Origin: Devosia chinhatensis
GTDB lineage: Bacteria; Pseudomonadota; Alphaproteobacteria; Rhizobiales; Devosiaceae
Direction: 5' to 3'
Length of the DNA: 64,000 nucleotides
Assembly: GCF_000969445.1 (NCBI RefSeq)
Contig: NZ_JZEY01000061.1
Coordinates: 1,227,501 to 1,291,500, forward strand
Every line of letters begins with the position of its first letter. Within the stretch, counting starts at the first letter, position 1. The notes below the pieces were generated by a model. It was given only the letters and a program-made list of their open reading frames with translations, did no database searches and was not told the DNA's origin. The translations under genes were made by a program, and so were the position numbers. This document shows positions 1 to 64,000 of this stretch, piece after piece.

Positions 1-538
1 CGCTTCGGAGGCCAAGAACGGCATTACCTGCAATCCCAATATTCCCACCGAGGAAGTGTTCACCACGCCGCACCGCCTGCGCGTCGAGGGTACGGTCGCG
101 GCCACCAAGCCGCTCAGCCACAACGGCACGCTGATCGAGAATATCCAGGCGCGGTTCGAGGAAGGCAGGCTGGTCGAGCTCAAGGCCACCAAGGGCGAGA
201 ACGTGTTCAACAAGGTGCTCGACACAGATGAAGGCGCCCGGCGCCTGGGCGAAGTGGCGCTCGTGCCGCATTCTTCGCCCATTTCGGCGTCCGGCATCCT
301 TTTTTACAATACGCTCTATGACGAGAATGCCAGCTGCCACATCGCCATGGGCCAGTGCTACGCCGATTGTTTCGACGATGGCAAGGCGCTGAGCCAGGAC
401 CAGATTTTCGCGCAGGGCGGCAACAAGAGCCTCATCCATATCGACTGGATGATCGGCTCGGACCAGGTGGATATCGACGGCATCCATGCCGATGGCACCA
501 GCGAGCCCGTCATGCGCAAGGGCGAATGGGCCTTCTGA
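1..538 (+). CDS. M29-family aminopeptidase, C-terminal part (5' end outside window)
   Basis: The reading frame is open from base 2 of the window to a TGA at 536-538, so only about the last 178 residues are present. They match the C-terminal half of the M29 (AmpS/PepS/aminopeptidase T) metallopeptidases: NIPTEEVFTTP near the window start, then VPHSSPIS, LFYNTLYDENASCHIAMG and the closing IHIDWMIGS segment. In this family the Glu, His and Asp residues of these stretches bind the two metal ions. The enzyme is a cytoplasmic exopeptidase that removes N-terminal residues from peptides. The GTG at 56 is internal to the gene and is not the start. The neighbouring ppk2 gene is convergent. Confidence 0.88.
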   Translation, partial: ASEAKNGITCNPNIPTEEVFTTPHRLRVEGTVAATKPLSHNGTLIENIQARFEEGRLVELKATKGENVFNKVLDTDEGARRLGEVALVPHSSPISASGILFYNTLYDENASCHIAMGQCYADCFDDGKALSQDQIFAQGGNKSLIHIDWMIGSDQVDIDGIHADGTSEPVMRKGEWAF

Positions 539-593
539 GGCTGGCCCTTTCCGGTGACCGGCCGTTCGGTTGAGGGCTGGTCACCGCCAGGGA

Positions 594-1448
594 TTATTCG
601 CCCTTCATGTCGAGAAATTCGTCGGCGCTGAGCACGATCCTGTGGTCGATGGCGCCGATCTCGGCGCTGTCCTTGCCCTTGTAGTCGGCGCCGTGCAGCA
701 CGGTGCGGATGGCGTTGAGGCGCAGCCTCTTCTTGTCGTTGGCACGGATCACGGTCCAGGGCGCATGCTTGCTGTCGGTACGGCGCAGCATCTCGTCCCG
801 GGCTTTCGAATACGCGTCCCAGAGGTCGAGTGCCTTGAGATCGACGGGAGAGAGCTTCCAGGTCTTGAGCGGATCGTGGCGGCGGTCGTGGAAGCGGCTG
901 AGCTGCATCTCGCGGCCGATCGAGAGCCAGAACTTGACGAGGCGTATGCCGTCATTGGTCAGGCGCTTTTCAAATTCGGGGGCCTCCGAGAGGAAGCGCT
1001 CGGTCTGTTCGGGCGTACAAAAGCCCATCACCGGTTCGACGCCGGCGCGATTGTACCAGGAGCGGTCGAACAGCACCATCTCGCCCGCAGCCGGCAGCCA
1101 TTCCACATAGCGCTGGAAATACCATTGCGTGCGCTCGCGGTCATTGGGCTTGGGCAAGGCAGCGATGATGTTGAAGCGCGGATTGAGATTTTCCAGGAAG
1201 CGCTTGATCGTGCCGCCCTTGCCGGCAGCGTCGCGACCTTCGAAAATGATGACGGTGCGCGTTCCCGCCTCGGCCATATGGGCTTGATGCAGCACCAGCT
1301 GCTTTTGCAGCGCATACATCTGCGTGTCATACTCGTCGCCATCCAGCTTGTCCGCATACGGAAAGCCGCCCGAAGCGAAGGCGGCCTTCTTGATGGCCTT
1401 GGGCAGGTTGGGATCGTTTATGTCAAAGCCGTCAACGGGGTCGGTCAC
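594..1448 (-). CDS. ppk2: Polyphosphate kinase 2 family protein
   Basis: Transfers phosphate between polyphosphate and nucleoside phosphates in the cytoplasm; class I members mainly make NTP from NDP. The 284-residue protein is a single PPK2 domain of usual class I length. Walker A is GRDAAGKGG at residues 71-79, followed by the lid-type region with NDRERTQWYFQRY (about 102-114) and the Walker B-like FDRSWYNRAGVEP (about 127-139). The start is a GTG at 1448 with GGAGAG a few bases upstream. The gene is divergent from the PhoR-like kinase across about 70 bp, which links both to phosphate metabolism. PPK2 class (ADP, AMP or GDP preference) cannot be decided by eye. Confidence 0.93.
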   Translation of the reverse strand: MTDPVDGFDINDPNLPKAIKKAAFASGGFPYADKLDGDEYDTQMYALQKQLVLHQAHMAEAGTRTVIIFEGRDAAGKGGTIKRFLENLNPRFNIIAALPKPNDRERTQWYFQRYVEWLPAAGEMVLFDRSWYNRAGVEPVMGFCTPEQTERFLSEAPEFEKRLTNDGIRLVKFWLSIGREMQLSRFHDRRHDPLKTWKLSPVDLKALDLWDAYSKARDEMLRRTDSKHAPWTVIRANDKKRLRLNAIRTVLHGADYKGKDSAEIGAIDHRIVLSADEFLDMKGE

Positions 1449-1517
1449 ACTGTCTCTCCATCGTCATATTGAGCGTGCTATGAAGCCGGCTTGCTTGCAA
1501 GAGGCGGGGGAGGCCCC

Positions 1518-2822
1518 GTGAGTCGACGACCCGAAATGGACGATCCCCTACCTTCCCCGCCATTGACCCCTGTGCAGACAGTGCTGACCCGGCTGATTGG
1601 CTATGGCGCACTCCTGGCCGGGCTGGCAGGTATCATTGCCGGCTTCGTGCTCCTGGGCGATCTGCGGCCCGATATCGCGCTTCTGGGCCTTCTGGCCGCA
1701 ATCGTGCTGCTGGCGCTTTTGCCCCTGCCGGTCGTGACCGTGACGCAAACGAATGGTGAACACTTGCCTGTGGTGCGCCAGGAGCAATCCGTCGCCGCCT
1801 TCGCCGAGGCCCTCGCCGATCCCTGTTTCGTGCTCGACCGTCGCGGCACCGTGCTCTACGGCAATGCGCCGGGTGCCCGGCAATATCCCGGCCTGCTGCC
1901 GGGACGGGTGATGACGCTGGTGCTGCGCAATCCCGATCTGGTCGCGGCCATCGAAACCGCCAGCCGGACCGGAGAGGCGCGCAGCTTCGAACTCCACGAG
2001 ACGCTTCCGGCCGAAACTTGGGACAAGGTGGTGGTGGCGCCCTTGCATCGGGCGGACCAGGACTGGCTGACGGACGACGGCCGACAGATGCTGGTGACGT
2101 TTCAGAGCCTGACCGAGCTCAAGCGTGTCGATGCCATGCGGGCCGATTTCATCGCCAATGCGAGCCACGAATTGCGCACGCCGCTGGCCTCGCTCATGGG
2201 TTTTATCGATACGCTTTTGGGGCCTGCCGCCAAGGATGCCGCGGCGCGCGAGAAATTCCTGGGCATCATGCGCACGCAGTCGGACCGCATGAGCAGGCTG
2301 ATCGACGATCTGCTCAGCCTCTCGCGCATCGAAATGCACCAGCATGTACGACCCACCGGATCGGTCGATCTTTCCTCATTATTGCGCGAAGTCCGGGAAG
2401 GGCTCCAGACCCAGGCCAAGGCCGCCGAGATGGACGTGGTGATCACCCTGCCCCAGGAAAAGGTGACGGTGACCGGCGATCGCGGCCAGCTCTACGAAGT
2501 GTTCGAAAATCTCATCGACAACGCCATAAAATACGGCGGCACCGCCAAAACGGTCGAGGTGACCCTGTCCAGCGTCGAACGGGCGGGCCTCCACCACCTG
2601 GTGACGGTGGTCGACCACGGGCCCGGCGTCGAACCCGAACACGTGCCGCGCATGACCGAGCGCTTTTACCGGATCGATGCCGAAACCAGCCGGAAGAAGA
2701 AAGGCACCGGATTGGGCCTGGCCATCGTCAAGCACATTATCCAGCGCCATCGCGGGCAATTGACCATTCGCAGCCGTGCCAATCCCGGCGAAGGGCTGCG
2801 CGTCGAAGTGCTGCTGCCCTAG
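1518..2822 (+). CDS. phoR: PhoR-like phosphate-regulon sensor histidine kinase
   Basis: Membrane sensor kinase expected to phosphorylate PhoB under phosphate starvation. With the GTG start at 1518 (GGGGGAGG four bases upstream) it has 434 residues: two N-terminal membrane segments (about 25-47 and 52-73) with almost no periplasmic loop, a PAS-like region (about 92-200), a HisKA domain with phospho-acceptor His217 in FIANASHELRTPLASL, and a HATPase with N-box ENLIDNAIKYG, the FYRID stretch and G-box GTGLGLAIVKH. The short membrane part and PAS are typical of PhoR. An ATG at 1536 is an alternative start. No phoB, phoU or pst gene is adjacent, so the PhoR label rests on architecture and the divergent ppk2. 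Confidence 0.78.
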   Translation: MSRRPEMDDPLPSPPLTPVQTVLTRLIGYGALLAGLAGIIAGFVLLGDLRPDIALLGLLAAIVLLALLPLPVVTVTQTNGEHLPVVRQEQSVAAFAEALADPCFVLDRRGTVLYGNAPGARQYPGLLPGRVMTLVLRNPDLVAAIETASRTGEARSFELHETLPAETWDKVVVAPLHRADQDWLTDDGRQMLVTFQSLTELKRVDAMRADFIANASHELRTPLASLMGFIDTLLGPAAKDAAAREKFLGIMRTQSDRMSRLIDDLLSLSRIEMHQHVRPTGSVDLSSLLREVREGLQTQAKAAEMDVVITLPQEKVTVTGDRGQLYEVFENLIDNAIKYGGTAKTVEVTLSSVERAGLHHLVTVVDHGPGVEPEHVPRMTERFYRIDAETSRKKKGTGLGLAIVKHIIQRHRGQLTIRSRANPGEGLRVEVLLP

Positions 2823-2896
2823 CTGGCGTGACGCTCGCAACCTTTCGAACCAAGAGGCCGCAGCGCGATCTCAACAAACTCGATGGATGCGGCAGC

Positions 2897-2924
2897 AAAA
2901 AGGGCGCCTCGCGGCGCCCGTTTT
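2897..2924. terminator. Bidirectional intrinsic terminator between phoR and gcrA
   Basis: Perfect 7-bp stem GGGCGCC (2902-2908) / GGCGCCC (2913-2919) with a TCGC loop. An A-run lies on the left (2897-2901) and a T-run on the right (2921-2924), so either transcript would end in a hairpin plus U-tract. It sits between the convergent phoR-like and gcrA genes. Confidence 0.85.
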
Positions 2925-2943
2925 CATATCGACCGATCGCGTT

Positions 2944-3531
2944 TCAGCGACGCTTCTTGTCCATCTGGTGATAGGCGCGGCGCGAGTGAAACTCGCAATA
3001 GGGGCCGCTCTCCTGGCTATGCTGGCCGCAGAAATAAAAATCCTTAGTCAGCGGATCGCCGATCGGCCACTTGCAGGTGTGCTCGTTGAGTTGCAGCAGA
3101 TTGAGGCGCTTGTCCTCGGGAATGAACAATTCCTGCGTTGCGGGGGCGACATAAAGCTCGGTTTCCATGGCCGGCGCCATGGCCAGCGCCGTGGCGCCCA
3201 TGACCTGCGGACGCGGCATGCTGCTGGCGGCCGGACGCGGCTTGGCGCTGACATGGCTCATGCCCGCCGAAGGGCTCACAACCCGACGGGCGGCCGGGCG
3301 GGGTGCCGGACGGGCGCGCGGCGCAGTATTGGTGGGCTTGGCCCGGGCAGACAGTTTCAGGCGATGAACCTTGCCGATCACGGCATTGCGGGTCACGCCT
3401 TCTCCGAGCTCTCCGGCAATCTGGCTGGCACTGAGGCCTTCCATCCAGAGCTTCTTCAAAAGTTCGACGCGCTCGTCAGTCCAGCCCGCCGCTTGTGCTC
3501 CTGAAACCATCGTCAAAACAGAATCCTTCAT
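2944..3531 (-). CDS. gcrA: Cell-cycle regulator GcrA
   Basis: GcrA is a sigma-70-associated transcription factor of alphaproteobacteria that acts at promoters carrying CcrM-methylated GANTC sites. The 195-residue protein has the family DNA-binding region near the N-terminus, GWTDERVELLKKLWMEGLSA then TRNAVIGKVHRLKLS, an Ala/Pro/Arg-rich linker, and the C-terminal sigma-binding part with NEHTCKWPIGDP and FYFCGQHS. An in-frame ATG at 3510 (starting MVSGAQ) brings the protein closer to the usual family length and may be the true start. GANTC sites are unusually dense upstream. It is convergent with phoR. Confidence 0.95.
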   Translation of the reverse strand: MKDSVLTMVSGAQAAGWTDERVELLKKLWMEGLSASQIAGELGEGVTRNAVIGKVHRLKLSARAKPTNTAPRARPAPRPAARRVVSPSAGMSHVSAKPRPAASSMPRPQVMGATALAMAPAMETELYVAPATQELFIPEDKRLNLLQLNEHTCKWPIGDPLTKDFYFCGQHSQESGPYCEFHSRRAYHQMDKKRR

Positions 3532-3717
3532 TGTGCTGCCAAAAACGCTCTGGCAACTTTTAGAATCTACAGCTCGTATGTTGAGCGGGTCCGCCGCACG
3601 AGATGTCGTGCCCCCAACGCCTCGGAGATTACGCCATGGCAGGAATCAGGATCAAGAGTCGGGGGCGATTTTCCCCGTTTATTCATTGGTTAAGATTGTC
3701 CTAACAAACCTTGAGTC
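3521..3717. promoter_or_regulatory. Cluster of five GANTC (CcrM) sites upstream of gcrA
   Basis: GANTC occurs at 3521-3525, 3563-3567, 3643-3647, 3656-3660 and 3713-3717, five in 197 bp, where roughly one per 290 bp would be expected for this base composition. GANTC is the CcrM methylation target and GcrA acts on such sites, so this is a plausible cell-cycle control region for gcrA itself or for the divergent argD. The sites are seen directly; the function is inferred. Confidence 0.6.
3690..3705. promoter_or_regulatory. Candidate CtrA-binding site
   Basis: TTAA (3690-3693), seven bases, CTAAC (3701-3705) matches the CtrA consensus TTAA-N7-TTAAC with one mismatch. In Caulobacter, CtrA represses gcrA. 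The site lies about 160 bp upstream of the gcrA start. One such site could occur by chance. Confidence 0.4.
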
Positions 3718-3780
3718 AAATCAGCGGCTTGGCTGTGTCTCATTGACTTTCATGGTCATTTTCGCCTAATTCCGATGGCG

Positions 3781-3809
3781 AAAACGCGCTGCCGAACGGC
3801 GCGTTTTTG
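3781..3809 (+). terminator. Terminator-like hairpin in the argD leader region
   Basis: AAAACGCGC (3781-3789), 9-nt loop, GCGCGTTTT (3799-3807) and one more T form a stem with a U-rich 3' side, about 60 bp before argD. The 338-bp gap between gcrA and argD otherwise holds the GANTC and CtrA-like sites and no convincing gene. The hairpin could end a short upstream transcript or act in an argD leader; no upstream RNA gene is recognisable. Confidence 0.45.
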
Positions 3810-3869
3810 TCTTTTGTGGCAGCTTTGCCACACAGGTCTTCAACGACTTTCCAAGAGAGGAATTTCATC

Positions 3870-5069
3870 ATGTCTGCGCTCTATGGCACCTATGCCCGGT
3901 CCGATCTCGCCTTTGAGCGGGGCGAGGGCATGCGCCTATACGACCAGCATGGCCGAGATTACCTCGATTTCCATTCCGGGGTGGCCGTGAACGCACTCGG
4001 CCATGGCGATGCCCATCTCGTCAGCGCCCTCAAGGCAGCGGCCGACAAGGTCTGGCACACGGCCAATACCTTCACCATTCCCGAGCAGGAGCGGCTGGGC
4101 CAGCGACTGGTCGACGCGACTTTCGCCGATGCCGTGTTCTTTACCAATTCCGGCGCCGAGGCGCTCGAATGCGCCATCAAGACTGCCCGGCATTACTTCT
4201 GGGCCAAGGGCCAAGAAGACCGTTTCGAGGTGATCGCCTTCACCGGCTCCTTCCATGGCCGGACCCTGGGCACGATTGCCGCAGGCGGTAATCCCGATTA
4301 CCTGCAGGGTTTCGGTCCCGCAGCGCCCGGGTTCAAGCATGCCAGCCCGGGTGACCTCGAGAGCGTCAAGGCGCTGATGAGCCCGCAGACCTGCGCCATC
4401 CTGATCGAGCCGGTCCAGGGCGAAGGCGGCGTGACGGCGATGAGCACCGAGTTCATGCAGGGCCTGCGTGAACTGTGCGATGAGAACGACCTGCTGCTGA
4501 TCCTCGACGAAGTGCAGTGCGGCTTCGGCCGGACCGGGCGGTTCTTTGCCTTCGAATGGTCCGGCGTGACGCCGGACATCGTGGCCGTGGCCAAGGCCAT
4601 CGGCGGCGGCTTTCCGCTCGGCGCCTGCCTTGCCAAGGGCGATGTGGCTGCGTCCATGGTCCCCGGTACCCACGGCTCGACCTATGGCGGCAATCCGCTG
4701 GCAACTGCCGTCGGCAATGCCGTGCTCGATCGGATTCTGGCGCCTGGCTTCCTGAACCAGGTCAATGCCATGGGGCAGAAACTGACCTGGCATCTGCAGC
4801 AACTGGCGCAGAAATATCCCGACCACGTGCTCGAACTGCGCGGCAAGGGTCTGCTTTCCGGCATCAAGATCGCGACGCCGGTGCGCGACATGGTTTCCCG
4901 CCTCAGGGACAATCACGGTCTGCTCACCATGAGCGCGGGCGAGAACGTGCTGCGCCTCCTGCCGCCGTTGATCGTGTCCGAGGCCGATATCGAAGAGGCG
5001 ATCGAAAAGATCGGCGCCGCCTTCGAAGCCATCGACGCCGAAACCGCCACGCCGGCCGAAGGGTCCTGA
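3870..5069 (+). CDS. argD: Acetylornithine aminotransferase
   Basis: PLP-dependent class III aminotransferase converting N-acetylglutamate semialdehyde to N-acetylornithine in arginine biosynthesis. The ATG at 3870 (399 residues) follows AGAGAGGAA; the frame is open further upstream, but the protein aligns with the family from [12 protein letters not shown]. Recognisable parts are [36 protein letters not shown], the PLP-ring Asp region [15 protein letters not shown], the PLP lysine in [15 protein letters not shown], and [10 protein letters not shown]. It is followed by argF 122 bp downstream, an arrangement common in rhizobial relatives, so the two probably form one operon. Confidence 0.95.
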
Positions 5070-5113
5070 TGTATCTGACCTTCTACCATTTCGGACGCCG
5101 CCGAAGCTTCTGA
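5069..5113 (+). CDS. Candidate 14-residue Arg-rich leader peptide before argF
   Basis: A short frame, [14 protein letters not shown], starts at an ATG that overlaps the argD stop (TGATG) and ends 78 bp before argF. It contains three consecutive arginine codons (CGC CGC CGA). Its coupling to argD and its place before an arginine-biosynthesis gene fit a translation-sensing leader, but no clear alternative terminator pair is visible between it and argF, and its ribosome-binding site is only what argD termination would provide. Treat it as a candidate. Confidence 0.3.
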   Translation: MYLTFYHFGRRRSF

Positions 5114-5191
5114 CAGGATTTGTTAGCCGTCATCAGTCATGCTGGCGGCATTGATCCCAATTCGTGAAGCGTCAATAAAAGGAGCCCGGCC

Positions 5192-6121
5192 ATGAAGACC
5201 GGCACCCCAAGGCATTTTCTGTCCATCGACGATTTCTCCTATGCCGAACTGCGCGGCATGCTCGACCAGGCCGGCGCCCTCAAGGCGCGCCTCAAGGACG
5301 GCGATCGTCCCAAATTGCTCGACGGCAAGGTCCTCGCCATGATCTTCGAGCGCCAGTCTACCCGCACCCGCGTCAGTTTCGACGTCGGCATGCGCCAGCT
5401 GGGCGGCGAAACCATCATGCTGTCCGGCCAGGAAATGCAGCTCAGCCGCGAGGAAACCTTGGCCGATACCGCCCAGGTGATGAGCCGCTATGTCGATGCG
5501 ATCATGATCCGCATCCTCAGCCACGCCGATCTGCTCGATCTGGCGGAGAACGCCACCGTGCCGGTGATCAACGGCCTGACGCGGCGCGCCCATCCCTGCC
5601 AGATCATGGCCGACCTCATGACATTCGAGGAACATCGCGGCGATATTTCCGGCGCCAAGGTCGCCTGGGTCGGAGACAGCAACAATGTGCTGCATTCCTG
5701 GGTCAATGCGGCCGAATTGTTCGGTTGCGAGCTGACCATTGCAACGCCCGAGGAATATAGCCCCGAAAAGGACCTCATGGACGACATCCGCCGGGCCGGC
5801 AACGCCGTCAGGCTGATCGAGGATCCGCGCGAAGCCGTCGAGGGCGCAGACCTGGTTATCACCGATACCTGGGTGTCGATGGGCGACGTCGACGCCGCCG
5901 AGCGCCGTCGGGTCTTGAAACCCTATCAGGTCAACACCAATTTGATGGCCTTGGCGAACAAGGACGCCCTGTTCATGCACTGCCTGCCCGCCCATCGAGG
6001 CGACGAGGTGACCGACGAGGTGATCGACGGGCCTCAATCGGTAGTGTTCGACGAGGCCGAAAATCGCCTCCATGCCCAGAAAGCCGTTTTGTGCTGGGCC
6101 TTTGGAATAGAGACGAACTGA
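5192..6121 (+). CDS. argF: Ornithine carbamoyltransferase
   Basis: Joins ornithine and carbamoyl phosphate to give citrulline, the sixth step of arginine synthesis, in the cytoplasm. The 309-residue protein shows the carbamoyl-phosphate site [21 protein letters not shown] (about 51-71), [11 protein letters not shown], the HPCQ motif in [11 protein letters not shown], the ornithine loop DTWVSMGD and the closing [10 protein letters not shown]. The start ATG has AAAAGGAG eight bases upstream. It probably shares a transcript with argD and is followed 119 bp later by hslO. Confidence 0.97.
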
Positions 6122-6240
6122 CGCTTGGCCTTGTGCGGTTTTCTGGCGGCGCCCTTCCTCCCGGATTGGCGCCGCTGGTTTGCACATTGCCCGGCTGGCG
6201 CGTCGCGATTGCGGAGGCTAGCCTAAGGAAAGACCAAGAC

Positions 6241-7254
6241 ATGACCACGGAACCGACCATGACCGAGAACCTGCTCTCCGCCCTGGGCCTTGACCGCCCC
6301 GAGTCCGGGGACGATGCCGTGGTGCCGTTCACGCTCGACAAGCTCGATACCCGCGGCCGCGTCGTGCGCCTCGGCGCAGCGCTCGACACCATCCTGTCCC
6401 GCCACGATTATCCGCTGCCGGTCGCCCGCCTCTTGGGCGAGGCGGTGGTGTTGTCGGCGCTGATCGGATCGTCGCTCAAGTTCGAGGGTCGTTTCATCCT
6501 CCAGACCCAGACGGATGGCCCTGTGAACCTGATCGTCGTGGACTTCGACGCGCCCGACGGCATGCGCGGCTATGCCCGCTTCGACCAGGATGCCTTGGTC
6601 AAGGCTGCCGAGTCCGGCAAGACCAGCCCGGCGGACCTGTTGGGCAATGGCCATCTCGCCTTGACCATCGACCAGGGCCAGCATATGGAGCGCTACCAGG
6701 GCATTGTCGCCCTGCAGGGCAATTCGCTCGAAGAGGTCGCGCATACCTATTTCATGCAGTCCGAGCAGATTCCGACCCAGGTGCGCATGGCCGTCGCGCA
6801 GATGAGCACCAAGGGAGACCATCGCCCCCGCTGGCGCGCCGGTGGCCTGCTGATCCAGCACCTGCCGGCCAGCGGCATGGGCGTCATGGCCGATCTGCCG
6901 GGCAATGGCGATTTCAACGATCCGGCCATGGCCGATCCCGATTTCGTCGAAGCCGATGGCTGGTCGGAGGCCAAGGCGCTGCTGGGCACGGTGGGCGATC
7001 TTGAGCTGGCAGACCCCGATCTGTCGCCCGAGCGGTTGCTGTTCCGGCTTTACCATGAGACCGGCGTCCGGGTGTTTCCACCCCAGACCCTGGAAGAGCG
7101 CTGCACCTGCTCGGTCGATCGCATCGAGGACATGCTGGCCAACAGCTTCTCGGACGAAGAGCGCCAGGAAATGGCCGTGGACGGCGAAATCGAGGTGGTG
7201 TGCGAATTCTGCTCCAGCGCCTATCGATTCAATCCTCACCAGTTCCAGAACTGA
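6241..7254 (+). CDS. hslO: Redox-regulated holdase chaperone Hsp33
   Basis: Cytoplasmic chaperone that binds unfolding proteins when oxidised. With the ATG at 6241 the protein has 337 residues. The N-terminal substrate-binding domain is followed by the C-terminal zinc redox switch: the CTC of ERCTCSVDRIEDM and the CEFC of VVCEFCSSAYRF give the CxC-x(27)-CxxC arrangement of Hsp33. The frame extends upstream into argF, but residues before 6241 do not belong to the family. Rhizobial relatives often carry argD-argF-hslO in this order. Confidence 0.95.
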   Translation: MTTEPTMTENLLSALGLDRPESGDDAVVPFTLDKLDTRGRVVRLGAALDTILSRHDYPLPVARLLGEAVVLSALIGSSLKFEGRFILQTQTDGPVNLIVVDFDAPDGMRGYARFDQDALVKAAESGKTSPADLLGNGHLALTIDQGQHMERYQGIVALQGNSLEEVAHTYFMQSEQIPTQVRMAVAQMSTKGDHRPRWRAGGLLIQHLPASGMGVMADLPGNGDFNDPAMADPDFVEADGWSEAKALLGTVGDLELADPDLSPERLLFRLYHETGVRVFPPQTLEERCTCSVDRIEDMLANSFSDEERQEMAVDGEIEVVCEFCSSAYRFNPHQFQN

Positions 7255-7260
7255 CCCGTC

Positions 7261-7289
7261 CTGGCAGTGTCTTTTTCCGGCACTGCCAG
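7261..7289. other. Hairpin downstream of hslO
   Basis: Perfect 9-bp inverted repeat CTGGCAGTG (7261-7269) / CACTGCCAG (7281-7289) with an 11-nt T-rich loop, 6 bp after the hslO stop. There is no T-run after the stem, so it is not a textbook terminator; it may protect the mRNA 3' end. The rest of the gap to 7506 holds no recognised feature. Confidence 0.5.
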
Positions 7290-7506
7290 TGACTTGCCAA
7301 TAGACCGACAAATGGGCAGACTGCCTGCGTTCTGACGGCGCGGGGGGTGCCGACATGGCTGCCGGCCTGAAGCCGAGCATCGAGGGCGATCCGTTCCGGA
7401 CCAGTGCCGCTGACCTGTTGGCACCGGTTCATCCCGCCTGCCCTTGCGAACCTGTCACCAGAGAGCTGCGCTTGGACCTGCGCGCGAGACGGCGTCGAGG
7501 CAGGTC

Positions 7507-9360
7507 ATGTCGGACACGCTGAGCCTCATGACGGCATTGATCGGTGCCGACGGTGATCCACAAGATGCGTCCGCTCTTTTGGACGAGGCTTTGCTGGCCG
7601 AGGTCGACCCGCTGCATTTTTGTGCCCTCTATCTGCGGCTGGATCCGGCACTTGTCATGGAGCGGGCAGCGGCGTGGCTGGGCCTGGCCTTCTACGCCAC
7701 CCTGCCGCCTCTGGCGCTGCCAACGCTCGCCCCGACCCGGCTCGAGGTTCTCGCAGAGGTGCGGATGTTTCGCATGCGCATGGCGGGCACCGAAATCGCC
7801 TTTGCGGCACCGGATTTTTTCGGGCTGCTGCGTCTGCGCAAGGTTTATGAAAGTAATCCGGAACTGCGCCGCCATGTCTGCATCGTGCCGCAGGCCCTGC
7901 TGGGCGACTTGCTGGTCCAGGCTGCCGAGGAGGCGCTGGTCGATGGGGCGCGGCAGACGCTGGCCAAATCCTGGCCGCATGCAGCCGCCCAGCTCGACCT
8001 GACCCGCCCAGTGCGGTGGAGCTTTGCCATCGGCCTGATGCTGCTTGTGGTGATGGCGCTGCTGGCGCCCCTGGCCGAAGAAATGCTGCTGCTGCCGATC
8101 TGGGTGCTTCTGGTGGTCGCGCCGATCCTCTTGCGGATGGCCATGCTGCTGACACCGAATACGCCCCCCTTTGTGGCCCCTAAAGGCGGCTTCGAAGACG
8201 ACTTGCCGCTCTATACCATTCTCGTCCCCCTGCGCGACGAGGCCAATATGGTGGGCCAGCTCTGCGTCAGCCTGGGTCGCCTCGATTACCCGCGCGAGAA
8301 GCTCGAAATCCTCTTCGTGGTGGAGAGCCGCTCACCCGATACGATTGCCGCCGTGCGCGAGCGCCTCCATGATGCAAGGTTCGGCCTTGTCGTGGTGCCC
8401 GATGCGCCGCCACGAACCAAGCCGAAGGCGCTCAACTTTGCGTTGCCGCTTTGCCGCGGCGAGTTCGTCGTTGTCTTCGATGCCGAAGACCGGCCCGAGC
8501 CTGGGCAATTGCGGCAGGTGGTGGCCCAGTTCCGGCAGCAGCCGGACGTCCACTGCATCCAGGCTCGCCTGGTCATCGGCAATGGCACGCAAGGGCCGCT
8601 GGCGGCTCTGTTTGCCGGCGATTATGCGGGTCTCTTCACCGTTACCCTGCCGGCGCTGGCCCGCTGGGGCGCGGTCATGCCGCTGGGTGGCACGTCCAAC
8701 CATTTCCGGCTGGCGACCCTTCGGGAGCTCGGTGGCTGGGATGGCTTCAACGTGACCGAGGATGCCGACCTGGGCGTTCGGCTGGCGCGCCGCACCCTGC
8801 GCACCGCGACCAGCGCCAGCGTGACTTACGAGGATGCGCCCACCAATCTCAAGGTCTGGCTGGGACAGCGCACCCGGTGGATGAAGGGTTGGCTTCAGAC
8901 CTTCGCGGTTCACAATCGCCGGCCGCGACGCTTGCTGGCCGATCTGGGATGGCGGGCCTTCTGCCTGTTTCAGGTGACGATCCTGGGCATGGTGCTGGCG
9001 CCCTTACTGCACACCGCCTTTGCCGGGATGCTCGCCTTTCGGTTGATCACCGGGACGCCATCCGAGCCCGTCACCAGCTCTTGGGCACTGGCGTGCCTCG
9101 TCATTTTTGCCTGTGGCTATGGTCTTGCCAGCGCCACCAATTTCATCGGTCTATCGCGGACCGCGCAATCCGGACTCGGCGTGGTGCAACTGCTTCTGCC
9201 GGTTTATTGGCTCCTGGTGGCCTTTGCCACGCTGCGGGCCATGGTCGAATTTCTCCATCGCCCCTTCCATTGGTGGAAGACACCCCACCAGGTGACCCGG
9301 CCGCCGCAACCCAGACCGCCTCGGGATCAAAGGCCTGTTGCCGTTCCGAGTGCCGAATGA
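7507..9360 (+). CDS. Membrane glycosyltransferase family 2 protein with N-terminal extension
   Basis: Processive-type GT2 enzyme of the inner membrane, likely adding sugars to an exported glycan; the donor and product cannot be read from sequence. The 617-residue protein starts with about 165 soluble residues of unclear fold, two membrane segments (about 170-190 and 195-218), then the GT2 domain from about 230 (TILVPLRDEANMVG), the DxD-like FDAEDRPEPGQL (about 323), TEDADLGVRLAR (about 416) with the catalytic Asp, and the QRTRW product-binding motif (about 452), followed by membrane segments up to about 590. The layout resembles cellulose-synthase-like proteins of rhizobia. The C-terminus is Pro/Arg-rich and cytoplasmic. 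It is convergent with the small membrane peptide at 9370-9447. Confidence 0.82.
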   Translation: MSDTLSLMTALIGADGDPQDASALLDEALLAEVDPLHFCALYLRLDPALVMERAAAWLGLAFYATLPPLALPTLAPTRLEVLAEVRMFRMRMAGTEIAFAAPDFFGLLRLRKVYESNPELRRHVCIVPQALLGDLLVQAAEEALVDGARQTLAKSWPHAAAQLDLTRPVRWSFAIGLMLLVVMALLAPLAEEMLLLPIWVLLVVAPILLRMAMLLTPNTPPFVAPKGGFEDDLPLYTILVPLRDEANMVGQLCVSLGRLDYPREKLEILFVVESRSPDTIAAVRERLHDARFGLVVVPDAPPRTKPKALNFALPLCRGEFVVVFDAEDRPEPGQLRQVVAQFRQQPDVHCIQARLVIGNGTQGPLAALFAGDYAGLFTVTLPALARWGAVMPLGGTSNHFRLATLRELGGWDGFNVTEDADLGVRLARRTLRTATSASVTYEDAPTNLKVWLGQRTRWMKGWLQTFAVHNRRPRRLLADLGWRAFCLFQVTILGMVLAPLLHTAFAGMLAFRLITGTPSEPVTSSWALACLVIFACGYGLASATNFIGLSRTAQSGLGVVQLLLPVYWLLVAFATLRAMVEFLHRPFHWWKTPHQVTRPPQPRPPRDQRPVAVPSAE

Positions 9361-9369
9361 TCGCAAGCG

Positions 9370-9447
9370 TCACCAATTAAGGAGGATGGCGGCGCTGATC
9401 ATCGCCGCGATGGCACAGACCAGAAGAATCCAGCGATTGACACTCAT
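9370..9447 (-). CDS. 25-residue single-span membrane micro-protein ending the mrp/two-component operon
   Basis: ATG at 9447-9445 with a good Shine-Dalgarno (AGGAGCAAG) and a TGA at 9370-9372, starting 27 bp after the stop of the sigma-54 activator and on the same strand. The peptide begins MSVNRWILL and is almost entirely hydrophobic (residues 6-23), so it is predicted to be one membrane helix with a charged N-terminus. No family is recognised. Position and ribosome-binding site suggest it is the last gene of the mrp operon, perhaps a modulator of the sensor kinase or the antiporter; that role is inference. Confidence 0.55.
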   Translation of the reverse strand: MSVNRWILLVCAIAAMISAAILLNW

Positions 9448-9474
9448 CGACTTGCTCCTGTGTTAAGGCCGGCA

Positions 9475-10821
9475 TCACTTGCCATCGTCAGCACTTTCGA
9501 TGCCGTAGCGGCGCATTTTTTCCCATAAAGTGGTGCGGGAGACGCCCATCAGCCGGGCGGCGTCCTGCACCCGCCCGCCGGCTTGCTGCAAAACAGCTCT
9601 GATATGGCTGGCTTCGGCTCGCTCCCGCACGAGGCTGAGACTGAGATCGCTCTCTGGCGGCGCAAGATTTTCTACCGCATGGGCGATGCGGTCCGGCCAG
9701 AAGTCGCGCATGCGCACGCGGCCCTCCTCGCCCAGGGCGACCGCCCGCTCCACCCGGTTGACCAGTTCGCGGACATTGCCGCGCCACTTGTCGCTCAGCG
9801 CCAGGGCCAGAACATCGGCGTCCAGTTCTGGCACCGTGCGTCCCATGCGACGCGCTGTCTTGTTCAGCTGGTAGCGGACCAAAGGCTCGATTTCGGCAGG
9901 GCGCGAGCGCAGCGGCGGCATGTCGAGCGTCACGACATTGATCCGGAAAAACAGGTCCTCGCGAAAGGCGCCCTGCGCCACGGCCTTGGGAAGATCGGCA
10001 TTCGTGGCAAAAACGAAGCGGGCCGGGGTGGTGAGCGTCTCCGTACCACCCAGGCGCCGGAATTCGCGCATCTCAATGAGACGCAGGAGCTTGGCCTGAA
10101 GCACCGGGCCGATCTCGGCCACTTCGTCGAGGAAGAGCGTTCCGTCGCCCGCTTGCTCGACGAGGCCCGGCTGGCGGGCGACGGCCCCCGTAAAGGCGCC
10201 TTTTTCGTGGCCGAACAGCGCATCGTCGAAAAGGCTTTCGGGGATGCTGGCACAATTGAGCGCCACAAAAGGCTTGCTGGCTCGCGCGCCGCTGGCATGG
10301 AGATAGCGCGCCGCAACGTCCTTGCCGGTCCCCGTTTCGCCCTGGATCAGCACCGGCACGTCAAGGTCCGCCACCCGGTCGAGCGTGCGCCGGATGTCCA
10401 GCGTCGCCGGGGAAAGACCGAAACTGGCAAAGGGGTCGGTGTCTTCGCGTAGGCTCTCACCGAGAATGAAGCGTACCTTGTCGACCAGGGCATCGATATC
10501 GAAGGGCTTTTCGACATAATCCCGAGCGCCGCGCTTGATCAGTCGAACGGCATCCTCGAGATCGGCAAAGGCCGTCATGAAAAGGGTCGGCACGACGCCA
10601 TAGGCATCGAACAGCTCCGCCATCAGCGCGCCGCCATTGCCATCAGGCAACCTGATATCGGACAGGACGAGGTCGGCGGCATGGCCCGAAAGGGCGCCCC
10701 GCGCCTCGGCGATGGTGGTGAACCAGCTGACGCGAAAGCCCTCGAGCAGGAAGCGCTGCCGCAGCGATCGACCGAGAACCGGATCATCTTCCACAATGGC
10801 AATAAGGGGCTTGTCAGCCAT
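9475..10821 (-). CDS. Sigma-54-dependent response regulator (NtrC/DctD type)
   Basis: Transcription activator for sigma-54 promoters. It has 448 residues: receiver domain with the acidic pocket EDD (11-13) and phospho-acceptor Asp55 in LVLSDIRLPDG, an AAA+ domain with Walker A GETGTGKD (161-168) and the sigma-54 contact loop GAFTGA (208-213), and a C-terminal Fis-type helix-turn-helix (QDAARLMGVSRTTLWEKMRR). Start ATG at 10821 overlaps the kinase stop by 8 bp; an ATG at 10839 would add MKKGRR. It is paired with the upstream kinase and lies at the end of the mrp operon, whose first gene has a sigma-54 promoter, so mrp itself is the obvious target. Confidence 0.93.
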   Translation of the reverse strand: MADKPLIAIVEDDPVLGRSLRQRFLLEGFRVSWFTTIAEARGALSGHAADLVLSDIRLPDGNGGALMAELFDAYGVVPTLFMTAFADLEDAVRLIKRGARDYVEKPFDIDALVDKVRFILGESLREDTDPFASFGLSPATLDIRRTLDRVADLDVPVLIQGETGTGKDVAARYLHASGARASKPFVALNCASIPESLFDDALFGHEKGAFTGAVARQPGLVEQAGDGTLFLDEVAEIGPVLQAKLLRLIEMREFRRLGGTETLTTPARFVFATNADLPKAVAQGAFREDLFFRINVVTLDMPPLRSRPAEIEPLVRYQLNKTARRMGRTVPELDADVLALALSDKWRGNVRELVNRVERAVALGEEGRVRMRDFWPDRIAHAVENLAPPESDLSLSLVRERAEASHIRAVLQQAGGRVQDAARLMGVSRTTLWEKMRRYGIESADDGK

Positions 10822-12322
10822 TCTCCGGCCTTTCTTCATTGCCCGAATGTGAGAGGAACAGCACGCTGACCACGGTGCCCCGACCTACCGTGCTCTGCAC
10901 CGAGACGGTGGCCCCCAGTTCGTCGGCCAGGGAATGCACGACCCAGAGGCCGAGGTCCCGGGAGCCCGCAAGCGTCCCGGCCAGCCCGGCTTCGAGATGC
11001 TGGCGCACCCCTTCGGGCATGCCACTGCCTTGGTCGCTAATCGCGATGCGCACACCGGCCTCTTCGGTGCGCGCGCTCACCTCCACCAGGCCGCCCGGAG
11101 GGCTGGCCTTGCAGGCATTGAGAAGGAGATTGACCAGCATCTGCCGTACGGCGTCGGCATCGGCCACGATGAGGGTATTGTCGGGAATATCCCAGCGCAG
11201 CTGCAGATCCCTTTGCTTGACCTGCGGGGAGATGATGAGGGCGAGGTCTGCGATGTCACTGCCGGTGATGATGCCGTCTCCGGGTCGACGCCGATATGTG
11301 GACAGCGTCACATCTGTCAGCCGCTGCAAGGCGTCGAGCCCGCCCTCGATGATGTCGAGCGTTTCATCGCGCACCGACTGGTCATGGCCGAAGCGGCGCA
11401 GGGTCGAAAAGGCATTGCGGATGCCGGCCAGCGGGTTGCGCACTTCATGAGCGAGCGTGGCCGCGAGCCTGGCCAGAACCTGATCGCGTTCCTGCTGGGC
11501 AAGCCGGCGGGCGATGCTGTCCCGGGATTTTTCGTCCTCTCGGCGTAACGCCAGAATGGTCTCGATCTCGAGGATTTCCGAGCTCAGATATTGCCCGGAC
11601 AGAACATCGGCGTTGCTGGTGCCACCCTCGGCCAGCCGGTTTGCCAGCGCGACCAGCGGCGAGATCGCGGCCCGGGCCAGAAGATAGGCCGCACCCGCAA
11701 TGGCCAGCGCTACGAGCAGGCTCAACCCCAGCGCGGCCTGGTGCACAGCTTCGTTGGCCGCGGCCAGCGCGCTGGTGTCGAAAATGCCGCTGATGGCAAA
11801 AAGGCTCGGCCCGTCTCCATAAACGTTGGTCAGAACCCCCCGCGCATTGTCGCGAAGGACAAAGGGTGAGCCGCGCCCGACCTCCAGAGCCGCGAGGAGG
11901 TCGCCGCGCAACGACTCGGTCGCAGTCTCGGGAATGGCGAGCACATTGATGCCGTCGGCATTGCGCCAGGCCACGGCCAGCGCCTCTTCCTGCAGCACGG
12001 TCTTAAAGGACAGGGCAGACGTCAGCGCGTCGGTGAAGGCGCTTTCGGACAGCGAGGGGCTATTGGCGAAATGCCCGGCTGTTGCATCGAGAAAGACCTG
12101 CGCCTTGTCGGCGACGAATTCGGTGTTTTGTCGATTGACGAGATCAGCCGTGAGCCAGGAAATGGTCAGCGTCACCACGAACACGACCAGTGATAGCGCC
12201 AGAGGCATGATCGTCGTCAGGCGCAGGGACGGAAACCCGAACCAATTGCCGCGGCCCTTTGGGCCAGCGGCTGGGAATTTGCCGACGGGGGCGGGGGCAG
12301 AGGCTGCGTTCGGATCGGGCAT
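10814..12322 (-). CDS. Sensor histidine kinase paired with the sigma-54 activator
   Basis: Inner-membrane kinase of 502 residues. A Pro/Ala-rich cytoplasmic N-terminus (1-35) leads to a membrane segment (about 37-60), a periplasmic sensor of about 130 residues, a second membrane segment (about 195-220), a HAMP-like linker, a HisKA domain with the phospho-acceptor His in AATLAHEVRNPLAGIRNAF, and a HATPase with the N-box LLLNACKASPPGG and the GSGMPEG motif. HEVRNPL is typical of NtrB/DctB-class kinases that work with NtrC-type regulators. It starts only 9 bp after mrpG stops, and the regulator overlaps its end. The signal sensed is unknown; sodium, pH or membrane stress would fit the context. 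Confidence 0.9.
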   Translation of the reverse strand: MPDPNAASAPAPVGKFPAAGPKGRGNWFGFPSLRLTTIMPLALSLVVFVVTLTISWLTADLVNRQNTEFVADKAQVFLDATAGHFANSPSLSESAFTDALTSALSFKTVLQEEALAVAWRNADGINVLAIPETATESLRGDLLAALEVGRGSPFVLRDNARGVLTNVYGDGPSLFAISGIFDTSALAAANEAVHQAALGLSLLVALAIAGAAYLLARAAISPLVALANRLAEGGTSNADVLSGQYLSSEILEIETILALRREDEKSRDSIARRLAQQERDQVLARLAATLAHEVRNPLAGIRNAFSTLRRFGHDQSVRDETLDIIEGGLDALQRLTDVTLSTYRRRPGDGIITGSDIADLALIISPQVKQRDLQLRWDIPDNTLIVADADAVRQMLVNLLLNACKASPPGGLVEVSARTEEAGVRIAISDQGSGMPEGVRQHLEAGLAGTLAGSRDLGLWVVHSLADELGATVSVQSTVGRGTVVSVLFLSHSGNEERPENG

Positions 12323-12331
12323 GATGCCAAT

Positions 12332-13567
12332 CTAGCCCGCTTTGGGCGTCGACGGAACGACCAGCACATCTCCTGTCCAATTCGGTGCCAGTCGATCATG
12401 CCAGGACTGGCCATACCAGTCCGCCCGCTTGGGGCTTGGCAGCGTCGTTGTCACAAGCGCATCGGCATCCGCACCCCCCGCGGGGAGTGGCGCATTGGGG
12501 GCCGCGTCGAGGAGGCGGTCATCGAGTGTAGCGCCATGCCGCTCGGCAATGACGGCAAAGACATCCCGCCGTGCCAAGCCACCCCGATTGATCAGCACGA
12601 GGCGTGGTGCGACCCAGATACGGGTGCGCAAGGCCCAGTCGAGACCTTCGGCAATCTCCAGGCTGCCATCGTCCTCGATCAGGATGGTGGGGCTCCTGGG
12701 GACAGTGTCGCGGTGGACAAACAGCACGCTGCCGGCATGATGGTCGGGCAGTTTCAACAGCCCTTCCGGTCGGCCCGTGGCGCCGGGCGTCGGCAGGTCG
12801 ACGCCGTGATGGCACCAGCCGTGGCTGGGCAGGATCAGCAGCGAGGCGCGGTCCGAGCCCGTTGGGATGAGCTTGAGCGGGTCACCTTCCTCATAGGACA
12901 AGGTGAAGAAGGATCGCTTCTTGGGCAGCGTCGCTTCCAGTTCCTCGATAGCCAGAGACAGCTTTTCGCGCACTTTCGAACGGGCCCGCTGCGGATCGGA
13001 GGTTGCTTGCAGGAAGGCCTCGTCGATGACGGCAATGGCCTTGAGCGGCACCTTGGCCAGGTTGCGGATGGCGATTGCCCGGCGCAGAGCGGGCGCAATG
13101 TCGGGAGCCATCACGCCAAGACGCACCTCGCTGAGATCGGCAATGACCTCGGGCGCGACCGAGGCGGTTTCCCGGCGCGATGAGAGGGGGCTATAGGCCA
13201 CGAATTGCGTCCGCGCTTCGAGTGGCACATCCTGGCGTTCAAGGACGCCGAGGAGCGCATTGCGTCCGGCGATCAGTCGCAGGGGTGCGCCGGACACATA
13301 GGCTGCCCGGCCCAACAGATGGGCGGCCACCGGCACGGTGAGCAGCATGAAGACAATGGCCATGCTGCCGATGGCGGCGGTGCCTTCTCCCAGGAGGATC
13401 ATGGCGCCGAGCACCGCGAAGATTGCGCCCAGCGTTCCGGCTTTGGTGGAGGCATGCATGCGTTGCAACGCATCGGGAAAACGCAGGACGCCTATGGCAG
13501 CGGCGATGACGAAGCCGACGCCCAGGGCCAGCATCAAAAGGCCCAGAAACTGCATGGCCCAGGTCAT
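12332..13567 (-). CDS. mrpG: Mrp antiporter subunit G fused to a large C-terminal cytoplasmic domain
   Basis: Residues 1 to about 100 are a complete MrpG/MnhG/PhaG subunit with three membrane segments and the family stretch GVLRFPDALQRMHASTKAGTLG (split here over about 26-47). Normal MrpG proteins are about 100-130 residues; this one has 411. The extra 300 residues are soluble. The part from about 140 to 265 (RLGVMAPD, then an Ala-rich helix, later ASLLILPSHGWCHHGVD) resembles a universal-stress-protein fold with its strand-SHG nucleotide loop, and the rest is unassigned. The start ATG overlaps the mrpF stop by 4 bp, so the gene is translated with the complex. A frameshift fusion is unlikely because no separate start or family boundary lies inside. 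Confidence 0.85.
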   Translation of the reverse strand: MTWAMQFLGLLMLALGVGFVIAAAIGVLRFPDALQRMHASTKAGTLGAIFAVLGAMILLGEGTAAIGSMAIVFMLLTVPVAAHLLGRAAYVSGAPLRLIAGRNALLGVLERQDVPLEARTQFVAYSPLSSRRETASVAPEVIADLSEVRLGVMAPDIAPALRRAIAIRNLAKVPLKAIAVIDEAFLQATSDPQRARSKVREKLSLAIEELEATLPKKRSFFTLSYEEGDPLKLIPTGSDRASLLILPSHGWCHHGVDLPTPGATGRPEGLLKLPDHHAGSVLFVHRDTVPRSPTILIEDDGSLEIAEGLDWALRTRIWVAPRLVLINRGGLARRDVFAVIAERHGATLDDRLLDAAPNAPLPAGGADADALVTTTLPSPKRADWYGQSWHDRLAPNWTGDVLVVPSTPKAG

Positions 13568-13854
13568 TGCTTGTTCCCTCCCTTGCGTTCGAGAAAGGCG
13601 GCCAGCGCGCAGGTGCCCACAAAGCCGAACACGGCAACGCCAAAGGCGACATCGAGAAATTCACGCCGCCCGGTCACGACCGAGGTCAGAGCGGCCATGG
13701 CCACGGCAATGCCGGTCAACATGTCGAGCGCCACGAAGCGGTCGGCGATCCCGGGACCACGCAGCATTCGCAAAAAGGTGAGCACCAGGGGCGCACACAG
13801 CACGAGCAGCAATCCAAAGCTGCCCAGCGTCACAAGGCCATCCTGCCCCATCAT
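13564..13854 (-). CDS. mrpF: Mrp cation/proton antiporter subunit F
   Basis: Small hydrophobic subunit of the Mrp (Mnh/Pha) antiporter. The true protein has 96 residues, begins MMGQDGLVTLG and has three membrane segments, with the family core FLRMLRGPGIADRFVALD (about 27-44) and TGRREFLDVAFGVAVFGFVG (about 61-80). The start ATG at 13854 overlaps the mrpE stop (ATGA); the longer open frame upstream is only read-through of another frame of mrpE. The stop overlaps the mrpG start. Confidence 0.93.
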   Translation of the reverse strand: MMGQDGLVTLGSFGLLLVLCAPLVLTFLRMLRGPGIADRFVALDMLTGIAVAMAALTSVVTGRREFLDVAFGVAVFGFVGTCALAAFLERKGGNKQ

Positions 13855-14207
13855 GGCGTTCCCTCCATGCGCAGAACCCATTTCTCGAAGCTGGTCTTGA
13901 TCGAGCGGATCACGTCTTCCTCGTCGAGCGTATCGAGGGCGTGGATATAGAGGATGCTGCCGTCCTCGCTCGTATGCAGCGACGTGGTGCCCGGCGTCAG
14001 CGACACCAGATTGGCAACGATGCTGACCCCCAGTCGTGTCCGCAGCTTCAGCGGCACCGCCACGATGGCCGGTTGCACGTCGATCTTCCTGGCAAAGGCG
14101 GTGCGGGCGACGATGATGGAGGAGAGCAGCAATTCCCGCACGAATATTCCCGCGAGGACCAGTGCAGCCCAGAGCCGGGGCATCGGACCTGTTCGGCGAT
14201 CTGTCAT
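13851..14207 (-). CDS. mrpE: Mrp cation/proton antiporter subunit E, short form
   Basis: 118-residue MrpE, starting MTDRRTGPMPRLW at an ATG that overlaps the mrpD stop (ATGA). It keeps the conserved parts of the family: FVRELLLSSI (about 22-31), AIVAVPLKLRTRLGVSIVANL (about 48-68), SLTPGTTSLH (about 69-78) and the C-terminal IKTSFEKWVLR. Usual MrpE proteins have about 160 residues; the first one or two membrane segments are missing here, leaving about one membrane span. The 4-bp overlap shows that this is the natural start and not an annotation error. Confidence 0.9.
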   Translation of the reverse strand: MTDRRTGPMPRLWAALVLAGIFVRELLLSSIIVARTAFARKIDVQPAIVAVPLKLRTRLGVSIVANLVSLTPGTTSLHTSEDGSILYIHALDTLDEEDVIRSIKTSFEKWVLRMEGTP

Positions 14208-15727
14208 GACGCATCTCCGCTTTCGGGGGAAAGGGCCGTACCCAGCACGGCATCGATGTAACTTGACGGGTCGAGCAGCGCCGCGGCCGCTGCCTCGGCG
14301 TAAACGACGAAGGGTTCTGGCGAAAAGCCGATGACGAGGGTCAAAAGCCCCAATCCCGCCATGGGCAGCAGCATCAGCACGGGCACGCGCCGCGGCTTCT
14401 TCCGCTGCACCGGCGGCGCTTTCCAGAACGCTTCCACCCAGATCTTGGACATGGAAAAGACGGTCAGCAGACCCACCACCAGACCGATGCCGGCCAGCCA
14501 ATGCGCTTCAGCGGCGAAGGCTGCGTCGATGACCATGAACTTGGCCCAGAAGCCGGAAAGCGGGGGGATGCCGGCCAGGGACAGGGCAGGAACGGCAAAG
14601 AGCAGGGCCAATAGTGGATGGCTGGCCATCAGTCCGCCGGCCCGGCGCAGGTCATAGGTCCCGCTGGCGCGGTAGATTGCTCCCGCTGCCAGGAACAGAT
14701 TGGCTTTCACGATGATATGGTGGACGATGTAGAACACCGCGCCCGCCATGGCAGCCGGTGTCGCCAGCGCCAGCCCCAGCATCATGTAGCCGATCTGGCT
14801 GACGATGTGGAACGAGAGGATGCGCCTGATGTCCCATTGCACGGCGGCGCCGAACACGCCAAACAGCATGGTGCCGGCGGCCATGACGGCAACGACCTCG
14901 CGTACGCCGCCGTCCTCGACCGAGAACAGCAGGGTAAAGACGCGGAAGCTGGCATAGACGCCCACTTTGGTGATGAGGCCGGCAAAGATCGCCGACACGA
15001 CGATGGAAGCCGTGTGGTAGGAGGCCGGCAGCCAGAAGAAGAGCGGGAAATACCCCGCCTTGATGCCGAAGGCGACGAGGAACAGCGCCGCCACCAGCCC
15101 CAAAGCCGCAGACGGCTCGGCATCGGCCAGCACAAGCCCGAGATCGGCCATGTTGAGCGTGCCGGTCGCGCCATAAAGGATGCCGACGGCCAGAAGAAAG
15201 AGCAGTGTGCCAAGCAGGTTGAGCACCGCATATTTGATCGTGCCGTCGAGCTGGGCGCGGGTCCGGTCGATGGCCAGAAGGCCCATTGCCGTGATCAGCA
15301 TGATCTCGAACCAGACATAGAGATTGAAGACGTCGCCGGTGAGGAACGCGCCGGCGACAGCCGCGATCATGCCCAGGTAAAGCGGATGAAAACCGGCATG
15401 TTCCTGCCGGCGCCTGATGTCGGCGAAGCCGAACACGATGATCGAGAAGGCCAGGATGGCCGTGATCAGCGCCATGGCCGCGCCGAGGCGATCGGCGACG
15501 AAGACAATGCCGAACGGCACGGGCCAGCCGCCGAAGGCAATCATCTGCGTGCCATTCTGCTCGACCTGAACCAGAAGCAGAATGCTCGCTGCGAGCATGA
15601 GCGCGAGGGCGAGAAGGCTGATGCCGCGCTGGATCGCCGGGCGATGCCAGGCCAGCGCGCAGAGGGCGGCAGCGGCCAGGGGGATAATGACCGGCCAGGT
15701 CAGGGCTTGGGAGGCGAGCAGGTTCAT
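14204..15727 (-). CDS. mrpD: Mrp cation/proton antiporter subunit D
   Basis: Large proton-translocating subunit related to respiratory complex I NuoM/NuoN. The 507-residue protein has about 14 membrane segments, with the catalytic Glu of NLYVWFEIMLITAMGLL (about 135-150), the Lys-bearing helix around GIKAGYFPLFFWLPASYHTA (about 222-241) and the discontinuous helix near FYIVHHIIVKANLFLAAGAI. It overlaps mrpC and mrpE by 4 bp each, which indicates tight translational coupling. Together with MrpA it is expected to form the proton and cation path. Confidence 0.95.
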   Translation of the reverse strand: MNLLASQALTWPVIIPLAAAALCALAWHRPAIQRGISLLALALMLAASILLLVQVEQNGTQMIAFGGWPVPFGIVFVADRLGAAMALITAILAFSIIVFGFADIRRRQEHAGFHPLYLGMIAAVAGAFLTGDVFNLYVWFEIMLITAMGLLAIDRTRAQLDGTIKYAVLNLLGTLLFLLAVGILYGATGTLNMADLGLVLADAEPSAALGLVAALFLVAFGIKAGYFPLFFWLPASYHTASIVVSAIFAGLITKVGVYASFRVFTLLFSVEDGGVREVVAVMAAGTMLFGVFGAAVQWDIRRILSFHIVSQIGYMMLGLALATPAAMAGAVFYIVHHIIVKANLFLAAGAIYRASGTYDLRRAGGLMASHPLLALLFAVPALSLAGIPPLSGFWAKFMVIDAAFAAEAHWLAGIGLVVGLLTVFSMSKIWVEAFWKAPPVQRKKPRRVPVLMLLPMAGLGLLTLVIGFSPEPFVVYAEAAAAALLDPSSYIDAVLGTALSPESGDAS

Positions 15728-16104
15728 TTGCCAGCCTCCTTGTCATAGGGCGAGCCGAGCGCCTCGGCGGATCCGAGGTCGCGCTGGTCAAGCGTGCCGC
15801 TGGTGCGGAAGGTCTGCAGCGCCAGGGCGGCAGCGAAGGCGACCAGCGAGAAGCCGATGACGATCGCGGTCAGCACCAGCGCCTGCGGCAGCGGATTGGC
15901 AGCATCGGCCACAAGCGTATAAGCACCGGTTTCGATCAATGGCGGCGGGTTGGGGCCGATACGCCCGGCCAGGAATATGACGAGGTTCACCCCGGCCGAC
16001 ATCAGCATGACGCCGAGCAGGATGCGCATCGTGTGACGCGAGAGCAGCATATAGATGCCGCAGCCCATGATGGCTGCGATGCCGGCAGCGAAGATAAGGG
16101 TCAC
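15724..16104 (-). CDS. mrpC: Mrp cation/proton antiporter subunit C
   Basis: 126-residue subunit related to NuoK, with three membrane segments. Recognisable are [26 protein letters not shown] (split over about 17-42) and the C-terminal [22 protein letters not shown] with the conserved [14 protein letters not shown]-type motif. The start is a GTG at 16104 that overlaps the mrpB stop (GTGA). Confidence 0.94.
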
Positions 16105-16508
16105 GGTGCATCCTCATAAAGACGAAAAACCAGGGCCAGCATGCCGCCCAGCACCACCAGATAAACCCCGATATCGAAGACCATGGTCGTGCCCAGCTTG
16201 AAGCCGTTGGGAAAGAACACCCATTGATGAGCGAGATAGGAGCCGTCGACCCAGAGGCCCGGCAAACCACTGATAAAGCCGAGGAACACGCCCAGTCCCG
16301 CCAGGCTCATGGGATGGATGCGCAGGAGGGCGCGGGCTTTGGGCACGCCTTCGGCAAGGGCGATGACCGCCAGGGCCATGGCGGCGACGAGCCCACCGAC
16401 AAAGCCGCCTCCCGGCTCGTCGTGACCCCTCCACAGGATAAAGATCGACGCTGCCAGCATGAGGCCGAACAGGATGCGGGCGCTCGAGGTGAAGATGAGC
16501 GAGTTCAT
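16101..16508 (-). CDS. mrpB: Mrp cation/proton antiporter subunit B
   Basis: 135-residue MrpB with four membrane segments. The family motif [19 protein letters not shown] (about 27-45) is intact, and the C-terminal [21 protein letters not shown] is typical. It starts 3 bp after the mrpA stop. Because MrpA here also carries its C-terminal MbhE/MrpB-like part, the operon has the standard seven-gene (group 1) composition. Confidence 0.94.
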
Positions 16509-16511
16509 GGG

Positions 16512-18821
16512 CTAGCCTTTCCGGTCGACGCGACGGCGGCGCAGCAAGGCCCAGGCGCCCATCGTGGCGAAGGCCACCACGGCGATTTCGCCCAGCGTAT
16601 CGAGCGCGCGGTAATCGACGATGATGACGTTGACGACATTGTGCCCCTGCGCCTCGGTATAGCTGGTCGCGCCGTAGAACGCGGAAATGCGGGGGTCGAA
16701 GGGGATGGCCAGCATCGCCACGAGGCCGATGAACACCACCACCGAAAAGCTCAGGGCGATGACCGCGTCCAGCTTGCGCTCTCCCGGCTTGCGGGTCGGC
16801 TCGGTCGTCGTCGGCAGGCGCAGGAGCACTGCCATGATCACCACGAGCACCAGCGTTTCGACGGCAAACTGGGTGAGGGCCAGATCAGGCGCACCGTTGA
16901 GCACGAAGAGCAGGGCCGAGCCATAGCCGACAATGCCCACCCCGATCAGCGCCGCTACCAGCGAGCGAACCCGGGTCGCGACCAGGGCGCCGACCAACCC
17001 GGCCGCCAGCAGCAGGGTCGGAACAGGCAGGACCGGATCCAGCGGGGCCATCGCAAATTGTCCGGTGTGCCACAAGACCCAGGCACAGGTTGCGAGCAGG
17101 GTCAGCATCACCAGCACCGAATAATGGCGCTGGTCGCCATTCTGCAGCCACCGGGTGGCCGCACGGGCGAGAGAAAGAATGGCCTCGACGACGCGATAAT
17201 AGAGGCGGTCGGCATCGAGACGTTGCGACCAGCCTGAGGCCCGGATGCCATCGTGCAGAGCATCCCATTTCCACGCCAGGACAGCGCCCAGCCCGATGGC
17301 TGCCATGCTGAGAAACAGCATGGGCGTGATGCCGTGCCAGAGCGAGAAGCTGGTATCGATTGGCGCGCCGTAAAGCGCCGTCGCGGCAGGCCCGACGAGG
17401 TGCCGGGTAATGAGGCCGGGCACGAGCCCCATGATAATGCCGGTCACCCCCAGCAGCAGCGGTCCGAACAGCAGGCCCGGCGTCTCGCCATGATGCACGT
17501 GGCTGATCTTGTCTCGGCCCAGGAAAAAGGGCCGCAGCGAGACGACGCCTGCCACCGAAACCATGATGCCGTTGACCAGCACAGCGATGATCACCGGAAC
17601 GACGTTCCAGCCGCTTTCGAGCTGCGCCTCGAACAGATATTCCTTTGAGATGAAGCCGATGAAGGGCGGCAGGCCAGCCATGGAGAAGCTGGCCAGCACC
17701 GCGGCGGCGGCCGTAAACGGCAGGAAGCGCACCAGTCCGCCCAGCTTGCGCAATTCGGCGATATGGGTGGCATGGATTGCCGTGCCGGCGCAGAAGAACA
17801 GGGCGGCCTTGTAAAGTGCGTGCGCCAGGATAAAGCCTGCCGTGGCGACCGCTGCGACCTCGCCGTCGAGCCCGATCAGCATGACCAGGATGCCGAGGGA
17901 CGCAACGGTCGATTGCGCCAGGATTGCCTTGTAGCCGGTCGCCCGCAGGGCATTGAGCGCCGCAATGGACATCGTCAATGAGCCAAAGATGACCAATGTT
18001 ACGCCGAAGGCGGGGACTTGGGCGAAAGCCGCGTCGAACCGGCCGAGCAGGTAGATGCCCAGTTTCACCATCGTGGCCGAATGCAGATATGCCGATGCCG
18101 GCGTCGGCGCCGCCATGGCCTGTGGAAGCCAGAAATGGAACGGAAACTGTGCCGACTTGGTAAAGGCGCCCAGAAGCAGCAGCACGACGATGGCCACCAG
18201 ATAAGGGCTTTCGGCGATGCGGTCGGCGCTGCCGGCCACGGCGCTGAGGCTGAAGGTGCCAAGATCCAGCCCGATCAGCAGGATGGCACCGAAAAGCGCC
18301 AGGCCCCCGCCCGCCGTGATCAACAGCGATTGCAGCGCCGCCCGGCGCGCTTCGACCTTGCGGGCCTCGAAGCCGATCAACATGAAGGAGGTAAGGCTCG
18401 TGGCTTCCCAGAAGACGAACATGACGATGAGGTTGTCCGAAAGGACGGTGCCCAGCATGGCCGTCATGAAAATCAGGATGAGGAGGATGAAGCGGGCGCG
18501 CGTCTTGGCGGGCGCATCCGCGAAATAGGCCCCGGCATAAAGGGTGACCAATGTACCGATACCGGTGATCAGGAGACCGAAGAGATAGGAAAAGCCGTCA
18601 AGCCGCAAGGCGAGGACGACGCCCAGTGAGGGCACCCAGTCCAGCGCCTCGGTGACGACGCCACCATTGGTGATGTCTGCCCAATGCGCCAGCAGGCCGA
18701 AAAAGAGTGTTGCGGGAATGGCGACCGGCAGAAGCCGCCCAAGAGGCCCGGCCAGCGCGGATAGCCGCCAGCCCACCAAGCTGCCCACGGCAGACAGGAT
18801 CAGCACTGTGAGAAGAGACAC
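16512..18821 (-). CDS. mrpA: Mrp cation/proton antiporter subunit A
   Basis: First and largest subunit (769 residues from the GTG at 18821), related to NuoL. It has about 20 membrane segments, the conserved region FVFWEATSLTSFMLIGFE with its functional Glu, FWLPQAMAAPTPASAYLHSATMVK (split around 220-243), and the C-terminal extension NGAPDLALTQFAVETLVLVVI (about 640-660) followed by the RALDTLGEIAVV stretch typical of MrpA. Start choice: a TTG at 18839 gives a longer frame, but GGAGG at 18835-18831 lies nine bases before the GTG at 18821, which is therefore preferred. It is the first gene of an operon that continues through mrpBCDEFG to the two-component genes. Confidence 0.94.
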   Translation of the reverse strand: MSLLTVLILSAVGSLVGWRLSALAGPLGRLLPVAIPATLFFGLLAHWADITNGGVVTEALDWVPSLGVVLALRLDGFSYLFGLLITGIGTLVTLYAGAYFADAPAKTRARFILLILIFMTAMLGTVLSDNLIVMFVFWEATSLTSFMLIGFEARKVEARRAALQSLLITAGGGLALFGAILLIGLDLGTFSLSAVAGSADRIAESPYLVAIVVLLLLGAFTKSAQFPFHFWLPQAMAAPTPASAYLHSATMVKLGIYLLGRFDAAFAQVPAFGVTLVIFGSLTMSIAALNALRATGYKAILAQSTVASLGILVMLIGLDGEVAAVATAGFILAHALYKAALFFCAGTAIHATHIAELRKLGGLVRFLPFTAAAAVLASFSMAGLPPFIGFISKEYLFEAQLESGWNVVPVIIAVLVNGIMVSVAGVVSLRPFFLGRDKISHVHHGETPGLLFGPLLLGVTGIIMGLVPGLITRHLVGPAATALYGAPIDTSFSLWHGITPMLFLSMAAIGLGAVLAWKWDALHDGIRASGWSQRLDADRLYYRVVEAILSLARAATRWLQNGDQRHYSVLVMLTLLATCAWVLWHTGQFAMAPLDPVLPVPTLLLAAGLVGALVATRVRSLVAALIGVGIVGYGSALLFVLNGAPDLALTQFAVETLVLVVIMAVLLRLPTTTEPTRKPGERKLDAVIALSFSVVVFIGLVAMLAIPFDPRISAFYGATSYTEAQGHNVVNVIIVDYRALDTLGEIAVVAFATMGAWALLRRRRVDRKG

Positions 18822-18854
18822 GACAGACAACCTCCGCAATTCGCGGATACCGTC

Positions 18855-18869
18855 GCAAGCCTCGTGCCA
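18855..18869 (-). promoter_or_regulatory. Sigma-54 (-24/-12) promoter of the mrp operon
   Basis: On the minus strand TGGCACG (18869-18863), AGGC, TTGC (18858-18855) matches the sigma-54 consensus TGGCACG-N4-TTGC, with the invariant GG and GC exactly ten bases apart and a T-tract just upstream. Transcription would start near 18843, about 22 bp before the GTG start of mrpA and its GGAGG. The operon itself encodes a GAFTGA-bearing activator. Confidence 0.82.
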
Positions 18870-18910
18870 GAAAAAAATTGAGCAAAATCAAAGGTGCGGG
18901 CAAAGAGCCG

Positions 18911-18956
18911 GTCCGCTTATCCGAACCGGACACCCCATGCGTTCGGTTTTCCGAAC
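18911..18956 (-). promoter_or_regulatory. Two tandem dyads, candidate enhancer sites for the sigma-54 activator
   Basis: Site 1 is a perfect dyad GTTCGGTTTTCCGAAC (18941-18956, extended by one pair of bases on each side and more). Site 2 is GTCCGCTTATCCGAAC (18911-18926), with the same right half and a degenerate left half. The sites are exactly 30 bp apart, about three helical turns, and lie roughly 70-115 bp upstream of the predicted start, the usual place for NtrC-type enhancers. The rest of the gap up to the tRNA shows nothing else. Confidence 0.6.
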
Positions 18957-19042
18957 GCTCTGTGCGCAAGCATTGCCAGCCAACCGAGCTGCCGCGCTCG
19001 TCGCCAGACCAAGGGTAATGTAAAGACTTGTCGGGGCGAAAT

Positions 19043-19116
19043 TGGAGCGGGTGAAGGGAATCGAACCCTCGTCGTAAGCTTGGGAAGCTTCTGCTCTACC
19101 ATTGAGCTACACCCGC
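19043..19116 (-). tRNA. tRNA-Gly (CCC)
   Basis: The minus strand reads GCGGGTG acceptor arm, TAGCTC D arm, anticodon loop TTCCCAA (anticodon CCC), T arm GAGGGTTCGATTCCCTT and closing CACCCGC, then TCCA, so the CCA end is encoded. The anticodon stem has a G-A mismatch at its outer pair. The sequence closely follows the layout of bacterial glyU. No intrinsic terminator is visible downstream before the mrp control region. Confidence 0.95.
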
Positions 19117-19213
19117 CTGGCGCTGGTCCAGGGTGCTGGTCGGTTGCAACCAGCCCGGCGATAGATGCTGGAAATCAAAGGGGGCGTCAAGGTGCTCCGC
19201 GCATCTGCGCCGG

Positions 19214-20416
19214 CTAGAGCCTTATACTGGCATTCATGAAATAGCGCTCGAAGAGCGGGCTGGCCGCGGCGCCCAATGCCCGGGCATTTCCGCCCACCGC
19301 GCCGGCCTCGATGCGGGGGGCGATGAGGCCGCGCATGTCCTGGTTGACGAGATAACGCCGCGTGCGCTCGACGAGGTCGTGCTTGACCATTTCGGGAAAG
19401 GCGCCATCGATCAGGATGGCCTCGAAATCGATCACGGCGCAGACGGAAAGGCTGGCCCGGGCCAGTTCCTGTGCCGTCCGCCCGAGCCAAGGATCGACGA
19501 ACCGGGAAAACCGGCTCCAGTCCTGCGGCTGCGCCCAAAGATCGCGTGGGTCGTGGCCGTTCTCGGCCAGGCGCGCCTCGAGCAGGTGGATCGAGGCGGT
19601 GTCGATCAATTGCTGGCTTTCCCCTTGTGGGCCGAAACTGCGCAACGACCCCAGAGCGCCGGCATTGCCGTGATGGCCCTGATAGACCGAATGATTGAGG
19701 ACGATGCCGCCGCCAATAAAGGCACCGATGAAGAAATAGGCGTAATCACGAAACTCCTTGCCGCGCCCATAGATCTGTTCGGCCTGGCAGCCAGCGGTAG
19801 CGTCATTGACCATGCTGACCGGCAGGTCGGTAAATTTTGCCAGCTCGGCGACGAAGTCGACATCCTTCCAGGAAACGAAATCGTCGGATGGAGGGCCCAC
19901 CAATTCGTTCCAGCGCCAGAGCTCGAACGGCAGGCCGATGCCGATACCGCAGATGCGCTGGCGTTCTGTGGGGCTGCATGCCGCAAGGATGGTCTTGAGC
20001 CCTTCTTGGAGAAAGGTAAAGATCGGGCCGGGCAGGGGATATTCGTAGGTCAGCTGCAATTCCTGCCGAACCGTGCCGCGAAAATCGGCAAGCAGCAGCA
20101 CCGCGCTGCGCCGCCCGATCTTGCAGCCCAGGGAGAGCACGCCATTTTCTGCCAGATGCATGGGCACGGAAGGCTTACCCACCTTCCCCTTGATCGGGGT
20201 GCCGCGCTCGAGCAGCCCTTCGGCCTCCATTTCGCGCAGGATGATCGAGATGGTCTGTGGAGACAGGTTTGCGAGCCGCGCCAATTCGCTGCCGGCGGTC
20301 GGGCCATTGCGCTGCAGCAGGGTCAGCAGCAGACGTTCATTATAGTCGCGAACCCCACTTTGGTTCACGCCCCCGCTCAGCGATCGGATGACTGCATTGT
20401 CCATGGCGCGCACCAT
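19214..20416 (-). CDS. frcR: ROK-family transcriptional regulator, probable FrcR
   Basis: NagC/XylR-type sugar-responsive repressor of about 400 residues. An N-terminal winged helix-turn-helix (LLLTLLQRNGPTAGSELA then LSPQTISIILREMEAEGLL) is followed by the ROK actin-like fold: GIGIGLPFELW, FVAELAKFTDLPVSMVNDATA and the glycine-rich FFIGAFIGGGIVLN with HHGNAGALGS. The zinc-type CGxxGC segment of kinases is absent, as expected for a regulator lacking sugar kinase activity. It is divergent from frcBCA. Start is uncertain: TTG 20422, ATG 20416 and ATG 20404 are all in frame with weak ribosome-binding sites. Confidence 0.85.
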   Translation of the reverse strand: MVRAMDNAVIRSLSGGVNQSGVRDYNERLLLTLLQRNGPTAGSELARLANLSPQTISIILREMEAEGLLERGTPIKGKVGKPSVPMHLAENGVLSLGCKIGRRSAVLLLADFRGTVRQELQLTYEYPLPGPIFTFLQEGLKTILAACSPTERQRICGIGIGLPFELWRWNELVGPPSDDFVSWKDVDFVAELAKFTDLPVSMVNDATAGCQAEQIYGRGKEFRDYAYFFIGAFIGGGIVLNHSVYQGHHGNAGALGSLRSFGPQGESQQLIDTASIHLLEARLAENGHDPRDLWAQPQDWSRFSRFVDPWLGRTAQELARASLSVCAVIDFEAILIDGAFPEMVKHDLVERTRRYLVNQDMRGLIAPRIEAGAVGGNARALGAAASPLFERYFMNASIRL

Positions 20417-20459
20417 AATCAAGGCTATGCCATCACGGAAGATAGCCCGCCTGAAATAA

Positions 20460-20511
20460 ATAAATAAACTAGATTTATATATTGACGAGGCCTGGAATCC
20501 GTTTCACGATA
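20460..20511 (+). promoter_or_regulatory. Candidate frcB promoter and AT-rich operator
   Basis: ATAAAT (20460-20465), seven bases, ATTTAT (20473-20478) forms an AT-rich dyad like NagC/Mlc sites. Directly after it TTGACG (20482-20487) could be a -35 box, with a weak ACGATA (20506-20511) as -10. An operator next to the -35 box would suit repression by the divergent ROK protein. Confidence 0.4.
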
Positions 20512-20591
20512 TGGGCGTGCAATCAAGCAAGCCGGTGTCAGGCCGAGGGGGAAGGAGCCCTTTCTGAACTGCCGGACCAGGGAGAGAGAAC

Positions 20592-21605
20592 ATGAAAAAG
20601 CTGCTTTTGGGCACGGCCTTGTGCCTGGCTGCCATGACGCCTGCGGCAATGGCCCAGGATGTGAGCGCCTGCCTCATCACCAAGGCCGATACCAATCCGT
20701 TTTTCGTCAAGATGAAGGAAGGCGCCGAGGCCAAGGCTGCCGAGCTGGGCGTGACGCTCAAGTCCTATGCCGGCAAGATCGACGGCGATCATGAAACCCA
20801 GGTGGCGGCCATCGAAACCTGCATCGCTGATGGCGCCAAGGGCATTCTGATAACGGCCTCGGATACCTCTGCAATCGTGCAATCGGTGCAGCAGGCCCGC
20901 GACGCCGGCCTCGTCGTCATCGCACTCGATACGCCCCTCACGCCGATCGATGCCGCCGATGCCACCTTTGCCACCGACAATTTTCTGGCCGGTGAACTGA
21001 TCGGAAAGTGGGCCGCCGCCAAGATGGGCGCGGAAGCTGCCAATGCCAAGATCGCCATGCTGGACCTGGCGGTCAGCCAGCCCAGCGTCGACGTCTTGCG
21101 CGACCAGGGGTTCCTCACAGGCTTTGGCATCGACGTCGCCGATCCCAACAAGTGGGGCGATGAAACCGATCCACGCATCGTCGGCCATGACGTGACCGCG
21201 GGGAACGAGGAGGGTGGCCGCAAGGCGATGGAAAACCTGCTCGCCAAAGACCCGATGATCAACCTCGTCTATACGATCAATGAGCCCTCCGCTGCCGGTG
21301 CCTACGAGGCCCTGAAGTCGATCGGCCGGGAGAATGACGTCACCATCGTTTCCGTCGACGGCGGCTGCCCCGGCGTCGCCAATGTGAAGGACGGCGTGAT
21401 CGGCGCTACCTCCCAGCAATATCCCCTGCAGATGGCGGCACTCGGCGTCGAGGCGATCAAGGCCTGGGCCGATAGCGGCGCCAAGCCCGAACCAACCCCC
21501 GGCAAGGACTTCTTCGACACCGGCGTCAAGCTTGTGACCGATACGCCGGCCGATGGCGTCGAGTCCATCGACAGCGCCGAAGGCACCAATCTCTGCTGGG
21601 GCTAG
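20592..21605 (+). CDS. frcB: Sugar ABC transporter periplasmic binding protein, FrcB-like
   Basis: 337-residue type I periplasmic binding protein. The signal peptide [21 protein letters not shown] is cleaved before QDVSACL. The mature domain begins with the ribose-binding-protein pattern [19 protein letters not shown], then [28 protein letters not shown] and the C-terminal [15 protein letters not shown]. The sequence and the order regulator-B-C-A match the rhizobial fructose/mannose/ribose importer Frc. It delivers sugar to the FrcC permease; exact sugar is inferred. Confidence 0.88.
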
Positions 21606-21681
21606 GCCTCGCATAGACCCAGATCACGGCGGGGGCGGCAGCACAGTTGCCCCCGCGTTCATCCCCAGGGGAGGTAGGCCC

Positions 21682-22740
21682 ATGTCGAACCCGTCCGAGG
21701 CCGAGCAGGGCCTCACGAGGCGCAGCGAAAGCATTGCCAGTTTCGATCATCAGATGACCCTATTGTCGCGTGTCCAGCATGCGCTGCATTCGAACCCGGC
21801 GCTGGTCCCGCTCATCGTCCTCGTATTTTCGGTCATTGTCTTCGGAGCCCTTCTGGGCACCAAGTTCTTCTCGTCCTTTGCCATGACGCTGATCCTCCAG
21901 CAGGTGGCCATTGTCGGCATCGTCGGCGCGGCCCAGTCTCTGGTGATCCTTACCGCCGGCATCGATCTGTCCGTGGGCGCGATCATGGTGCTCAGCTCGG
22001 TGATCATGGGCCAGTTCACTTTCCGCCTGGGCATGCCGCCGGCTGTTGCCATTGCCTGCGGCCTCGTGGTCGGTACCTTCATCGGGTTCGTCAACGGCTG
22101 GCTCATCGCGCGGGTGAAGCTGCCTCCGTTCATCGTCACTCTGGGTATCTGGCAAATCGCTCTTGCCACCAACTTCCTCTATTCGGGCAACGAAACCATC
22201 CGCGCCCAGGAAATCGAGACCCAGGCCCCATTGCTGCAGTTTTTCGGCAAGTCCTTCACCCTGGGCGGCGCGGTGTTCACCTATGGGGTGATCTTCTTCA
22301 TCGTGCTGGTGCTGGTCCTGGCCTATGTGCTGCGTCACACCGCATGGGGGCGCCATGTCTATGCCGTGGGGGACGATCCGGATGCAGCCGCGCTTTCCGG
22401 CGTCAACACCAAGCGCATCCTCATTTCGGTCTATATGCTGTCCGGCCTCATCTGCGCCTTTGCCGGCTGGGTCCTGATCGGCCGCATCGGTTCCGTGTCG
22501 CCGACATCGGGGCAATCGGCCAATATCGAATCCATTACGGCCGTGGTGATCGGGGGCATTTCGCTGTTCGGCGGGCGCGGTTCGATCATGGGCATGTTCT
22601 TCGGCGCGCTCATCGTGGGTGTCTTCTCGCTTGGCCTGCGCCTGATGGGCGCCGACGCGCAATGGACTTACCTGCTCATCGGCGCCCTCATCATTGCCGC
22701 CGTTGCCATCGATCAGTGGATCAGAAAGGTGTCTGCCTGA
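21682..22740 (+). CDS. frcC: Sugar ABC transporter permease, FrcC-like
   Basis: Inner-membrane permease of the RbsC family, 352 residues from the ATG at 21682, which has GGGGAGG eight bases upstream. It has about ten membrane segments and the family stretches SLVILTAGIDLSVGAIMVLSS, FVNGWLIARVKLPPFIVTLG, YAVGDDPDAAALSGVN and VVIGGISLFGGRGSIMG, the cytoplasmic loop that contacts the ATPase. The stop overlaps the frcA start (TGATG). Confidence 0.92.
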   Translation: MSNPSEAEQGLTRRSESIASFDHQMTLLSRVQHALHSNPALVPLIVLVFSVIVFGALLGTKFFSSFAMTLILQQVAIVGIVGAAQSLVILTAGIDLSVGAIMVLSSVIMGQFTFRLGMPPAVAIACGLVVGTFIGFVNGWLIARVKLPPFIVTLGIWQIALATNFLYSGNETIRAQEIETQAPLLQFFGKSFTLGGAVFTYGVIFFIVLVLVLAYVLRHTAWGRHVYAVGDDPDAAALSGVNTKRILISVYMLSGLICAFAGWVLIGRIGSVSPTSGQSANIESITAVVIGGISLFGGRGSIMGMFFGALIVGVFSLGLRLMGADAQWTYLLIGALIIAAVAIDQWIRKVSA

Positions 22741-23516
22741 TGGAACCCATTCTTTCCGCCCGCGCCCTCAACAAGCGCTATGGACGCGTGACTGCCCTCG
22801 ACAATTGCGACTTCGACCTGATGCCGGGGGAAATCCTCGCCGTCATCGGCGACAATGGCGCGGGCAAATCCTCCCTGATCAAGGCGCTGTCCGGCGCCAT
22901 CAGGCCCGATAGCGGCGACATCTTTCTTGAAGGGCAAAAGATCGAGTTTTCCTCGCCAATCGATGCGCGACTGGCCGGGGTCGAAACCGTCTACCAGACG
23001 CTGGCCATGTCACCGGCCCTCTCGATCGCCGACAACATGTTCATGGGGCGGGAAATCCGCAAGCCTGGCTTCATGGGAAAGGTCTTGCGCCAGCTCGATC
23101 GTCCCGCCATGGAGCGCATTGCCCGCGAGAAGCTGTCCGAGCTGGGCCTGATGACCATTCAGAACATCAACCAGGCCGTCGAAACCCTCTCCGGCGGGCA
23201 ACGGCAGGGCGTGGCGGTGGCGCGCGCCGCGGCCTTCGGTTCGAAAGTCATCATCCTCGACGAGCCCACCGCAGCACTCGGCGTCAAGGAATCCCGTCGC
23301 GTGCTCGATCTCATCCAGGACGTGCGGGCGCGGGGCATCCCCATCATCCTCATCAGTCACAACATGCCGCACGTTTTCGAGGTGGCCAATCGCATCCATG
23401 TGCATCGCCTGGGCCGGCGCCTCTGCGTGATCGATCCAAAGGATTATACGATGTCCGATGCCGTGGCATTCATGACCGGTGCCAAGAGCGCGCCGGGAGC
23501 CGCCATGGCAGCGTAA
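22740..23516 (+). CDS. frcA: Sugar ABC transporter ATP-binding protein, FrcA-like
   Basis: 258-residue single ABC ATPase domain, half the size of RbsA-type double ATPases, as in the Frc system. Walker A GDNGAGKSSL (about 38-47), Q-loop YQTLAMSP, signature LSGGQRQGVAVARA, Walker B KVIILDEPTAAL and switch His in LISHNMPHVFEVA are all present. It is coupled to frcC by a TGATG overlap and followed by a strong terminator, so frcBCA ends here; no frcK follows. Confidence 0.93.
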   Translation: MEPILSARALNKRYGRVTALDNCDFDLMPGEILAVIGDNGAGKSSLIKALSGAIRPDSGDIFLEGQKIEFSSPIDARLAGVETVYQTLAMSPALSIADNMFMGREIRKPGFMGKVLRQLDRPAMERIAREKLSELGLMTIQNINQAVETLSGGQRQGVAVARAAAFGSKVIILDEPTAALGVKESRRVLDLIQDVRARGIPIILISHNMPHVFEVANRIHVHRLGRRLCVIDPKDYTMSDAVAFMTGAKSAPGAAMAA

Positions 23517-23520
23517 GGAC

Positions 23521-23560
23521 AGGCGCCCGGCACTGTCCCCCCGCCGGGCGCCTCTCATTT
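23521..23560 (+). terminator. Terminator of the frcBCA operon
   Basis: Perfect 9-bp GC-rich stem GGCGCCCGG (23522-23530) / CCGGGCGCC (23544-23552) just after frcA, followed by a modest T-rich TCTCATTT. It lies between frcA and the convergent dcd. Confidence 0.65.
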
Positions 23561-23595
23561 AGTGACCAGCCATCGTCCTCTGCCTGATTCTTTGG

Positions 23596-24702
23596 TCAGG
23601 CTGAAAATGGCTTGAAATGCTTGGAAAGCTTGAGCGTTTGCGCCTGATAGTTCGAGCCCAAGTCTGATCCATAGAGACGATCCGGCGCCTCCGCGAGGTT
23701 CTCGTAAATCAGCCGGCCGATGATCTGGCCATGGCCCAGAAGGAAGGGCACTTCGCGGCTGCGCACCTCCAGCACGGCCCGGCTTCCGGTACCGCCTGCA
23801 GCCGAATGCCCAAAGCCGGGATCGAAGAAACCGGCATAATGGACGCGGAATTCCCCGACCAGCGGATCGAAGGGCACCATTTCCGCCGCATGGGTCGGCG
23901 GCACATGCACCGCCTCGAGGCTGACGAGGATGTAGAATTCGTCAGGGTCCAGGATCAGTTCGCTGCGGCCCCGCGCGTAAAGCGGCTCCCAGAAATCGAG
24001 CACGTCGAGCGCCGCCTTTTTGTCGACGTCCACCACGGCCGTGTGGCGCTTGGAGCGGAAGCCGATCAGCCCGTCCCGGCCTTGGCCCACGAGATCGATT
24101 GATAGCGCAACGCCATTATCCACCGGCTGCTCGCCGCCGATGACCAGCACGTCGCTGGCATGAAGCGCCTGATGCTCGCCGATGGAAAGCCGGCTGTCGC
24201 CGCCACGAAACCGCATCTGGCTCAGGCGCGATCCGGTCCGGACAAGGATCGGAAAGGTGCGCGGGCTGATTTCAAGATAGAGCGGACCGCTATAGCCTGA
24301 AGGCAATTGGTCAAAGCCCCGGGCGCGGTCGCCGATGACGCGGGTGAATACGTCCAGCCGGCCGGTCGAGCTTTTAGGATTTGCGGAGGCGCTCACACCC
24401 TCGGGCAGATCAAGGCGTTCCTCGAGCGGAACGAGATAGACGCAGCCGCGCTCGAGAACGGCGCCCTTGCTGAGGTCGATCTCATGCAGTTTGAGCGCCT
24501 CGATGCGCTCTGCCACCGAGTGGCTGGGTCCCGGCAGAAAGCTCGAGCGCACGCGAAAAGCGGTCTTGCCGAGCCGCAGGTCGAGGCTGGCCGGCTGGAC
24601 CTGGTCGGCATCGAAGGCGCGATCGGCGCGAATGGCGCCCTGCTCATGCAGCTTTTCGATCAATCGCGCCGGAAAGACGCCTTTCGGCCAAGCTTCGCTC
24701 AT
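23596..24702 (-). CDS. dcd: 2'-Deoxycytidine 5'-triphosphate deaminase, long two-domain form
   Basis: Deaminates dCTP to dUTP for thymidylate synthesis. At 368 residues it is about twice the length of the E. coli enzyme and appears to consist of two dUTPase/Dcd-type folds: one with ANPKSSTGRLDVFTRVIGD and QLPSGYSGPLYLEISPRTFP (about 108-150), the second around 215-340 with FDPLVGEFRVHYAGFFDPGFGHS and GQIIGRLIYENL. This long form is usual in Rhizobiales. It is divergent from metZ across the riboswitch region and convergent with frcA. Confidence 0.92.
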   Translation of the reverse strand: MSEAWPKGVFPARLIEKLHEQGAIRADRAFDADQVQPASLDLRLGKTAFRVRSSFLPGPSHSVAERIEALKLHEIDLSKGAVLERGCVYLVPLEERLDLPEGVSASANPKSSTGRLDVFTRVIGDRARGFDQLPSGYSGPLYLEISPRTFPILVRTGSRLSQMRFRGGDSRLSIGEHQALHASDVLVIGGEQPVDNGVALSIDLVGQGRDGLIGFRSKRHTAVVDVDKKAALDVLDFWEPLYARGRSELILDPDEFYILVSLEAVHVPPTHAAEMVPFDPLVGEFRVHYAGFFDPGFGHSAAGGTGSRAVLEVRSREVPFLLGHGQIIGRLIYENLAEAPDRLYGSDLGSNYQAQTLKLSKHFKPFSA

Positions 24703-24750
24703 GCAAATTACTCACGCTGGTCCTAGGCTTTCCCTAGCAAACCATAGCGA

Positions 24751-24779
24751 TTGACGCCATGGCCTCGATGCCGTTAAAT
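24751..24779 (+). promoter_or_regulatory. Sigma-70-type promoter of metZ
   Basis: TTGACG (24751-24756), 17-bp spacer, TTAAAT (24774-24779). The predicted start near 24787 lies immediately before the SAM-II aptamer, which supports the assignment. Confidence 0.75.
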
Positions 24780-24789
24780 CCCTCCATTC

Positions 24790-24841
24790 AGTGGTGATTT
24801 GGCCGGTCGCTTGCAGCCACTTAAAACAAATAGCTAAAGAC
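24790..24841 (+). promoter_or_regulatory. SAM-II riboswitch upstream of metZ
   Basis: The segment carries the conserved SAM-II blocks in order: GTGGTGATTTGGCCGG (from 24791), CTTGCAGCCACTTAAA (about 24810-24825) and AATAGCTAAAG (about 24829-24839). The pairing of GTGG with CCAC and the A-rich 3' part of the classical H-type pseudoknot are visible. SAM-II binds S-adenosylmethionine and lowers expression of methionine genes in alphaproteobacteria, most often metA, metZ or metX. Confidence 0.93.
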
Positions 24842-24848
24842 CGTTTGG

Positions 24849-24878
24849 AACCGGCCGCCACTCGCGTGCCGGTTTTTT
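24849..24878 (+). terminator. Expression-platform terminator of the SAM-II riboswitch
   Basis: AACCGGC (24849-24855) pairs with GCCGGTT (24868-24874), followed by a run ending in six T (24873-24878). It sits between the aptamer and the metZ start 17 bp later. Bases GGCCGG of the aptamer could compete for part of this stem, which would give SAM control at the level of termination. Confidence 0.75.
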
Positions 24879-24894
24879 GTTTGAAAGCGTGACC

Positions 24895-26103
24895 ATGACA
24901 AAGACCAACAACCCCCTGAACGATCCCAAGAAGCTCTCTGCAGCGACACAGATGGTTCATGGCGGCGGCATGCGCTCAGGCTTCAACGAGACCAGCGAGG
25001 CGCTGTTTCTCAATTCGGGTTATTCCTATCCCAGCTCCGAGCACGCCGAATTACTGTTCCAGGGCAAGATTGCCGGGGGACATAATTACTCGCGATTTTC
25101 CAATCCGACGGTGGACATGTTTGAGGACCGCATGGCGCTTCTGGAGGGCGCAGAGGCCGGCAAGGCTTTCGCCTCCGGCATGTCTGCGGTCACCAATGCG
25201 GTGATGAGCCAGGTCAGGGCGGGCGATCATATCGTAGCCTCCCAGGCTTTGTTCGGCGGCTGCCGCTATGTCGTGGAAGACTTCGCACCGCGCTTCGGTG
25301 TCGCCTCGACCCTGGTGGACGGCCGCGACTCGGAGAACTTCGCCCGTGCCATGCAGCCCAATACCAAGCTCGTATTCATCGAGACGCCGACCAATCCGAC
25401 GCTGGAGCTGGTCGATATCCGCGCCGTCGCCGACATTGCCCACGCCCATGGCGCCAAACTCATCGTCGACAATGTGTTTTCGACCGCGCTCTTTCAAAAG
25501 CCCTTGGAACTGGGGGCGGACCTCGTCACGTATTCGGCGACCAAGCATATCGATGGCCAGGGCCGCGTGCTGGGCGGCATCGTTCTGGGTTCCAAGGAGC
25601 TCATCGAAGGCGATGTGCATACCTTCCTTCGCCAGACCGGTGCGACGCTCAGCGCCTTCAATGCCTGGGTATTGCTCAAGGGCCTGGAAACCTACGCCCT
25701 ACGCGTCGAGCGCATGACAGACACTGCCGAAAAAGTCGCGGCAGCGCTTTCCGGCCATCCGAAGATCGAGCGGGTCATCTACCCGCATGATCCAAACCAT
25801 CCGCAGTATGAGCTGGCCAAGCGCCAGATGACGCGTGGTTCCACCCTACTCGCGATCGACGTCAAAAACGGGCAGGAAGGTGCCTTTGCGCTGTCGGACA
25901 GTCTGGCGGTCATCCTGATCTCGAACAATCTGGGCGATGCCAAGTCGCTCATCACCCATCCGCGCACCACCACCCATGCCCGCCTTACCGAGGAGGTCCG
26001 CCTCGAAACCGGCGTCACCCCGGGCCTCCTGCGCCTCTCGGTCGGTCTCGAAGACCCCGACGATCTGATCGCTGACCTCATGTATGGACTGGATCAGGTC
26101 TGA
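24895..26103 (+). CDS. metZ: O-succinylhomoserine sulfhydrylase
   Basis: PLP enzyme of the Cys/Met metabolism family that makes homocysteine from O-succinylhomoserine and sulfide. From the ATG at 24895 it has 402 residues. Visible are GHNYSRFSNPTVDMFEDR, SGMSAVTNAVMSQVRAGDH, ETPTNPTLELVDI, KLIVDNVFSTAL and the PLP lysine in TYSATKHIDGQGRVLGG. The GTG at 24889 is an alternative start; both have a weak ribosome-binding site. A SAM-II riboswitch controls the gene. The downstream binding-protein gene overlaps its stop by one base. Confidence 0.93.
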   Translation: MTKTNNPLNDPKKLSAATQMVHGGGMRSGFNETSEALFLNSGYSYPSSEHAELLFQGKIAGGHNYSRFSNPTVDMFEDRMALLEGAEAGKAFASGMSAVTNAVMSQVRAGDHIVASQALFGGCRYVVEDFAPRFGVASTLVDGRDSENFARAMQPNTKLVFIETPTNPTLELVDIRAVADIAHAHGAKLIVDNVFSTALFQKPLELGADLVTYSATKHIDGQGRVLGGIVLGSKELIEGDVHTFLRQTGATLSAFNAWVLLKGLETYALRVERMTDTAEKVAAALSGHPKIERVIYPHDPNHPQYELAKRQMTRGSTLLAIDVKNGQEGAFALSDSLAVILISNNLGDAKSLITHPRTTTHARLTEEVRLETGVTPGLLRLSVGLEDPDDLIADLMYGLDQV

Positions 26104-26924
26104 TGCGGTCCCTGTTCAAGCGCTGCATGTCAGCCTTGGCCTGCCTGCTTCTCGCCTTGCCGGCAGCGGCACAGCCGCTGCCTTATCACGTCGACCCGGA
26201 CGCCCGCGAAATCCTGCCAAATCTGCAACCGGTGCCGGCCATCCGCTTCCTGACCACGGCCGATTTTCCACCGTTCAATTTCCGCGATCCGGGTGGCGAA
26301 CTGATTGGCTTTAATATCGATCTGGCACGACGGATCTGTATCGAGGTCAATGTGGCCTGCACCATCCAGGCCTGGCCCTGGGACCAGGCTGCAAATGCGC
26401 TGGCCGACAATCAGGGCGATGCGCTGATCGCCGGCCTGTCCATGACCCCTGAGAATGGCGAGCTTTACGACTTCTCTTCGGTCTATCTGGCGCTGCCCGG
26501 ACGCTTTCTCACCCGGGCGCAGGCCGTAGAGGGCTTTCGAGCCGAAACGCTCGACGGACAAAAGGTGTCGGTCCGCGCCGGCAGCGCGCATGAGCAATTC
26601 CTGATCCGATACTTGCCGAACATCGAGCGGATGGAATTCGACGACGAACTCGAAGCGCTGGAGGCTGTGAAATCGGGTAGCGTTGCCGCGTTTTTCGGAG
26701 ACGCCATGCGCGCCTCCTTCTGGCTCAACGACAATCTGGCCTGTTGCGGCTTTGCTGGCGAGCCCTATTTCCGCCCCGACCTTTTCGGGGACGGGTTGTC
26801 GATCGCAATGCCCGCCGGGAACGACGCCGTCCGCCATGCCATTGACTGGGCTTTGGTGCGGCTCAAGCAAAACGGCGCGCTCGATGAACTCTACCTGCGC
26901 TGGTTCCCCGTCGGCTTCTACTAG
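26103..26924 (+). CDS. Family 3 periplasmic solute-binding protein coupled to metZ
   Basis: 273-residue amino-acid-type binding protein. The signal peptide (MRSLFKRCMSALACLLLALP, cleavage after AAAQ) is followed by IRFLTTADFPPFNFRDPGGELIGFNIDLARRI, the pattern of SBP family 3, and VSVRAGSAHEQFLIRY later. The mature part has unusually many cysteines (CIEVNVAC, LACCGF) that may form disulfides. ATG overlaps the metZ stop (TGATG), so it would share metZ translation and riboswitch control; uptake of methionine or another sulfur compound is a reasonable guess. No permease or ATPase is adjacent. Confidence 0.82.
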   Translation: MRSLFKRCMSALACLLLALPAAAQPLPYHVDPDAREILPNLQPVPAIRFLTTADFPPFNFRDPGGELIGFNIDLARRICIEVNVACTIQAWPWDQAANALADNQGDALIAGLSMTPENGELYDFSSVYLALPGRFLTRAQAVEGFRAETLDGQKVSVRAGSAHEQFLIRYLPNIERMEFDDELEALEAVKSGSVAAFFGDAMRASFWLNDNLACCGFAGEPYFRPDLFGDGLSIAMPAGNDAVRHAIDWALVRLKQNGALDELYLRWFPVGFY

Positions 26925-26934
26925 GCTTGTCGGC

Positions 26935-27348
26935 TCAAGCCGGAAGCTTGCGGTGCCGGGCGCGGGCTGCGACCTCGATCGCGGCGGTCGTCAGCCGGTC
27001 AAGGCTCAGCTTGTCGCGCAGCAATTCGAGAAAGCGCAACTCTTCCTGTTCGAGATAGAGGTCAACAGCGGTGACTTCGACGGCCAGCGCATAGGCCGTG
27101 TCCTGCAGCTTGGCCGGCAGGACGGCAATCGCATCGTCCAGCACCTTGTCGAGGCCGTCCTGCCCGTTGAGGATGTCGGCGCATTGGTTGGCGACTGTTT
27201 CAAGCCGAGTGCGATCAAAACCCTCGAAAACCGGCAGGCGGTCGATCAGCGCGGTGATGCGCGTCAGTTCCTTTTCGGTTATGGCGCTGTCCGATGTCGC
27301 GGCAACGATCATCACGTGAATGAGGGCATCTTGGGCTTGGCTGGTCAT
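26935..27348 (-). CDS. TerB-like (tellurite resistance TerB family) protein
   Basis: 137-residue all-helical cytoplasmic protein from the ATG at 27348. The acidic pattern MIVAATSDSAITEKELTRI near the N-terminus and VDLYLEQEELRFLELLRDKLSL near the C-terminus fit the two metal-binding halves of TerB-type domains. Stand-alone TerB proteins are common in rhizobia and their role is not settled; tellurite resistance should not be assumed. It is divergent from lysK and convergent with the binding-protein gene, with only 10 bp between their stops. Confidence 0.72.
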   Translation of the reverse strand: MTSQAQDALIHVMIVAATSDSAITEKELTRITALIDRLPVFEGFDRTRLETVANQCADILNGQDGLDKVLDDAIAVLPAKLQDTAYALAVEVTAVDLYLEQEELRFLELLRDKLSLDRLTTAAIEVAARARHRKLPA

Positions 27349-27492
27349 CGCGCTATTCCGTGGAACAAAACTCGACAAGAGTTAGGGTTTCCAGAGCAGG
27401 CATGCAACGGCCTGCGACATTGACGGCGACCGCTAATCGGTGCACAGAGCCTTCTTCGTCTTCTCCCGTCATTTTTGAAAGGCCGCAACCCA

Positions 27493-29106
27493 GTGTCGCC
27501 CGCCGCTCTGCCTGCCCTTGACCCGTCCTTTTTCGAGCCCGCGCAGAATGCCCGCGCCTGGCCGTTCGAGGAAGCACGCAAGATCGTCAAACGGCTGGAA
27601 AAGTCGGGCAAGGGCGAGGCGGTTTTCGAAACCGGTTATGGTCCCTCGGGCCTTCCTCACATCGGCACCTTCGGCGAAGTGGCCCGCACCACCATGGTGC
27701 GCACGGCCTTTCGCCTGTTGACGCGCGATCAGGTGCCGACCCGGCTCATCTGCTTCTCCGATGACCTCGACGGCATGCGCAAGATTCCCGATACCGTCCC
27801 CTCCAAGGAGGCGATGGAGCCGCATCTGCAAAAGCCACTGACCGCGGTCCCCGATCCCTGGACCAATGAGTTTGCGAGCTTTGGCGATCACAACAATGCC
27901 ATGCTGCGCCGCTTCCTCGATACGTTCGGCTTCGACTATGAATTTGCCAGTGCCACCGACTATTACAAGTCCGGCCGCTTCGATCATGTGCTGCGCCTGG
28001 CGACCGAGCGCTATGACGACATCATGAAGGTCATGCTGCCCACCTTGGGGCCCGAGCGGCAGGCCACATATTCGCCTTTCCTGCCGATCTCCCCGATTTC
28101 CGGCCGTGTGCTCTATGTGCCCATGAAGGAAGTCAACGCCAAGGATGGCACCGTCACCTTCACCGACGAGGACGGCCGGGACACGACCGTGCCGGTCACC
28201 GGCGGCCATGTGAAAATGCAGTGGAAGCCCGATTTCGGCATGCGCTGGGCCGCGCTCGACGTCGATTTCGAAATGTTCGGCAAGGACCACCAGACAAATC
28301 AGCACATCTACGACAAGATTTGCGCGATCCTGGGCGGAACGCCGCCGGAGCATTATGTGTTCGAGCTGTTCCTCGACGCGGAAGGCCAGAAGATTTCCAA
28401 GTCCAAGGGCAACGGCCTGACCATCGACGAATGGCTGACCTATGCAGCCACGGAAAGCCTGGGCCTTTACATGTTCCAAAAGCCAAGGGTGGCCAAGCGC
28501 CTGCATTTCGATGTCATTCCGCGCACCGTCGACGACTATTACACCCACGTCGCGGCCTACCAAGGTCAGGATGCGTCGGCGCGCCTCGAAAACCCGGCCT
28601 TCCATGTCCACTATGGCGATGTGCCCAATCCCGATGTGCCGCTCAGCTTCGCTCTGCTGCTCAATCTGGTCGCCACGGCCAATGCGCAGGACACCAAGGT
28701 CATGTGGGGCTTCATCTCTCGCTATATTCCGGGCGCCAGTGCGACCACCCATCCCGAGCTCGACAAGCTCGCCGGCTACGCGGTGCGCTACTTCAACGAC
28801 AAGGTCAAACCCTTCAAGACCTATCGCGCTCCGACCGATATCGAGCGTACGGCTCTGCAGGATTTGCACGACAGGCTCGGTGACCAGCTGGGGTCCACCA
28901 ATGCGGAAGACCTGCAGAACCTCGTCTACGAGATCGGCAAGAAGTATGAATTCGAGCCGCTCCGCGATTGGTTCAAGGCGATCTACCAGGTTCTGCTCGG
29001 CGACGATCAAGGCCCACGCTTCGGATCGTTCATCGCTCTTTACGGCGTTGCAGAAACCCGTAAGCTGATTGCCGATGCTCTTGCCGGCAAGATGCTCGCA
29101 AGCTGA
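27493..29106 (+). CDS. lysK: Lysyl-tRNA synthetase, class I
   Basis: Charges tRNA-Lys in the cytoplasm. This is the class I enzyme found in archaea and alphaproteobacteria, unrelated to class II LysS. The 537-residue protein has the HIGH-type motif [13 protein letters not shown] (about 50-62), [16 protein letters not shown], and the KMSKS-type motif KISKSKGNG (about 300). Start: GTG at 27493 has GAAAGG ten bases upstream; a TTG at 27475 would add six residues but has no ribosome-binding site. A 10-bp hairpin follows at 29116-29143, lacking a T-run. Confidence 0.93.
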
Positions 29107-29208
29107 CAAGGTCCTGGAAGTGGGCAGCCTTTTGCCCGCTTCCGCGTTCACACGGTGCTGCGTCCCGCAGCTGCGTCGAAGCGGGAGTGGCGCCCCTGAG
29201 GGTTGAAT

Positions 29209-30243
29209 GTGGGTGCACTAGGCTTTGGTTCGACGCTGCTCACCACAGCGGAGAATTTTCGGAAAAGGCCAGTCTTGGCCTACCTCGTGGCTATTGCCGC
29301 GGTCGCCCTGGCTCTTCTGGTGCGCTTTCTCGTCAACGACGCCTTGCCGACTGGCTTTCCGTATCTCACCTTCTTTCCCGCCGTTCTGCTGACCGCGTTT
29401 TTCTGCGGCACTGGCCCGGGCATCGTGGCCGCCATGCTCTCGGTCGTTGCAGCCTGGTACTGGTTCATCCCGCCGTTCAATTCATTTTCGCTCGACTATC
29501 AAAGCACCATTGCCGTGGTGTTCTTCGTCGCCATCCTGTCGGCCGATATCCTGATCATTCATCTGATGCATTCCTCGCTGCGCCGTCTCAAGCAGGAGCA
29601 GGCACGGACCGCCCATCTCCTCGAGCGCCAGCACACTCTATTTGAGGAATTGCAGCACCGCACAGCCAACAATATGTCGTTTATCGGCGCCCTGCTCTCG
29701 ATGCACAAGCGCCGCGCCGCACATAGTCCAGAGGTCAAGTCGGTGTTCGAGGATGCCGCCAGCCGGCTCGAGTCGATGGCGCGGATTCATCGTCGCCTGT
29801 ACGATCCGACCAATAACGACCTTCCCCTTGGCGCCTATCTCGAGGATTTGCTGCGCGACGTATTCGAAAGTGCAGGCCGGGAGGATATCGCGATCGATGT
29901 CCGGACCAATATCGGCCGGCTCGACGTCAATCGCCTGATCACCCTTTCGCTTCTGGTCAGCGAACTGGCGACCAATTCGATCAAGCATGCCTATATGGAC
30001 CGCCAGGGGCGCTTCTCCATCCTGCTGGAAGATCAGGGCGACATGATCTGCGTTACGGTACGCGACGATGGCCCGGGTTTCCCTGCGGGTTTTGATCCGA
30101 GCGCAAGCGACAGGCTGGGGTTCCGGGTGCTTTCGAGCTTCGTGCGTAATCTCGACGGCAAGCTTGATTTCCGTAGCGAGAACGGCGCGCTGACGATCAT
30201 AACCTTCCCTTCAGCCGATCCGAAGGCTGCGGCGACGGCTTGA
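29209..30243 (+). CDS. HWE/HisKA_2-type sensor histidine kinase with DUF4118 membrane domain
   Basis: About 344 residues. Four closely packed membrane segments (about 20-120, KdpD-like DUF4118 with FPAVLLTAFFCGTGPGIVAA and WFIPPFNSFSL) act as the sensor. They are followed by a HisKA_2 dimerisation helix with the phospho-acceptor in LFEELQHRTANNMSFI and a HATPase with LLVSELATNSIKHAY and DDGPGFPAGFDP. Such kinases feed the general stress response or light/redox pathways in alphaproteobacteria. GAGGG lies six bases before the GTG at 29209; a TTG at 29203 is the alternative. No response regulator is adjacent, so the partner is encoded elsewhere. Confidence 0.87.
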   Translation: MGALGFGSTLLTTAENFRKRPVLAYLVAIAAVALALLVRFLVNDALPTGFPYLTFFPAVLLTAFFCGTGPGIVAAMLSVVAAWYWFIPPFNSFSLDYQSTIAVVFFVAILSADILIIHLMHSSLRRLKQEQARTAHLLERQHTLFEELQHRTANNMSFIGALLSMHKRRAAHSPEVKSVFEDAASRLESMARIHRRLYDPTNNDLPLGAYLEDLLRDVFESAGREDIAIDVRTNIGRLDVNRLITLSLLVSELATNSIKHAYMDRQGRFSILLEDQGDMICVTVRDDGPGFPAGFDPSASDRLGFRVLSSFVRNLDGKLDFRSENGALTIITFPSADPKAAATA

Positions 30244-30244
30244 G

Positions 30245-30892
30245 CTATTGGCTCGCCCAGATGATGCGGGCCACCCATTCAACCTCGCCCAGCTCCAGCA
30301 CGCGGGGCGCATAGGCCGGGTTGAGCGAATGCAGTTCGATCTGCCGGGCGCTTTGCCGCGCCAGGATCTTGGCCATCACCTCGCCGTCGCGTGTCTTGAC
30401 CACCACCCGATCTCCTCGGCGCACCTGCTCGGTGGGGGAAACCACGATACGGTCTCCCTCGCGATAAAGCGGCTCCATGCTGTCGCCGGTGACTTCAAGC
30501 GCATAGATGCCGCTATCGGTCGGGGTGGGCAAAACGATTTCGTCCCAACCCTGTCCTACGGGAAAGCCTGCGCTGTCAAAAAAGCCGCCTGCGCCAGCCT
30601 GGGCCAAGCCAAGAAGCGGCACCGTCCGCTGCGGGGGCTCGGCAAAGCCGCCCTGTTGCAGGAAGGCGCCTGTGCCGGCGAGGAAGGAGTCGAAGCTCTC
30701 GCCGGTCGCTTCGAGAATCTTGGCAATGCTCTCGGTCGAGGGCCAGCGCTCGCGTCCATCCTTGCTGACACGCTTTGAGACATTGAAGGCGGTCGCGTCC
30801 AATCCGGCCAGACGGGCCAGAGCCGAGACCGAATGGCCATGGCGACGCGCCAAGGCGTCGATGCCATCCCAAATGGCCCTGTGTGAAAGCAT
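30245..30892 (-). CDS. XRE-type regulator with S24 (LexA/CI-like) peptidase domain
   Basis: 215-residue repressor-like protein. An N-terminal helix-turn-helix (VSALARLAGLDATAFNVSKR, about 21-40) is joined to an S24 domain in which the catalytic Ser lies in LEVTGDSMEPLYREGD and the Lys in VVVKTRDGEVMAKIL. Proteins with this layout are cleaved or inactivated on stress, or use the S24 fold only for dimerisation. The canonical Ala-Gly cleavage site may be AQAGAGG near residue 98-104. It is not LexA (no LexA DNA-binding domain) and no prophage genes are nearby. It is convergent with the kinase at 29209-30243, with one base between the two stop codons. Confidence 0.85.
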   Translation of the reverse strand: MLSHRAIWDGIDALARRHGHSVSALARLAGLDATAFNVSKRVSKDGRERWPSTESIAKILEATGESFDSFLAGTGAFLQQGGFAEPPQRTVPLLGLAQAGAGGFFDSAGFPVGQGWDEIVLPTPTDSGIYALEVTGDSMEPLYREGDRIVVSPTEQVRRGDRVVVKTRDGEVMAKILARQSARQIELHSLNPAYAPRVLELGEVEWVARIIWASQ

Positions 30893-30910
30893 CTGGCAAT
30901 CCTGAAAGGA

Positions 30911-30920
30911 AAGATATCTT
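30911..30920. promoter_or_regulatory. Palindrome upstream of the S24-type repressor
   Basis: AAGATATCTT is a perfect 10-bp palindrome 18 bp upstream of the regulator start, a good position for an autoregulatory operator. A looser ATACC/GGTAT repeat lies next to it (about 30921-30945). Function is inferred from position only. Confidence 0.3.
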
Positions 30921-31014
30921 ATACCGGGAATACAGTCCTAGGGTATTGTCCGCTGCTGGCCTTGTAAAGACGACGTTTACGTTTTACCCCGGCACTGTTC
31001 CGTGCAGGTGTGCC

Positions 31015-31377
31015 ATGTCCAACACAAATACGCGCTTGATCTACAAGATTGCCACTCCAGTCTCGCTGGCCGCCGCCCGGCATTCCGGCCGATATGACGG
31101 GATGGCCGTCGATGCCGCCGATGGCTATATGCATTTCTCCACGGCCGCGCAGCTCGGCGAGACCTTGCGCCTGCACTTCAAGGGGCAGTCCGACCTTGTC
31201 ATCCTGGCTGTTCGCACCAGTGATCTGGCTGAGCATCTCCTCTGGGAACCGTCGCGGGGCGGCCAGCTCTTCCCTCATCTCCATGGCGGCCCCCTCGAGA
31301 TGGGGGCAGTAGAATGGGAGGCATCGGTCAGCGTCGATGACGAGGGCAATTGCACACTGCCGGAGGCTGTAGAATGA
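31015..31377 (+). CDS. DUF952 domain protein
   Basis: 120-residue cytoplasmic protein from the ATG at 31015. The start region LIYKIATPVSLAAAR, then DGYMHFSTAAQLGETL and the closing LFPHLHGGPLEMGAV are the DUF952 hallmarks. The fold is thought to be related to ADP-ribosyltransferase-like or glutathione-transferase-like proteins, but no activity is established. The stop overlaps the pyrD start (ATGA), and this DUF952-pyrD order is common in rhizobia. Confidence 0.88.
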   Translation: MSNTNTRLIYKIATPVSLAAARHSGRYDGMAVDAADGYMHFSTAAQLGETLRLHFKGQSDLVILAVRTSDLAEHLLWEPSRGGQLFPHLHGGPLEMGAVEWEASVSVDDEGNCTLPEAVE

Positions 31378-32486
31378 TCTTTTCCGCATTGTCTCCGCTG
31401 CTGCGCAATGCCGGTCTTGCAACGCTGACGCGGGACGCGCTGTTGCGCATGGACCCCGAAACCGCCCATGGCGCCACCATAGCGGCACTGCGCCTCGGGC
31501 TCGCGCCGCAGCAGGCGCACAAGGACCCGGCCGAGCTGGCGACGCGGCTGTGCGGAATCGATCTGTCCAATCCGGTCGGCATGGCCGCCGGCTTCGACAA
31601 GAATGCCGAAGTGCCGCTCCAACTAGCCCTGATGGGCTTCGGCATGACCGAGATCGGCACTGTCACGCCCCGTCCGCAAGCGGGCAACGACAAGCCGCGC
31701 CTCTTCCGGATCAGTGCTGCTGAAGGCGTCATCAATCGCATGGGCTTCAACAATGAAGGGCACGATGCCGCGTTCGAGCGGCTCAGAGGCCTGCGGGTGC
31801 CTGCAGCGCTCGGCGTCAATATTGGAGCCAACAAGGACAGCGCCGATTTCGTGGCCGATTACGTGCTTGGCGTCACCCGCTTTGCCGATCTCGCAGATTA
31901 TCTCACAGTCAACATTTCCTCGCCCAACACGCCGGGCTTGCGCAACCTTCAGGCCGACGATGCGCTCCGGCGTCTCCTGGGCGAGGTACTCTCGGCCCGC
32001 GCCAAGGCGAAAACACGTGTGCCTGTTCTTCTCAAGATCGCGCCCGATCTCGACGAGGCCGGCATGGACACAATCGCCCGGGTGATCCTCGATACTGATC
32101 TTGATGGCCTGATCGTCTCCAACACCACGATCAGCCGCGAACCGGTCACCGACATGGAGAATGCCGACCAGACCGGCGGCCTCTCGGGAAAGCCGCTCTT
32201 CGATCTCTCGACCCGTCGGCTGGCGCAGATGCGACAGCGGGTCGGTGCCATGCCGATCGTGGGTGTGGGTGGTGTTCATTCGCCACAGACCGCCCTCGCA
32301 AAGTTCGAGGCCGGCGCCAATGCCATCCAGCTTTATTCCGCGCTGGTCTTTGGCGGTCTCGACCTTCTCGAGCGCATCAAGCGTGGCCTTGTCGCCGGGG
32401 TGCGCGCTGCCGGCAAAAAGAACATTTCCGAACTGGTGGGCACCAAAACCGAGGATTGGGCTGCAGGCCGCGCCGAGCTGACCTAG
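31374..32486 (+). CDS. pyrD: Dihydroorotate dehydrogenase (quinone), class 2
   Basis: Membrane-associated FMN enzyme oxidising dihydroorotate to orotate with quinone, step four of pyrimidine synthesis. 370 residues. The N-terminal amphipathic helix (LSPLLRNAGL) for membrane contact marks class 2. FMN and substrate motifs follow: NPVGMAAGFDKNAEV, GTVTPRPQAGNDKPRLFR, NRMGFNNEG, the catalytic Ser in VNISSPNTPGLRNLQ, LIVSNTTISR and GVGGVHSPQTA. It is translationally coupled to the DUF952 gene. The stop shares bases with the stop of the convergent MATE gene (CTAG palindrome). Confidence 0.96.
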   Translation: MIFSALSPLLRNAGLATLTRDALLRMDPETAHGATIAALRLGLAPQQAHKDPAELATRLCGIDLSNPVGMAAGFDKNAEVPLQLALMGFGMTEIGTVTPRPQAGNDKPRLFRISAAEGVINRMGFNNEGHDAAFERLRGLRVPAALGVNIGANKDSADFVADYVLGVTRFADLADYLTVNISSPNTPGLRNLQADDALRRLLGEVLSARAKAKTRVPVLLKIAPDLDEAGMDTIARVILDTDLDGLIVSNTTISREPVTDMENADQTGGLSGKPLFDLSTRRLAQMRQRVGAMPIVGVGGVHSPQTALAKFEAGANAIQLYSALVFGGLDLLERIKRGLVAGVRAAGKKNISELVGTKTEDWAAGRAELT

Positions 32487-33838
32487 TCAATGGCCTGCGG
32501 GCTAAAGAGCGACGCCTTGCGGCGCTCGAGGGCAGCCCAATAGATCAGGCCGCGCGCCAGAAACCAGCAATGAAGGGCGGCCCAAAGGCCCCAATTGCCC
32601 CAGAGCGGCTGAAGGAAAAAGGCAGCGGCAAGGAAGATCACAAGCGAAGCAATCATGCCATTGCGCATGAGCACATTCTGCGTCGTGCCGATCAGAATGC
32701 CATCATAGACAAAGGCCGGCATGAAGGTTAGGGCGCAGAGCGCTGCCACCGGCATATAGGCCAGCGCATAGGCCCGGACGTCCTCATTGGTGGTCATGAA
32801 GCCAATGATATAGGGGCCCGAAAGGTACCAGGCGATCCCCAGGCCCAGGGCAATCACGAGGCCCCAGATTATGGACAGACGATAGGCGCGGTCGAAGGCG
32901 GGGCGCCAGTTCGCCCCCACAGATTTGCCGGTCAATTGCTCGGCTGCCTGCGCAATACCGTCGAGGAAGAAGCCGACGACCATGAGCAGATTGAGCAAGA
33001 TCGCATTGGCAGCCAGCGGGACCTCGCCCATGCGCGAACCCTGTGCGGCAAACCAGGCATAGGCGCCCATCAGGGCCATGGACCGGATCATCAGATCGCG
33101 ACTGAGCCCGAACATGCGCCGAATGCCCGCCGCATCGCGCATTTCGCCGGGCGCAATGCGGGCTGCGAGTGCGGCCGGGCCGCCATAATGGCGTGCCAGG
33201 ATCAGCAGTCCTGCGCTGGCGGCCACCACCTGAGCGATCAACGTCGAGAGCGCCGCTCCGGCCACGCCGAGCCCCAGTCCATGCACGAACCAAATGGACA
33301 AGACGATATTGACCAGATGCAGCAGCAATTGCAGCGCCATGCCGGTCTTGGCCGCAGCGCGGCCATAGAACCAGCCGAGAAGGGCATAATTGATCAGCGA
33401 AAACGGTGCGGACCAGATACGCCAGTGGAAATAGTCGGTCAGCGCGGTCTCGACCGCAGCGTCCGGTGCCAGCAATCGCACCGCCAACCATAAGATAGGC
33501 GAGGCCAGCAGGGCCATGACCAATCCGATGGTTACACCCAGCACCAGCGAACGGCTGACATGGATCAGTCCATCGCGCGGGTCCCTGGCGCCGACCGATT
33601 GCGCCACGAGCCCCGCCGTGCCGATACGCAGGAAGTAGGCGAGTGAGAACAGAATATCGAAGACGAGAGCGCCCAGCACCAGGCCCCCGAGCAGTGCGGC
33701 GTCACCCAGCCTGCCAACGACCGTAATATCCACCAGCCCCACCATGGGCTCGGTGATAAAGGCGATCGAAGCGGGCAGGGCGATGGTCCAAACGTCCCGG
33801 CTGCGGACGCTGAACGGGTGCTGCGGGCGGACGGACAT
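32483..33838 (-). CDS. MATE-family multidrug/metabolite efflux protein (DinF/NorM type)
   Basis: 451-residue inner-membrane protein from the ATG at 33838 (an ATG at 33856 adds six residues). Twelve membrane segments are predicted in two related halves. The first half starts WTIALPASIAFITEPMVGLVDITVVGRLGD, with the second helix Asp, and the second half starts around MIRSMALMGAYAWFAAQGSR. The pattern is closest to the DinF-like branch. The cation (Na+ or H+) and substrate cannot be read from sequence. Confidence 0.9.
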   Translation of the reverse strand: MSVRPQHPFSVRSRDVWTIALPASIAFITEPMVGLVDITVVGRLGDAALLGGLVLGALVFDILFSLAYFLRIGTAGLVAQSVGARDPRDGLIHVSRSLVLGVTIGLVMALLASPILWLAVRLLAPDAAVETALTDYFHWRIWSAPFSLINYALLGWFYGRAAAKTGMALQLLLHLVNIVLSIWFVHGLGLGVAGAALSTLIAQVVAASAGLLILARHYGGPAALAARIAPGEMRDAAGIRRMFGLSRDLMIRSMALMGAYAWFAAQGSRMGEVPLAANAILLNLLMVVGFFLDGIAQAAEQLTGKSVGANWRPAFDRAYRLSIIWGLVIALGLGIAWYLSGPYIIGFMTTNEDVRAYALAYMPVAALCALTFMPAFVYDGILIGTTQNVLMRNGMIASLVIFLAAAFFLQPLWGNWGLWAALHCWFLARGLIYWAALERRKASLFSPQAID

Positions 33839-33932
33839 GAAGAAGCGACTCGGCAAGATCGGGCGAGAAAATCAGCCTAGCCACAAGATCGCTGCGGGGA
33901 AAGCGACTGCTAAGGGCTACTTCTCAAGGCCT

Positions 33933-34604
33933 TCAACGGTCCACCACCATGTCAAAGATCACGTCGGCCCGGTCGCGCGAGGCCTCGACGAGATCGTAGT
34001 TCGGCAGGTCGTTGCGCTCGATATGGGCTTTGTTGCGTTCCGCCGAGAAAAGCCCTTCCTCCCCGTGTCGCTTCATCAGTCGGTCACGCACCGTATCGCG
34101 CGGCACATGGATGAACACGGCATAGTTAAGCAGCGCCTTGACGCCGGCCCAGGGCCCTTCCGTTAGCAGCAGATAATTGCCTTCCACCACCAGCACCTTT
34201 ACGTCCGGCACAACGGTGAAGGCATCGTCCACCACATCCTCGATCTTGCGGCTATAACCCGGGCCGCTGACGGCATCATTGGCGTGCTTGAGCCGGTTGA
34301 GAAAGGTGACGAAGGCTGCGCCCTCGAATGTGTGGGGAGCGCCCTTGTAGTCGGTCTGCCCCATGGCCTCGATCTTGGCATGCCGCATGTGAAAGCCGTC
34401 CATGGGAACATAGGCGGCGCTGCCCGGCTTGACCGCATTGAGCATGGCGACCAGTTCCACCGCGAGGGTGGACTTGCCCGATCCCGGCCCGCCGGCCAGC
34501 CCGATGGCGATCCGCCGGCCGTCGGCGGCACTTTCCATTTCAAGAATATGCGGCACAAGGCGCGACAGGGCCTGCGCCGGGGTCAAATGGATCGTTTCGG
34601 CCAT
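33933..34604 (-). CDS. P-loop nucleoside/pantothenate-kinase-like protein, FrcK-like
   Basis: 223-residue cytoplasmic kinase. P-loop GGPGSGKST at residues 38-46, then AYVPMDGFHMRHAKIEAMG with the DGFH motif of pantothenate/uridine kinases, GPGYSRKIEDVV, and LVVEGNYLLL (Walker B-like, about 140-149). Such proteins occur as FrcK at the end of rhizobial frc operons, where they are needed for full fructose transport. Here frcBCA ends at 23516 without frcK, and this gene may be the displaced member. It starts one base after the stop of the small membrane gene upstream. Confidence 0.78.
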   Translation of the reverse strand: MAETIHLTPAQALSRLVPHILEMESAADGRRIAIGLAGGPGSGKSTLAVELVAMLNAVKPGSAAYVPMDGFHMRHAKIEAMGQTDYKGAPHTFEGAAFVTFLNRLKHANDAVSGPGYSRKIEDVVDDAFTVVPDVKVLVVEGNYLLLTEGPWAGVKALLNYAVFIHVPRDTVRDRLMKRHGEEGLFSAERNKAHIERNDLPNYDLVEASRDRADVIFDMVVDR

Positions 34605-34605
34605 G

Positions 34606-34893
34606 TCAGCGTCCCCGCGTCAGGCGCAGCAAAAGCCAGATGGGCAGAACAATCGCGGCGCCGGCCAGAATATAGGCGCCCATTTGCCTGAACACGCCCG
34701 CCCCGTCACGGAGCGCTTCTCGCACCATATCCACCGCTCCGCGCACCAGATCAACGGCATCAAAGCCAAAGACCGACATCACAAATCCGACCAGAAGCGA
34801 CAAAAGGACCAGCTTGATGATCACCGACGCTGGGCGGCCGCCCATCATTCGCTCCAATGCGGAACGGTTATGCGGTCGATATTCTTCTGTCAT
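34606..34893 (-). CDS. Small membrane protein, DUF6460-like
   Basis: 95 residues from the ATG at 34893 (four more from 34905). A soluble N-terminus is followed by two membrane segments: about 24-45 (VIIKLVLLSLLVGFVMSVFG) and about 70-90 (GAYILAGAAIVLPIWLLLRL). An amphipathic helix VDLVRGAVDMVREALRDG lies between them. It resembles short rhizobial proteins grouped as DUF6460. Nothing is known of its role. It probably shares a transcript with the FrcK-like kinase. Confidence 0.7.
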   Translation of the reverse strand: MTEEYRPHNRSALERMMGGRPASVIIKLVLLSLLVGFVMSVFGFDAVDLVRGAVDMVREALRDGAGVFRQMGAYILAGAAIVLPIWLLLRLTRGR

Positions 34894-35007
34894 GGCCGGC
34901 TCCATTTGGCAGGGTCAAGCCCATCATATAGGCTGTTGGGTGATTTGTATTAGGTGCTCGGTGTCAGAAAGCTGGTCACATTATCTGCGTGAGCACCGGG
35001 TGCCGGC

Positions 35008-37494
35008 ATGACGCCTGTTCTGCCGCCGGTCATCGCCAATTGGTTTGCAGAGCGCGCCTGGTCCCCGCGCCAGCATCAGCTCGATGTGCTCGCTTCCTAC
35101 CAGGCCGGTGCCAGTCAGTTATTGATTGCACCCACCGGCGCCGGCAAGACCCTGGCCGGCTTCCTGCCGACCTTGACCGATCTCGTCGACGGGCAGTTCG
35201 ATGGATTGCACACCCTCTATATCTCACCGCTCAAGGCGCTGGCGGTGGACGTGCAGCGCAATCTCTCAACACCGGTCGTGGAAATGGGCTTGCCCATTCG
35301 CGTCGAAGCCAGAACCGGGGACACTTCGGCCGCCAAGCGTGCACGCCAGCGCAGCCGCCCGCCCCATGTCTTGCTGACCACGCCTGAGCAGCTGGCCCTC
35401 CTCATCTCGCATCCGCATGCCGACCAATTGTTCGGCACCCTGCGCCGCGTGGTGCTGGATGAATTGCATGCCCTCGTCACCTCGAAGCGCGGCGACCTCT
35501 TGGCGCTGGGTCTTGCCCGGCTTGCCAGCCTCGCCCCCGCGCTGCGCGTAACGGCGCTGTCGGCAACGGTGGCCCGGCCGGATCTGCTGCGCGACTGGAT
35601 CGCCCAGCCGCATCCGGAGCGGCGCACGGACCTCTTGCACATGGTGGGTGGTGCTCCACCGGAATTGGCTATCCTCAAGACCGAAGAACGCCTGCCCTGG
35701 GCCGGTCATTCGGCTGCCTATGCCCGCGCCGAACTTTACAAGGTCATCCAGCGCCACAAGACCACGCTGCTTTTCGTCAATACGCGCAGTCAGGCCGAGA
35801 TGCTGTTCCAAGGGCTCTGGGACATCAACGAGGACATGCTGCCCATCGCACTCCATCACGGGTCGCTTTCCGTGGAACAGCGCCGAAAGGTGGAGGCCGC
35901 CATGGCGAATGGCCAGCTCAAGGCGGTCGTTTGTACGTCCACTCTCGATCTGGGCATCGACTGGGGCGATGTCGATCTCGTCATTCAGGTGGGTGCGCCG
36001 AAGGGTTCATCCCGCATGCTGCAGCGGATCGGTCGCGCAAACCACCGGCTCGACGATCCCTCGCGGGCGCTGCTCGTGCCGTCCAACCGCTTCGAGGTGC
36101 TTGAGTGCGAGGCGGCTGTCGAGGCCGTGGCCGAGGGCCATCAGGACAGCGAAGATCCCCAGCCCGGTGGCTATGATGTCCTGGCGCAGCACATTTTGGG
36201 CATGGCCTGTGCCGAACCCTTTCGAGCTGACGATCTTTATGGCGAAGTCACCGGCGCCTGGCCCTATCGCGACCTGCCGCGCAAGCAATTCGACCGCGTA
36301 CTCGACTTCGTGGCCACGGGTGGCTATGCGCTTCAGGCCTATGAACGCTACGCGCGGCTGCGCCTGACCGAAGATGGCTTGTGGCGCATTTCCAATCCAC
36401 AGGTGGCCCAGCAATATCGGCTCAATATCGGCACCATCATCGAGGAACCGATGGTGCGCGTGCGGCTGGTGCGCAGCAAGGACCAAAAGCGCGGCCGCAC
36501 CACCGGTCCCATCGGTGCGGGCGGCCGGGTGCTGGGGGAAATGGAGGAATACTTTTTCTCCACCCTGTCCCCGGGTGACACCTTCATCTTCGGTGGCGAA
36601 ATCGTCGCCTTCGAGGGCATGAAGGACAACGAGGCCTTCGTCTCGCGCGGCTTTGCCAAGGACCCCAAGATACCCTCCTATATGGGTGGTCGGTTCCCGC
36701 TCTCCACCTACCTCGCCGAACGCGTCCGGCGCATCATGGACAGTCCCGCCGACTGGCCCAAGCTGCCTGACCAGGTCGCGGACTGGCTGCGCCTTCAACA
36801 GGGCTTTTCCGTGCTGCCGCGCCGCGACAGCCTACTGGTCGAGACTTTCCCGCGCGGCACGCAGAATTATCTTGTGTGCTATCCATTCGAGGGGCGGCTG
36901 GCGCACCAGACCCTGGGCATGCTGCTGACCCGGCGGCTCGAACGCATGCGCGCCCGCCCGCTGGGCTTTGTGGCCTCGGAATACGCCCTGGCCATCTGGG
37001 GCTTGGGCGACCTCTCCGCCCTCATCCGGACAGGACGGCTCAGCCTTGACGAGCTGTTCGACGAGGACATGCTGGGCGACGACCTCGAATCCTGGCTCGA
37101 TGAATCGGCGTTGATGAAGCGCACCTTCCGCAATTGTGCGATCATTGCCGGGCTGATCGAACGCCGCCATCCGGGTAAGGAAAAAACCGGGCGCCAGATC
37201 ACCATGTCTTCCGATCTCATCTACGATGTGCTCTACCAGCACGAGCCCGACCATATCCTGATCCAGGCCACCCGACGCGACGCGGCACGGGGTCTGCTCG
37301 ATATCGAACGCCTTGGCCAGATGCTGGCGCGCATCCGCCATCACATCGTCCACATGCCGCTCACGCAGATTTCACCACTGGCAGTGCCCGTTATGCTCGA
37401 TATCGGCAAGGAACCCATTTTCGGGGAGGGACGGGAATCAGCTATGGCTGAGGCCGCCGAGGAGCTTCTGCGGGAAGCCGTCGGCGAGCACTGA
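35008..37494 (+). CDS. Ligase-associated DNA damage response DEXH-box helicase (Lhr-like)
   Basis: 828-residue superfamily 2 helicase. Motif I LLIAPTGAGKTLAGFLP (about 39-55), Ia YISPLKALAVDVQRN, II VVLDELHAL (DELH box), III TALSATVA, V and VI with STLDLGIDWGDVDLVIQVGAPKGS and QRIGRANHR, then the long winged-helix and beta-barrel C-terminus typical of Lhr-core helicases. Members of this branch stand next to an ATP-dependent ligase, a metallo-beta-lactamase exonuclease and PdeM. Here only pdeM follows, 57 bp downstream. Confidence 0.93.
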   Translation: MTPVLPPVIANWFAERAWSPRQHQLDVLASYQAGASQLLIAPTGAGKTLAGFLPTLTDLVDGQFDGLHTLYISPLKALAVDVQRNLSTPVVEMGLPIRVEARTGDTSAAKRARQRSRPPHVLLTTPEQLALLISHPHADQLFGTLRRVVLDELHALVTSKRGDLLALGLARLASLAPALRVTALSATVARPDLLRDWIAQPHPERRTDLLHMVGGAPPELAILKTEERLPWAGHSAAYARAELYKVIQRHKTTLLFVNTRSQAEMLFQGLWDINEDMLPIALHHGSLSVEQRRKVEAAMANGQLKAVVCTSTLDLGIDWGDVDLVIQVGAPKGSSRMLQRIGRANHRLDDPSRALLVPSNRFEVLECEAAVEAVAEGHQDSEDPQPGGYDVLAQHILGMACAEPFRADDLYGEVTGAWPYRDLPRKQFDRVLDFVATGGYALQAYERYARLRLTEDGLWRISNPQVAQQYRLNIGTIIEEPMVRVRLVRSKDQKRGRTTGPIGAGGRVLGEMEEYFFSTLSPGDTFIFGGEIVAFEGMKDNEAFVSRGFAKDPKIPSYMGGRFPLSTYLAERVRRIMDSPADWPKLPDQVADWLRLQQGFSVLPRRDSLLVETFPRGTQNYLVCYPFEGRLAHQTLGMLLTRRLERMRARPLGFVASEYALAIWGLGDLSALIRTGRLSLDELFDEDMLGDDLESWLDESALMKRTFRNCAIIAGLIERRHPGKEKTGRQITMSSDLIYDVLYQHEPDHILIQATRRDAARGLLDIERLGQMLARIRHHIVHMPLTQISPLAVPVMLDIGKEPIFGEGRESAMAEAAEELLREAVGEH

Positions 37495-37551
37495 GCCTGC
37501 TCGGCCCGCTCCGGCATGAGTGGGCCTTCCAGAAATCGATACGACCACAAT

Positions 37552-38259
37552 ATGACCATCGCTGCCTTCGCTGATCCTGATCCGGACGTTTCCGTGCTGC
37601 GTTTTGCCGGCCATAATTTCGAACCCCTGCCATCTGGCGCCCTTTACTGGCGTGCGCGGGAAACGCTGCTGGTTGCGGATCTGCATTTTGAAAAGATGGC
37701 GAGCTTCGCGCGGCGTGGTCAGATGCTGCCGCCCTACGATACCGCCATGACGCTGACACGGCTGGAAAGCGATCTGCGGCGAACGGGCGCCAGAACGCTT
37801 CTTTCGCTGGGCGATACCTTCCACCGGGCGGATGCCAGCGCCTTGCTGACGCCGGCGGACCGGATGCGCATCGACGCCATCGTGGACAATGTCTCGTGCA
37901 TATGGCTCTCTGGCAATCACGATCCGGCGCCCCACGCCATTGGCGGCGATTGCCGGCCTGAGCTGGAACTCGATGGGCTGCATTTCACGCACGAGCCCTG
38001 CAAGGGTAGGACGGGCTTGATCGCCGGGCACTTGCACCCGGCGGCCCGTGTCGCCATGCAGGGTCGCTCGGTGCGCAAATCCTGCTTCGTGCATGACAAC
38101 CGGCTGATGATCCTGCCGGCCTATGGCAGCTCGACCGGGGCGATCAACATCCTTTCGCCCGCTTTCGTCGGCCTGTTTCACTGGCCAGCGCTGGAAGTAA
38201 CCATGCTGGGCCGCGACCGGACCTATCCGGTGCCGGTCAGGCGCCTGGTCGGGGGGTAG
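37552..38259 (+). CDS. pdeM: Ligase-associated DNA damage response endonuclease PdeM
   Basis: 235-residue calcineurin-like metallophosphoesterase. Metal ligands lie in LLVADLHFEKMASFARRG (D-x-H), LSLGDTFHR (GD), IWLSGNHDPAP (GNHD) and GLIAGHLHPAAR (GHxH). It follows the Lhr-like helicase in the ligase-associated repair set. The start is not certain: ATG 37552 and ATG 37516 are in frame and neither has a clear ribosome-binding site; 37552 was chosen because it gives the usual spacing to the GALYW segment. Confidence 0.9.
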   Translation: MTIAAFADPDPDVSVLRFAGHNFEPLPSGALYWRARETLLVADLHFEKMASFARRGQMLPPYDTAMTLTRLESDLRRTGARTLLSLGDTFHRADASALLTPADRMRIDAIVDNVSCIWLSGNHDPAPHAIGGDCRPELELDGLHFTHEPCKGRTGLIAGHLHPAARVAMQGRSVRKSCFVHDNRLMILPAYGSSTGAINILSPAFVGLFHWPALEVTMLGRDRTYPVPVRRLVGG

Positions 38260-38276
38260 CCTCAAAGGAGGCTCGG

Positions 38277-39038
38277 TCAGCGGCGGAACAGGATGCCGCC
38301 AAGCCAGCCTGTGAACAGCGCAAGGATCACGCAGGAAATGCCGTAGAGAAGCGGATATTGGGTCGCAGACTGCGCCAAAAAGCGCTCGAACCCGATCTTG
38401 CGCACTGCGAAGCCTTCCGATTTCCGGCTGATCAGCTGGCCGTCCTTGAACACATAGGTCTGGGCGATATAGGGCCCTGGCGGTGCGCTGCTGGGCAGGG
38501 TGAGCTGTGCCGAATAGAAGGTATCGGACATGAATTGAACGCCGTTCTCCTGAACGCCGAACAGACCTTCCTGCGACATCAGGCGGATCAGTTCGCGCCC
38601 AAAATTGAGCGTGCGCATGAAGCCGGCCGGATTGGGCGCCATGGCGTATGATTCTGGCAGGATATGATTGGCGTTGAGGATCGAGATATCGGCAATGTCG
38701 ATGAGGCGTCGGCTCGACAGCACGTGAAAATAACTCGGAAAGCGGCTGAAGGCGACCTGTTCGGTATTGAGCCAGACCCCGAAATTATTGGTCATGCGCC
38801 GCGCCACGCGATCCTGGGTGGGGCCCAGGACCACGATCACCACCTGGAACGGTCCTTCCACCACGCGCTCGGTTGCTCCGGCTTCGGGCGCAATCGTGCC
38901 GTAAAAGGTCATGCGCTCGCCGTCGAAGCTCGACGTGATTTGCACGGTGTCATTGGAAAGACCCGAAATCAGCCGTGCGGCACCGGCCGGGAGCGTCAGC
39001 GCAAGGAGCAGGGTAAGCAGGGCGAGCAACCGGATCAT
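38277..39038 (-). CDS. TIGR02186 family membrane-anchored protein
   Basis: 253 residues: signal peptide or N-terminal anchor (2-20, ending PAGAARL), a periplasmic beta-rich domain (ISSFDGERMTFYGTI-like segment near 35-50, VVIVVLGPTQDRVARRMTNNFGVWLNT about 68-94) and one C-terminal membrane segment (about 226-250). This alphaproteobacterial family is nearly always beside a TauE/SafE exporter. Its start overlaps the TauE stop by 4 bp (ATGA). The pair likely exports an anionic sulfur compound, this protein acting on the periplasmic side; that role is inferred. Confidence 0.85.
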   Translation of the reverse strand: MIRLLALLTLLLALTLPAGAARLISGLSNDTVQITSSFDGERMTFYGTIAPEAGATERVVEGPFQVVIVVLGPTQDRVARRMTNNFGVWLNTEQVAFSRFPSYFHVLSSRRLIDIADISILNANHILPESYAMAPNPAGFMRTLNFGRELIRLMSQEGLFGVQENGVQFMSDTFYSAQLTLPSSAPPGPYIAQTYVFKDGQLISRKSEGFAVRKIGFERFLAQSATQYPLLYGISCVILALFTGWLGGILFRR

Positions 39039-39997
39039 CGGGCAATACTCGTCACGGCCATCGAGTAAATGTCGCTCGGCGTCAGGACCAGCGAGAGTCC
39101 GAAACGGATGGCGACGGCCAGCACCAGGAGCGCCAGTAGGCCACGCAATTGCTCGCCCCGCAGATGCTTGCCGGCCGCTGCGCCGAACTGGGCGCCCGCA
39201 ACGCCGCCAACCATGAGGCAGAACGCAAGAAGGATATCGACGCTCTGGCTCTGGACGGCATGCAGAATGGTGGTCGCCGCCATCATCGCCACCACCTGGG
39301 CCAGCGAGGTGCCGATGACCACGCTGCCGGGCACGCGCAGCAGATAGACCAGAGCCGGGACCATGATGAAGCCGCCGCCAATACCAAGCAGCGAGCCGAC
39401 GAAGCCGATGAACAGCCCGATGACCAGGACCGGCAGGACGCTGATATAGAGCCGGCTCTTCTTGAAGCGTACGCGTAGCGGCAGGCCATGCATCCAGTTG
39501 TGCTGATGCGGGAGCCGCTCGCGCACCACAATGCCCTGTCGGCGCTTGAGCAGCGAGCGCACCGATTCCTGCAGCATCATGATGCCGACAAAACCGAGCA
39601 GCAGCAAAAAGCCGAGCGCAATCACGAGATCGAGCTGTCCGGCTTCGCGGAGAAGGGCGAACGCGGCGACGCCGCCGAAGGCACCCAATATGCCTGACAG
39701 CACCAGGTAGAGCGCCAGGTGCAGGTCAATCCCGCCCCGCCGGTAATGACTGAGGGCTCCCGATGTCGAAGCCGCGACGACCTGGCCGGTCACTGAGGCA
39801 ACTGCGACAGCTGTCGGAACGCCGGAAAAGATCAGAAGAGGCGTCAGCAGAAAACCGCCGCCGACCCCGAACAGACCGGACAAAAAGCCGACTGCCCCTC
39901 CGATCCCCACGAGAAAGAAGAGGTTCACGGAAAGCTCGGCGATCGGCAGATAGATCTGCAAGACCTTGAATCCGTTCCAATGCGTAGTGCCGGCCAT
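39035..39997 (-). CDS. Sulfite exporter TauE/SafE family protein
   Basis: 320-residue permease with eight membrane segments in two repeats, each starting with a Gly-rich stretch: FLVGIGGAVGFLSGLFGVGGGFLLTPLL (about 27-54) and GLFIGFVGSLLGIGGGFIMVPALVYLL (about 194-220). The central soluble loop is basic (RRQGIVVRERLPHQHN). The TauE family exports sulfite or sulfoacetate-like anions, and related members serve other anions. It is the first gene of the two-gene unit with TIGR02186. The 104 bp before it hold the terminator of the podJ-like gene. Confidence 0.9.
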   Translation of the reverse strand: MAGTTHWNGFKVLQIYLPIAELSVNLFFLVGIGGAVGFLSGLFGVGGGFLLTPLLIFSGVPTAVAVASVTGQVVAASTSGALSHYRRGGIDLHLALYLVLSGILGAFGGVAAFALLREAGQLDLVIALGFLLLLGFVGIMMLQESVRSLLKRRQGIVVRERLPHQHNWMHGLPLRVRFKKSRLYISVLPVLVIGLFIGFVGSLLGIGGGFIMVPALVYLLRVPGSVVIGTSLAQVVAMMAATTILHAVQSQSVDILLAFCLMVGGVAGAQFGAAAGKHLRGEQLRGLLALLVLAVAIRFGLSLVLTPSDIYSMAVTSIAR

Positions 39998-40044
39998 CCT
40001 AAGGGAAGGTCCGTCAACAAGAGGTCAAAGCATCGACGCTTTGG

Positions 40045-40078
40045 CAAAAAAGTACGGCCCGGACCTAAGCCCGAGCCG
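40045..40078 (-). terminator. Terminator of the podJ-like gene
   Basis: On the minus strand a 9-bp stem, ACGGCTCGG / CCGGGCCGT (one G-T pair), with an 8-nt loop, is followed by AC and six T. It is 24 bp after the podJ-like stop and before the TauE gene. Confidence 0.85.
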
Positions 40079-40101
40079 TGACTTAGTCAATTTGTTTGCG
40101 C

Positions 40102-43100
40102 TCAGACCGGCTGGCTGCCCAGCACGGCCAAGAGGCGTGGGTTGATCTGGCCGACTTCGCTCATGCCGGTCTCGCGCTCGAAGGTCTTGATCGCTTCGGC
40201 GGTGCGCGGGCCCACTACGCCATCGGGCGTCCCGATGTCGAAGCCAAGACGCGCCAGGGTCTGCTGCACCTTGAGCACGATGTCGCGGCCCTTGATCGTT
40301 TCGCCTGGGTCAAAGGTGCTCGACCAGGTGCCGATCGGCGCATAATTGGCCGCCAGCACGATCGGCGCGTTCTTCCACTCGCCCAGGGTTTCGGTGATGC
40401 GGCTGACGGCCTCGGCCGACAGCGACTTGGCGATATCGTCGCGCGCCTGGGCGGCATCCTTATCGCCACTGCGTGCAGCCAGTGAGAACCACTTGAACGA
40501 ATTCTCGAAGCTCTGCTCGACGCCGAGCCCCCTTGCATAGAGCATGCCCAGATTGAACTGGCTGTCGGTCATGCCCATGGCTGCGGCCTTCTCGAACCAT
40601 TCTGCGGCCAGTTCGAATTGCTGCTCGCCCAACTGGCCGCCGGCATAGAGCGCGGCCAAGTTGTGCATCGCCATGCGATTGCCGGATTCGGCAGCGCGCT
40701 GATACCAGAGACGGGCCTGCTCCATGTCCTGCTCGACGCCGGTGCCGAGCTCATAAAGATTACCAAGCCGGTATTGCGCCGGAGAAAAACCCTGCGCCGC
40801 CGACCGCTCATACCAGATGGCGGCGGCCTCGAAATCCTGCTCGACCTGGCGGCCTTCGCTGAAGATCGCAGCGACCTCGAACTGAGCCGAGGCGCTGCCC
40901 TTGGCGGCTGCCTCGCGCAGTTCAAGCGGTCCGATGGCCTCCGGCGGGAGGTCAAAACTTTCGGCGGCTGCATTGAGCTCGGGAATCGGCGCGGCCGTGT
41001 CGATTGCCGCCTGCTCGCGGATGGACCCAGTAATTTCGGGGGCGGGCTCGGGCGCGGCAGGTGCCAATTCGATCCGGCCGTTCTCGGCCGTGAGACTCGG
41101 CGGCATCGCAGTGGACATGGCCGGCGTCGAGGCACGCGAAAAGCTCATCGGCTCGCCAGGATTGATCGAGCCGGTGGCTGTGGCGTCGGCAAAATCGATG
41201 ATGCGCGGCCCCACGAGGTCGGACTGGTCCGCTGACGGTTCCGGATTGGCGGGCGCTGCCTCCGGCACACTGGTGCTGGCAGCGGCGGCATTCTGTGACG
41301 CTGCCGGCGGGTTCATCCGCTGAAGGACCAGATTGAGCGCCAGCATGGAGACGGCGACAAGCGTGGCGGCGAGCAGCAGCGGCCGGCGATGACGGGTGAG
41401 GAAGCTTTGCTTGTCGCCCTCGTCGCCAGGCCTGGTGGTTGCCTGGATATCGGGCGCGGCCGGAGTCGCCTTGCCCTTCCTGCCTTGCTTGACCGCAAGC
41501 TTTTCAGCCTTGTTTTGCTTTTCCGGCTTGGCTGGCTTTTCCGCGACAACGGCCGCAGCTGGAGTTTCGATCGGGTCGCTTGCCTCGTCTCTGGACGGAC
41601 GGACCCGCGCCAGGGCACGGGCAATGATCGAATTGCCTGCGGCCGCTTCGGGCTTTTCCTGTCGCAAGCGCTGGGCGCGCCGGGCGGCTGCGACGAAGGT
41701 GCTCGTGCTCGTGCTCGAGGGCGCCGTTGCTTCCACCTTGGGCTCGGGCTTGGGCGCGACCTCGGCAAACGGATCGACGTCCTGGGGGGCAAGGCTCGAT
41801 AGCGGTCGCGGCGGCATCTGCGCCTGCGACGGATCAAAGCTATGTGCTGCAGGGCTCGGTGCGGCTTCGCTCTTTGCGCGGGAAGGCATGGCGCGCTTGG
41901 ATGCTGGAGCCGCGCCGGCCTGACGGAAGCCCGGATCGATCAGCGGCGCATCGTCTGCCGGATTGGCGGGCATGGCATCGCTCTTGTCGCGACTGAGGCC
42001 GGCCAGGATCGTATCGAGCTTGGCGTGGCTGTCCCGACGCGGCTCGATTGCTTCCTCGAAAGGATCGAGCTTCGTTTCTGCCGGGGCCGGCATGACGGGA
42101 GCGGAAAGTTCCGGCTTGGGTTCTGTCTTGAGTTCGACCTTCGGTTCGGCCTTGTGTTCGGCCGGCGGGGCGTCACTCCGCCCGGACAGCATGGCTTCGA
42201 GCCTGGCGAGACGCTCGGCGGTATCGCGTCCAGCCGTGTTGAGCAGCGCCGACATGCGCTTTTCCATGGCCTGGATATCTTCGCTCCCCGTCGCGGGTGC
42301 AGAGGACTGGGCCACAGCGGCCGAGGCCTTGGTTGCGATCATGTCGGCCAATGAGTCGTAATCGGGCGTCTTGCCGGCCGACTTGATGAGACCTGTCAGG
42401 CGGTCTTCGATGCTCTTGAGGCTTTCCGGACCGAACATGGCGACAGGGGCGGGGGCCTTTCGGCTGATCACTTCGCCGGTGCGTTCCGCCACCATGGTGG
42501 CGAGGGCCTCGAAATCCTGCTTATCCTCGCCACTTGCATAGAGACGGGCGAGGCCCTCCAACTGGGTTCCGGCATCGTCCATGCGGGCCATCAGCGCCTT
42601 GAGCTGGCTTTCGACGGCGCTGGTGTCGATCTTGTCGCTGAGGGCCTCGATCTGGTTTTCGAGCCGCAGGAAACGCGGCTCGAGCCCGGCACTGACCACA
42701 TCGCGCAGGGCATGAATCTCGGACTTGAGCGCGGCGACGTCGTCGTTGCCGCCGTCCATTTCCTCGATCCGGTCCGTCAGGGCTGCGATCCGCGCGACCA
42801 GAAAATCGGGCTCGCCCGATTTTTCCTGCATCGCCCGCGTAAAGGACGCCAATTCGCCGGTGAGGCTCTCGAAATCGGCCGACGACACGGCAACGTTGCG
42901 TTCCAGTGCATCGACCCGGTCATAGACGTTGCGCATGCCGGCCTCGATGGCTTCCATCGACGGTGCCAGAGCGGCAAGTGGGTCCGTGGGGGATGACGCA
43001 CCGCGCCGGGTTTCCCGCGCTACCTCGCGTTCCATTTGCTGCGCCTGCAGCTCGGCGAGCTTGCTGACGGTGCCCGAGACGTCGTCGAGACGGGCATTGA

Positions 43101-43731
43101 CCGCATCGAGGTCCACGCGGGGCGCATGTTCGATCATCGCACCCAAGGCGGCGATCTGCGCTTCGAGACGCTTGACCTGGCCGGTCTCGCCGATGGCGCC
43201 CGCCAGAAGCTCGACCACCTGGGTGAGTTGCTCGACCTGCCCGGCCACTTCGCGGACATTGCCGGCGCCGTGCTTCTGGCTTCGCAAATCCTCTTCGAGG
43301 CTTTCAAGCCGCTCACTCATGCCACCCACAAGCACACTCAGCTCACGGATTTCGGGCATGTCGATACGGCGCATGGCCGAAACCTGCGCGCCCTGGCGGC
43401 TGCGGATCTGGGCGATGGCCTGGGTGAGATCGTCGGCGTCATCGGCAAATTCGGGGCGGTCGCGATCGCTGAACCGGTCGACAGCCCGCTTGACGGTGCG
43501 CAAGGCCTCTTGGCGCCGCGACGTGGTTTCGGTGCCGTTCATCTGGTCGCGCAGGCTGCGCACACGCTGGGTCAGCCCATTGGCCGCCGGGACCTCGGTA
43601 ATGACCTCGGCCTGACCATAATGGCTTTCCACCTTGTCGAGCAGCGCGACCAATTCGCCGCGCAAGGCTTGCCATTCGCTCGCTTCGCGGGCCGGTTCGG
43701 CAAAGTCCGTTTGGGAGGAGGCGCGCGGCAT
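40102..43731 (-). CDS. podJ: PodJ-like polar organelle development protein
   Basis: 1209-residue polarity protein with the PodJ layout. Residues 1 to about 500 are predicted coiled coil rich in heptads (for example SVLVGGMSERLESLEEDLRS), cytoplasmic. About 500-780 is a Pro/Ala/Glu-rich linker with KVELKTEPKPEL-type repeats. One membrane segment lies at about 781-801 (LLLAATLVAVSMLALNLVLQ). The periplasmic part has Sel1/TPR-like repeats at about 943-1093 (YERSAAQGFSPAQYRLGNLY and similar) and a peptidoglycan-binding domain at about 1147-1193 (LARLGFDIGTPDGVVGPRT). PodJ marks the new pole in Caulobacter and in polar-growing rhizobia. It is divergent from a NarL-type regulator. Confidence 0.88.
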   Translation of the reverse strand: MPRASSQTDFAEPAREASEWQALRGELVALLDKVESHYGQAEVITEVPAANGLTQRVRSLRDQMNGTETTSRRQEALRTVKRAVDRFSDRDRPEFADDADDLTQAIAQIRSRQGAQVSAMRRIDMPEIRELSVLVGGMSERLESLEEDLRSQKHGAGNVREVAGQVEQLTQVVELLAGAIGETGQVKRLEAQIAALGAMIEHAPRVDLDAVNARLDDVSGTVSKLAELQAQQMEREVARETRRGASSPTDPLAALAPSMEAIEAGMRNVYDRVDALERNVAVSSADFESLTGELASFTRAMQEKSGEPDFLVARIAALTDRIEEMDGGNDDVAALKSEIHALRDVVSAGLEPRFLRLENQIEALSDKIDTSAVESQLKALMARMDDAGTQLEGLARLYASGEDKQDFEALATMVAERTGEVISRKAPAPVAMFGPESLKSIEDRLTGLIKSAGKTPDYDSLADMIATKASAAVAQSSAPATGSEDIQAMEKRMSALLNTAGRDTAERLARLEAMLSGRSDAPPAEHKAEPKVELKTEPKPELSAPVMPAPAETKLDPFEEAIEPRRDSHAKLDTILAGLSRDKSDAMPANPADDAPLIDPGFRQAGAAPASKRAMPSRAKSEAAPSPAAHSFDPSQAQMPPRPLSSLAPQDVDPFAEVAPKPEPKVEATAPSSTSTSTFVAAARRAQRLRQEKPEAAAGNSIIARALARVRPSRDEASDPIETPAAAVVAEKPAKPEKQNKAEKLAVKQGRKGKATPAAPDIQATTRPGDEGDKQSFLTRHRRPLLLAATLVAVSMLALNLVLQRMNPPAASQNAAAASTSVPEAAPANPEPSADQSDLVGPRIIDFADATATGSINPGEPMSFSRASTPAMSTAMPPSLTAENGRIELAPAAPEPAPEITGSIREQAAIDTAAPIPELNAAAESFDLPPEAIGPLELREAAAKGSASAQFEVAAIFSEGRQVEQDFEAAAIWYERSAAQGFSPAQYRLGNLYELGTGVEQDMEQARLWYQRAAESGNRMAMHNLAALYAGGQLGEQQFELAAEWFEKAAAMGMTDSQFNLGMLYARGLGVEQSFENSFKWFSLAARSGDKDAAQARDDIAKSLSAEAVSRITETLGEWKNAPIVLAANYAPIGTWSSTFDPGETIKGRDIVLKVQQTLARLGFDIGTPDGVVGPRTAEAIKTFERETGMSEVGQINPRLLAVLGSQPV

Positions 43732-43911
43732 GTCGGGACCCTGTCACACAGATATGCAGACCCCTCGTGAAACACCACGAAGGTATGAGGCCTATCCTTG
43801 GGAAAACATGGTAAAGAAGCCGTTAAGCATTGTCGCAATATGCAGAATTGACCTGCACAACCCTGCCCGGGGGCGGGTTATTACGGACAAGAATCACAGC
43901 TTGAGTTGCCC

Positions 43912-44589
43912 ATGACGCGCCGCCGCATCATCATCGTAGACGACCATCCGCTCTTCCGGGCCGCCTTGCGTCAAACTCTGGCGGGCGGAGATACGACCGT
44001 CAGCGTCGAGGAAGCAGGCGACCTCAGCGGCCTCAGCGCCGCGCTCGATGCCGACCGGGACTGCGACCTTGTCCTGCTCGACCTCAACATGCCCGGCGTT
44101 CGCGGATTTTCCGGCCTGCTCCTGCTGCGGGCCCAATATCCCGACATTCCCGTCATGATCATTTCGGCGGTGGAAGACAACACGGTCATCCGGCGCGCCT
44201 TCGAGCTGGGTGCGGCGGGCTACCTGCACAAGTCGGTGGGCCCGACGGAAATCCGCCGTGCCATCGAAACGGTTTTGTCCGGAGAGGTCTTCGTGCCCGC
44301 GGGCACCACCTTGGGCGGAGAAGACGATCACAGTGCGCTGATGAAGCGGCTGGCAACGCTGACGCCCCAGCAGGTGCGCGTCCTCATGATGCTGAGTGAT
44401 GGCCTGATGAACAAGCAGATCGCCTATGAGCTCTCCATCTCGGAAGCGACGGTCAAGGCTCATGTCTCGGCCATCCTTCAAAAGCTCGATGTCGACAGCC
44501 GCACGCAGGCGGTGATTGCTGCCGCCCGCATCGAAGACGGGCAATTCGAGGCCCTGTTTTCCACCGGCACCGAAAAGGTTGCGCCGTGA
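43912..44589 (+). CDS. NarL/LuxR-type response regulator
   Basis: 225 residues. Receiver domain with DDHPLFRAALRQ (acidic pair at 10-11), phospho-acceptor Asp in LVLLDLNMPGVRG (about 57), Ser in MIISAVEDN and Lys in AAGYLHKSVG. The C-terminal LuxR helix-turn-helix reads LTPQQVRVLMMLSDGLMNKQ then EATVKAHVSAILQKL. No cognate kinase is adjacent. The ATG at 43912 is preferred over a TTG at 43906. The stop overlaps the GTG start of the VOC gene. Confidence 0.92.
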   Translation: MTRRRIIIVDDHPLFRAALRQTLAGGDTTVSVEEAGDLSGLSAALDADRDCDLVLLDLNMPGVRGFSGLLLLRAQYPDIPVMIISAVEDNTVIRRAFELGAAGYLHKSVGPTEIRRAIETVLSGEVFVPAGTTLGGEDDHSALMKRLATLTPQQVRVLMMLSDGLMNKQIAYELSISEATVKAHVSAILQKLDVDSRTQAVIAAARIEDGQFEALFSTGTEKVAP

Positions 44590-44984
44590 AGCCGCACATT
44601 TCCATCATCACCATCGGCGTTGACGATCTCGAGCGGGCATTCGGCTTCTATCGCGCGCTGTTTGATATAGGCGACGATCAGATCGGCGCGGGCGAAGACC
44701 ATGTCGCCTTCTTTTTTGACGACCAGTTCAGCTTCGTGCTCTTTCCCCGGGCCGACATTGCTCAGACAGCCGGCAAGCCCGAGGCGATCGCCGGAACGCC
44801 GGGATTTGTTCTCAGTCACAGGGCCGAAAGCGCGGAGGCAGTGGACGCGATCCTTGATCGCGTGCTGGTCGCCGGCGGCTCGGTCATCACACCGGGCACC
44901 GCGTCGGAATGGGGTTACTCAGCCTATTTCGAAGACAGCGAAGGCAATGTCTGGGAAGTCATGGCGACACCGCCGGCCGATTGA
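44586..44984 (+). CDS. VOC (glyoxalase/bleomycin-resistance/dioxygenase) superfamily protein
   Basis: 132 residues in one VOC double beta-alpha fold. It starts ISIITIGVDDLERAFGFYRALF and ends YFEDSEGNVWEVMATPP, with the metal-type Glu near the end. The first His of many VOC enzymes is replaced (TIGVDD), so metal binding is uncertain. It starts at a GTG overlapping the regulator stop (GTGA). Substrate unknown. Confidence 0.85.
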   Translation: MKPHISIITIGVDDLERAFGFYRALFDIGDDQIGAGEDHVAFFFDDQFSFVLFPRADIAQTAGKPEAIAGTPGFVLSHRAESAEAVDAILDRVLVAGGSVITPGTASEWGYSAYFEDSEGNVWEVMATPPAD

Positions 44985-45000
44985 CGAGGCCATTCGGTCA

Positions 45001-46551
45001 CTAGAAGCCACCACCGGTTTTGAACTCACCCTGTTTGCGGGTGCCCGCTGATCCGGTGCGCGGGCGCGAAAAACCCCCGCCGCCGGATGTGGATCCGCCG
45101 CCCCAGCCGCCCCCAAAGCCGCCTGGGGGCCGTGGCGGCTTGCCACCGCCAAAACTACCATCGGGCCAGTTGAACCCGCCGCCGCCGCCGGGCGGCAAGG
45201 GATTGCCGCTGGAGGTGGCACTGCGCGTCTGGCGCGTGCTCTTGTATCCCGCACCCCATTCGTTTCCGGGGGTCCAGTTCTGGCTGCGCCGCCATTGGTC
45301 CCAATAGCTCGCGGCAGAGATGCCGCCGCGCAGGAACTGATCGAGCAGGTCTCCGACCAGACGATCTTCCTTGAAGCTGGAATTGGGATCGTCGAAGCGC
45401 TGCTTCTTGAATTCCCACTGGATATCTTCCAGCTCGCGCCGCCGCGCTGCCAGGATCTTGAGGCGCTCACGATCCTCGCGGCTTTCCGCGTCTTCTTCGC
45501 GCAGCCGTGTTCGCGCTTCGTCGATCTGGGCGATGATGGTGTCGTCCTGCCCGGTGCGTGTCATGCGCGCCGCTGCCAGCAAGGTTTGAATGTCCTCGCG
45601 ACCAAGCGCCGTTGCCAGCTCGGTAGTCGCTGCTTCAAAGGCCGGGTCCTTGCCCTCCGCCAGGGCCTGCAAGGCTGTGGCGGCCTTGTCACGCTGGTCC
45701 TCGATGGAGAGGATATCGCCGTCCATGGCATCGATTTCTGTCTGCGTCAGCGCAATGGCATCGCGGAGCGGCTTGCCGCCGGCCCGGTCCACCGCGTCGA
45801 TCTGCAATTGTGCCAGTTCGGCTTCCGCCTCCTGCACCAGCTCTTCCTGGCGCTCGGCATGTTCGCGAAGCCGTAGCGGAATGTCGTTGAGCATGGCGTA
45901 GTTGGGGCGGGCTTTGTGAAAGCCCACCATGGTCGCCACCAACCCATCGAGATAGCGCACGAGGTTGCCGGCGCGATATTCGCTCGTGCCGTAGCCGGCA
46001 TTCCACAGATACATGAACAACGGATCGTCCCGATAGGGGCGACCCTTTTCGGTGCGATCCTGCTCGGCCTGTTCTGTCTTGCGCCTGGACTGCTCGGCGA
46101 TCCGGTCGAGCTCCTCGGTCTCGCGCTTTTTTTCCTGGAATTGGAGATCAGTTGCCAGCTGCTGGCTGAGGCTCTCTGTCAGTGCCGTCAGCTTGCGCTG
46201 CTGGTCTTCGAGCAGGGCCCCGGCGGCGTTGCGGCGCTCGACCAGCACCGTGCGTTTGGCATCGAGATCGCGCATGGCCCTTTCAGCCTTGCTCACGTCC
46301 CTGGCGTGCTCCTTCAACATGTCGCGGGCCTTGGCCTCGGCTGCGGTGATGCGACCGTCCAGCTCACTCTGGACGGCAGGATCAAGCCGAAGCTGGGCCA
46401 GCTGGCGGAACAGCTCGGCCTCGCTTTCCTTGATCTTGGCGATGCGTTCAGCCGAACGGGCAACGCGTCTTGAAAGATCGTCCTCCTCGCGGCGTATGTC
46501 GCGCATGGCCTCTTCGAGACTGGCCAGGGCCTGGGGGCCACGGATACTCAT
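45001..46551 (-). CDS. Coiled-coil protein with Gly-rich C-terminus (third gene of an unknown three-gene set)
   Basis: 516 residues, no recognised enzyme domain. Residues 1 to about 180 form long charged heptads (ARSAERIAKIKESEAELFRQ and so on). A conserved globular core follows (about 180-215, RPYRDDPLFMYLWNAGYGT, then RYLDGLVATMVGFHKARPNY), a second coiled coil (220-380), and a low-complexity Gly/Pro/Ser tail of about 70 residues (GGGGGFNWPD, GGFGGGWGGG). No membrane segment or signal peptide is seen, so it is probably cytoplasmic. Only 4 bp separate it from the DUF6384-like gene. The core with aromatic residues (WNAGYGT) looks like an interaction or ligand site; no function can be assigned. 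Confidence 0.85.
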   Translation of the reverse strand: MSIRGPQALASLEEAMRDIRREEDDLSRRVARSAERIAKIKESEAELFRQLAQLRLDPAVQSELDGRITAAEAKARDMLKEHARDVSKAERAMRDLDAKRTVLVERRNAAGALLEDQQRKLTALTESLSQQLATDLQFQEKKRETEELDRIAEQSRRKTEQAEQDRTEKGRPYRDDPLFMYLWNAGYGTSEYRAGNLVRYLDGLVATMVGFHKARPNYAMLNDIPLRLREHAERQEELVQEAEAELAQLQIDAVDRAGGKPLRDAIALTQTEIDAMDGDILSIEDQRDKAATALQALAEGKDPAFEAATTELATALGREDIQTLLAAARMTRTGQDDTIIAQIDEARTRLREEDAESREDRERLKILAARRRELEDIQWEFKKQRFDDPNSSFKEDRLVGDLLDQFLRGGISAASYWDQWRRSQNWTPGNEWGAGYKSTRQTRSATSSGNPLPPGGGGGFNWPDGSFGGGKPPRPPGGFGGGWGGGSTSGGGGFSRPRTGSAGTRKQGEFKTGGGF

Positions 46552-46555
46552 GGTC

Positions 46556-47494
46556 TCACCATTGCGTCACCGCACCACCCGAGACGGGCATCAGATATTC
46601 CACCTCGAGAAAACCTTCCGACTTTCGTCCCACGAGATTGCCCTGGATGATGCCATCGTCCTGCTTGTCCGAGGCAACGGCATTATAGACCGTTTCAGGC
46701 ACGCGCAGGCCCCACATCTGCACCTCGTCGGTCTGCCCGGTTTCCTCGTTGAGAATAGGCAAGGTCACCGCGTCGCCGTCGGGATCGATGGCTTCCACCA
46801 CGATGTAGTAATTGGTGGCTTCTGTATTGATTTCAGGAAAGGTCCAGAACCCCGATTGCATGTCGGGCCGGTTGACGACGCGCAGGGCATATTGTTGCCG
46901 CAGCAGGTCGCGCAGGTCGGTCAGGCGGGCGATGACACCTTCGGCGCCCTGGCGATTGCCTTCCGCGGCCATGGTCTTGCCGCGAGTGCGCAACGCCTCT
47001 GCCTGCACCACGGCCTGCTGCACCTTGGTTTCCTCGTAGATCGTCTGGTAGAGCGCGTCCATCTGGGCAGGCAATGTCTCTGCCAGCGCAACCTGGGCCT
47101 GCTCGGCTTGTCCGCGCTGATAGGGTTGCCATATTCCGAAATAGCCGACACCCAGCACCATCAGCGCCGCAAGGCCAGCGAGGACCGGCCGGCCCCAGGC
47201 TTTGCGGCTGACATAAAGCCGCGCCATCGTTGTCCCCAGCCCCGGGGCAGGGGGCGTATAGGCAAACCGGCTTTCCGCCAGAGCCGAAACGCCCTCCTTG
47301 AGGATGTGGTCCGGCACCTCGATGCCCTGCTGGTGATAAAGCGCCCGCAGCCGTTCAATCAGCTGTTGTTCCCGGGCGGCACCGTTCAGCTCGCGCGTGA
47401 CGAGGTCTTGCCGGTGGCGAAGCGTGTCGACCACGTCCATCGCCATCATGACCTCGTCCAGCGGTGCTGCGGGCTTTGCCATCACTTCGCTCAT
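46556..47494 (-). CDS. DUF6384-like single-span membrane protein (second gene of the three-gene set)
   Basis: 312 residues. A cytoplasmic N-terminal region (1-100) with helices MAMDVVDTLRHRQDLVTREL and QQLIERLRALYHQQGIEVPD, one membrane segment at about 102-121 (RPVLAGLAALMVLGVGYFGI), a predicted coiled coil (125-200) and a beta-rich C-terminal domain (about 205-312; YYIVVEAIDPDGDAVTLPIL, FLEVEYLMPVSGG). It resembles proteins grouped as DUF6384. The beta domain would be periplasmic if the N-terminus is inside. It lies between two coiled-coil proteins and could anchor them to the membrane. Confidence 0.82.
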   Translation of the reverse strand: MSEVMAKPAAPLDEVMMAMDVVDTLRHRQDLVTRELNGAAREQQLIERLRALYHQQGIEVPDHILKEGVSALAESRFAYTPPAPGLGTTMARLYVSRKAWGRPVLAGLAALMVLGVGYFGIWQPYQRGQAEQAQVALAETLPAQMDALYQTIYEETKVQQAVVQAEALRTRGKTMAAEGNRQGAEGVIARLTDLRDLLRQQYALRVVNRPDMQSGFWTFPEINTEATNYYIVVEAIDPDGDAVTLPILNEETGQTDEVQMWGLRVPETVYNAVASDKQDDGIIQGNLVGRKSEGFLEVEYLMPVSGGAVTQW

Positions 47495-47523
47495 ATCAGG
47501 CCGGAGCTCTCGTCACCGGCGTC

Positions 47524-48744
47524 CTATGACCGGGTTTCGAGCAGGAGAGCGTTACCCTCTGCCGCCAAGGTCGCCAGCCGGCGCTTCCCGTCCTCGACCG
47601 CATCGCGGATTTCCGCGGAATTCTTGGTCGATGCCACCCGCATCTCGTTGATGATGGTGCGGCTTTTCTCCTGGAAATTGACCACTGAATCCACGAGCTT
47701 CCTGACCGCATCCGCGCGCACGGTGGGGCCATAGCCGGCTCTAATCGCCTCTTCCTGAACCTTGTCGCCGATCTCGGCGAGGGTTTCGAGGCTCTTGGAC
47801 ATGCCTTCCTTCATCGCGTTCAGCGTCTCGGTGGATTCGTGTAGGCCAAACATGCCGGTGAAGGACGCCGACAGGGCGGTCAGCACGGTTTCATTGGTCG
47901 AAAAGAACGAGATTGACTGCTGATAGACGCGCTCCTTGGCATTGGTGGTCTGCATGAGACGCGCCATCACCACTTCGGACGTATTGTAGGAAATAGTGAG
48001 GTTGTCCGAGAGATCCTTGACGATCTGGTAGCGCTTTTCCTCGTTCTGCATTTCCCGCAGACGCTCGTCGCGCGCCAGTTCCAGCCGCGCCCGGTCTGCC
48101 GGCACCGTGCCGGCGTAAGCGGAAAGATCTTCCGCCGACTTCTGCAGGATGTTCTTTTTTTCCTCGAGCCGCTTTTCGGCGACCTGCAGCAATTCGAGCG
48201 CCATCACCTCGGCCTGCTTGAGCGCCCCGCGGAAGTCGCGATAGGCCTCGAGGATGATCTGCTCGCGGTCGATCTGGTCCTTGGTGTCGCGCGTCACCTC
48301 GAGATAGGTGTCGCGAATCTTGTTGAAGCGGGTGGAAATGTCGCCACGGCTGACCTTCATCCAGACATTCTGCACGCGCTCGACCACGTCGATCTTGTTG
48401 TCCTGCAACTGGTCGACCATCATCTTGGCGTCGTCACGGATGGAATCGAAGCCCTTGGTGATGTCTTCGTAGCGTTCGCCGATCTTCATGGCGGCGACCT
48501 GCTCGCGCACAACTTCGTTGAAAGCGCTGGCTTGCGACAAGGTCCGTCCGATCAGGATCACCCGGGTCTCGTCGAGTTCGGTGATCTGGCTGAGCAGGCC
48601 GATAATGGGCTGCTCGCCCTGCTGTTCGGGCCAGATGCCGAGGTCGCGGATGGCGTTGACGGCCTTGTCGAGATATTGCAACGGCCTTTCCGCCAGTGTC
48701 GGGACGGTGGCGGTGGTTGCGCTCGGGGTCGTTTGGTCAGTCAT
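47524..48744 (-). CDS. Long helical protein, weakly TelA-like (first gene of the three-gene set)
   Basis: 406 residues, nearly all helix and coiled coil, no signal peptide or membrane segment. The middle and end (ISFFSTNETVLTALSASFTG, LNAMKEGMSKSLETLAEIGD, VNFQEKSRTIINEMRVAS) loosely recall toxic-anion-resistance TelA/KlaA proteins, and similar rhizobial proteins carry the uninformative name cell surface protein. Thus the assignment is weak. The start ATG is followed by a Thr-rich leader. It is the first gene of the unit; 29 bp separate it from the next gene. The 210-bp gap upstream (48745-48954) holds no further gene. Confidence 0.8.
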   Translation of the reverse strand: MTDQTTPSATTATVPTLAERPLQYLDKAVNAIRDLGIWPEQQGEQPIIGLLSQITELDETRVILIGRTLSQASAFNEVVREQVAAMKIGERYEDITKGFDSIRDDAKMMVDQLQDNKIDVVERVQNVWMKVSRGDISTRFNKIRDTYLEVTRDTKDQIDREQIILEAYRDFRGALKQAEVMALELLQVAEKRLEEKKNILQKSAEDLSAYAGTVPADRARLELARDERLREMQNEEKRYQIVKDLSDNLTISYNTSEVVMARLMQTTNAKERVYQQSISFFSTNETVLTALSASFTGMFGLHESTETLNAMKEGMSKSLETLAEIGDKVQEEAIRAGYGPTVRADAVRKLVDSVVNFQEKSRTIINEMRVASTKNSAEIRDAVEDGKRRLATLAAEGNALLLETRS

Positions 48745-48954
48745 CGCTGTATCCCTTTATTCGGGCCAGATCGGCATGGCGCCTCAAGGCCCTAGATTGC
48801 GTCTGGCGGGCCGCGTGACAATTGCAACTGCGTCTCCGGCCAACTATTTAGCTCATATTGGTGCGAAAAAGCCGCAGGTAAAGGTGAGGCGCTTATGCCC
48901 GAACATGTCCGCAAGAACGACCCGTTCCGGGCGCTCGGCGAGAGGTTGCGCTGA

Positions 48955-49419
48955 ATGGATTTCGGTGGACGCTATCGCATCACGGCCCCGCGCGACGCAG
49001 TCTGGCAGGCGCTCAACGATCCGGCCATGCTCAAGGCCGCAATCCCAGGATGCAGCCACATCGCCTGGGCCGGGCCCGATAGCCTCGATCTCGAAATCCA
49101 GGTGAATCTGGGTGTGGTCAAACCCACGTTCAAAGGGCAATTGACGCTTTCCAAAGTCGTCCCGGCTCAAAGCTATACGCTGTCCGGGCGCGGCAAAGGT
49201 GGATTGATGGGCCTGGCCGAAGGTGCTGCAGACATCGTTCTGGTTGACGAGGGCACAGATACATTATTGTCCTTCAGCGCACAGGGCGGTGCGTCGGGTC
49301 AGATCATGAAGCTGGGCAAGGCGCTGATCGGCAATTCGGCACAACGCATCATCGATGGATTTTTCGAGCGCTTCGCCCAGGCTATGGGCGTCGATATCGT
49401 TGTGCTCGATCCGATCTGA
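48955..49419 (+). CDS. CoxG-family (SRPBCC) protein
   Basis: 154 residues in one START/SRPBCC fold of the carbon monoxide dehydrogenase subunit G family: GRYRITAPRDAVWQALNDPAML at the start, then AIPGCSHIAW and the C-terminal amphipathic helix IIDGFFERFAQAMG. CoxG proteins aid membrane association of molybdenum hydroxylases, but no cox genes are near, so the job here is open. It is divergent from the three-gene set. Confidence 0.87.
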   Translation: MDFGGRYRITAPRDAVWQALNDPAMLKAAIPGCSHIAWAGPDSLDLEIQVNLGVVKPTFKGQLTLSKVVPAQSYTLSGRGKGGLMGLAEGAADIVLVDEGTDTLLSFSAQGGASGQIMKLGKALIGNSAQRIIDGFFERFAQAMGVDIVVLDPI

Positions 49420-49538
49420 AAGCGCTTTATTTCCAAATTGTTAACCAGGCCACAATGCGCCTTGGATCGGCCATCTTTCCGCCGCCAGCGGTGCTGTACA
49501 CAGCAGGTGCCCGCAACAAGTTGATTTAAATTTTAGCC

Positions 49539-49667
49539 ATGACCTCCCAGCTCCGCGACACAATCACTCTCTATGCCATTGCCGCGATCGCTGTCCTTGG
49601 TACCCTTTACGCCGATTCAGGCCTTGATCTGGGCCAGCTTTTCCAAGCGCTTTTGGCTCGCTTCTAA
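49539..49667 (+). CDS. Candidate 42-residue membrane peptide
   Basis: ATG 49539 to TAA 49667. The sequence starts MTSQLRDTITL, has one hydrophobic span (about 10-24, LYAIAAIAVLGTLY) and an amphipathic C-terminal helix. No Shine-Dalgarno is clear (TTTTAGCC). It lies in the 442-bp gap between the CoxG and BMP genes. The amino-acid pattern is coherent for a small membrane protein, but evidence is limited. Confidence 0.35.
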   Translation: MTSQLRDTITLYAIAAIAVLGTLYADSGLDLGQLFQALLARF

Positions 49668-49718
49668 TCGGTTTGCGCAAGCCGTGTGCGGCAGCCTGCC
49701 TGCATAGCGGGCTTTACG

Positions 49719-49750
49719 CGCGAAATTTGACCATATGGAAAAATTTCGCG
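49719..49750. promoter_or_regulatory. Inverted repeat upstream of the nucleoside importer
   Basis: CGCGAAATTT (49719-49728) and AAATTTCGCG (49741-49750) are perfect 10-bp arms around 12 bases that contain the CATATG palindrome. It lies about 110 bp upstream of the BMP gene and looks like a repressor operator for the whole nucleoside cluster. No regulator gene is adjacent. Confidence 0.5.
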
Positions 49751-49861
49751 TCATCCCTCTTGCGGGCAAAGCCATTGCACGATTTTATCCCCTGTTAGCG
49801 CACGCAGATTGTGCTGCGGGACCCGTTCCCGGTGCTGGGTGCGAGACAGGGAGACCAATCA

Positions 49862-50863
49862 ATGAAAATTTCGACCTTTACCAAGGCCATCGCCAGCGGC
49901 GTTGCTCTGAGCGCCGTCATGGCCGGTGCGGCCATGGCCGACGGCGCGCTGGTCTATGACGGCGGCGGCAAGTTCGACAAGTCGTTCAACGAAGCAGCCT
50001 ATACCGGCGCCGAGCGCTTCAAGGCCGAAGGCGGCAATTACCAGGACCTCGAAATCTCGGGCGACGCGATGCGCGAACAGGCCGTGCGCCAGTTTGCCTC
50101 CCGCGGCAACAACCCCATCGTGCTCCCGGGCTTCTCGTGGGAAACCGCGCTGCGCGCCGTCGCTCCCGAATTCCCCGATACCAAGTTCACCATCATCGAC
50201 ACCGTCGTCGATCTGCCTAACGTGCAGTCCGTCGTGTTCAAGGAACAGGAAGGCTCCTATCTCGTCGGCATCCTGGCTGCCATGCAGTCGGAAAGCGGCA
50301 AGATCGGCGTCGTCCCCGCGTTCAACTTCGACCTGCTCGAAGCCTTCGCCTGCGGCTATGCGCAGGGCGCCAAGTCCGTCAATCCGGACATCGAAATCCT
50401 CGAGACCTATGTCGGCACCGGCTTTGAAGCATTCAACGATCCGGTAAAGGCCACCGAAGTGGCGAAGTCCCAGCTCGACCAGGGCGTGGACGTCATCTTC
50501 CAAGTCGCCGGTGGCGCTGGTGCAGGCGTCCTGCAGGCTGCCGCTGATGCCGGCAAGTTCTCCATCGGCGTGGACAGCAACCAGAACCATCTCCATCCCG
50601 GCTCCGTCCTCACCTCGATGACCAAGCGCGTCGACGTGGCCACCTATAACGCCATGAAGGGCGTCGAGGACGGCACATGGGCACCCGGCCTTGTGGTGCT
50701 CGGCCTGGCCGAGGACGGCGTGGGCGCGGCATTTGACGACAACAATGCCGAGCTCATCACGCCCGAAATGACCGCGGCTGTGGAAAAGGCGACCGCGGAC
50801 ATCGTTTCCGGTGCCGTAACGGTGCACGATTTCCGCACCGACAAGCAGTGCCCGTCGCTCTAA
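49862..50863 (+). CDS. BMP-family ABC transporter substrate-binding protein (nucleoside type)
   Basis: 333 residues. Signal peptide (MKISTFTKAIASGVALSAVM, cleavage after GAAMA) without a lipobox Cys, so the protein is free in the periplasm. The mature domain follows the BMP/PnrA pattern: ALVYDGGGKFDKSFNEAAY, GNNPIVLPGFSWETALR, KFTIIDTVVDLPNVQSVVFK and VDVIFQVAGGAGAGVLQAA. This family binds purine and pyrimidine nucleosides. RBS CAGGGAG lies nine bases before the ATG at 49862. It is the first gene of the importer and catabolic cluster. Confidence 0.92.
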   Translation: MKISTFTKAIASGVALSAVMAGAAMADGALVYDGGGKFDKSFNEAAYTGAERFKAEGGNYQDLEISGDAMREQAVRQFASRGNNPIVLPGFSWETALRAVAPEFPDTKFTIIDTVVDLPNVQSVVFKEQEGSYLVGILAAMQSESGKIGVVPAFNFDLLEAFACGYAQGAKSVNPDIEILETYVGTGFEAFNDPVKATEVAKSQLDQGVDVIFQVAGGAGAGVLQAAADAGKFSIGVDSNQNHLHPGSVLTSMTKRVDVATYNAMKGVEDGTWAPGLVVLGLAEDGVGAAFDDNNAELITPEMTAAVEKATADIVSGAVTVHDFRTDKQCPSL

Positions 50864-50887
50864 GACCGAAAGGGGTCAGGACTTAGC

Positions 50888-52555
50888 ATGGAAAGTCTGA
50901 ACCCGGACAACGCGCAGCGGCCCCAAGGGGCCGCTGCTGCTCCCCTCGCCATTGAACTGGTCGGCATCAACAAGCATTTCGGTGCGGTTCACGCCAATCG
51001 CGACATCCATCTGGCCGTCAAGCGCGGCACGGTGCATGGCATTGTGGGCGAAAACGGCGCCGGAAAATCGACGCTGATGTCCATCCTCTATGGCTTCTAC
51101 ACGGCCGACAGCGGCGAAATCCGCGTCAACGGCACGCCCCAGACCATCACCGACAGCCGCAATGCCCTGCAGCTCGGCATCGGCATGGTGCATCAGCACT
51201 TCATGCTGGTCGACAATTTCACCGTCCTCGAAAACGTCGTACTCGGCGCCGAGGATTCCGCCTTCCTCCGCCCCACGCTCAACAAGGCGCGCGACCAGCT
51301 CAAGGCTTTGGCGCGCGACTACGGGCTGGAGGTCGATCCCGATGCCATCATCGAGAACCTTTCGGTCGGCCAGCAGCAGCGCGTGGAAATCCTCAAGGCG
51401 CTTTACCGCGGCGCCGAGACCCTCATTTTGGATGAACCGACCGGCGTGCTGACGCCGGCCGAGGCCGATCACCTGTTCCGCATCCTGGGCAAGCTGCGGG
51501 CCGAGGGCAAGACCATCATTCTGATCACGCACAAGCTGCGCGAGATCATGGCCATCACCGACGAAGTCTCGGTCATGCGCCAGGGGGCCATGGTTGAGAC
51601 CCTGCGCACAAGCGATACCAGCCCCGAGCAATTGGCCGAACTGATGGTCGGCCGCCGCGTCCTGCTGCGTGTCGAAAAAGGCCCGCCCAATCCCGGCAAA
51701 GTTTTGCTCGACGTCGAAAACCTCATCGTCACGGACGATTTCAAGGTGCCACGCGTCAAGAACATCAGCTTCGAGGTTCGTGCCGGTGAGATCGTCGGCA
51801 TTGCCGGCGTGGCTGGCAATGGCCAGTCCGAATTGCTTGAATCCATTGCCGGCATGCGCGACCAGCTGGGTGGCACGATCCGTGTCAATGGCCAGCCCCT
51901 TTCTCTTGCCGGCGATGACGGAGCGGCCCGTGCCCGTATCGCAGGGCTCGCCCATGTGCCCGAAGACCGGCTGCGCATGGGACTGATCACCAATTTTGCC
52001 GCATGGGAAAACGCTATTCTCGGCTATCAGGACAAATATGGCGAGGGGCCCGGCCTCGATATCGGCAAGGCTCGCGCCACTGCCGAAGAGTATATGAAAA
52101 AGTTTGACGTGCGGCCGGCGAACCTCGATCTCAAGACGGCCAATTTCTCCGGCGGCAACCAGCAAAAGATTGTGCTGGCTCGCGAGATGGAACGCGATCC
52201 GGATGTGCTGATCGTCGGTCAGCCCACGCGCGGCGTCGATATTGGCGCCATTGAGTTCATTCACAATCAGATCATCAAGATGCGCGATGCCGGCAAGGCC
52301 ATCCTGCTGGTCTCGGTGGAGCTCGATGAAATTCGCTCGCTCGCCGACCGTATCCTGGTGATGTTCGACGGCCATATTGTCGGTGAGGCCGATCCGGCCA
52401 CCGCCGACGAGACCGAACTGGGCCTGCTGATGACCGGGTCACACGCAGACCGAAAGGTCACCGAGCCGGGCACGCTGCCCGCACACGAAACGCCCGTCCA
52501 GCAAACCATGGTGCAGATGAGTCCCAAGGACAATTCCGGCAGGGAGACCAATTGA
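50888..52555 (+). CDS. Nucleoside ABC transporter ATP-binding protein (two ABC domains)
   Basis: 555 residues with two ATPase domains, as in RbsA/NupA-type proteins. First domain: Walker A GENGAGKSTL (about 53-62), VHQHFMLVDNFT, signature LSVGQQQRVEILKAL, Walker B LILDEPTGVL, switch LITHKL. Second domain: degenerate Walker A GVAGNGQSELLE and signature FSGGNQQKIVLARE, with QPTRGVDIGA. Only the first site probably turns over. The tail (about 515-555) is hydrophilic. It starts 24 bp after the BMP gene and overlaps the next permease (TGATG). Confidence 0.95.
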   Translation: MESLNPDNAQRPQGAAAAPLAIELVGINKHFGAVHANRDIHLAVKRGTVHGIVGENGAGKSTLMSILYGFYTADSGEIRVNGTPQTITDSRNALQLGIGMVHQHFMLVDNFTVLENVVLGAEDSAFLRPTLNKARDQLKALARDYGLEVDPDAIIENLSVGQQQRVEILKALYRGAETLILDEPTGVLTPAEADHLFRILGKLRAEGKTIILITHKLREIMAITDEVSVMRQGAMVETLRTSDTSPEQLAELMVGRRVLLRVEKGPPNPGKVLLDVENLIVTDDFKVPRVKNISFEVRAGEIVGIAGVAGNGQSELLESIAGMRDQLGGTIRVNGQPLSLAGDDGAARARIAGLAHVPEDRLRMGLITNFAAWENAILGYQDKYGEGPGLDIGKARATAEEYMKKFDVRPANLDLKTANFSGGNQQKIVLAREMERDPDVLIVGQPTRGVDIGAIEFIHNQIIKMRDAGKAILLVSVELDEIRSLADRILVMFDGHIVGEADPATADETELGLLMTGSHADRKVTEPGTLPAHETPVQQTMVQMSPKDNSGRETN

Positions 52556-53643
52556 TGACCGCCTTGCCGCGCTGGGCCGACGTTGTCCTTCTGCCCGTTC
52601 TCAATGTCGTGCTGGCCTTCCTTGTTGGTGGGCTGATCGTTCTGGCCGTGGGGCAGAACCCGATCGAAGCCGTGGGCATCATGCTCTATGGCGCCTTCGG
52701 CTATGGTTCGGGCTTCGGTTATACGCTTTACTACACCACCGATTTCATCTTTGCCGGCCTGGCCGTGTCCCTGGCCTACCATGCCGGGCTTTTCAATATC
52801 GGGCCCGAAGGGCAAGCCTATGTGGGCGGCCTGGGTGTCATCCTGATCGGCCTGGCGCTCAACGGCATGCATTGGGCGCTGGTCTTCCCCCTGATGATTG
52901 TGTGTGGCGCCCTTTTCGGGGCCGCCTGGGCTTTTATTCCGGGCTATCTGCAAGCCAAGCGCGGCAGTCACGTCGTCATCACGACCATTCTGTTCAACTT
53001 CATCGCCGCATCGATGATGGGCTATATCATCAGCCGCATCCTCAAGCCCGCCGGTGTCAATTCCGATGAAAGTGCCCCGCTCGAGGCCATTACGCGCGTG
53101 CCGCAATTGCGCACCTTCATCGAATTGTTCCGCAATTCACCCGTCAATCTCACCTTCTTCCTCGCCATCGCCGCGCTGGTCTTCGTCTATTGGCTGATCT
53201 GGCGCACCAAGTTCGGATATGCGGTGCGAGCGCTCGGCAACAATCCTGTGGCCGCCAATTACGCGGGCATTTCCAACCAGAAGATGATCATGATCGTCAT
53301 GGCCCTGGCCGGCGCTTTTGCCGCAATGGTCGCGGTGAACAATGTCGGTGGCGTGCAGGGCCGGCTGATCCTCAATTTCGTCAACGGGGCGGGCTTCGTG
53401 GGGATCGCCGTGGCGTTCATGGGCCGGGGCCACCCGATAGGGGTGGGGCTCTCGGCGCTCCTGTTCGGCATTCTGTATCAGGGTGGCCAGGAACTCGCCT
53501 TCCAGATGCCCGGCATCACCCGCGAGATGATCGTCACCATCCAGGCTCTCGTGATCCTCTTCACCGGCGCGATGGGCGACATGTTGCGCGGACCGCTGGC
53601 GCGAATACTCACCCAGCCTGACCCGGCGCCAGGAGGCAAGTGA
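52555..53643 (+). CDS. Nucleoside ABC transporter permease 1
   Basis: 362 residues, BPD_transp_2 family (NupP/YufP type), with about nine membrane segments. Characteristic pieces are GLAVSLAYHAGLFNIGPEGQAYVGG, GYLQAKRGSHVVITTILFNFIA (the ATPase-contact region), and VRALGNNPVAANYAGISNQKM. The start overlaps the ATPase stop, and the end overlaps the second permease (TGATG). Confidence 0.94.
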   Translation: MTALPRWADVVLLPVLNVVLAFLVGGLIVLAVGQNPIEAVGIMLYGAFGYGSGFGYTLYYTTDFIFAGLAVSLAYHAGLFNIGPEGQAYVGGLGVILIGLALNGMHWALVFPLMIVCGALFGAAWAFIPGYLQAKRGSHVVITTILFNFIAASMMGYIISRILKPAGVNSDESAPLEAITRVPQLRTFIELFRNSPVNLTFFLAIAALVFVYWLIWRTKFGYAVRALGNNPVAANYAGISNQKMIMIVMALAGAFAAMVAVNNVGGVQGRLILNFVNGAGFVGIAVAFMGRGHPIGVGLSALLFGILYQGGQELAFQMPGITREMIVTIQALVILFTGAMGDMLRGPLARILTQPDPAPGGK

Positions 53644-54617
53644 TGGACCAAGCTCTCGTCGACATCACCCTCATTCTCGATTCCACGGTGCGTCTCGCCG
53701 TGCCACTCATCCTGGCCTGTCTGGCCGGGCTCTATTCGGAGCGCGCCGGCATCGTCGATATTGGCCTCGAAGGCAAGCTCCTGGCCGGCGCCTTCGCGGC
53801 TGCGGCCATGTCGGCCGTCACCGGATCGGCCTGGCTCGGCTTGCTCGCCGGTGTGGGCGCAGCATTGCTGTTTTCGGGCATTCACGGCCTTGCCTCGATC
53901 AATTTCAAGGGCAACCAGACCATTTCGGGCGTGGCCCTCAACTTCCTTGCTGCCGGGCTGACCACGTTCCTCGGCCAGTCCTGGTTCCAGCGCGGTGGCT
54001 ATACGCCCCAGCTTTCCGGCGACCAGCGCTTCAACCCAATTACGCTCCCATTCGCCAATGAACTGCGCGACGTGCCGATCTTTGGCCAGATCTATTGGGA
54101 GCTGATCTCGGGCCACAACATCATCACCTACTTCGCCTTCGTCGCCGTACCGGTCACTGCATGGGTTCTGTTTCGCACCCGGTTCGGACTGCGTCTGCGT
54201 GCCGTCGGTGAAAATCCCAAGGCCATCGACACGGCCGGGATCTCGGTCACGTTGCTGCGCTATCAGGCGCTGATCATCACTGCGGTCCTGGTTGGCATCG
54301 GCGGCGCCTATCTCTCGATCGCCCAGTCTGCCGGGTTCAACAACAATATGTCTGCTGGTCGCGGCTATATCGCGCTCGCTGCCCTTATCTTTGCCAAGTG
54401 GCGCCCGGGTCCGGCATTGCTGGTCTGCCTCATGTTCGGCTTCCTCGATGCCTTCCAGTTCCGTATCCAAGGGCAGTCCTTCCCGCTGATCGGCGAAGTC
54501 CCTGTCCAGGCTATTCAGGCTCTGCCCTATATCCTGACAGTGGTCCTGCTCGCCGGCTTCATCGGCCGCGCCGTGGCACCCAAGGCTTCCGGCATTCCCT
54601 ACACCAAGGAACGCTAG
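53643..54617 (+). CDS. Nucleoside ABC transporter permease 2
   Basis: 324 residues, partner permease (NupQ/YufQ type), with about eight to nine membrane segments. VPLILACLAGLYSERAGIVDIGLEGK is the typical start, followed by KGNQTISGVALNFLAAGLTT, LRLRAVGENPKAIDTAGISV and ALAALIFAKWRPGPAL. RBS AGGAGGC lies within the end of permease 1. The next gene, cdd, starts 16 bp later, so import and catabolism are on one transcript. Confidence 0.94.
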   Translation: MDQALVDITLILDSTVRLAVPLILACLAGLYSERAGIVDIGLEGKLLAGAFAAAAMSAVTGSAWLGLLAGVGAALLFSGIHGLASINFKGNQTISGVALNFLAAGLTTFLGQSWFQRGGYTPQLSGDQRFNPITLPFANELRDVPIFGQIYWELISGHNIITYFAFVAVPVTAWVLFRTRFGLRLRAVGENPKAIDTAGISVTLLRYQALIITAVLVGIGGAYLSIAQSAGFNNNMSAGRGYIALAALIFAKWRPGPALLVCLMFGFLDAFQFRIQGQSFPLIGEVPVQAIQALPYILTVVLLAGFIGRAVAPKASGIPYTKER

Positions 54618-54633
54618 CCGAGAGGCTGGCGCC

Positions 54634-55053
54634 ATGACGCTTATGACCACCAAAGAACACGACAAGGCCTTGTTCGAGGCCGCAGAAGCCGTTCGCAAAC
54701 ACGCCTACGCGCCTTACTCGAAATTTCAGGTGGGCGCGGCCATACTTGCCGATGACGGCAACATCTATTCCGGCTGCAATGTCGAGAACGCCGCCTATCC
54801 GGTGGGCAATTGCGCCGAGCCCAGCGCCATTGCCGCCATGCTGGCCGGCGGCGGCAAGCGCATCAAGCGCATCTATGTCACCGGGCCCGGCGCGATGCCG
54901 GTAACCCCCTGCGGCGGCTGCCGCCAGCGCATTCGCGAATTTGCCGATCCCGATGTGGAGGTGATTTCGCACGGCATCGACGGCACGCCGCTGGTGCAGA
55001 CGCTGGCGCAATTGCTGCCCCATTCGTTCGGCCCGGAATTTCTGGCGCCCTAA
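54634..55053 (+). CDS. cdd: Cytidine deaminase
   Basis: Converts cytidine and deoxycytidine to uridine and deoxyuridine. 139 residues, the usual tetrameric small form. YSKFQVGAAILADDG, NVENAAYPVGNCAEPSAIAAM (Zn ligand Cys and catalytic Glu in CAE) and the second Zn motif PCGGCRQRIREF are present. The common CAERTA is CAEPSA here, which is also seen in rhizobial enzymes. It links the nucleoside importer to the deo genes. Confidence 0.95.
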   Translation: MTLMTTKEHDKALFEAAEAVRKHAYAPYSKFQVGAAILADDGNIYSGCNVENAAYPVGNCAEPSAIAAMLAGGGKRIKRIYVTGPGAMPVTPCGGCRQRIREFADPDVEVISHGIDGTPLVQTLAQLLPHSFGPEFLAP

Positions 55054-55112
55054 TTCAGGCCGTATGGCCTGCGACAAGGGATGAACCCCAAGTGGCATCC
55101 CGAGGAGGATCG

Positions 55113-56102
55113 ATGAGTCTCAAGATCGTCGACAACACGACACAGGACCCCGCGCATCGGCGCAATCCGGGCTTCCCGCTCGACCGCGACTGGGTAAGCC
55201 GGGTCCGCATGAACCGGTCGGCGCTTGAGCGCCGCGCTGGCTCCATCGGTGCGCGCCGGACGGTCAAGAAAGATTACCAGCTTGCGTGGCTGCTCAAGGC
55301 GATCACCCTCATCGACTTGACGACGCTCAATGCCGACGACACCGATGGCCGGGTCGAACGGTTATGCGCCAAGGCCAGAACTCCACTGCGTGCCGAAATC
55401 CGCGATAAACTGGGTGTCGCCGATAAGCGCATTCTGCCCGGCGCGGTCTGCGTATACCACACATTCGTCCACACCGCCGTCAAGGCGCTGGAGGGGACAG
55501 GTATTCCGGTCGCCGCTGTTTCCACCGCGTTCCCGCACGGATTGGCGCCCGTGGAAACCAAGCTTGCCGAGATCGAGGCCTCGGTGAAGGATGGCGCCCA
55601 GGAAATCGACATCGTCATCGAGCGCGGCATGGTGCTGCGCGGCGACTGGCAGGCGCTTTACGACCAGGTCAAATCCTTCCGGAAGGCCTGCGGCGACGCC
55701 CATATCAAGACGATCCTGGGTACCGGCGAATTGGCCACCCAGACCAATATCGCCAAGGCCAGCCTGGTTTGCATGATGGCCGGGGCCGACTTCATCAAGA
55801 CCTCGACCGGCAAGGAAAAGGTCAATGCCAATCTCGTCACCAGCCTGACCATGATCCGCATGATCCGCTGGTTCGCCGAGGAAACCGGCATCGAAATCGG
55901 CTACAAGCCCGCCGGCGGCATTGCCACGGCTGGTGACGCGCTCAAATATATGGCGCTCATGAAGGAAGAGCTGGGCAATCACTGGCTACAGCCGCACCTT
56001 TTCCGCTTCGGTGCGTCGAGCCTGCTGACCGACATCGAACGCCAGCTTGAACATGGCCTGACCGGTCACTACGCAGCAGATTATCGCCAGCCCATGGTGT
56101 GA
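55113..56102 (+). CDS. deoC: Deoxyribose-phosphate aldolase
   Basis: Cleaves 2-deoxyribose-5-phosphate to glyceraldehyde-3-phosphate and acetaldehyde. 329 residues from the ATG at 55113 with GAGGAGG upstream. Core motifs: LIDLTTLNADDT, VYHTFVHTAVKAL, EIDIVIERG, KTILGTGEL and the Schiff-base Lys in GADFIKTSTGKEK, followed by GYKPAGGIAT with the second Lys. It has about 60 residues more at the N-terminus than E. coli DeoC, like other eukaryote-type or rhizobial long forms. The ALDH gene follows after 140 bp. Confidence 0.95.
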   Translation: MSLKIVDNTTQDPAHRRNPGFPLDRDWVSRVRMNRSALERRAGSIGARRTVKKDYQLAWLLKAITLIDLTTLNADDTDGRVERLCAKARTPLRAEIRDKLGVADKRILPGAVCVYHTFVHTAVKALEGTGIPVAAVSTAFPHGLAPVETKLAEIEASVKDGAQEIDIVIERGMVLRGDWQALYDQVKSFRKACGDAHIKTILGTGELATQTNIAKASLVCMMAGADFIKTSTGKEKVNANLVTSLTMIRMIRWFAEETGIEIGYKPAGGIATAGDALKYMALMKEELGNHWLQPHLFRFGASSLLTDIERQLEHGLTGHYAADYRQPMV

Positions 56103-56242
56103 TGAGTGTTGGGCGCAGCCCACAATACAGTCCGCGGGACTGTTTTGAACGAAGAGCGCCCGGAGAGCTCTGCTCACAGGGCCCGGACAAGCCAAAAGCA
56201 TGGCACTACCCCGCAAATGGGGATCTCCTTGGGGAAGATGCA

Positions 56243-58609
56243 ATGAACAATATCGCGCAAATCTTCGATAGCCTCGACTACGGTCCGGCCCCTGAAGCTG
56301 CCGATCAGGCCAATGCCTGGCTCGATAGCAAGGGGCGGGCTTTCGGTCATTTCATCGATGGGGCATGGACCGGTCCCGGCAAGACCTTCGCGTCGACCAA
56401 TCCGGCCAGCGGCGCCAAGCTCGCCGAGATTACTGACGGCAGCACGGCCGATGTCGATGCGGCTGTTCGGGCGGCCCGGGCGGCCTTTGCGAGCTGGAGT
56501 GGCCTGCGGGGCTATGAGCGCGGCAGATATCTCTATGCCATTGCCCGCATGATCCAAAAGCATGCCCGTCTCTTTGCCGTGCTGGAGACCATGGACAATG
56601 GCAAGCCGATCCGCGAGAGCCGCGATGCCGATATCCCCTTGGCAGCACGGCACTTTTACCACCATGCGGGCTGGGCGACGCATCTCGAAACCGAGTTTCC
56701 CGGCATGGCGCCCTACGGTGTCTGCGGCCAGATCATTCCATGGAATTTCCCGCTTCTCATGCTGGCCTGGAAGATTGCTCCGGCGCTGGCCGCAGGCAAT
56801 ACCGTGGTGCTCAAGCCTGCCGAATTCACGTCATTGACGGCCCTGCTATTCGCCGAAATCTGCGAGCGCGTCGGCCTGCCCAAGGGCGTGGTCAATATCG
56901 TGACGGGCGAGGGAGATACCGGCGCTGCGATCGTAAACCATTCTGATATCGACAAAATCGCGTTCACCGGATCGACCGAGGTCGGCAAGATCATCCGTGC
57001 CGCCACGGCGGGTTCGGGCAAGGGGTTGAGCCTCGAACTGGGCGGCAAGTCGCCTTACATCGTGTTTGAAGATGCCGATCTCGACTCTGCCGTCGAAGGG
57101 CTGGTCGAGGCCATATGGTTCAACCAGGGACAAGTGTGCTGCGCTGGCTCGCGGCTTTTGGTTCAGGAGAGCATCGAGGACCGGTTCATCGCCAAGGTCA
57201 AGGCACGCATGGCCAAGCTCCGCGTCGGCGATCCTCTTGATAAATCAGTGGATATTGGAGCTTTGGTCGCCCCGGTACAGGTCGAGCGCATCAAGGATCT
57301 GATGAAGCGCGGCGTCGCCGAAGGCGCGGTCGTCTATGAGCCCGATGGGCAGATCCCGGCCGAAGGGTGCTTCCTCAAGCCTGCGCTGGTGACCAATGTG
57401 TCGCCGGCTAACACCTTGGTGGCAGAAGAGATTTTTGGTCCGGTCCTGGTCGCCATGAGCTTCCGCACGCCCGAGGAGGCGGTAGCTCTGGCCAACAATA
57501 CCCGCTACGGACTGGCCGCGACGCTCTGGAGCGAAAACATCAATCTTGCCCTCGATATAGCGCCGAAGCTCAAGGCGGGCGTGGTGTGGATCAACGGTAC
57601 CAACCAGTTTGATGCGGCAGTCGGTTTTGGCGGTTACAAGGAAAGCGGCTATGGTCGCGAAGGTGGCCGCGAGGGAATGGCGGCCTACCTTAAGCCGTTG
57701 TGGGAAAAGGATTTAAAAGCCGCTGCGGTGCTCAGGGAGGTTGCCCCGGCAATTGCCAATCCGCTCGATGGCGGGCATCTGGACCAGACCGCCAAGATGT
57801 ATATCGGCGGCAAGCAGGCCCGGCCCGATGCTGGCTATAATCGCCCGGTCCATGGGTCCGGGGGCGAGCTGATCGGCGAAGTCGGCGATGGCAATCGCAA
57901 GGACATCCGCAATGCCGTGGAAGCGGCGCGTGCAGCCTCCGGCTGGGCGAATACGGCGGCCCATTCCCGGGCGCAAGTCCTTTATTTCCTTGCAGAAAAT
58001 CTCGATTATCGCCGCGATGAATTCGCTGCCCGGATCAAGGCGCAGACGGGTGAAGACGGGGCGGAGGAAGTTGCAAAATCGGTCGAGCGGCTGTTTGCTT
58101 TCGCCGGCTGGGCCGACAAGTTCGATGGGGCCGTGCACAACCCGCCGATGCGGGCCATCGCTGCAGCCATGATCGAGCCACTGGGCGTCGTCGGGATAGT
58201 CGCACCAGCTAACATTCCGCTGCTTGGCGCTATCAGCCTGTTAGCGCCGACAATCGCAATGGGCAATACGGCGGTCCTTGTGCCATCTTCGCGTCATGGC
58301 TTGTCGATGACCGACTTCTATCAGGTGCTCGAAACATCCGACATGCCCTCCGGCGTGGTCAATATCGTCACCGGCGACAGCCTTGCTCTCGCAAAGACCC
58401 TGGCCGAGCATGATGGCGTCGATGGGCTCCTCTTCATGGGCTCGGCCGAAGGCTCGGCCATGGTGGAGAAGGCATCGGTGGGCAATCTCAAACAGACCTG
58501 GACCAGCCGCGGCCTCGACTACGACCTCAGCGATCCTCGTTTTGCCGGCGACTATTTCCTGAGCCGGGTGACGCAGGTGAAAAATGTCTGGATCCCCTAC
58601 GGGGCGTGA
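56243..58609 (+). CDS. Tandem aldehyde dehydrogenase with a degenerate second domain
   Basis: 788 residues, fused ALDH. Domain 1 (about 30-490) is complete: IIPWNFPLLMLAWKIAPALA, FTGSTEVGK, LELGGKSPYIVFEDAD (catalytic Glu), FNQGQVCCAGSRLL (catalytic Cys) and EEIFGPVLVAM. Domain 2 (about 510-788) has only an NAD-fold-like part: IVAPANIPLLGAISLLAPTI in place of PWNFP, VNIVTGDSLALAKTL and FMGSAEGSAM. It lacks the Cys and Glu region and ends early. It likely oxidises the acetaldehyde made by DeoC, with domain 2 acting in structure. The ATG at 56243 with GGGGAAG upstream is chosen over a longer frame. Confidence 0.87.
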   Translation: MNNIAQIFDSLDYGPAPEAADQANAWLDSKGRAFGHFIDGAWTGPGKTFASTNPASGAKLAEITDGSTADVDAAVRAARAAFASWSGLRGYERGRYLYAIARMIQKHARLFAVLETMDNGKPIRESRDADIPLAARHFYHHAGWATHLETEFPGMAPYGVCGQIIPWNFPLLMLAWKIAPALAAGNTVVLKPAEFTSLTALLFAEICERVGLPKGVVNIVTGEGDTGAAIVNHSDIDKIAFTGSTEVGKIIRAATAGSGKGLSLELGGKSPYIVFEDADLDSAVEGLVEAIWFNQGQVCCAGSRLLVQESIEDRFIAKVKARMAKLRVGDPLDKSVDIGALVAPVQVERIKDLMKRGVAEGAVVYEPDGQIPAEGCFLKPALVTNVSPANTLVAEEIFGPVLVAMSFRTPEEAVALANNTRYGLAATLWSENINLALDIAPKLKAGVVWINGTNQFDAAVGFGGYKESGYGREGGREGMAAYLKPLWEKDLKAAAVLREVAPAIANPLDGGHLDQTAKMYIGGKQARPDAGYNRPVHGSGGELIGEVGDGNRKDIRNAVEAARAASGWANTAAHSRAQVLYFLAENLDYRRDEFAARIKAQTGEDGAEEVAKSVERLFAFAGWADKFDGAVHNPPMRAIAAAMIEPLGVVGIVAPANIPLLGAISLLAPTIAMGNTAVLVPSSRHGLSMTDFYQVLETSDMPSGVVNIVTGDSLALAKTLAEHDGVDGLLFMGSAEGSAMVEKASVGNLKQTWTSRGLDYDLSDPRFAGDYFLSRVTQVKNVWIPYGA

Positions 58610-58612
58610 GAC

Positions 58613-58903
58613 ATGGGGGACAGGATCGAAATTGAAAATGTCGGCCAGCCCGGCAAGACCTATAGGGTCGATGCCCGCAAGTTTGCGGCGATGAAAGAAG
58701 CTGTTCTGGCGAGCGTACCGGACGCAGCGCCCGGCATAGCGGTAAGCGAGCTGATCGCTGCGGTGAAGCCCAAGCTGCCACAGGACCTGTTTCCCGGTGG
58801 GGAAAAGGCTGGGTGGTGGGTCAAGGCCGTGCAGCTCGACCTTGAGGCCAAGAAGGTCCTGGCGCGCGCCGACAGGCCGCCCGTGCGGCTCTACCGGGTC
58901 TAG
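58613..58903 (+). CDS. Small conserved protein, DUF6958-like
   Basis: 96 residues, starting 3 bp after the ALDH stop and ending 3 bp before deoA. It begins IEIENVGQPGKTYRVDARKF and has a helical core VSELIAAVKPKLPQDLFPGGEKAGWW followed by VQLDLEAKKVLAR. The end pattern resembles a winged helix. Proteins of this type are grouped as DUF6958 (my recollection). Its position inside the operon suggests a role with the deo enzymes or in their regulation. Confidence 0.7.
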   Translation: MGDRIEIENVGQPGKTYRVDARKFAAMKEAVLASVPDAAPGIAVSELIAAVKPKLPQDLFPGGEKAGWWVKAVQLDLEAKKVLARADRPPVRLYRV

Positions 58904-58906
58904 GGC

Positions 58907-60226
58907 ATGGTCTTCCTTCCCCAAGAAGTCATCATCAGGAAGCGCAACGGCGAGGCCCTGGCGGCCACGGACATTGCCCAGTTCATCGCCGGCTTTGCTG
59001 GGGGAAGTGTGTCGCACGCGCAAGCAGCGGCCTTTGCCATGGCCGTCTATTTCCAGGACATGGACATGGACGAACGGGTGGCGCTGACGAGGGCCATGCG
59101 CGATTCAGGGGCGGTGCTCGACTGGTCCGATCTCGACGGGCCGGTCGCCGACAAGCATTCCACCGGCGGGGTGGGCGACAATGTCAGCCTGATGCTGGCC
59201 CCAATCCTTGCCGCCATGGGCATCTATGTGCCGATGATTTCGGGGCGCGGGCTTGGTCATACCGGAGGAACGCTCGACAAGTTCGACGCCATTCCCGGCT
59301 ACCAGACCAGCCCGGACAATGACCTCTTCCGCAGGGTGGTGAGGGAAGCCGGCTGCGCCATTATCGGGCAGACCGCCGACCTCGCGCGGGCCGACAAGAT
59401 GCTCTACGCCATCCGCGACGTGACCGGGACGGTGGAATCCATCCCCCTTATCACCGCCTCCATTCTCTCCAAGAAACTGGCGGCGGGACTGGATGCGCTG
59501 ATCCTCGACGTCAAGACCGGCTCGGGCGCCTTCATGCCGACGCTTGAGAGGTCGCAGGAGCTGGCGAAAAGCCTGGTCAGCGTCGCCAATGGCGCCGGGC
59601 TCAAGACCGGTGCGCTGATCACCGACATGAACGAGCCGCTGGCCAGCGCTGCGGGCAATGGGCTCGAAGTGCGCAATGCCGTCGATTTCCTCACCGGCGC
59701 GCACCAGGATTACCGGGTGCGGGAAGTCACCCTGTCGCTCTGCGCCGAGCTGGCCGTGATGACCGGCAAGGCGCTGACGCTCGATGCCGGACGGCTGCTG
59801 GCCGTTTCGGCGCTCGACAGCGGACGGGCGACCCAGCGCTTTTCCATCATGGTGCATGCCTTGGGGGGACCGGCCGATTTCGTCGAGCGAATGACCGATT
59901 ATCTGGTGGCGGCGCCCATCATCCGCGATGTCTTTGCGACCGGGCAGGGCAAGGTGTCGGCCATCGATACGCGCGGCGTGGGGATGGCCGTGGTCTCCCT
60001 GGGCGGAGGCCGCGCTACCCCAACCGACACCATCGACTATCGCGTCGGCTTCGACCGCTTGCGCGGGCTCGGCGCCGTCATCGACAACCGGACCCCAATC
60101 GCCCGTATCCATGCCGCGGACGAGGCCAGCGCTGAAGACGCGGAGCGGCGGTTGCGCGCTGCCTATATCCTGGGGGGCGACATACCGGGTCATCCGCTGA
60201 TTGCCGGGCGGGTCGGATCGGAATAG
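58907..60226 (+). CDS. deoA: Thymidine phosphorylase
   Basis: Phosphorolyses thymidine and deoxyuridine to base and deoxyribose-1-phosphate. 439 residues. Phosphate and pyrimidine motifs: VADKHSTGGVGDNVSLMLAP (about 80-99), SGRGLGHTGGTLDKFDAIPG and LDVKTGSGAFM. It has the deoA length and lacks the N-terminal extension of AMP phosphorylases. It begins 3 bp after the DUF6958-like gene. There are 138 bp before deoB with no recognised feature. Confidence 0.95.
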   Translation: MVFLPQEVIIRKRNGEALAATDIAQFIAGFAGGSVSHAQAAAFAMAVYFQDMDMDERVALTRAMRDSGAVLDWSDLDGPVADKHSTGGVGDNVSLMLAPILAAMGIYVPMISGRGLGHTGGTLDKFDAIPGYQTSPDNDLFRRVVREAGCAIIGQTADLARADKMLYAIRDVTGTVESIPLITASILSKKLAAGLDALILDVKTGSGAFMPTLERSQELAKSLVSVANGAGLKTGALITDMNEPLASAAGNGLEVRNAVDFLTGAHQDYRVREVTLSLCAELAVMTGKALTLDAGRLLAVSALDSGRATQRFSIMVHALGGPADFVERMTDYLVAAPIIRDVFATGQGKVSAIDTRGVGMAVVSLGGGRATPTDTIDYRVGFDRLRGLGAVIDNRTPIARIHAADEASAEDAERRLRAAYILGGDIPGHPLIAGRVGSE

Positions 60227-60364
60227 CGAGATCACGTTCTCACCGTTTTTAGCCGGCTTGTCTCTGCAATCCAAAGGGACGGTGGGAAAGACGCGAAAGA
60301 CGAATGGCCCGGTCAACGGCCAGGATCAACAGACTGAACACTGGACCAAGCGAGGAAGAGTTTC

Positions 60365-61582
60365 ATGCCCCGTGCCATTGTCTGCCTGCTCGATAGCGTG
60401 GGCATCGGCGGTGCTCCCGACGCGGCCGCCTATGGCGACGAAGGCGCCAATACGCTTGGCCACATCGCCGAATGGGCAGCGACCGGCAAGGCCGATCGCA
60501 CCGGCCTGCGGTCGGGCCCGCTGCACCTGCCCAACATGGATGCGATGGGCCTCGGCGCCGCGGTCAAGCTCTCGACCGGCACGCTGCCGCCCGGCCTTTC
60601 CGACCGGCCCAAAGGCGGCCGCTTCGGCGTCGGCCGCGAAATTTCCAAGGGCAAGGACACGCCATCGGGCCATTGGGAAATCGCCGGCGTGCCGGTGCCC
60701 TTCGACTGGGGCTATTTTCCCCAGAGCGTTCCGGCCTTTCCGCCCGAGCTGATCGCACAATTGGTGGCCCGAGCCGGCCTGCCGGGAATCCTCGGCGACA
60801 AGCATGCCTCGGGCACCGACATCATTGCCGAACTGGGCGATGAGCATATCCGCACCGGCAAGCCGATCTGCTACACCTCGGTGGATTCAGTGTTCCAGAT
60901 CGCGGCCCATGAAAGCCATTTCGGGCTCGACCGCCTCTACGAGGTCTGCCGGGTCGCGTTCGAGCTGACCGAGCCGCTCAATATCGGCCGGGTGATCGCG
61001 CGACCGTTTATCGGCGAGACCCGTGAGAGTTTCAAGCGCACCGGCAATCGCCGCGACTATGCCATGACGCCACCAGAGCCGACCCTGCTCGACCGCAATG
61101 CCGACGCGGGGCGTTCGGTCTTTGCCATCGGTAAGATTTCCGACATCTATGCCGGCTCTGGCGTAACGCACAAACTCAAGGGCACAGGCATCCCTCAATT
61201 GTTCGACCGGACGCTCGAAGCCATGGAGATGGCCGGCGAGGGCGCCTTCATCATGACCAATTTCGTCGATTTCGACAGCGAATACGGTCATCGCCGCGAC
61301 GTGCCCGGCTATGCGGCAGCACTTGAGAGCTTCGATTCCCGTCTCCCGGAGATCATCGCCGCCATGCGCCACGACGATCTTTTGGTGCTGACGGCCGATC
61401 ACGGCAACGATCCGACCTGGAAAGGCACCGATCATACGCGCGAACAGGTGCCGATCCTGGTCTTTTCCCCAGCCCTGGCGCCCGCAGAGATTGGCATTCG
61501 CTCAACCTTCGCCGATATTGGCGAAACCATTGCCGCCTGGCTTGGGCTCGCGCCCGGCCGTCACGGCAAATCCTTCCTTTGA
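60365..61582 (+). CDS. deoB: Phosphopentomutase
   Basis: Interconverts (deoxy)ribose-1- and -5-phosphate, feeding DeoC. 405 residues of the alkaline phosphatase superfamily. Metal sites lie in [13 protein letters not shown] (about 7-19) and [24 protein letters not shown] (about 341-364); the phospho-acceptor Thr is in [13 protein letters not shown] and [14 protein letters not shown] is the cap. It follows deoA and precedes upp by 24 bp. Confidence 0.96.
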
Positions 61583-61606
61583 AACTCTGGTGCCGAGGTG
61601 GTCGAG

Positions 61607-62248
61607 ATGAGTGAAATTGCGGGTCATGTCACGGTTCTCGATCATCCCCTGATCCAGCACAAGCTCACCATCATGCGCAACAAGGAGACCTCCATTGCGG
61701 GGTTCCGGCGCCTGCTGCGCGAAATCGCGCATCTGATGTGCTACGAGGTGACGCGCGACCTCGAGCTTGAACTGATCGATATCGATACGCCCATGGCGCC
61801 GATGAAGTCGCCGGCGATCAAGGGCAAGAAGCTGGTCTTCGCGTCCATCCTGCGTGCCGGCAACGGCCTGCTCGACGGCATGCTCGACCTGGTACCGGCT
61901 GCGCGCGTCGCCCATATCGGCATGTATCGCGACCACGAGACGCTCGAGCCGGTGGAATATTACTTCAAGGCGCCGTCCAGTCTCGAGGACCGGCTGATCA
62001 TCGTGGTCGATCCGATGCTGGCCACCGCCAATTCGGCCACCGCCGCCATCGAAAAGCTCAAGGAACGCGGCGCCAACAATATCCGCTTCCTGTGCCTGCT
62101 CGCTGCCCCCGAAGGCATCAAGCGCTTCACAGAGGCCCATCCCGACGTGCCGGTCTATACAGCCTCGATCGACGATCACCTCAACGAAAAGGGCTATATC
62201 GTGCCCGGTCTCGGCGATGCCGGCGACCGCATGTACGGCACGCGCTAG
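61607..62248 (+). CDS. upp: Uracil phosphoribosyltransferase
   Basis: Converts uracil, released by DeoA-type phosphorolysis, and PRPP to UMP. 213 residues from the ATG at 61607 with GAGG eight bases upstream. Motifs: [33 protein letters not shown], the PRPP loop [17 protein letters not shown] and the uracil-binding [18 protein letters not shown]-terminus. It is the last gene of the nucleoside cluster. Confidence 0.96.
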
Positions 62249-62326
62249 CAGCCCGCCCCGATCTCATTGACCTCAGGGTGCGCCCTGTCGCCCCTAGACG
62301 TCGGCATCTGCCAACCGGAGACGCTT

Positions 62327-62722
62327 ATGGCCAAGCTCGTTCATTCGATGATCCGCGTGCTCGACGAAGCGCGCTCGGTGGGCTTTTATGAAAAGGCCTT
62401 TGGGCTCAGAATTGCCGAGCGGCTGGATTTCGACAGCTTTACCCTGGTGTACATGACCGGGGAGGACGTGTCGTTCGAACTCGAACTGACCATCAACAAG
62501 GGGCGGACAGAGCCCTATGCGCTGGGCGACGGCTATGGCCACCTGGCCGTGGTGGTCGACGATGTCGATGCCGAGCATGCCCGGTTCAGCGCCGAGGGCC
62601 TGACGGTGGGCAAACTGGTGGATTTCAAAAATGGCGACGTACCCGTTGCCAGGTTCTTCTTCGCCACTGACCCCGATGGTTACAAAATCGAAGTTATCCA
62701 GAAGGGCGGCCGGTTCGGCTAA
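62327..62722 (+). CDS. Lactoylglutathione lyase-like VOC protein (glyoxalase I)
   Basis: 131 residues. The start MAKLVHSMIRVLDEARSVGF has the first metal His (HSMIRV), followed by FELELTINKGRTEPYALGDG (Glu), GYGHLAVVVDD (His) and DPDGYKIEVIQ (Glu), all four ligands of GloA. It detoxifies methylglyoxal as its glutathione hemithioacetal. It could be annotated gloA. It is 78 bp after upp and may be transcribed separately. Confidence 0.9.
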   Translation: MAKLVHSMIRVLDEARSVGFYEKAFGLRIAERLDFDSFTLVYMTGEDVSFELELTINKGRTEPYALGDGYGHLAVVVDDVDAEHARFSAEGLTVGKLVDFKNGDVPVARFFFATDPDGYKIEVIQKGGRFG

Positions 62723-62774
62723 CGCCGACCCTGTGAGAACGGGGGTGGCGGACCTCCCCCTGGACCTTCGGTCA

Positions 62775-62824
62775 CTCCCGCAACCGCGGGAGGACGCAGT
62801 GAATGTCCCCGCTCGCGCGGGGAC
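62775..62824. repeat. Pair of strong GC-rich hairpins between convergent genes
   Basis: First hairpin CTCCCGC (62775-62781) AACC GCGGGAG (62786-62792). Second hairpin GTCCCCGC (62805-62812) TCGC GCGGGGAC (62817-62824). They are 12 bp apart between convergent genes. They look like a dispersed REP-like element of alphaproteobacterial genomes and may end transcription in both directions, although no T-run follows. Confidence 0.6.
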
Positions 62825-62856
62825 GACGCGGCGCATGAGAAGCTATGATCCTCTCG

Positions 62857-63474
62857 TCAGGCCTTGAGCGGCAGGCCAAGCGCGATGAGGTCGGCGCGCA
62901 GATGCACCGGGTCCTTGAAGTGGATGCCATGCATGCCGAACTTGCGGGCAGCCACGATATTGGGCTCGCTGTCATCGATGAAGACGCAGGATTCGGGGGA
63001 CATGCCGTAGCGCTCGCAGAAGACGCGGTAGATGCGCGGGTCCGGCTTCACCAGACCTTCGAGACCCGAGACGATCACCCCGTCGAACTTTTCGAGGAAG
63101 GGCCATTCGCCCAGCCGCGTCATCCACTTCTCCCAGGAGAAATTGGTGATGGCGAAGGTGGGAATATCCTGCTCGATCAGCTCGTTATGGATGTCGATGG
63201 TGCCCTGGATCATGGGGCCGAAGGTCTCGGTCCAGCGCTCGTCGAAGGCCTTGATCTCGCGCCAATATTTGGGGAAGCGGGTGACCAGCTTGGCGACGCC
63301 CTCGGCATAGATTTCGCCGGCGTCGAACTCGAGGTTCCAGTCGCCCGTGCAGATGTTCTGATGGAACCAGAGGGCCTCTTCTTCTGTCTCGAAGAGCTTG
63401 CGGAACAGATAGAGCGGGTTCCAGTCGACGAAGACGCCGCCCAGATCGAAGACGGGGATGATGGTGTCGTGCAT
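62857..63474 (-). CDS. HAD-superfamily hydrolase (subfamily IA, YihX-like)
   Basis: 205 residues. Motif I is PVFDLGGVFVDWNP (nucleophile Asp at 10), motif II in FAITNFSWEKW (Thr/Asn), motif III Lys in LEGLVKPDPRIY and motif IV in CVFIDDSEPNI. The helical cap lies at about 20-90. The second Asp of the DxD motif is Gly, as in other YihX-like proteins. Substrate is probably a small sugar phosphate. Confidence 0.88.
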   Translation of the reverse strand: MHDTIIPVFDLGGVFVDWNPLYLFRKLFETEEEALWFHQNICTGDWNLEFDAGEIYAEGVAKLVTRFPKYWREIKAFDERWTETFGPMIQGTIDIHNELIEQDIPTFAITNFSWEKWMTRLGEWPFLEKFDGVIVSGLEGLVKPDPRIYRVFCERYGMSPESCVFIDDSEPNIVAARKFGMHGIHFKDPVHLRADLIALGLPLKA

Positions 63475-63544
63475 GAGCTCACTCGCCGGCTGGGAAAGAC
63501 TGCCCGGCTTGTGGCATGGCTGCCAGCGCCCGGCAAGCGCAGGC

Positions 63545-64000
63545 TCAGTTGAGCGTGATGGTTCCCCCGAACCGCGGCAGGAAAAAGTTCGAGCGGTAGA
63601 GATCGATGGCCTGGTTGAAGAAGATGCCGAAGAGAGGGCGATAGGAATAGGACGCTTCGGCGGCGATGACCATCTGGTTCCTGGAAATGGCGGTCATCTC
63701 GGCGGGGAGCGGGAAGGGCTCGCCAACTTGATGGGGCGTGGTAGCGCTGTATTGGCCATTGGTGAACTGCCGGGTCCAGGCGACGATGGCATTGCCATCG
63801 GCATCCACCGAGACGGCCGTAACCACCTGCAGCACCGGCTCTGGCGAATAGGGCGTCATGATGCCGCTTGCCGCCCGGAAATAATCCTGGATCTGGCTTG
63901 TCGTCAGCGTCTTGTCGGACCGGGCCACCAGGTCGCCGACAGCGCCGGCCACCGACTGGACTTTGCGATCCATCGAGATCAGCGCGCTGGCCTCCATGGC
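63545..64000 (-). CDS. TadE/TadG-like pilus assembly protein, C-terminal part (5' end outside window)
   Basis: The frame is open to the window edge; an internal ATG at 63997 is probably not the start, as the hydrophobic N-terminal helix of TadE is not in view. About 151 residues are visible. RKVQSVAGAVGDLVAR and IQDYFRAASGIMTPYSPEPV follow the pattern of TadE-like proteins, next a pseudopilin-type beta region (TAVSVDADGNAIVAWTRQFT) and QMVIAAEASYSYRPLF. It likely belongs to a Flp/Tad pilus operon lying beyond the window. Confidence 0.72.
   Translation of the reverse strand, partial: AMEASALISMDRKVQSVAGAVGDLVARSDKTLTTSQIQDYFRAASGIMTPYSPEPVLQVVTAVSVDADGNAIVAWTRQFTNGQYSATTPHQVGEPFPLPAEMTAISRNQMVIAAEASYSYRPLFGIFFNQAIDLYRSNFFLPRFGGTITLN

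Follow-up and report, generated by a model that had tools for sequence, protein, structure and literature searches.

An Mrp antiporter operon in the 64 kb stretch of DNA analysed here (the window, meaning the whole of that stretch) very probably carries its own self-amplifying switch, made up of a predicted sigma-54 promoter before mrpA and an NtrC-type regulator encoded at the end of the operon. The promoter and dyad motifs, the domains of the regulator, and the joint conservation of these with the operon are visible in the sequences compared; binding, phosphorylation, a single transcript and feedback are inferred, the positive feedback from gene order alone.

The switching-on of Mrp antiporter operons seems little described. 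The available portion of the text of an Mrp review (PMC5703873) contains none of the words 'sigma', 'transcription' or 'two-component', and a search of the open-access literature, outside which most subscription journals lie, brought to notice no study of mrp regulation by sigma-54. The parts are known in kind (sigma-54 promoters, NtrC-type regulators, Mrp antiporters and USP domains), while their combination was not found in print in that open-access search. A dedicated, self-amplifying sigma-54 switch would offer a concrete, testable answer to how mrp is activated, for one lineage; the tail of MrpG would place a candidate sensor within the antiporter, and the circuit would be a possible origin for the one that controls bacterial arsenite oxidation.

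The operon and its genes

On the minus strand the gene order is mrpA, B, C, D, E, F and G, followed by the genes of a histidine kinase and an NtrC-type response regulator:

16512..18821, minus strand: mrpA, with a GTG start (an alternative TTG at 18839 lies very near the predicted transcript start)
16101..16508, minus strand: mrpB (Pfam MnhB)
15724..16104, minus strand: mrpC (Pfam Oxidored_q2)
14204..15727, minus strand: mrpD (Pfam Proton_antipo_M)
13851..14339, minus strand: mrpE, start unsettled (Pfam MNHE)
13564..13836, minus strand: mrpF (Pfam MrpF_PhaF)
12332..13567, minus strand: mrpG with a C-terminal USP-like part (MrpG part by Pfam, tail by profile)
10814..12322, minus strand: sensor histidine kinase, AioS-like (Pfam, homology searches)
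9475..10839, minus strand: NtrC-type response regulator (sigma-54 activator), AioR-like (Pfam, HTH comparison, tree)

The regulator, described in an earlier note on this DNA as GAFTGA-containing and NtrC-type, is indeed present at the operon's end, and consists of a receiver domain, an AAA+ domain with GAFTGA and a Fis-type HTH (Pfam; GAFTGA in the open reading frame). The mrpF and mrpG genes overlap, mrpG and the kinase gene are 9 bases apart, and the regulator gene overlaps the kinase gene by 26 bases; the overlaps and the short gap would support one transcript, which remains an inference.

The same packing speaks against a rival reading that is quite possible, although we give it less than even weight: that the regulator drives mrp while the kinase-regulator pair is made mainly from a separate internal promoter, leaving no real feedback loop. 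A loop without a basal source could not start, and the basal supply is unexplained; moreover, the aioXSR genes of strain NT-26 have RpoD and RpoE2 promoters of their own, according to the part of the source available (PMC6011840). A candidate for such a promoter is a sigma-70-like match at 11259-11232, on the operon's strand, inside the kinase gene and before the regulator gene. The scan of 8000-22000 that yielded it gave three sites in total, against 1.9 expected by chance, and the match is within that expectation. Feedback through a single transcript remains the reading that we prefer.

A predicted sigma-54 promoter with two upstream dyads

The features upstream of mrpA are the following:

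18855..18869, minus strand: sigma-54 -24/-12 element TGGCACGAGGCTTGC, called from sequence, 11/12 to TGGCACGNNNNTTGCW
18941..18956, no strand: putative upstream activator dyad 1 (GTTCGGNNNNCCGAAC, GTTCGGTTTTCCGAAC), beginning 87 bases upstream of TGG
18911..18926, no strand: putative upstream activator dyad 2 (GTCCGCTTATCCGAAC), beginning 57 bases upstream of TGG
19043..19116, minus strand: tRNA-Gly(ccc), context only, on the promoter's strand and upstream of it

Read on the minus strand (18869-18855), the element has the form TGGCAC-N5-TTGC with GG and GC ten bases apart, as the earlier note had it, and 33 bases separate it from the mrpA GTG at 18821. The two dyads of that note are likewise where it had placed them, their starts 30 bp apart, and dyad 1 is part of a perfect 20-base palindrome. 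Assuming about 12 bases after the GC, a transcript start near 18843 is inferred, which puts the dyads about 68-113 bp upstream of it, in keeping with the 70-115 bp first proposed. The window's genome has one rpoN match (E 1.8e-67).

The intergenic stretch between the tRNA gene and mrpA is 221 bases long, and in 100,000 dinucleotide shuffles of it a site of at least 11/12 to TGGCACGNNNNTTGCW arose 356 times, a dyad pair (each at least 11/12, spacing 26-37 bp) in 0/100,000, and a promoter match together with a dyad pair in 0/100,000. The mrpA element with its dyads is far beyond chance. Transcription of mrp mainly by read-through or from a sigma-70 promoter on the tRNA-Gly side, with the sigma-54 site minor, is conceivable because 173 bases separate the end of the tRNA-Gly gene, which is on the same strand, from TGG; we hold it to be improbable, as no sigma-70-like site was found by the scan of the tRNA-mrpA intergenic stretch and the conserved signal is the -24/-12 element.

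Within the 64 kb window the mrpA promoter is the sole site of at least 11/12 to TGGCACGNNNNTTGCW, and three dyads reach 11/12. The third of these, a lone dyad GTCCGTCAATCCGGAC at 50374-50389, lies within a long open frame reading as a substrate-binding protein, and is most likely a chance occurrence. In the 3.5 Mb genome the perfect dyad GTTCGGNNNNCCGAAC is present in a single copy, and TGGCACGNNNNTTGC in four exact copies, including the mrpA element; allowing up to one mismatch, there are 126 sites, compared with 77 for a reversed control pattern. Among 30 of the 126 sigma-54-like sites whose surroundings were read, the mrpA site alone has a dyad pair, and three others have a single dyad match of 10/12. 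Dyads with 0-1 mismatch number 11 in the genome, the mrpA one included; no sigma-54 site above 9/12 lies 300 bases or less from any of the remaining ten. At one of these ten, a weak second match (9/12) stands 21 bases away. Genome-wide scans of this kind would miss targets with poorer sites.

These counts bear on the proposal that the regulator has other targets and that the dyads upstream of mrpA are the sites of some other protein. There are no binding data to rule this out, yet it has very little in its favour, given the lack of such sigma-54 sites beside the other ten dyads, the joint occurrence of promoter and kinase-regulator pair in 9 to 11 of the 11 operons, and the absence of the promoter from all six operons without the pair.

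The promoter in operons with and without the kinase-regulator pair

A comparison of the region upstream of mrpA in relatives with and without the kinase-regulator pair had been suggested as a check on the predicted promoter, and its outcome agrees with the prediction. Under a strict rule (an xGG site of at least 9/12 to TGGCACGNNNNTTGCW and two upstream dyads, each at least 9/12, with a sum of at least 19 and 26-37 bp apart), the mrpA region passes in 9 of the 11 operons that have the pair, namely the window's own and ten further ones (G000, G006, G189, G368, G277, G315, G145, G205, G553, G774 and G1221), and in none of six operons without it (G204, G134, G154, G114, G078 and G268, drawn from 13 near-MrpA genomes among 249 of the order). 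The one-sided Fisher p for 9/11 against 0/6 is 0.0023, with the qualification that the rows are related and include near relatives (G368/G189, G277/G315). Absence of the pair was judged beside mrp, within the stretch fetched; in G154 and G114 a kinase lies about 5 kb past mrpG, one that looks unrelated (28-29% over the catalytic part). With 42-50% identity between the MrpA proteins of the control operons and that of the window, lineage may account for part of the contrast, although G553 passes with an MrpA (46%) about as distant as the controls.

The two misses are partial. G205 has weaker dyads, GTTCAATCCGGCGAAC and GTTCAAGTTATTGAAC, 30 bp apart at -135/-105, and its TGGCACGGAAGTTTC departs at -12; in G774 a single dyad is clear, at -80, and the TGGCACGGTTCTTGT departs at -12. 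TTGG stands in place of TTGC in G145. The strict rule is also passed by G176, whose contig stretch ends before any kinase could follow. A specificity run over 31 loci (545,543 bases, 556 sigma-54-like sites) returned 20 sites with a dyad pair, of which 10 are before mrpA (including G176), 8 before aioB and 2, weak ones, in Skermanella loci.

Across 19 promoters (G774 and G743 left out) the two dyads are 29-33 bp apart. Most mrp and aio promoters have dyads beginning near -100 and -68 relative to TGG; the starts are -87/-57 in the window, -89/-59 in G006, and -108 to -113 and -76 to -80 in five aio loci. The dyads had been called helically phased, and this holds in so far as their 30 bp spacing is about three turns, but phasing of the dyads to the -24 is not established. 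Helical phasing to -24 was considered and set aside: uniform distances seldom give as much clustering (0.0002, period 10.5), yet no helical period stands out, because the phasing statistic at period 12 (0.79) is no lower than at 10.5 (0.71). A TGG-anchored column footprint gives an identity of 40% in dyad columns against 30% outside them, and is weakened by shifts of 1-2 bases.

Distribution of the pair

The kinase is rare and scattered in its distribution. A full orthologue (67% identity) is found in one other genome (G006) among 75 of the genus. In a sample of the order, 7 of 397 genomes, the window's included, match the kinase at E 1e-50 or better, and all seven matches adjoin mrp genes (in G145 the mrp operon is divided between two contigs). 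In a sample of the class, 5 of 385 genomes besides the window's match at 1e-42; G553 and G774 adjoin mrp, and G796, G743 and G823 adjoin an arsenite-oxidase-type Rieske gene. A phylum sample of 398 genomes gave no kinase match but the window's own. With a relative's kinase as query (E 1e-60), two families were scanned, with matches in 3 of 87 and in 2 of 10 genomes respectively; a new match obtained in this way, G1221, adjoins mrp. The genus, order, class, phylum and family samples overlap. G020 of the same genus has a distant kinase (31%) within an aio-type locus, a contig scan with the kinase query returned just seven distant kinases (22-44% identity over parts of the query), and a plasmid search with that query returned one record, an aio-type locus.

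Two observations concern single loci. The regulator gene of G368 (L065 3664-4987) has a frameshift near its C-terminal end, either genuine or introduced by assembly. In the window (19043-19116, Gly) and in L098 (7279-7353, Gln), an mrp operon of this type directly follows a tRNA gene. This adjacency and the scattered distribution are a hint of island-type insertion; in the window, no second copy of the tRNA end was detected.

Kinship with the regulators of arsenite oxidase

Judged by sequence comparison alone, the window's kinase and regulator are kin of AioS and AioR. The HTH end of the regulator, SRTTLWEKM, is identical in the AioR of NT-26 and Agrobacterium, differs by one to a few residues in other members of the family, and is not common to seven other activators compared from the window's genome. 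Both the window regulator and NT-26 AioR fall below the cut-off of all 25 NCBIfam models among those listed, so family membership was judged by a tree. In this tree of 27 rows, 22 family rows lie on one side of a branch (99/98) that separates them from five other activators of the window's genome. The aio rows form one clade (97/96), with the window regulator outside it, and a second clade (94/92) holds seven mrp rows. Next to aio stand G553 and the Pseudoroseomonas row, G774 is next to the Skermanella rows, and G205 is unplaced. A single mrp clade is rejected (p-AU 4e-7).

On this tree the mrp-linked regulators are paraphyletic around the arsenite clade, which suggests an antiporter switch as a possible origin of the arsenite switch; with the outgroup root, linkage to mrp is the simplest ancestral state. 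The tree is subject to bias, in that the search began from an mrp-linked kinase, arx- and arr-linked members are unsampled, and the outgroup branches are long.

The promoters are alike as well. As far as the accessible part of a 2013 study goes, 12 of 12 aioBA operons with aioXSR have two palindromes and a -24/-12 element (PMC3834237), and disruption of the RpoN site lowered aioBA expression, according to the portion of a review that was available (PMC7533571). By our rule, 8 of 9 aio loci have a dyad pair at similar places before aioB; in the ninth, G743, two dyads 33 bp apart can be found by eye, with no sigma-54-like site by rule.

This shared promoter architecture, and the kinship of the kinase and regulator with AioS/AioR, would also fit a switch that answers arsenite or antimonite as AioXSR does, with mrp induced as an auxiliary of metalloid stress. 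We judge that unlikely, without ruling out that arsenite acts directly as the signal. The 64 kb window yielded no AioX- or AioB-like match (other parts of the genome lie outside this search), nor did the stretches read of the other ten mrp operons; the regulator lies outside the aio clade, and the extracytoplasmic sensor regions of the mrp and aio kinases align poorly. The only PDB match to a profile of the kinase sensor region, one chain at E 0.94, was taken as chance.

The tail of MrpG and the slot before the kinase

The USP-like C-terminal part of the window's MrpG is about 300 residues long and probably consists of two USP-like domains in tandem. Such a part is present on MrpG in all 11 operons with the kinase-regulator pair. 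With starts chosen by script, MrpG has 392-444 residues in these 11 operons, 422 in G176 and 371 in G204, and it is of ordinary length (107-125 residues) in five of the six operons without the pair. In G204 (L099 5911-7023) the USP-like tail occurs with no kinase or regulator match alongside and with no dyad pair before mrpA, and the MrpG fusion can thus exist without the switch.

The assignment of the tail rests mainly on profiles. Its profile A1 matches a stand-alone Skermanella USP over most of its length (hhalign 99.3%, E 4.9e-20), and in the PDB it matches the tandem USP 3ab7 (TTHA0350, E 4.9e-5) and the UspA-family protein 3s3t (2.1e-4). Pfam Usp exceeds its cut-off in two of six MrpG C-termini (L070 and L078) as well as in the Skermanella USP; L066 and L080 score beneath it, and L067 and the window protein give no hit. 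A single-sequence structure model of the window's tail, made with no alignment, was uninformative (mean pLDDT 40.7).

On two Skermanella plasmids (L118 9613-13302; L119 9643-13308) a USP gene stands directly before a kinase and regulator of the same family, with chemotaxis, DUF294, sodium:solute symporter and DUF4212 genes as neighbours and no mrp genes in the 25 kb read; this USP is homologous to the MrpG C-terminus, from which it differs in standing alone. On plasmid pL11-A of Pseudoroseomonas cervicalis (L117, 9490-20082) a TctC-like binding protein, kinase and regulator are followed by PTS IIA and a fused-A/B-type mrp operon, which is a second, differently built link of the regulator family to Mrp. 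No dyad pair with a sound sigma-54 site was found near the Skermanella and Pseudoroseomonas pairs. In annotated aio loci it is AioX or a PhnD-type binding protein that precedes the kinase.

With USP, AioX, PhnD-type and TctC-like proteins all met before the kinase, this slot looks like the place of an input protein, and the stand-alone USP relative before the same type of kinase makes the MrpG tail a candidate sensor. This is an inference, and the kinase's own extracytoplasmic region is an alternative sensor.

The proposed switch

We propose that a signal, most likely one tied to sodium, pH or membrane energy, would activate the kinase, which would then phosphorylate the regulator encoded next to it. 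The phosphorylated regulator would bind the two dyads and form an AAA+ ring that opens the RNA polymerase-sigma-54 complex at 18869-18855, and the whole mrp operon would be transcribed. Since the operon ends with the genes of the kinase and the regulator, activation would raise the level of both. The best candidate for the input is the USP-like part of MrpG, encoded just before the kinase gene, which may feed the state of the antiporter to the kinase.

More tentatively still, and in our view doubtfully, the antiporter may be its own sensor, in that the USP part of MrpG would read ion or nucleotide state at the membrane and gate the kinase from the slot held elsewhere by AioX or the TctC-like protein, and AioXSR would have arisen from an older antiporter circuit by exchange of sensor and target, with the layout of operator and promoter kept.

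Comparison with known systems

The operon shares with known Mrp (Pha/Mnh, CPA3) operons the same seven subunits, A to G, in order; it differs from the usual ones in the USP-like tail of MrpG and in ending with a kinase and a regulator. The nearest regulatory counterpart is AioXSR/aioBA of NT-26 and Agrobacterium, with which it has in common two dyads (consensus GTYCGGNNNNCCGRAC) 29-33 bp apart and a -24/-12 element. The window's dyads lie about 11 bases nearer to the -24 than those of aio promoters, the target is an Mrp antiporter, AioX is missing from the window, and the pair closes the operon rather than opening it: the mrp genes stand before the pair, and the arrangement with aioX before and aioBA after is not met in the 64 kb window. 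Sensors of the KdpD type use a USP domain as part of an ion-responsive signalling system; there the USP domain is in the kinase, whereas here it is fused to a transporter subunit.
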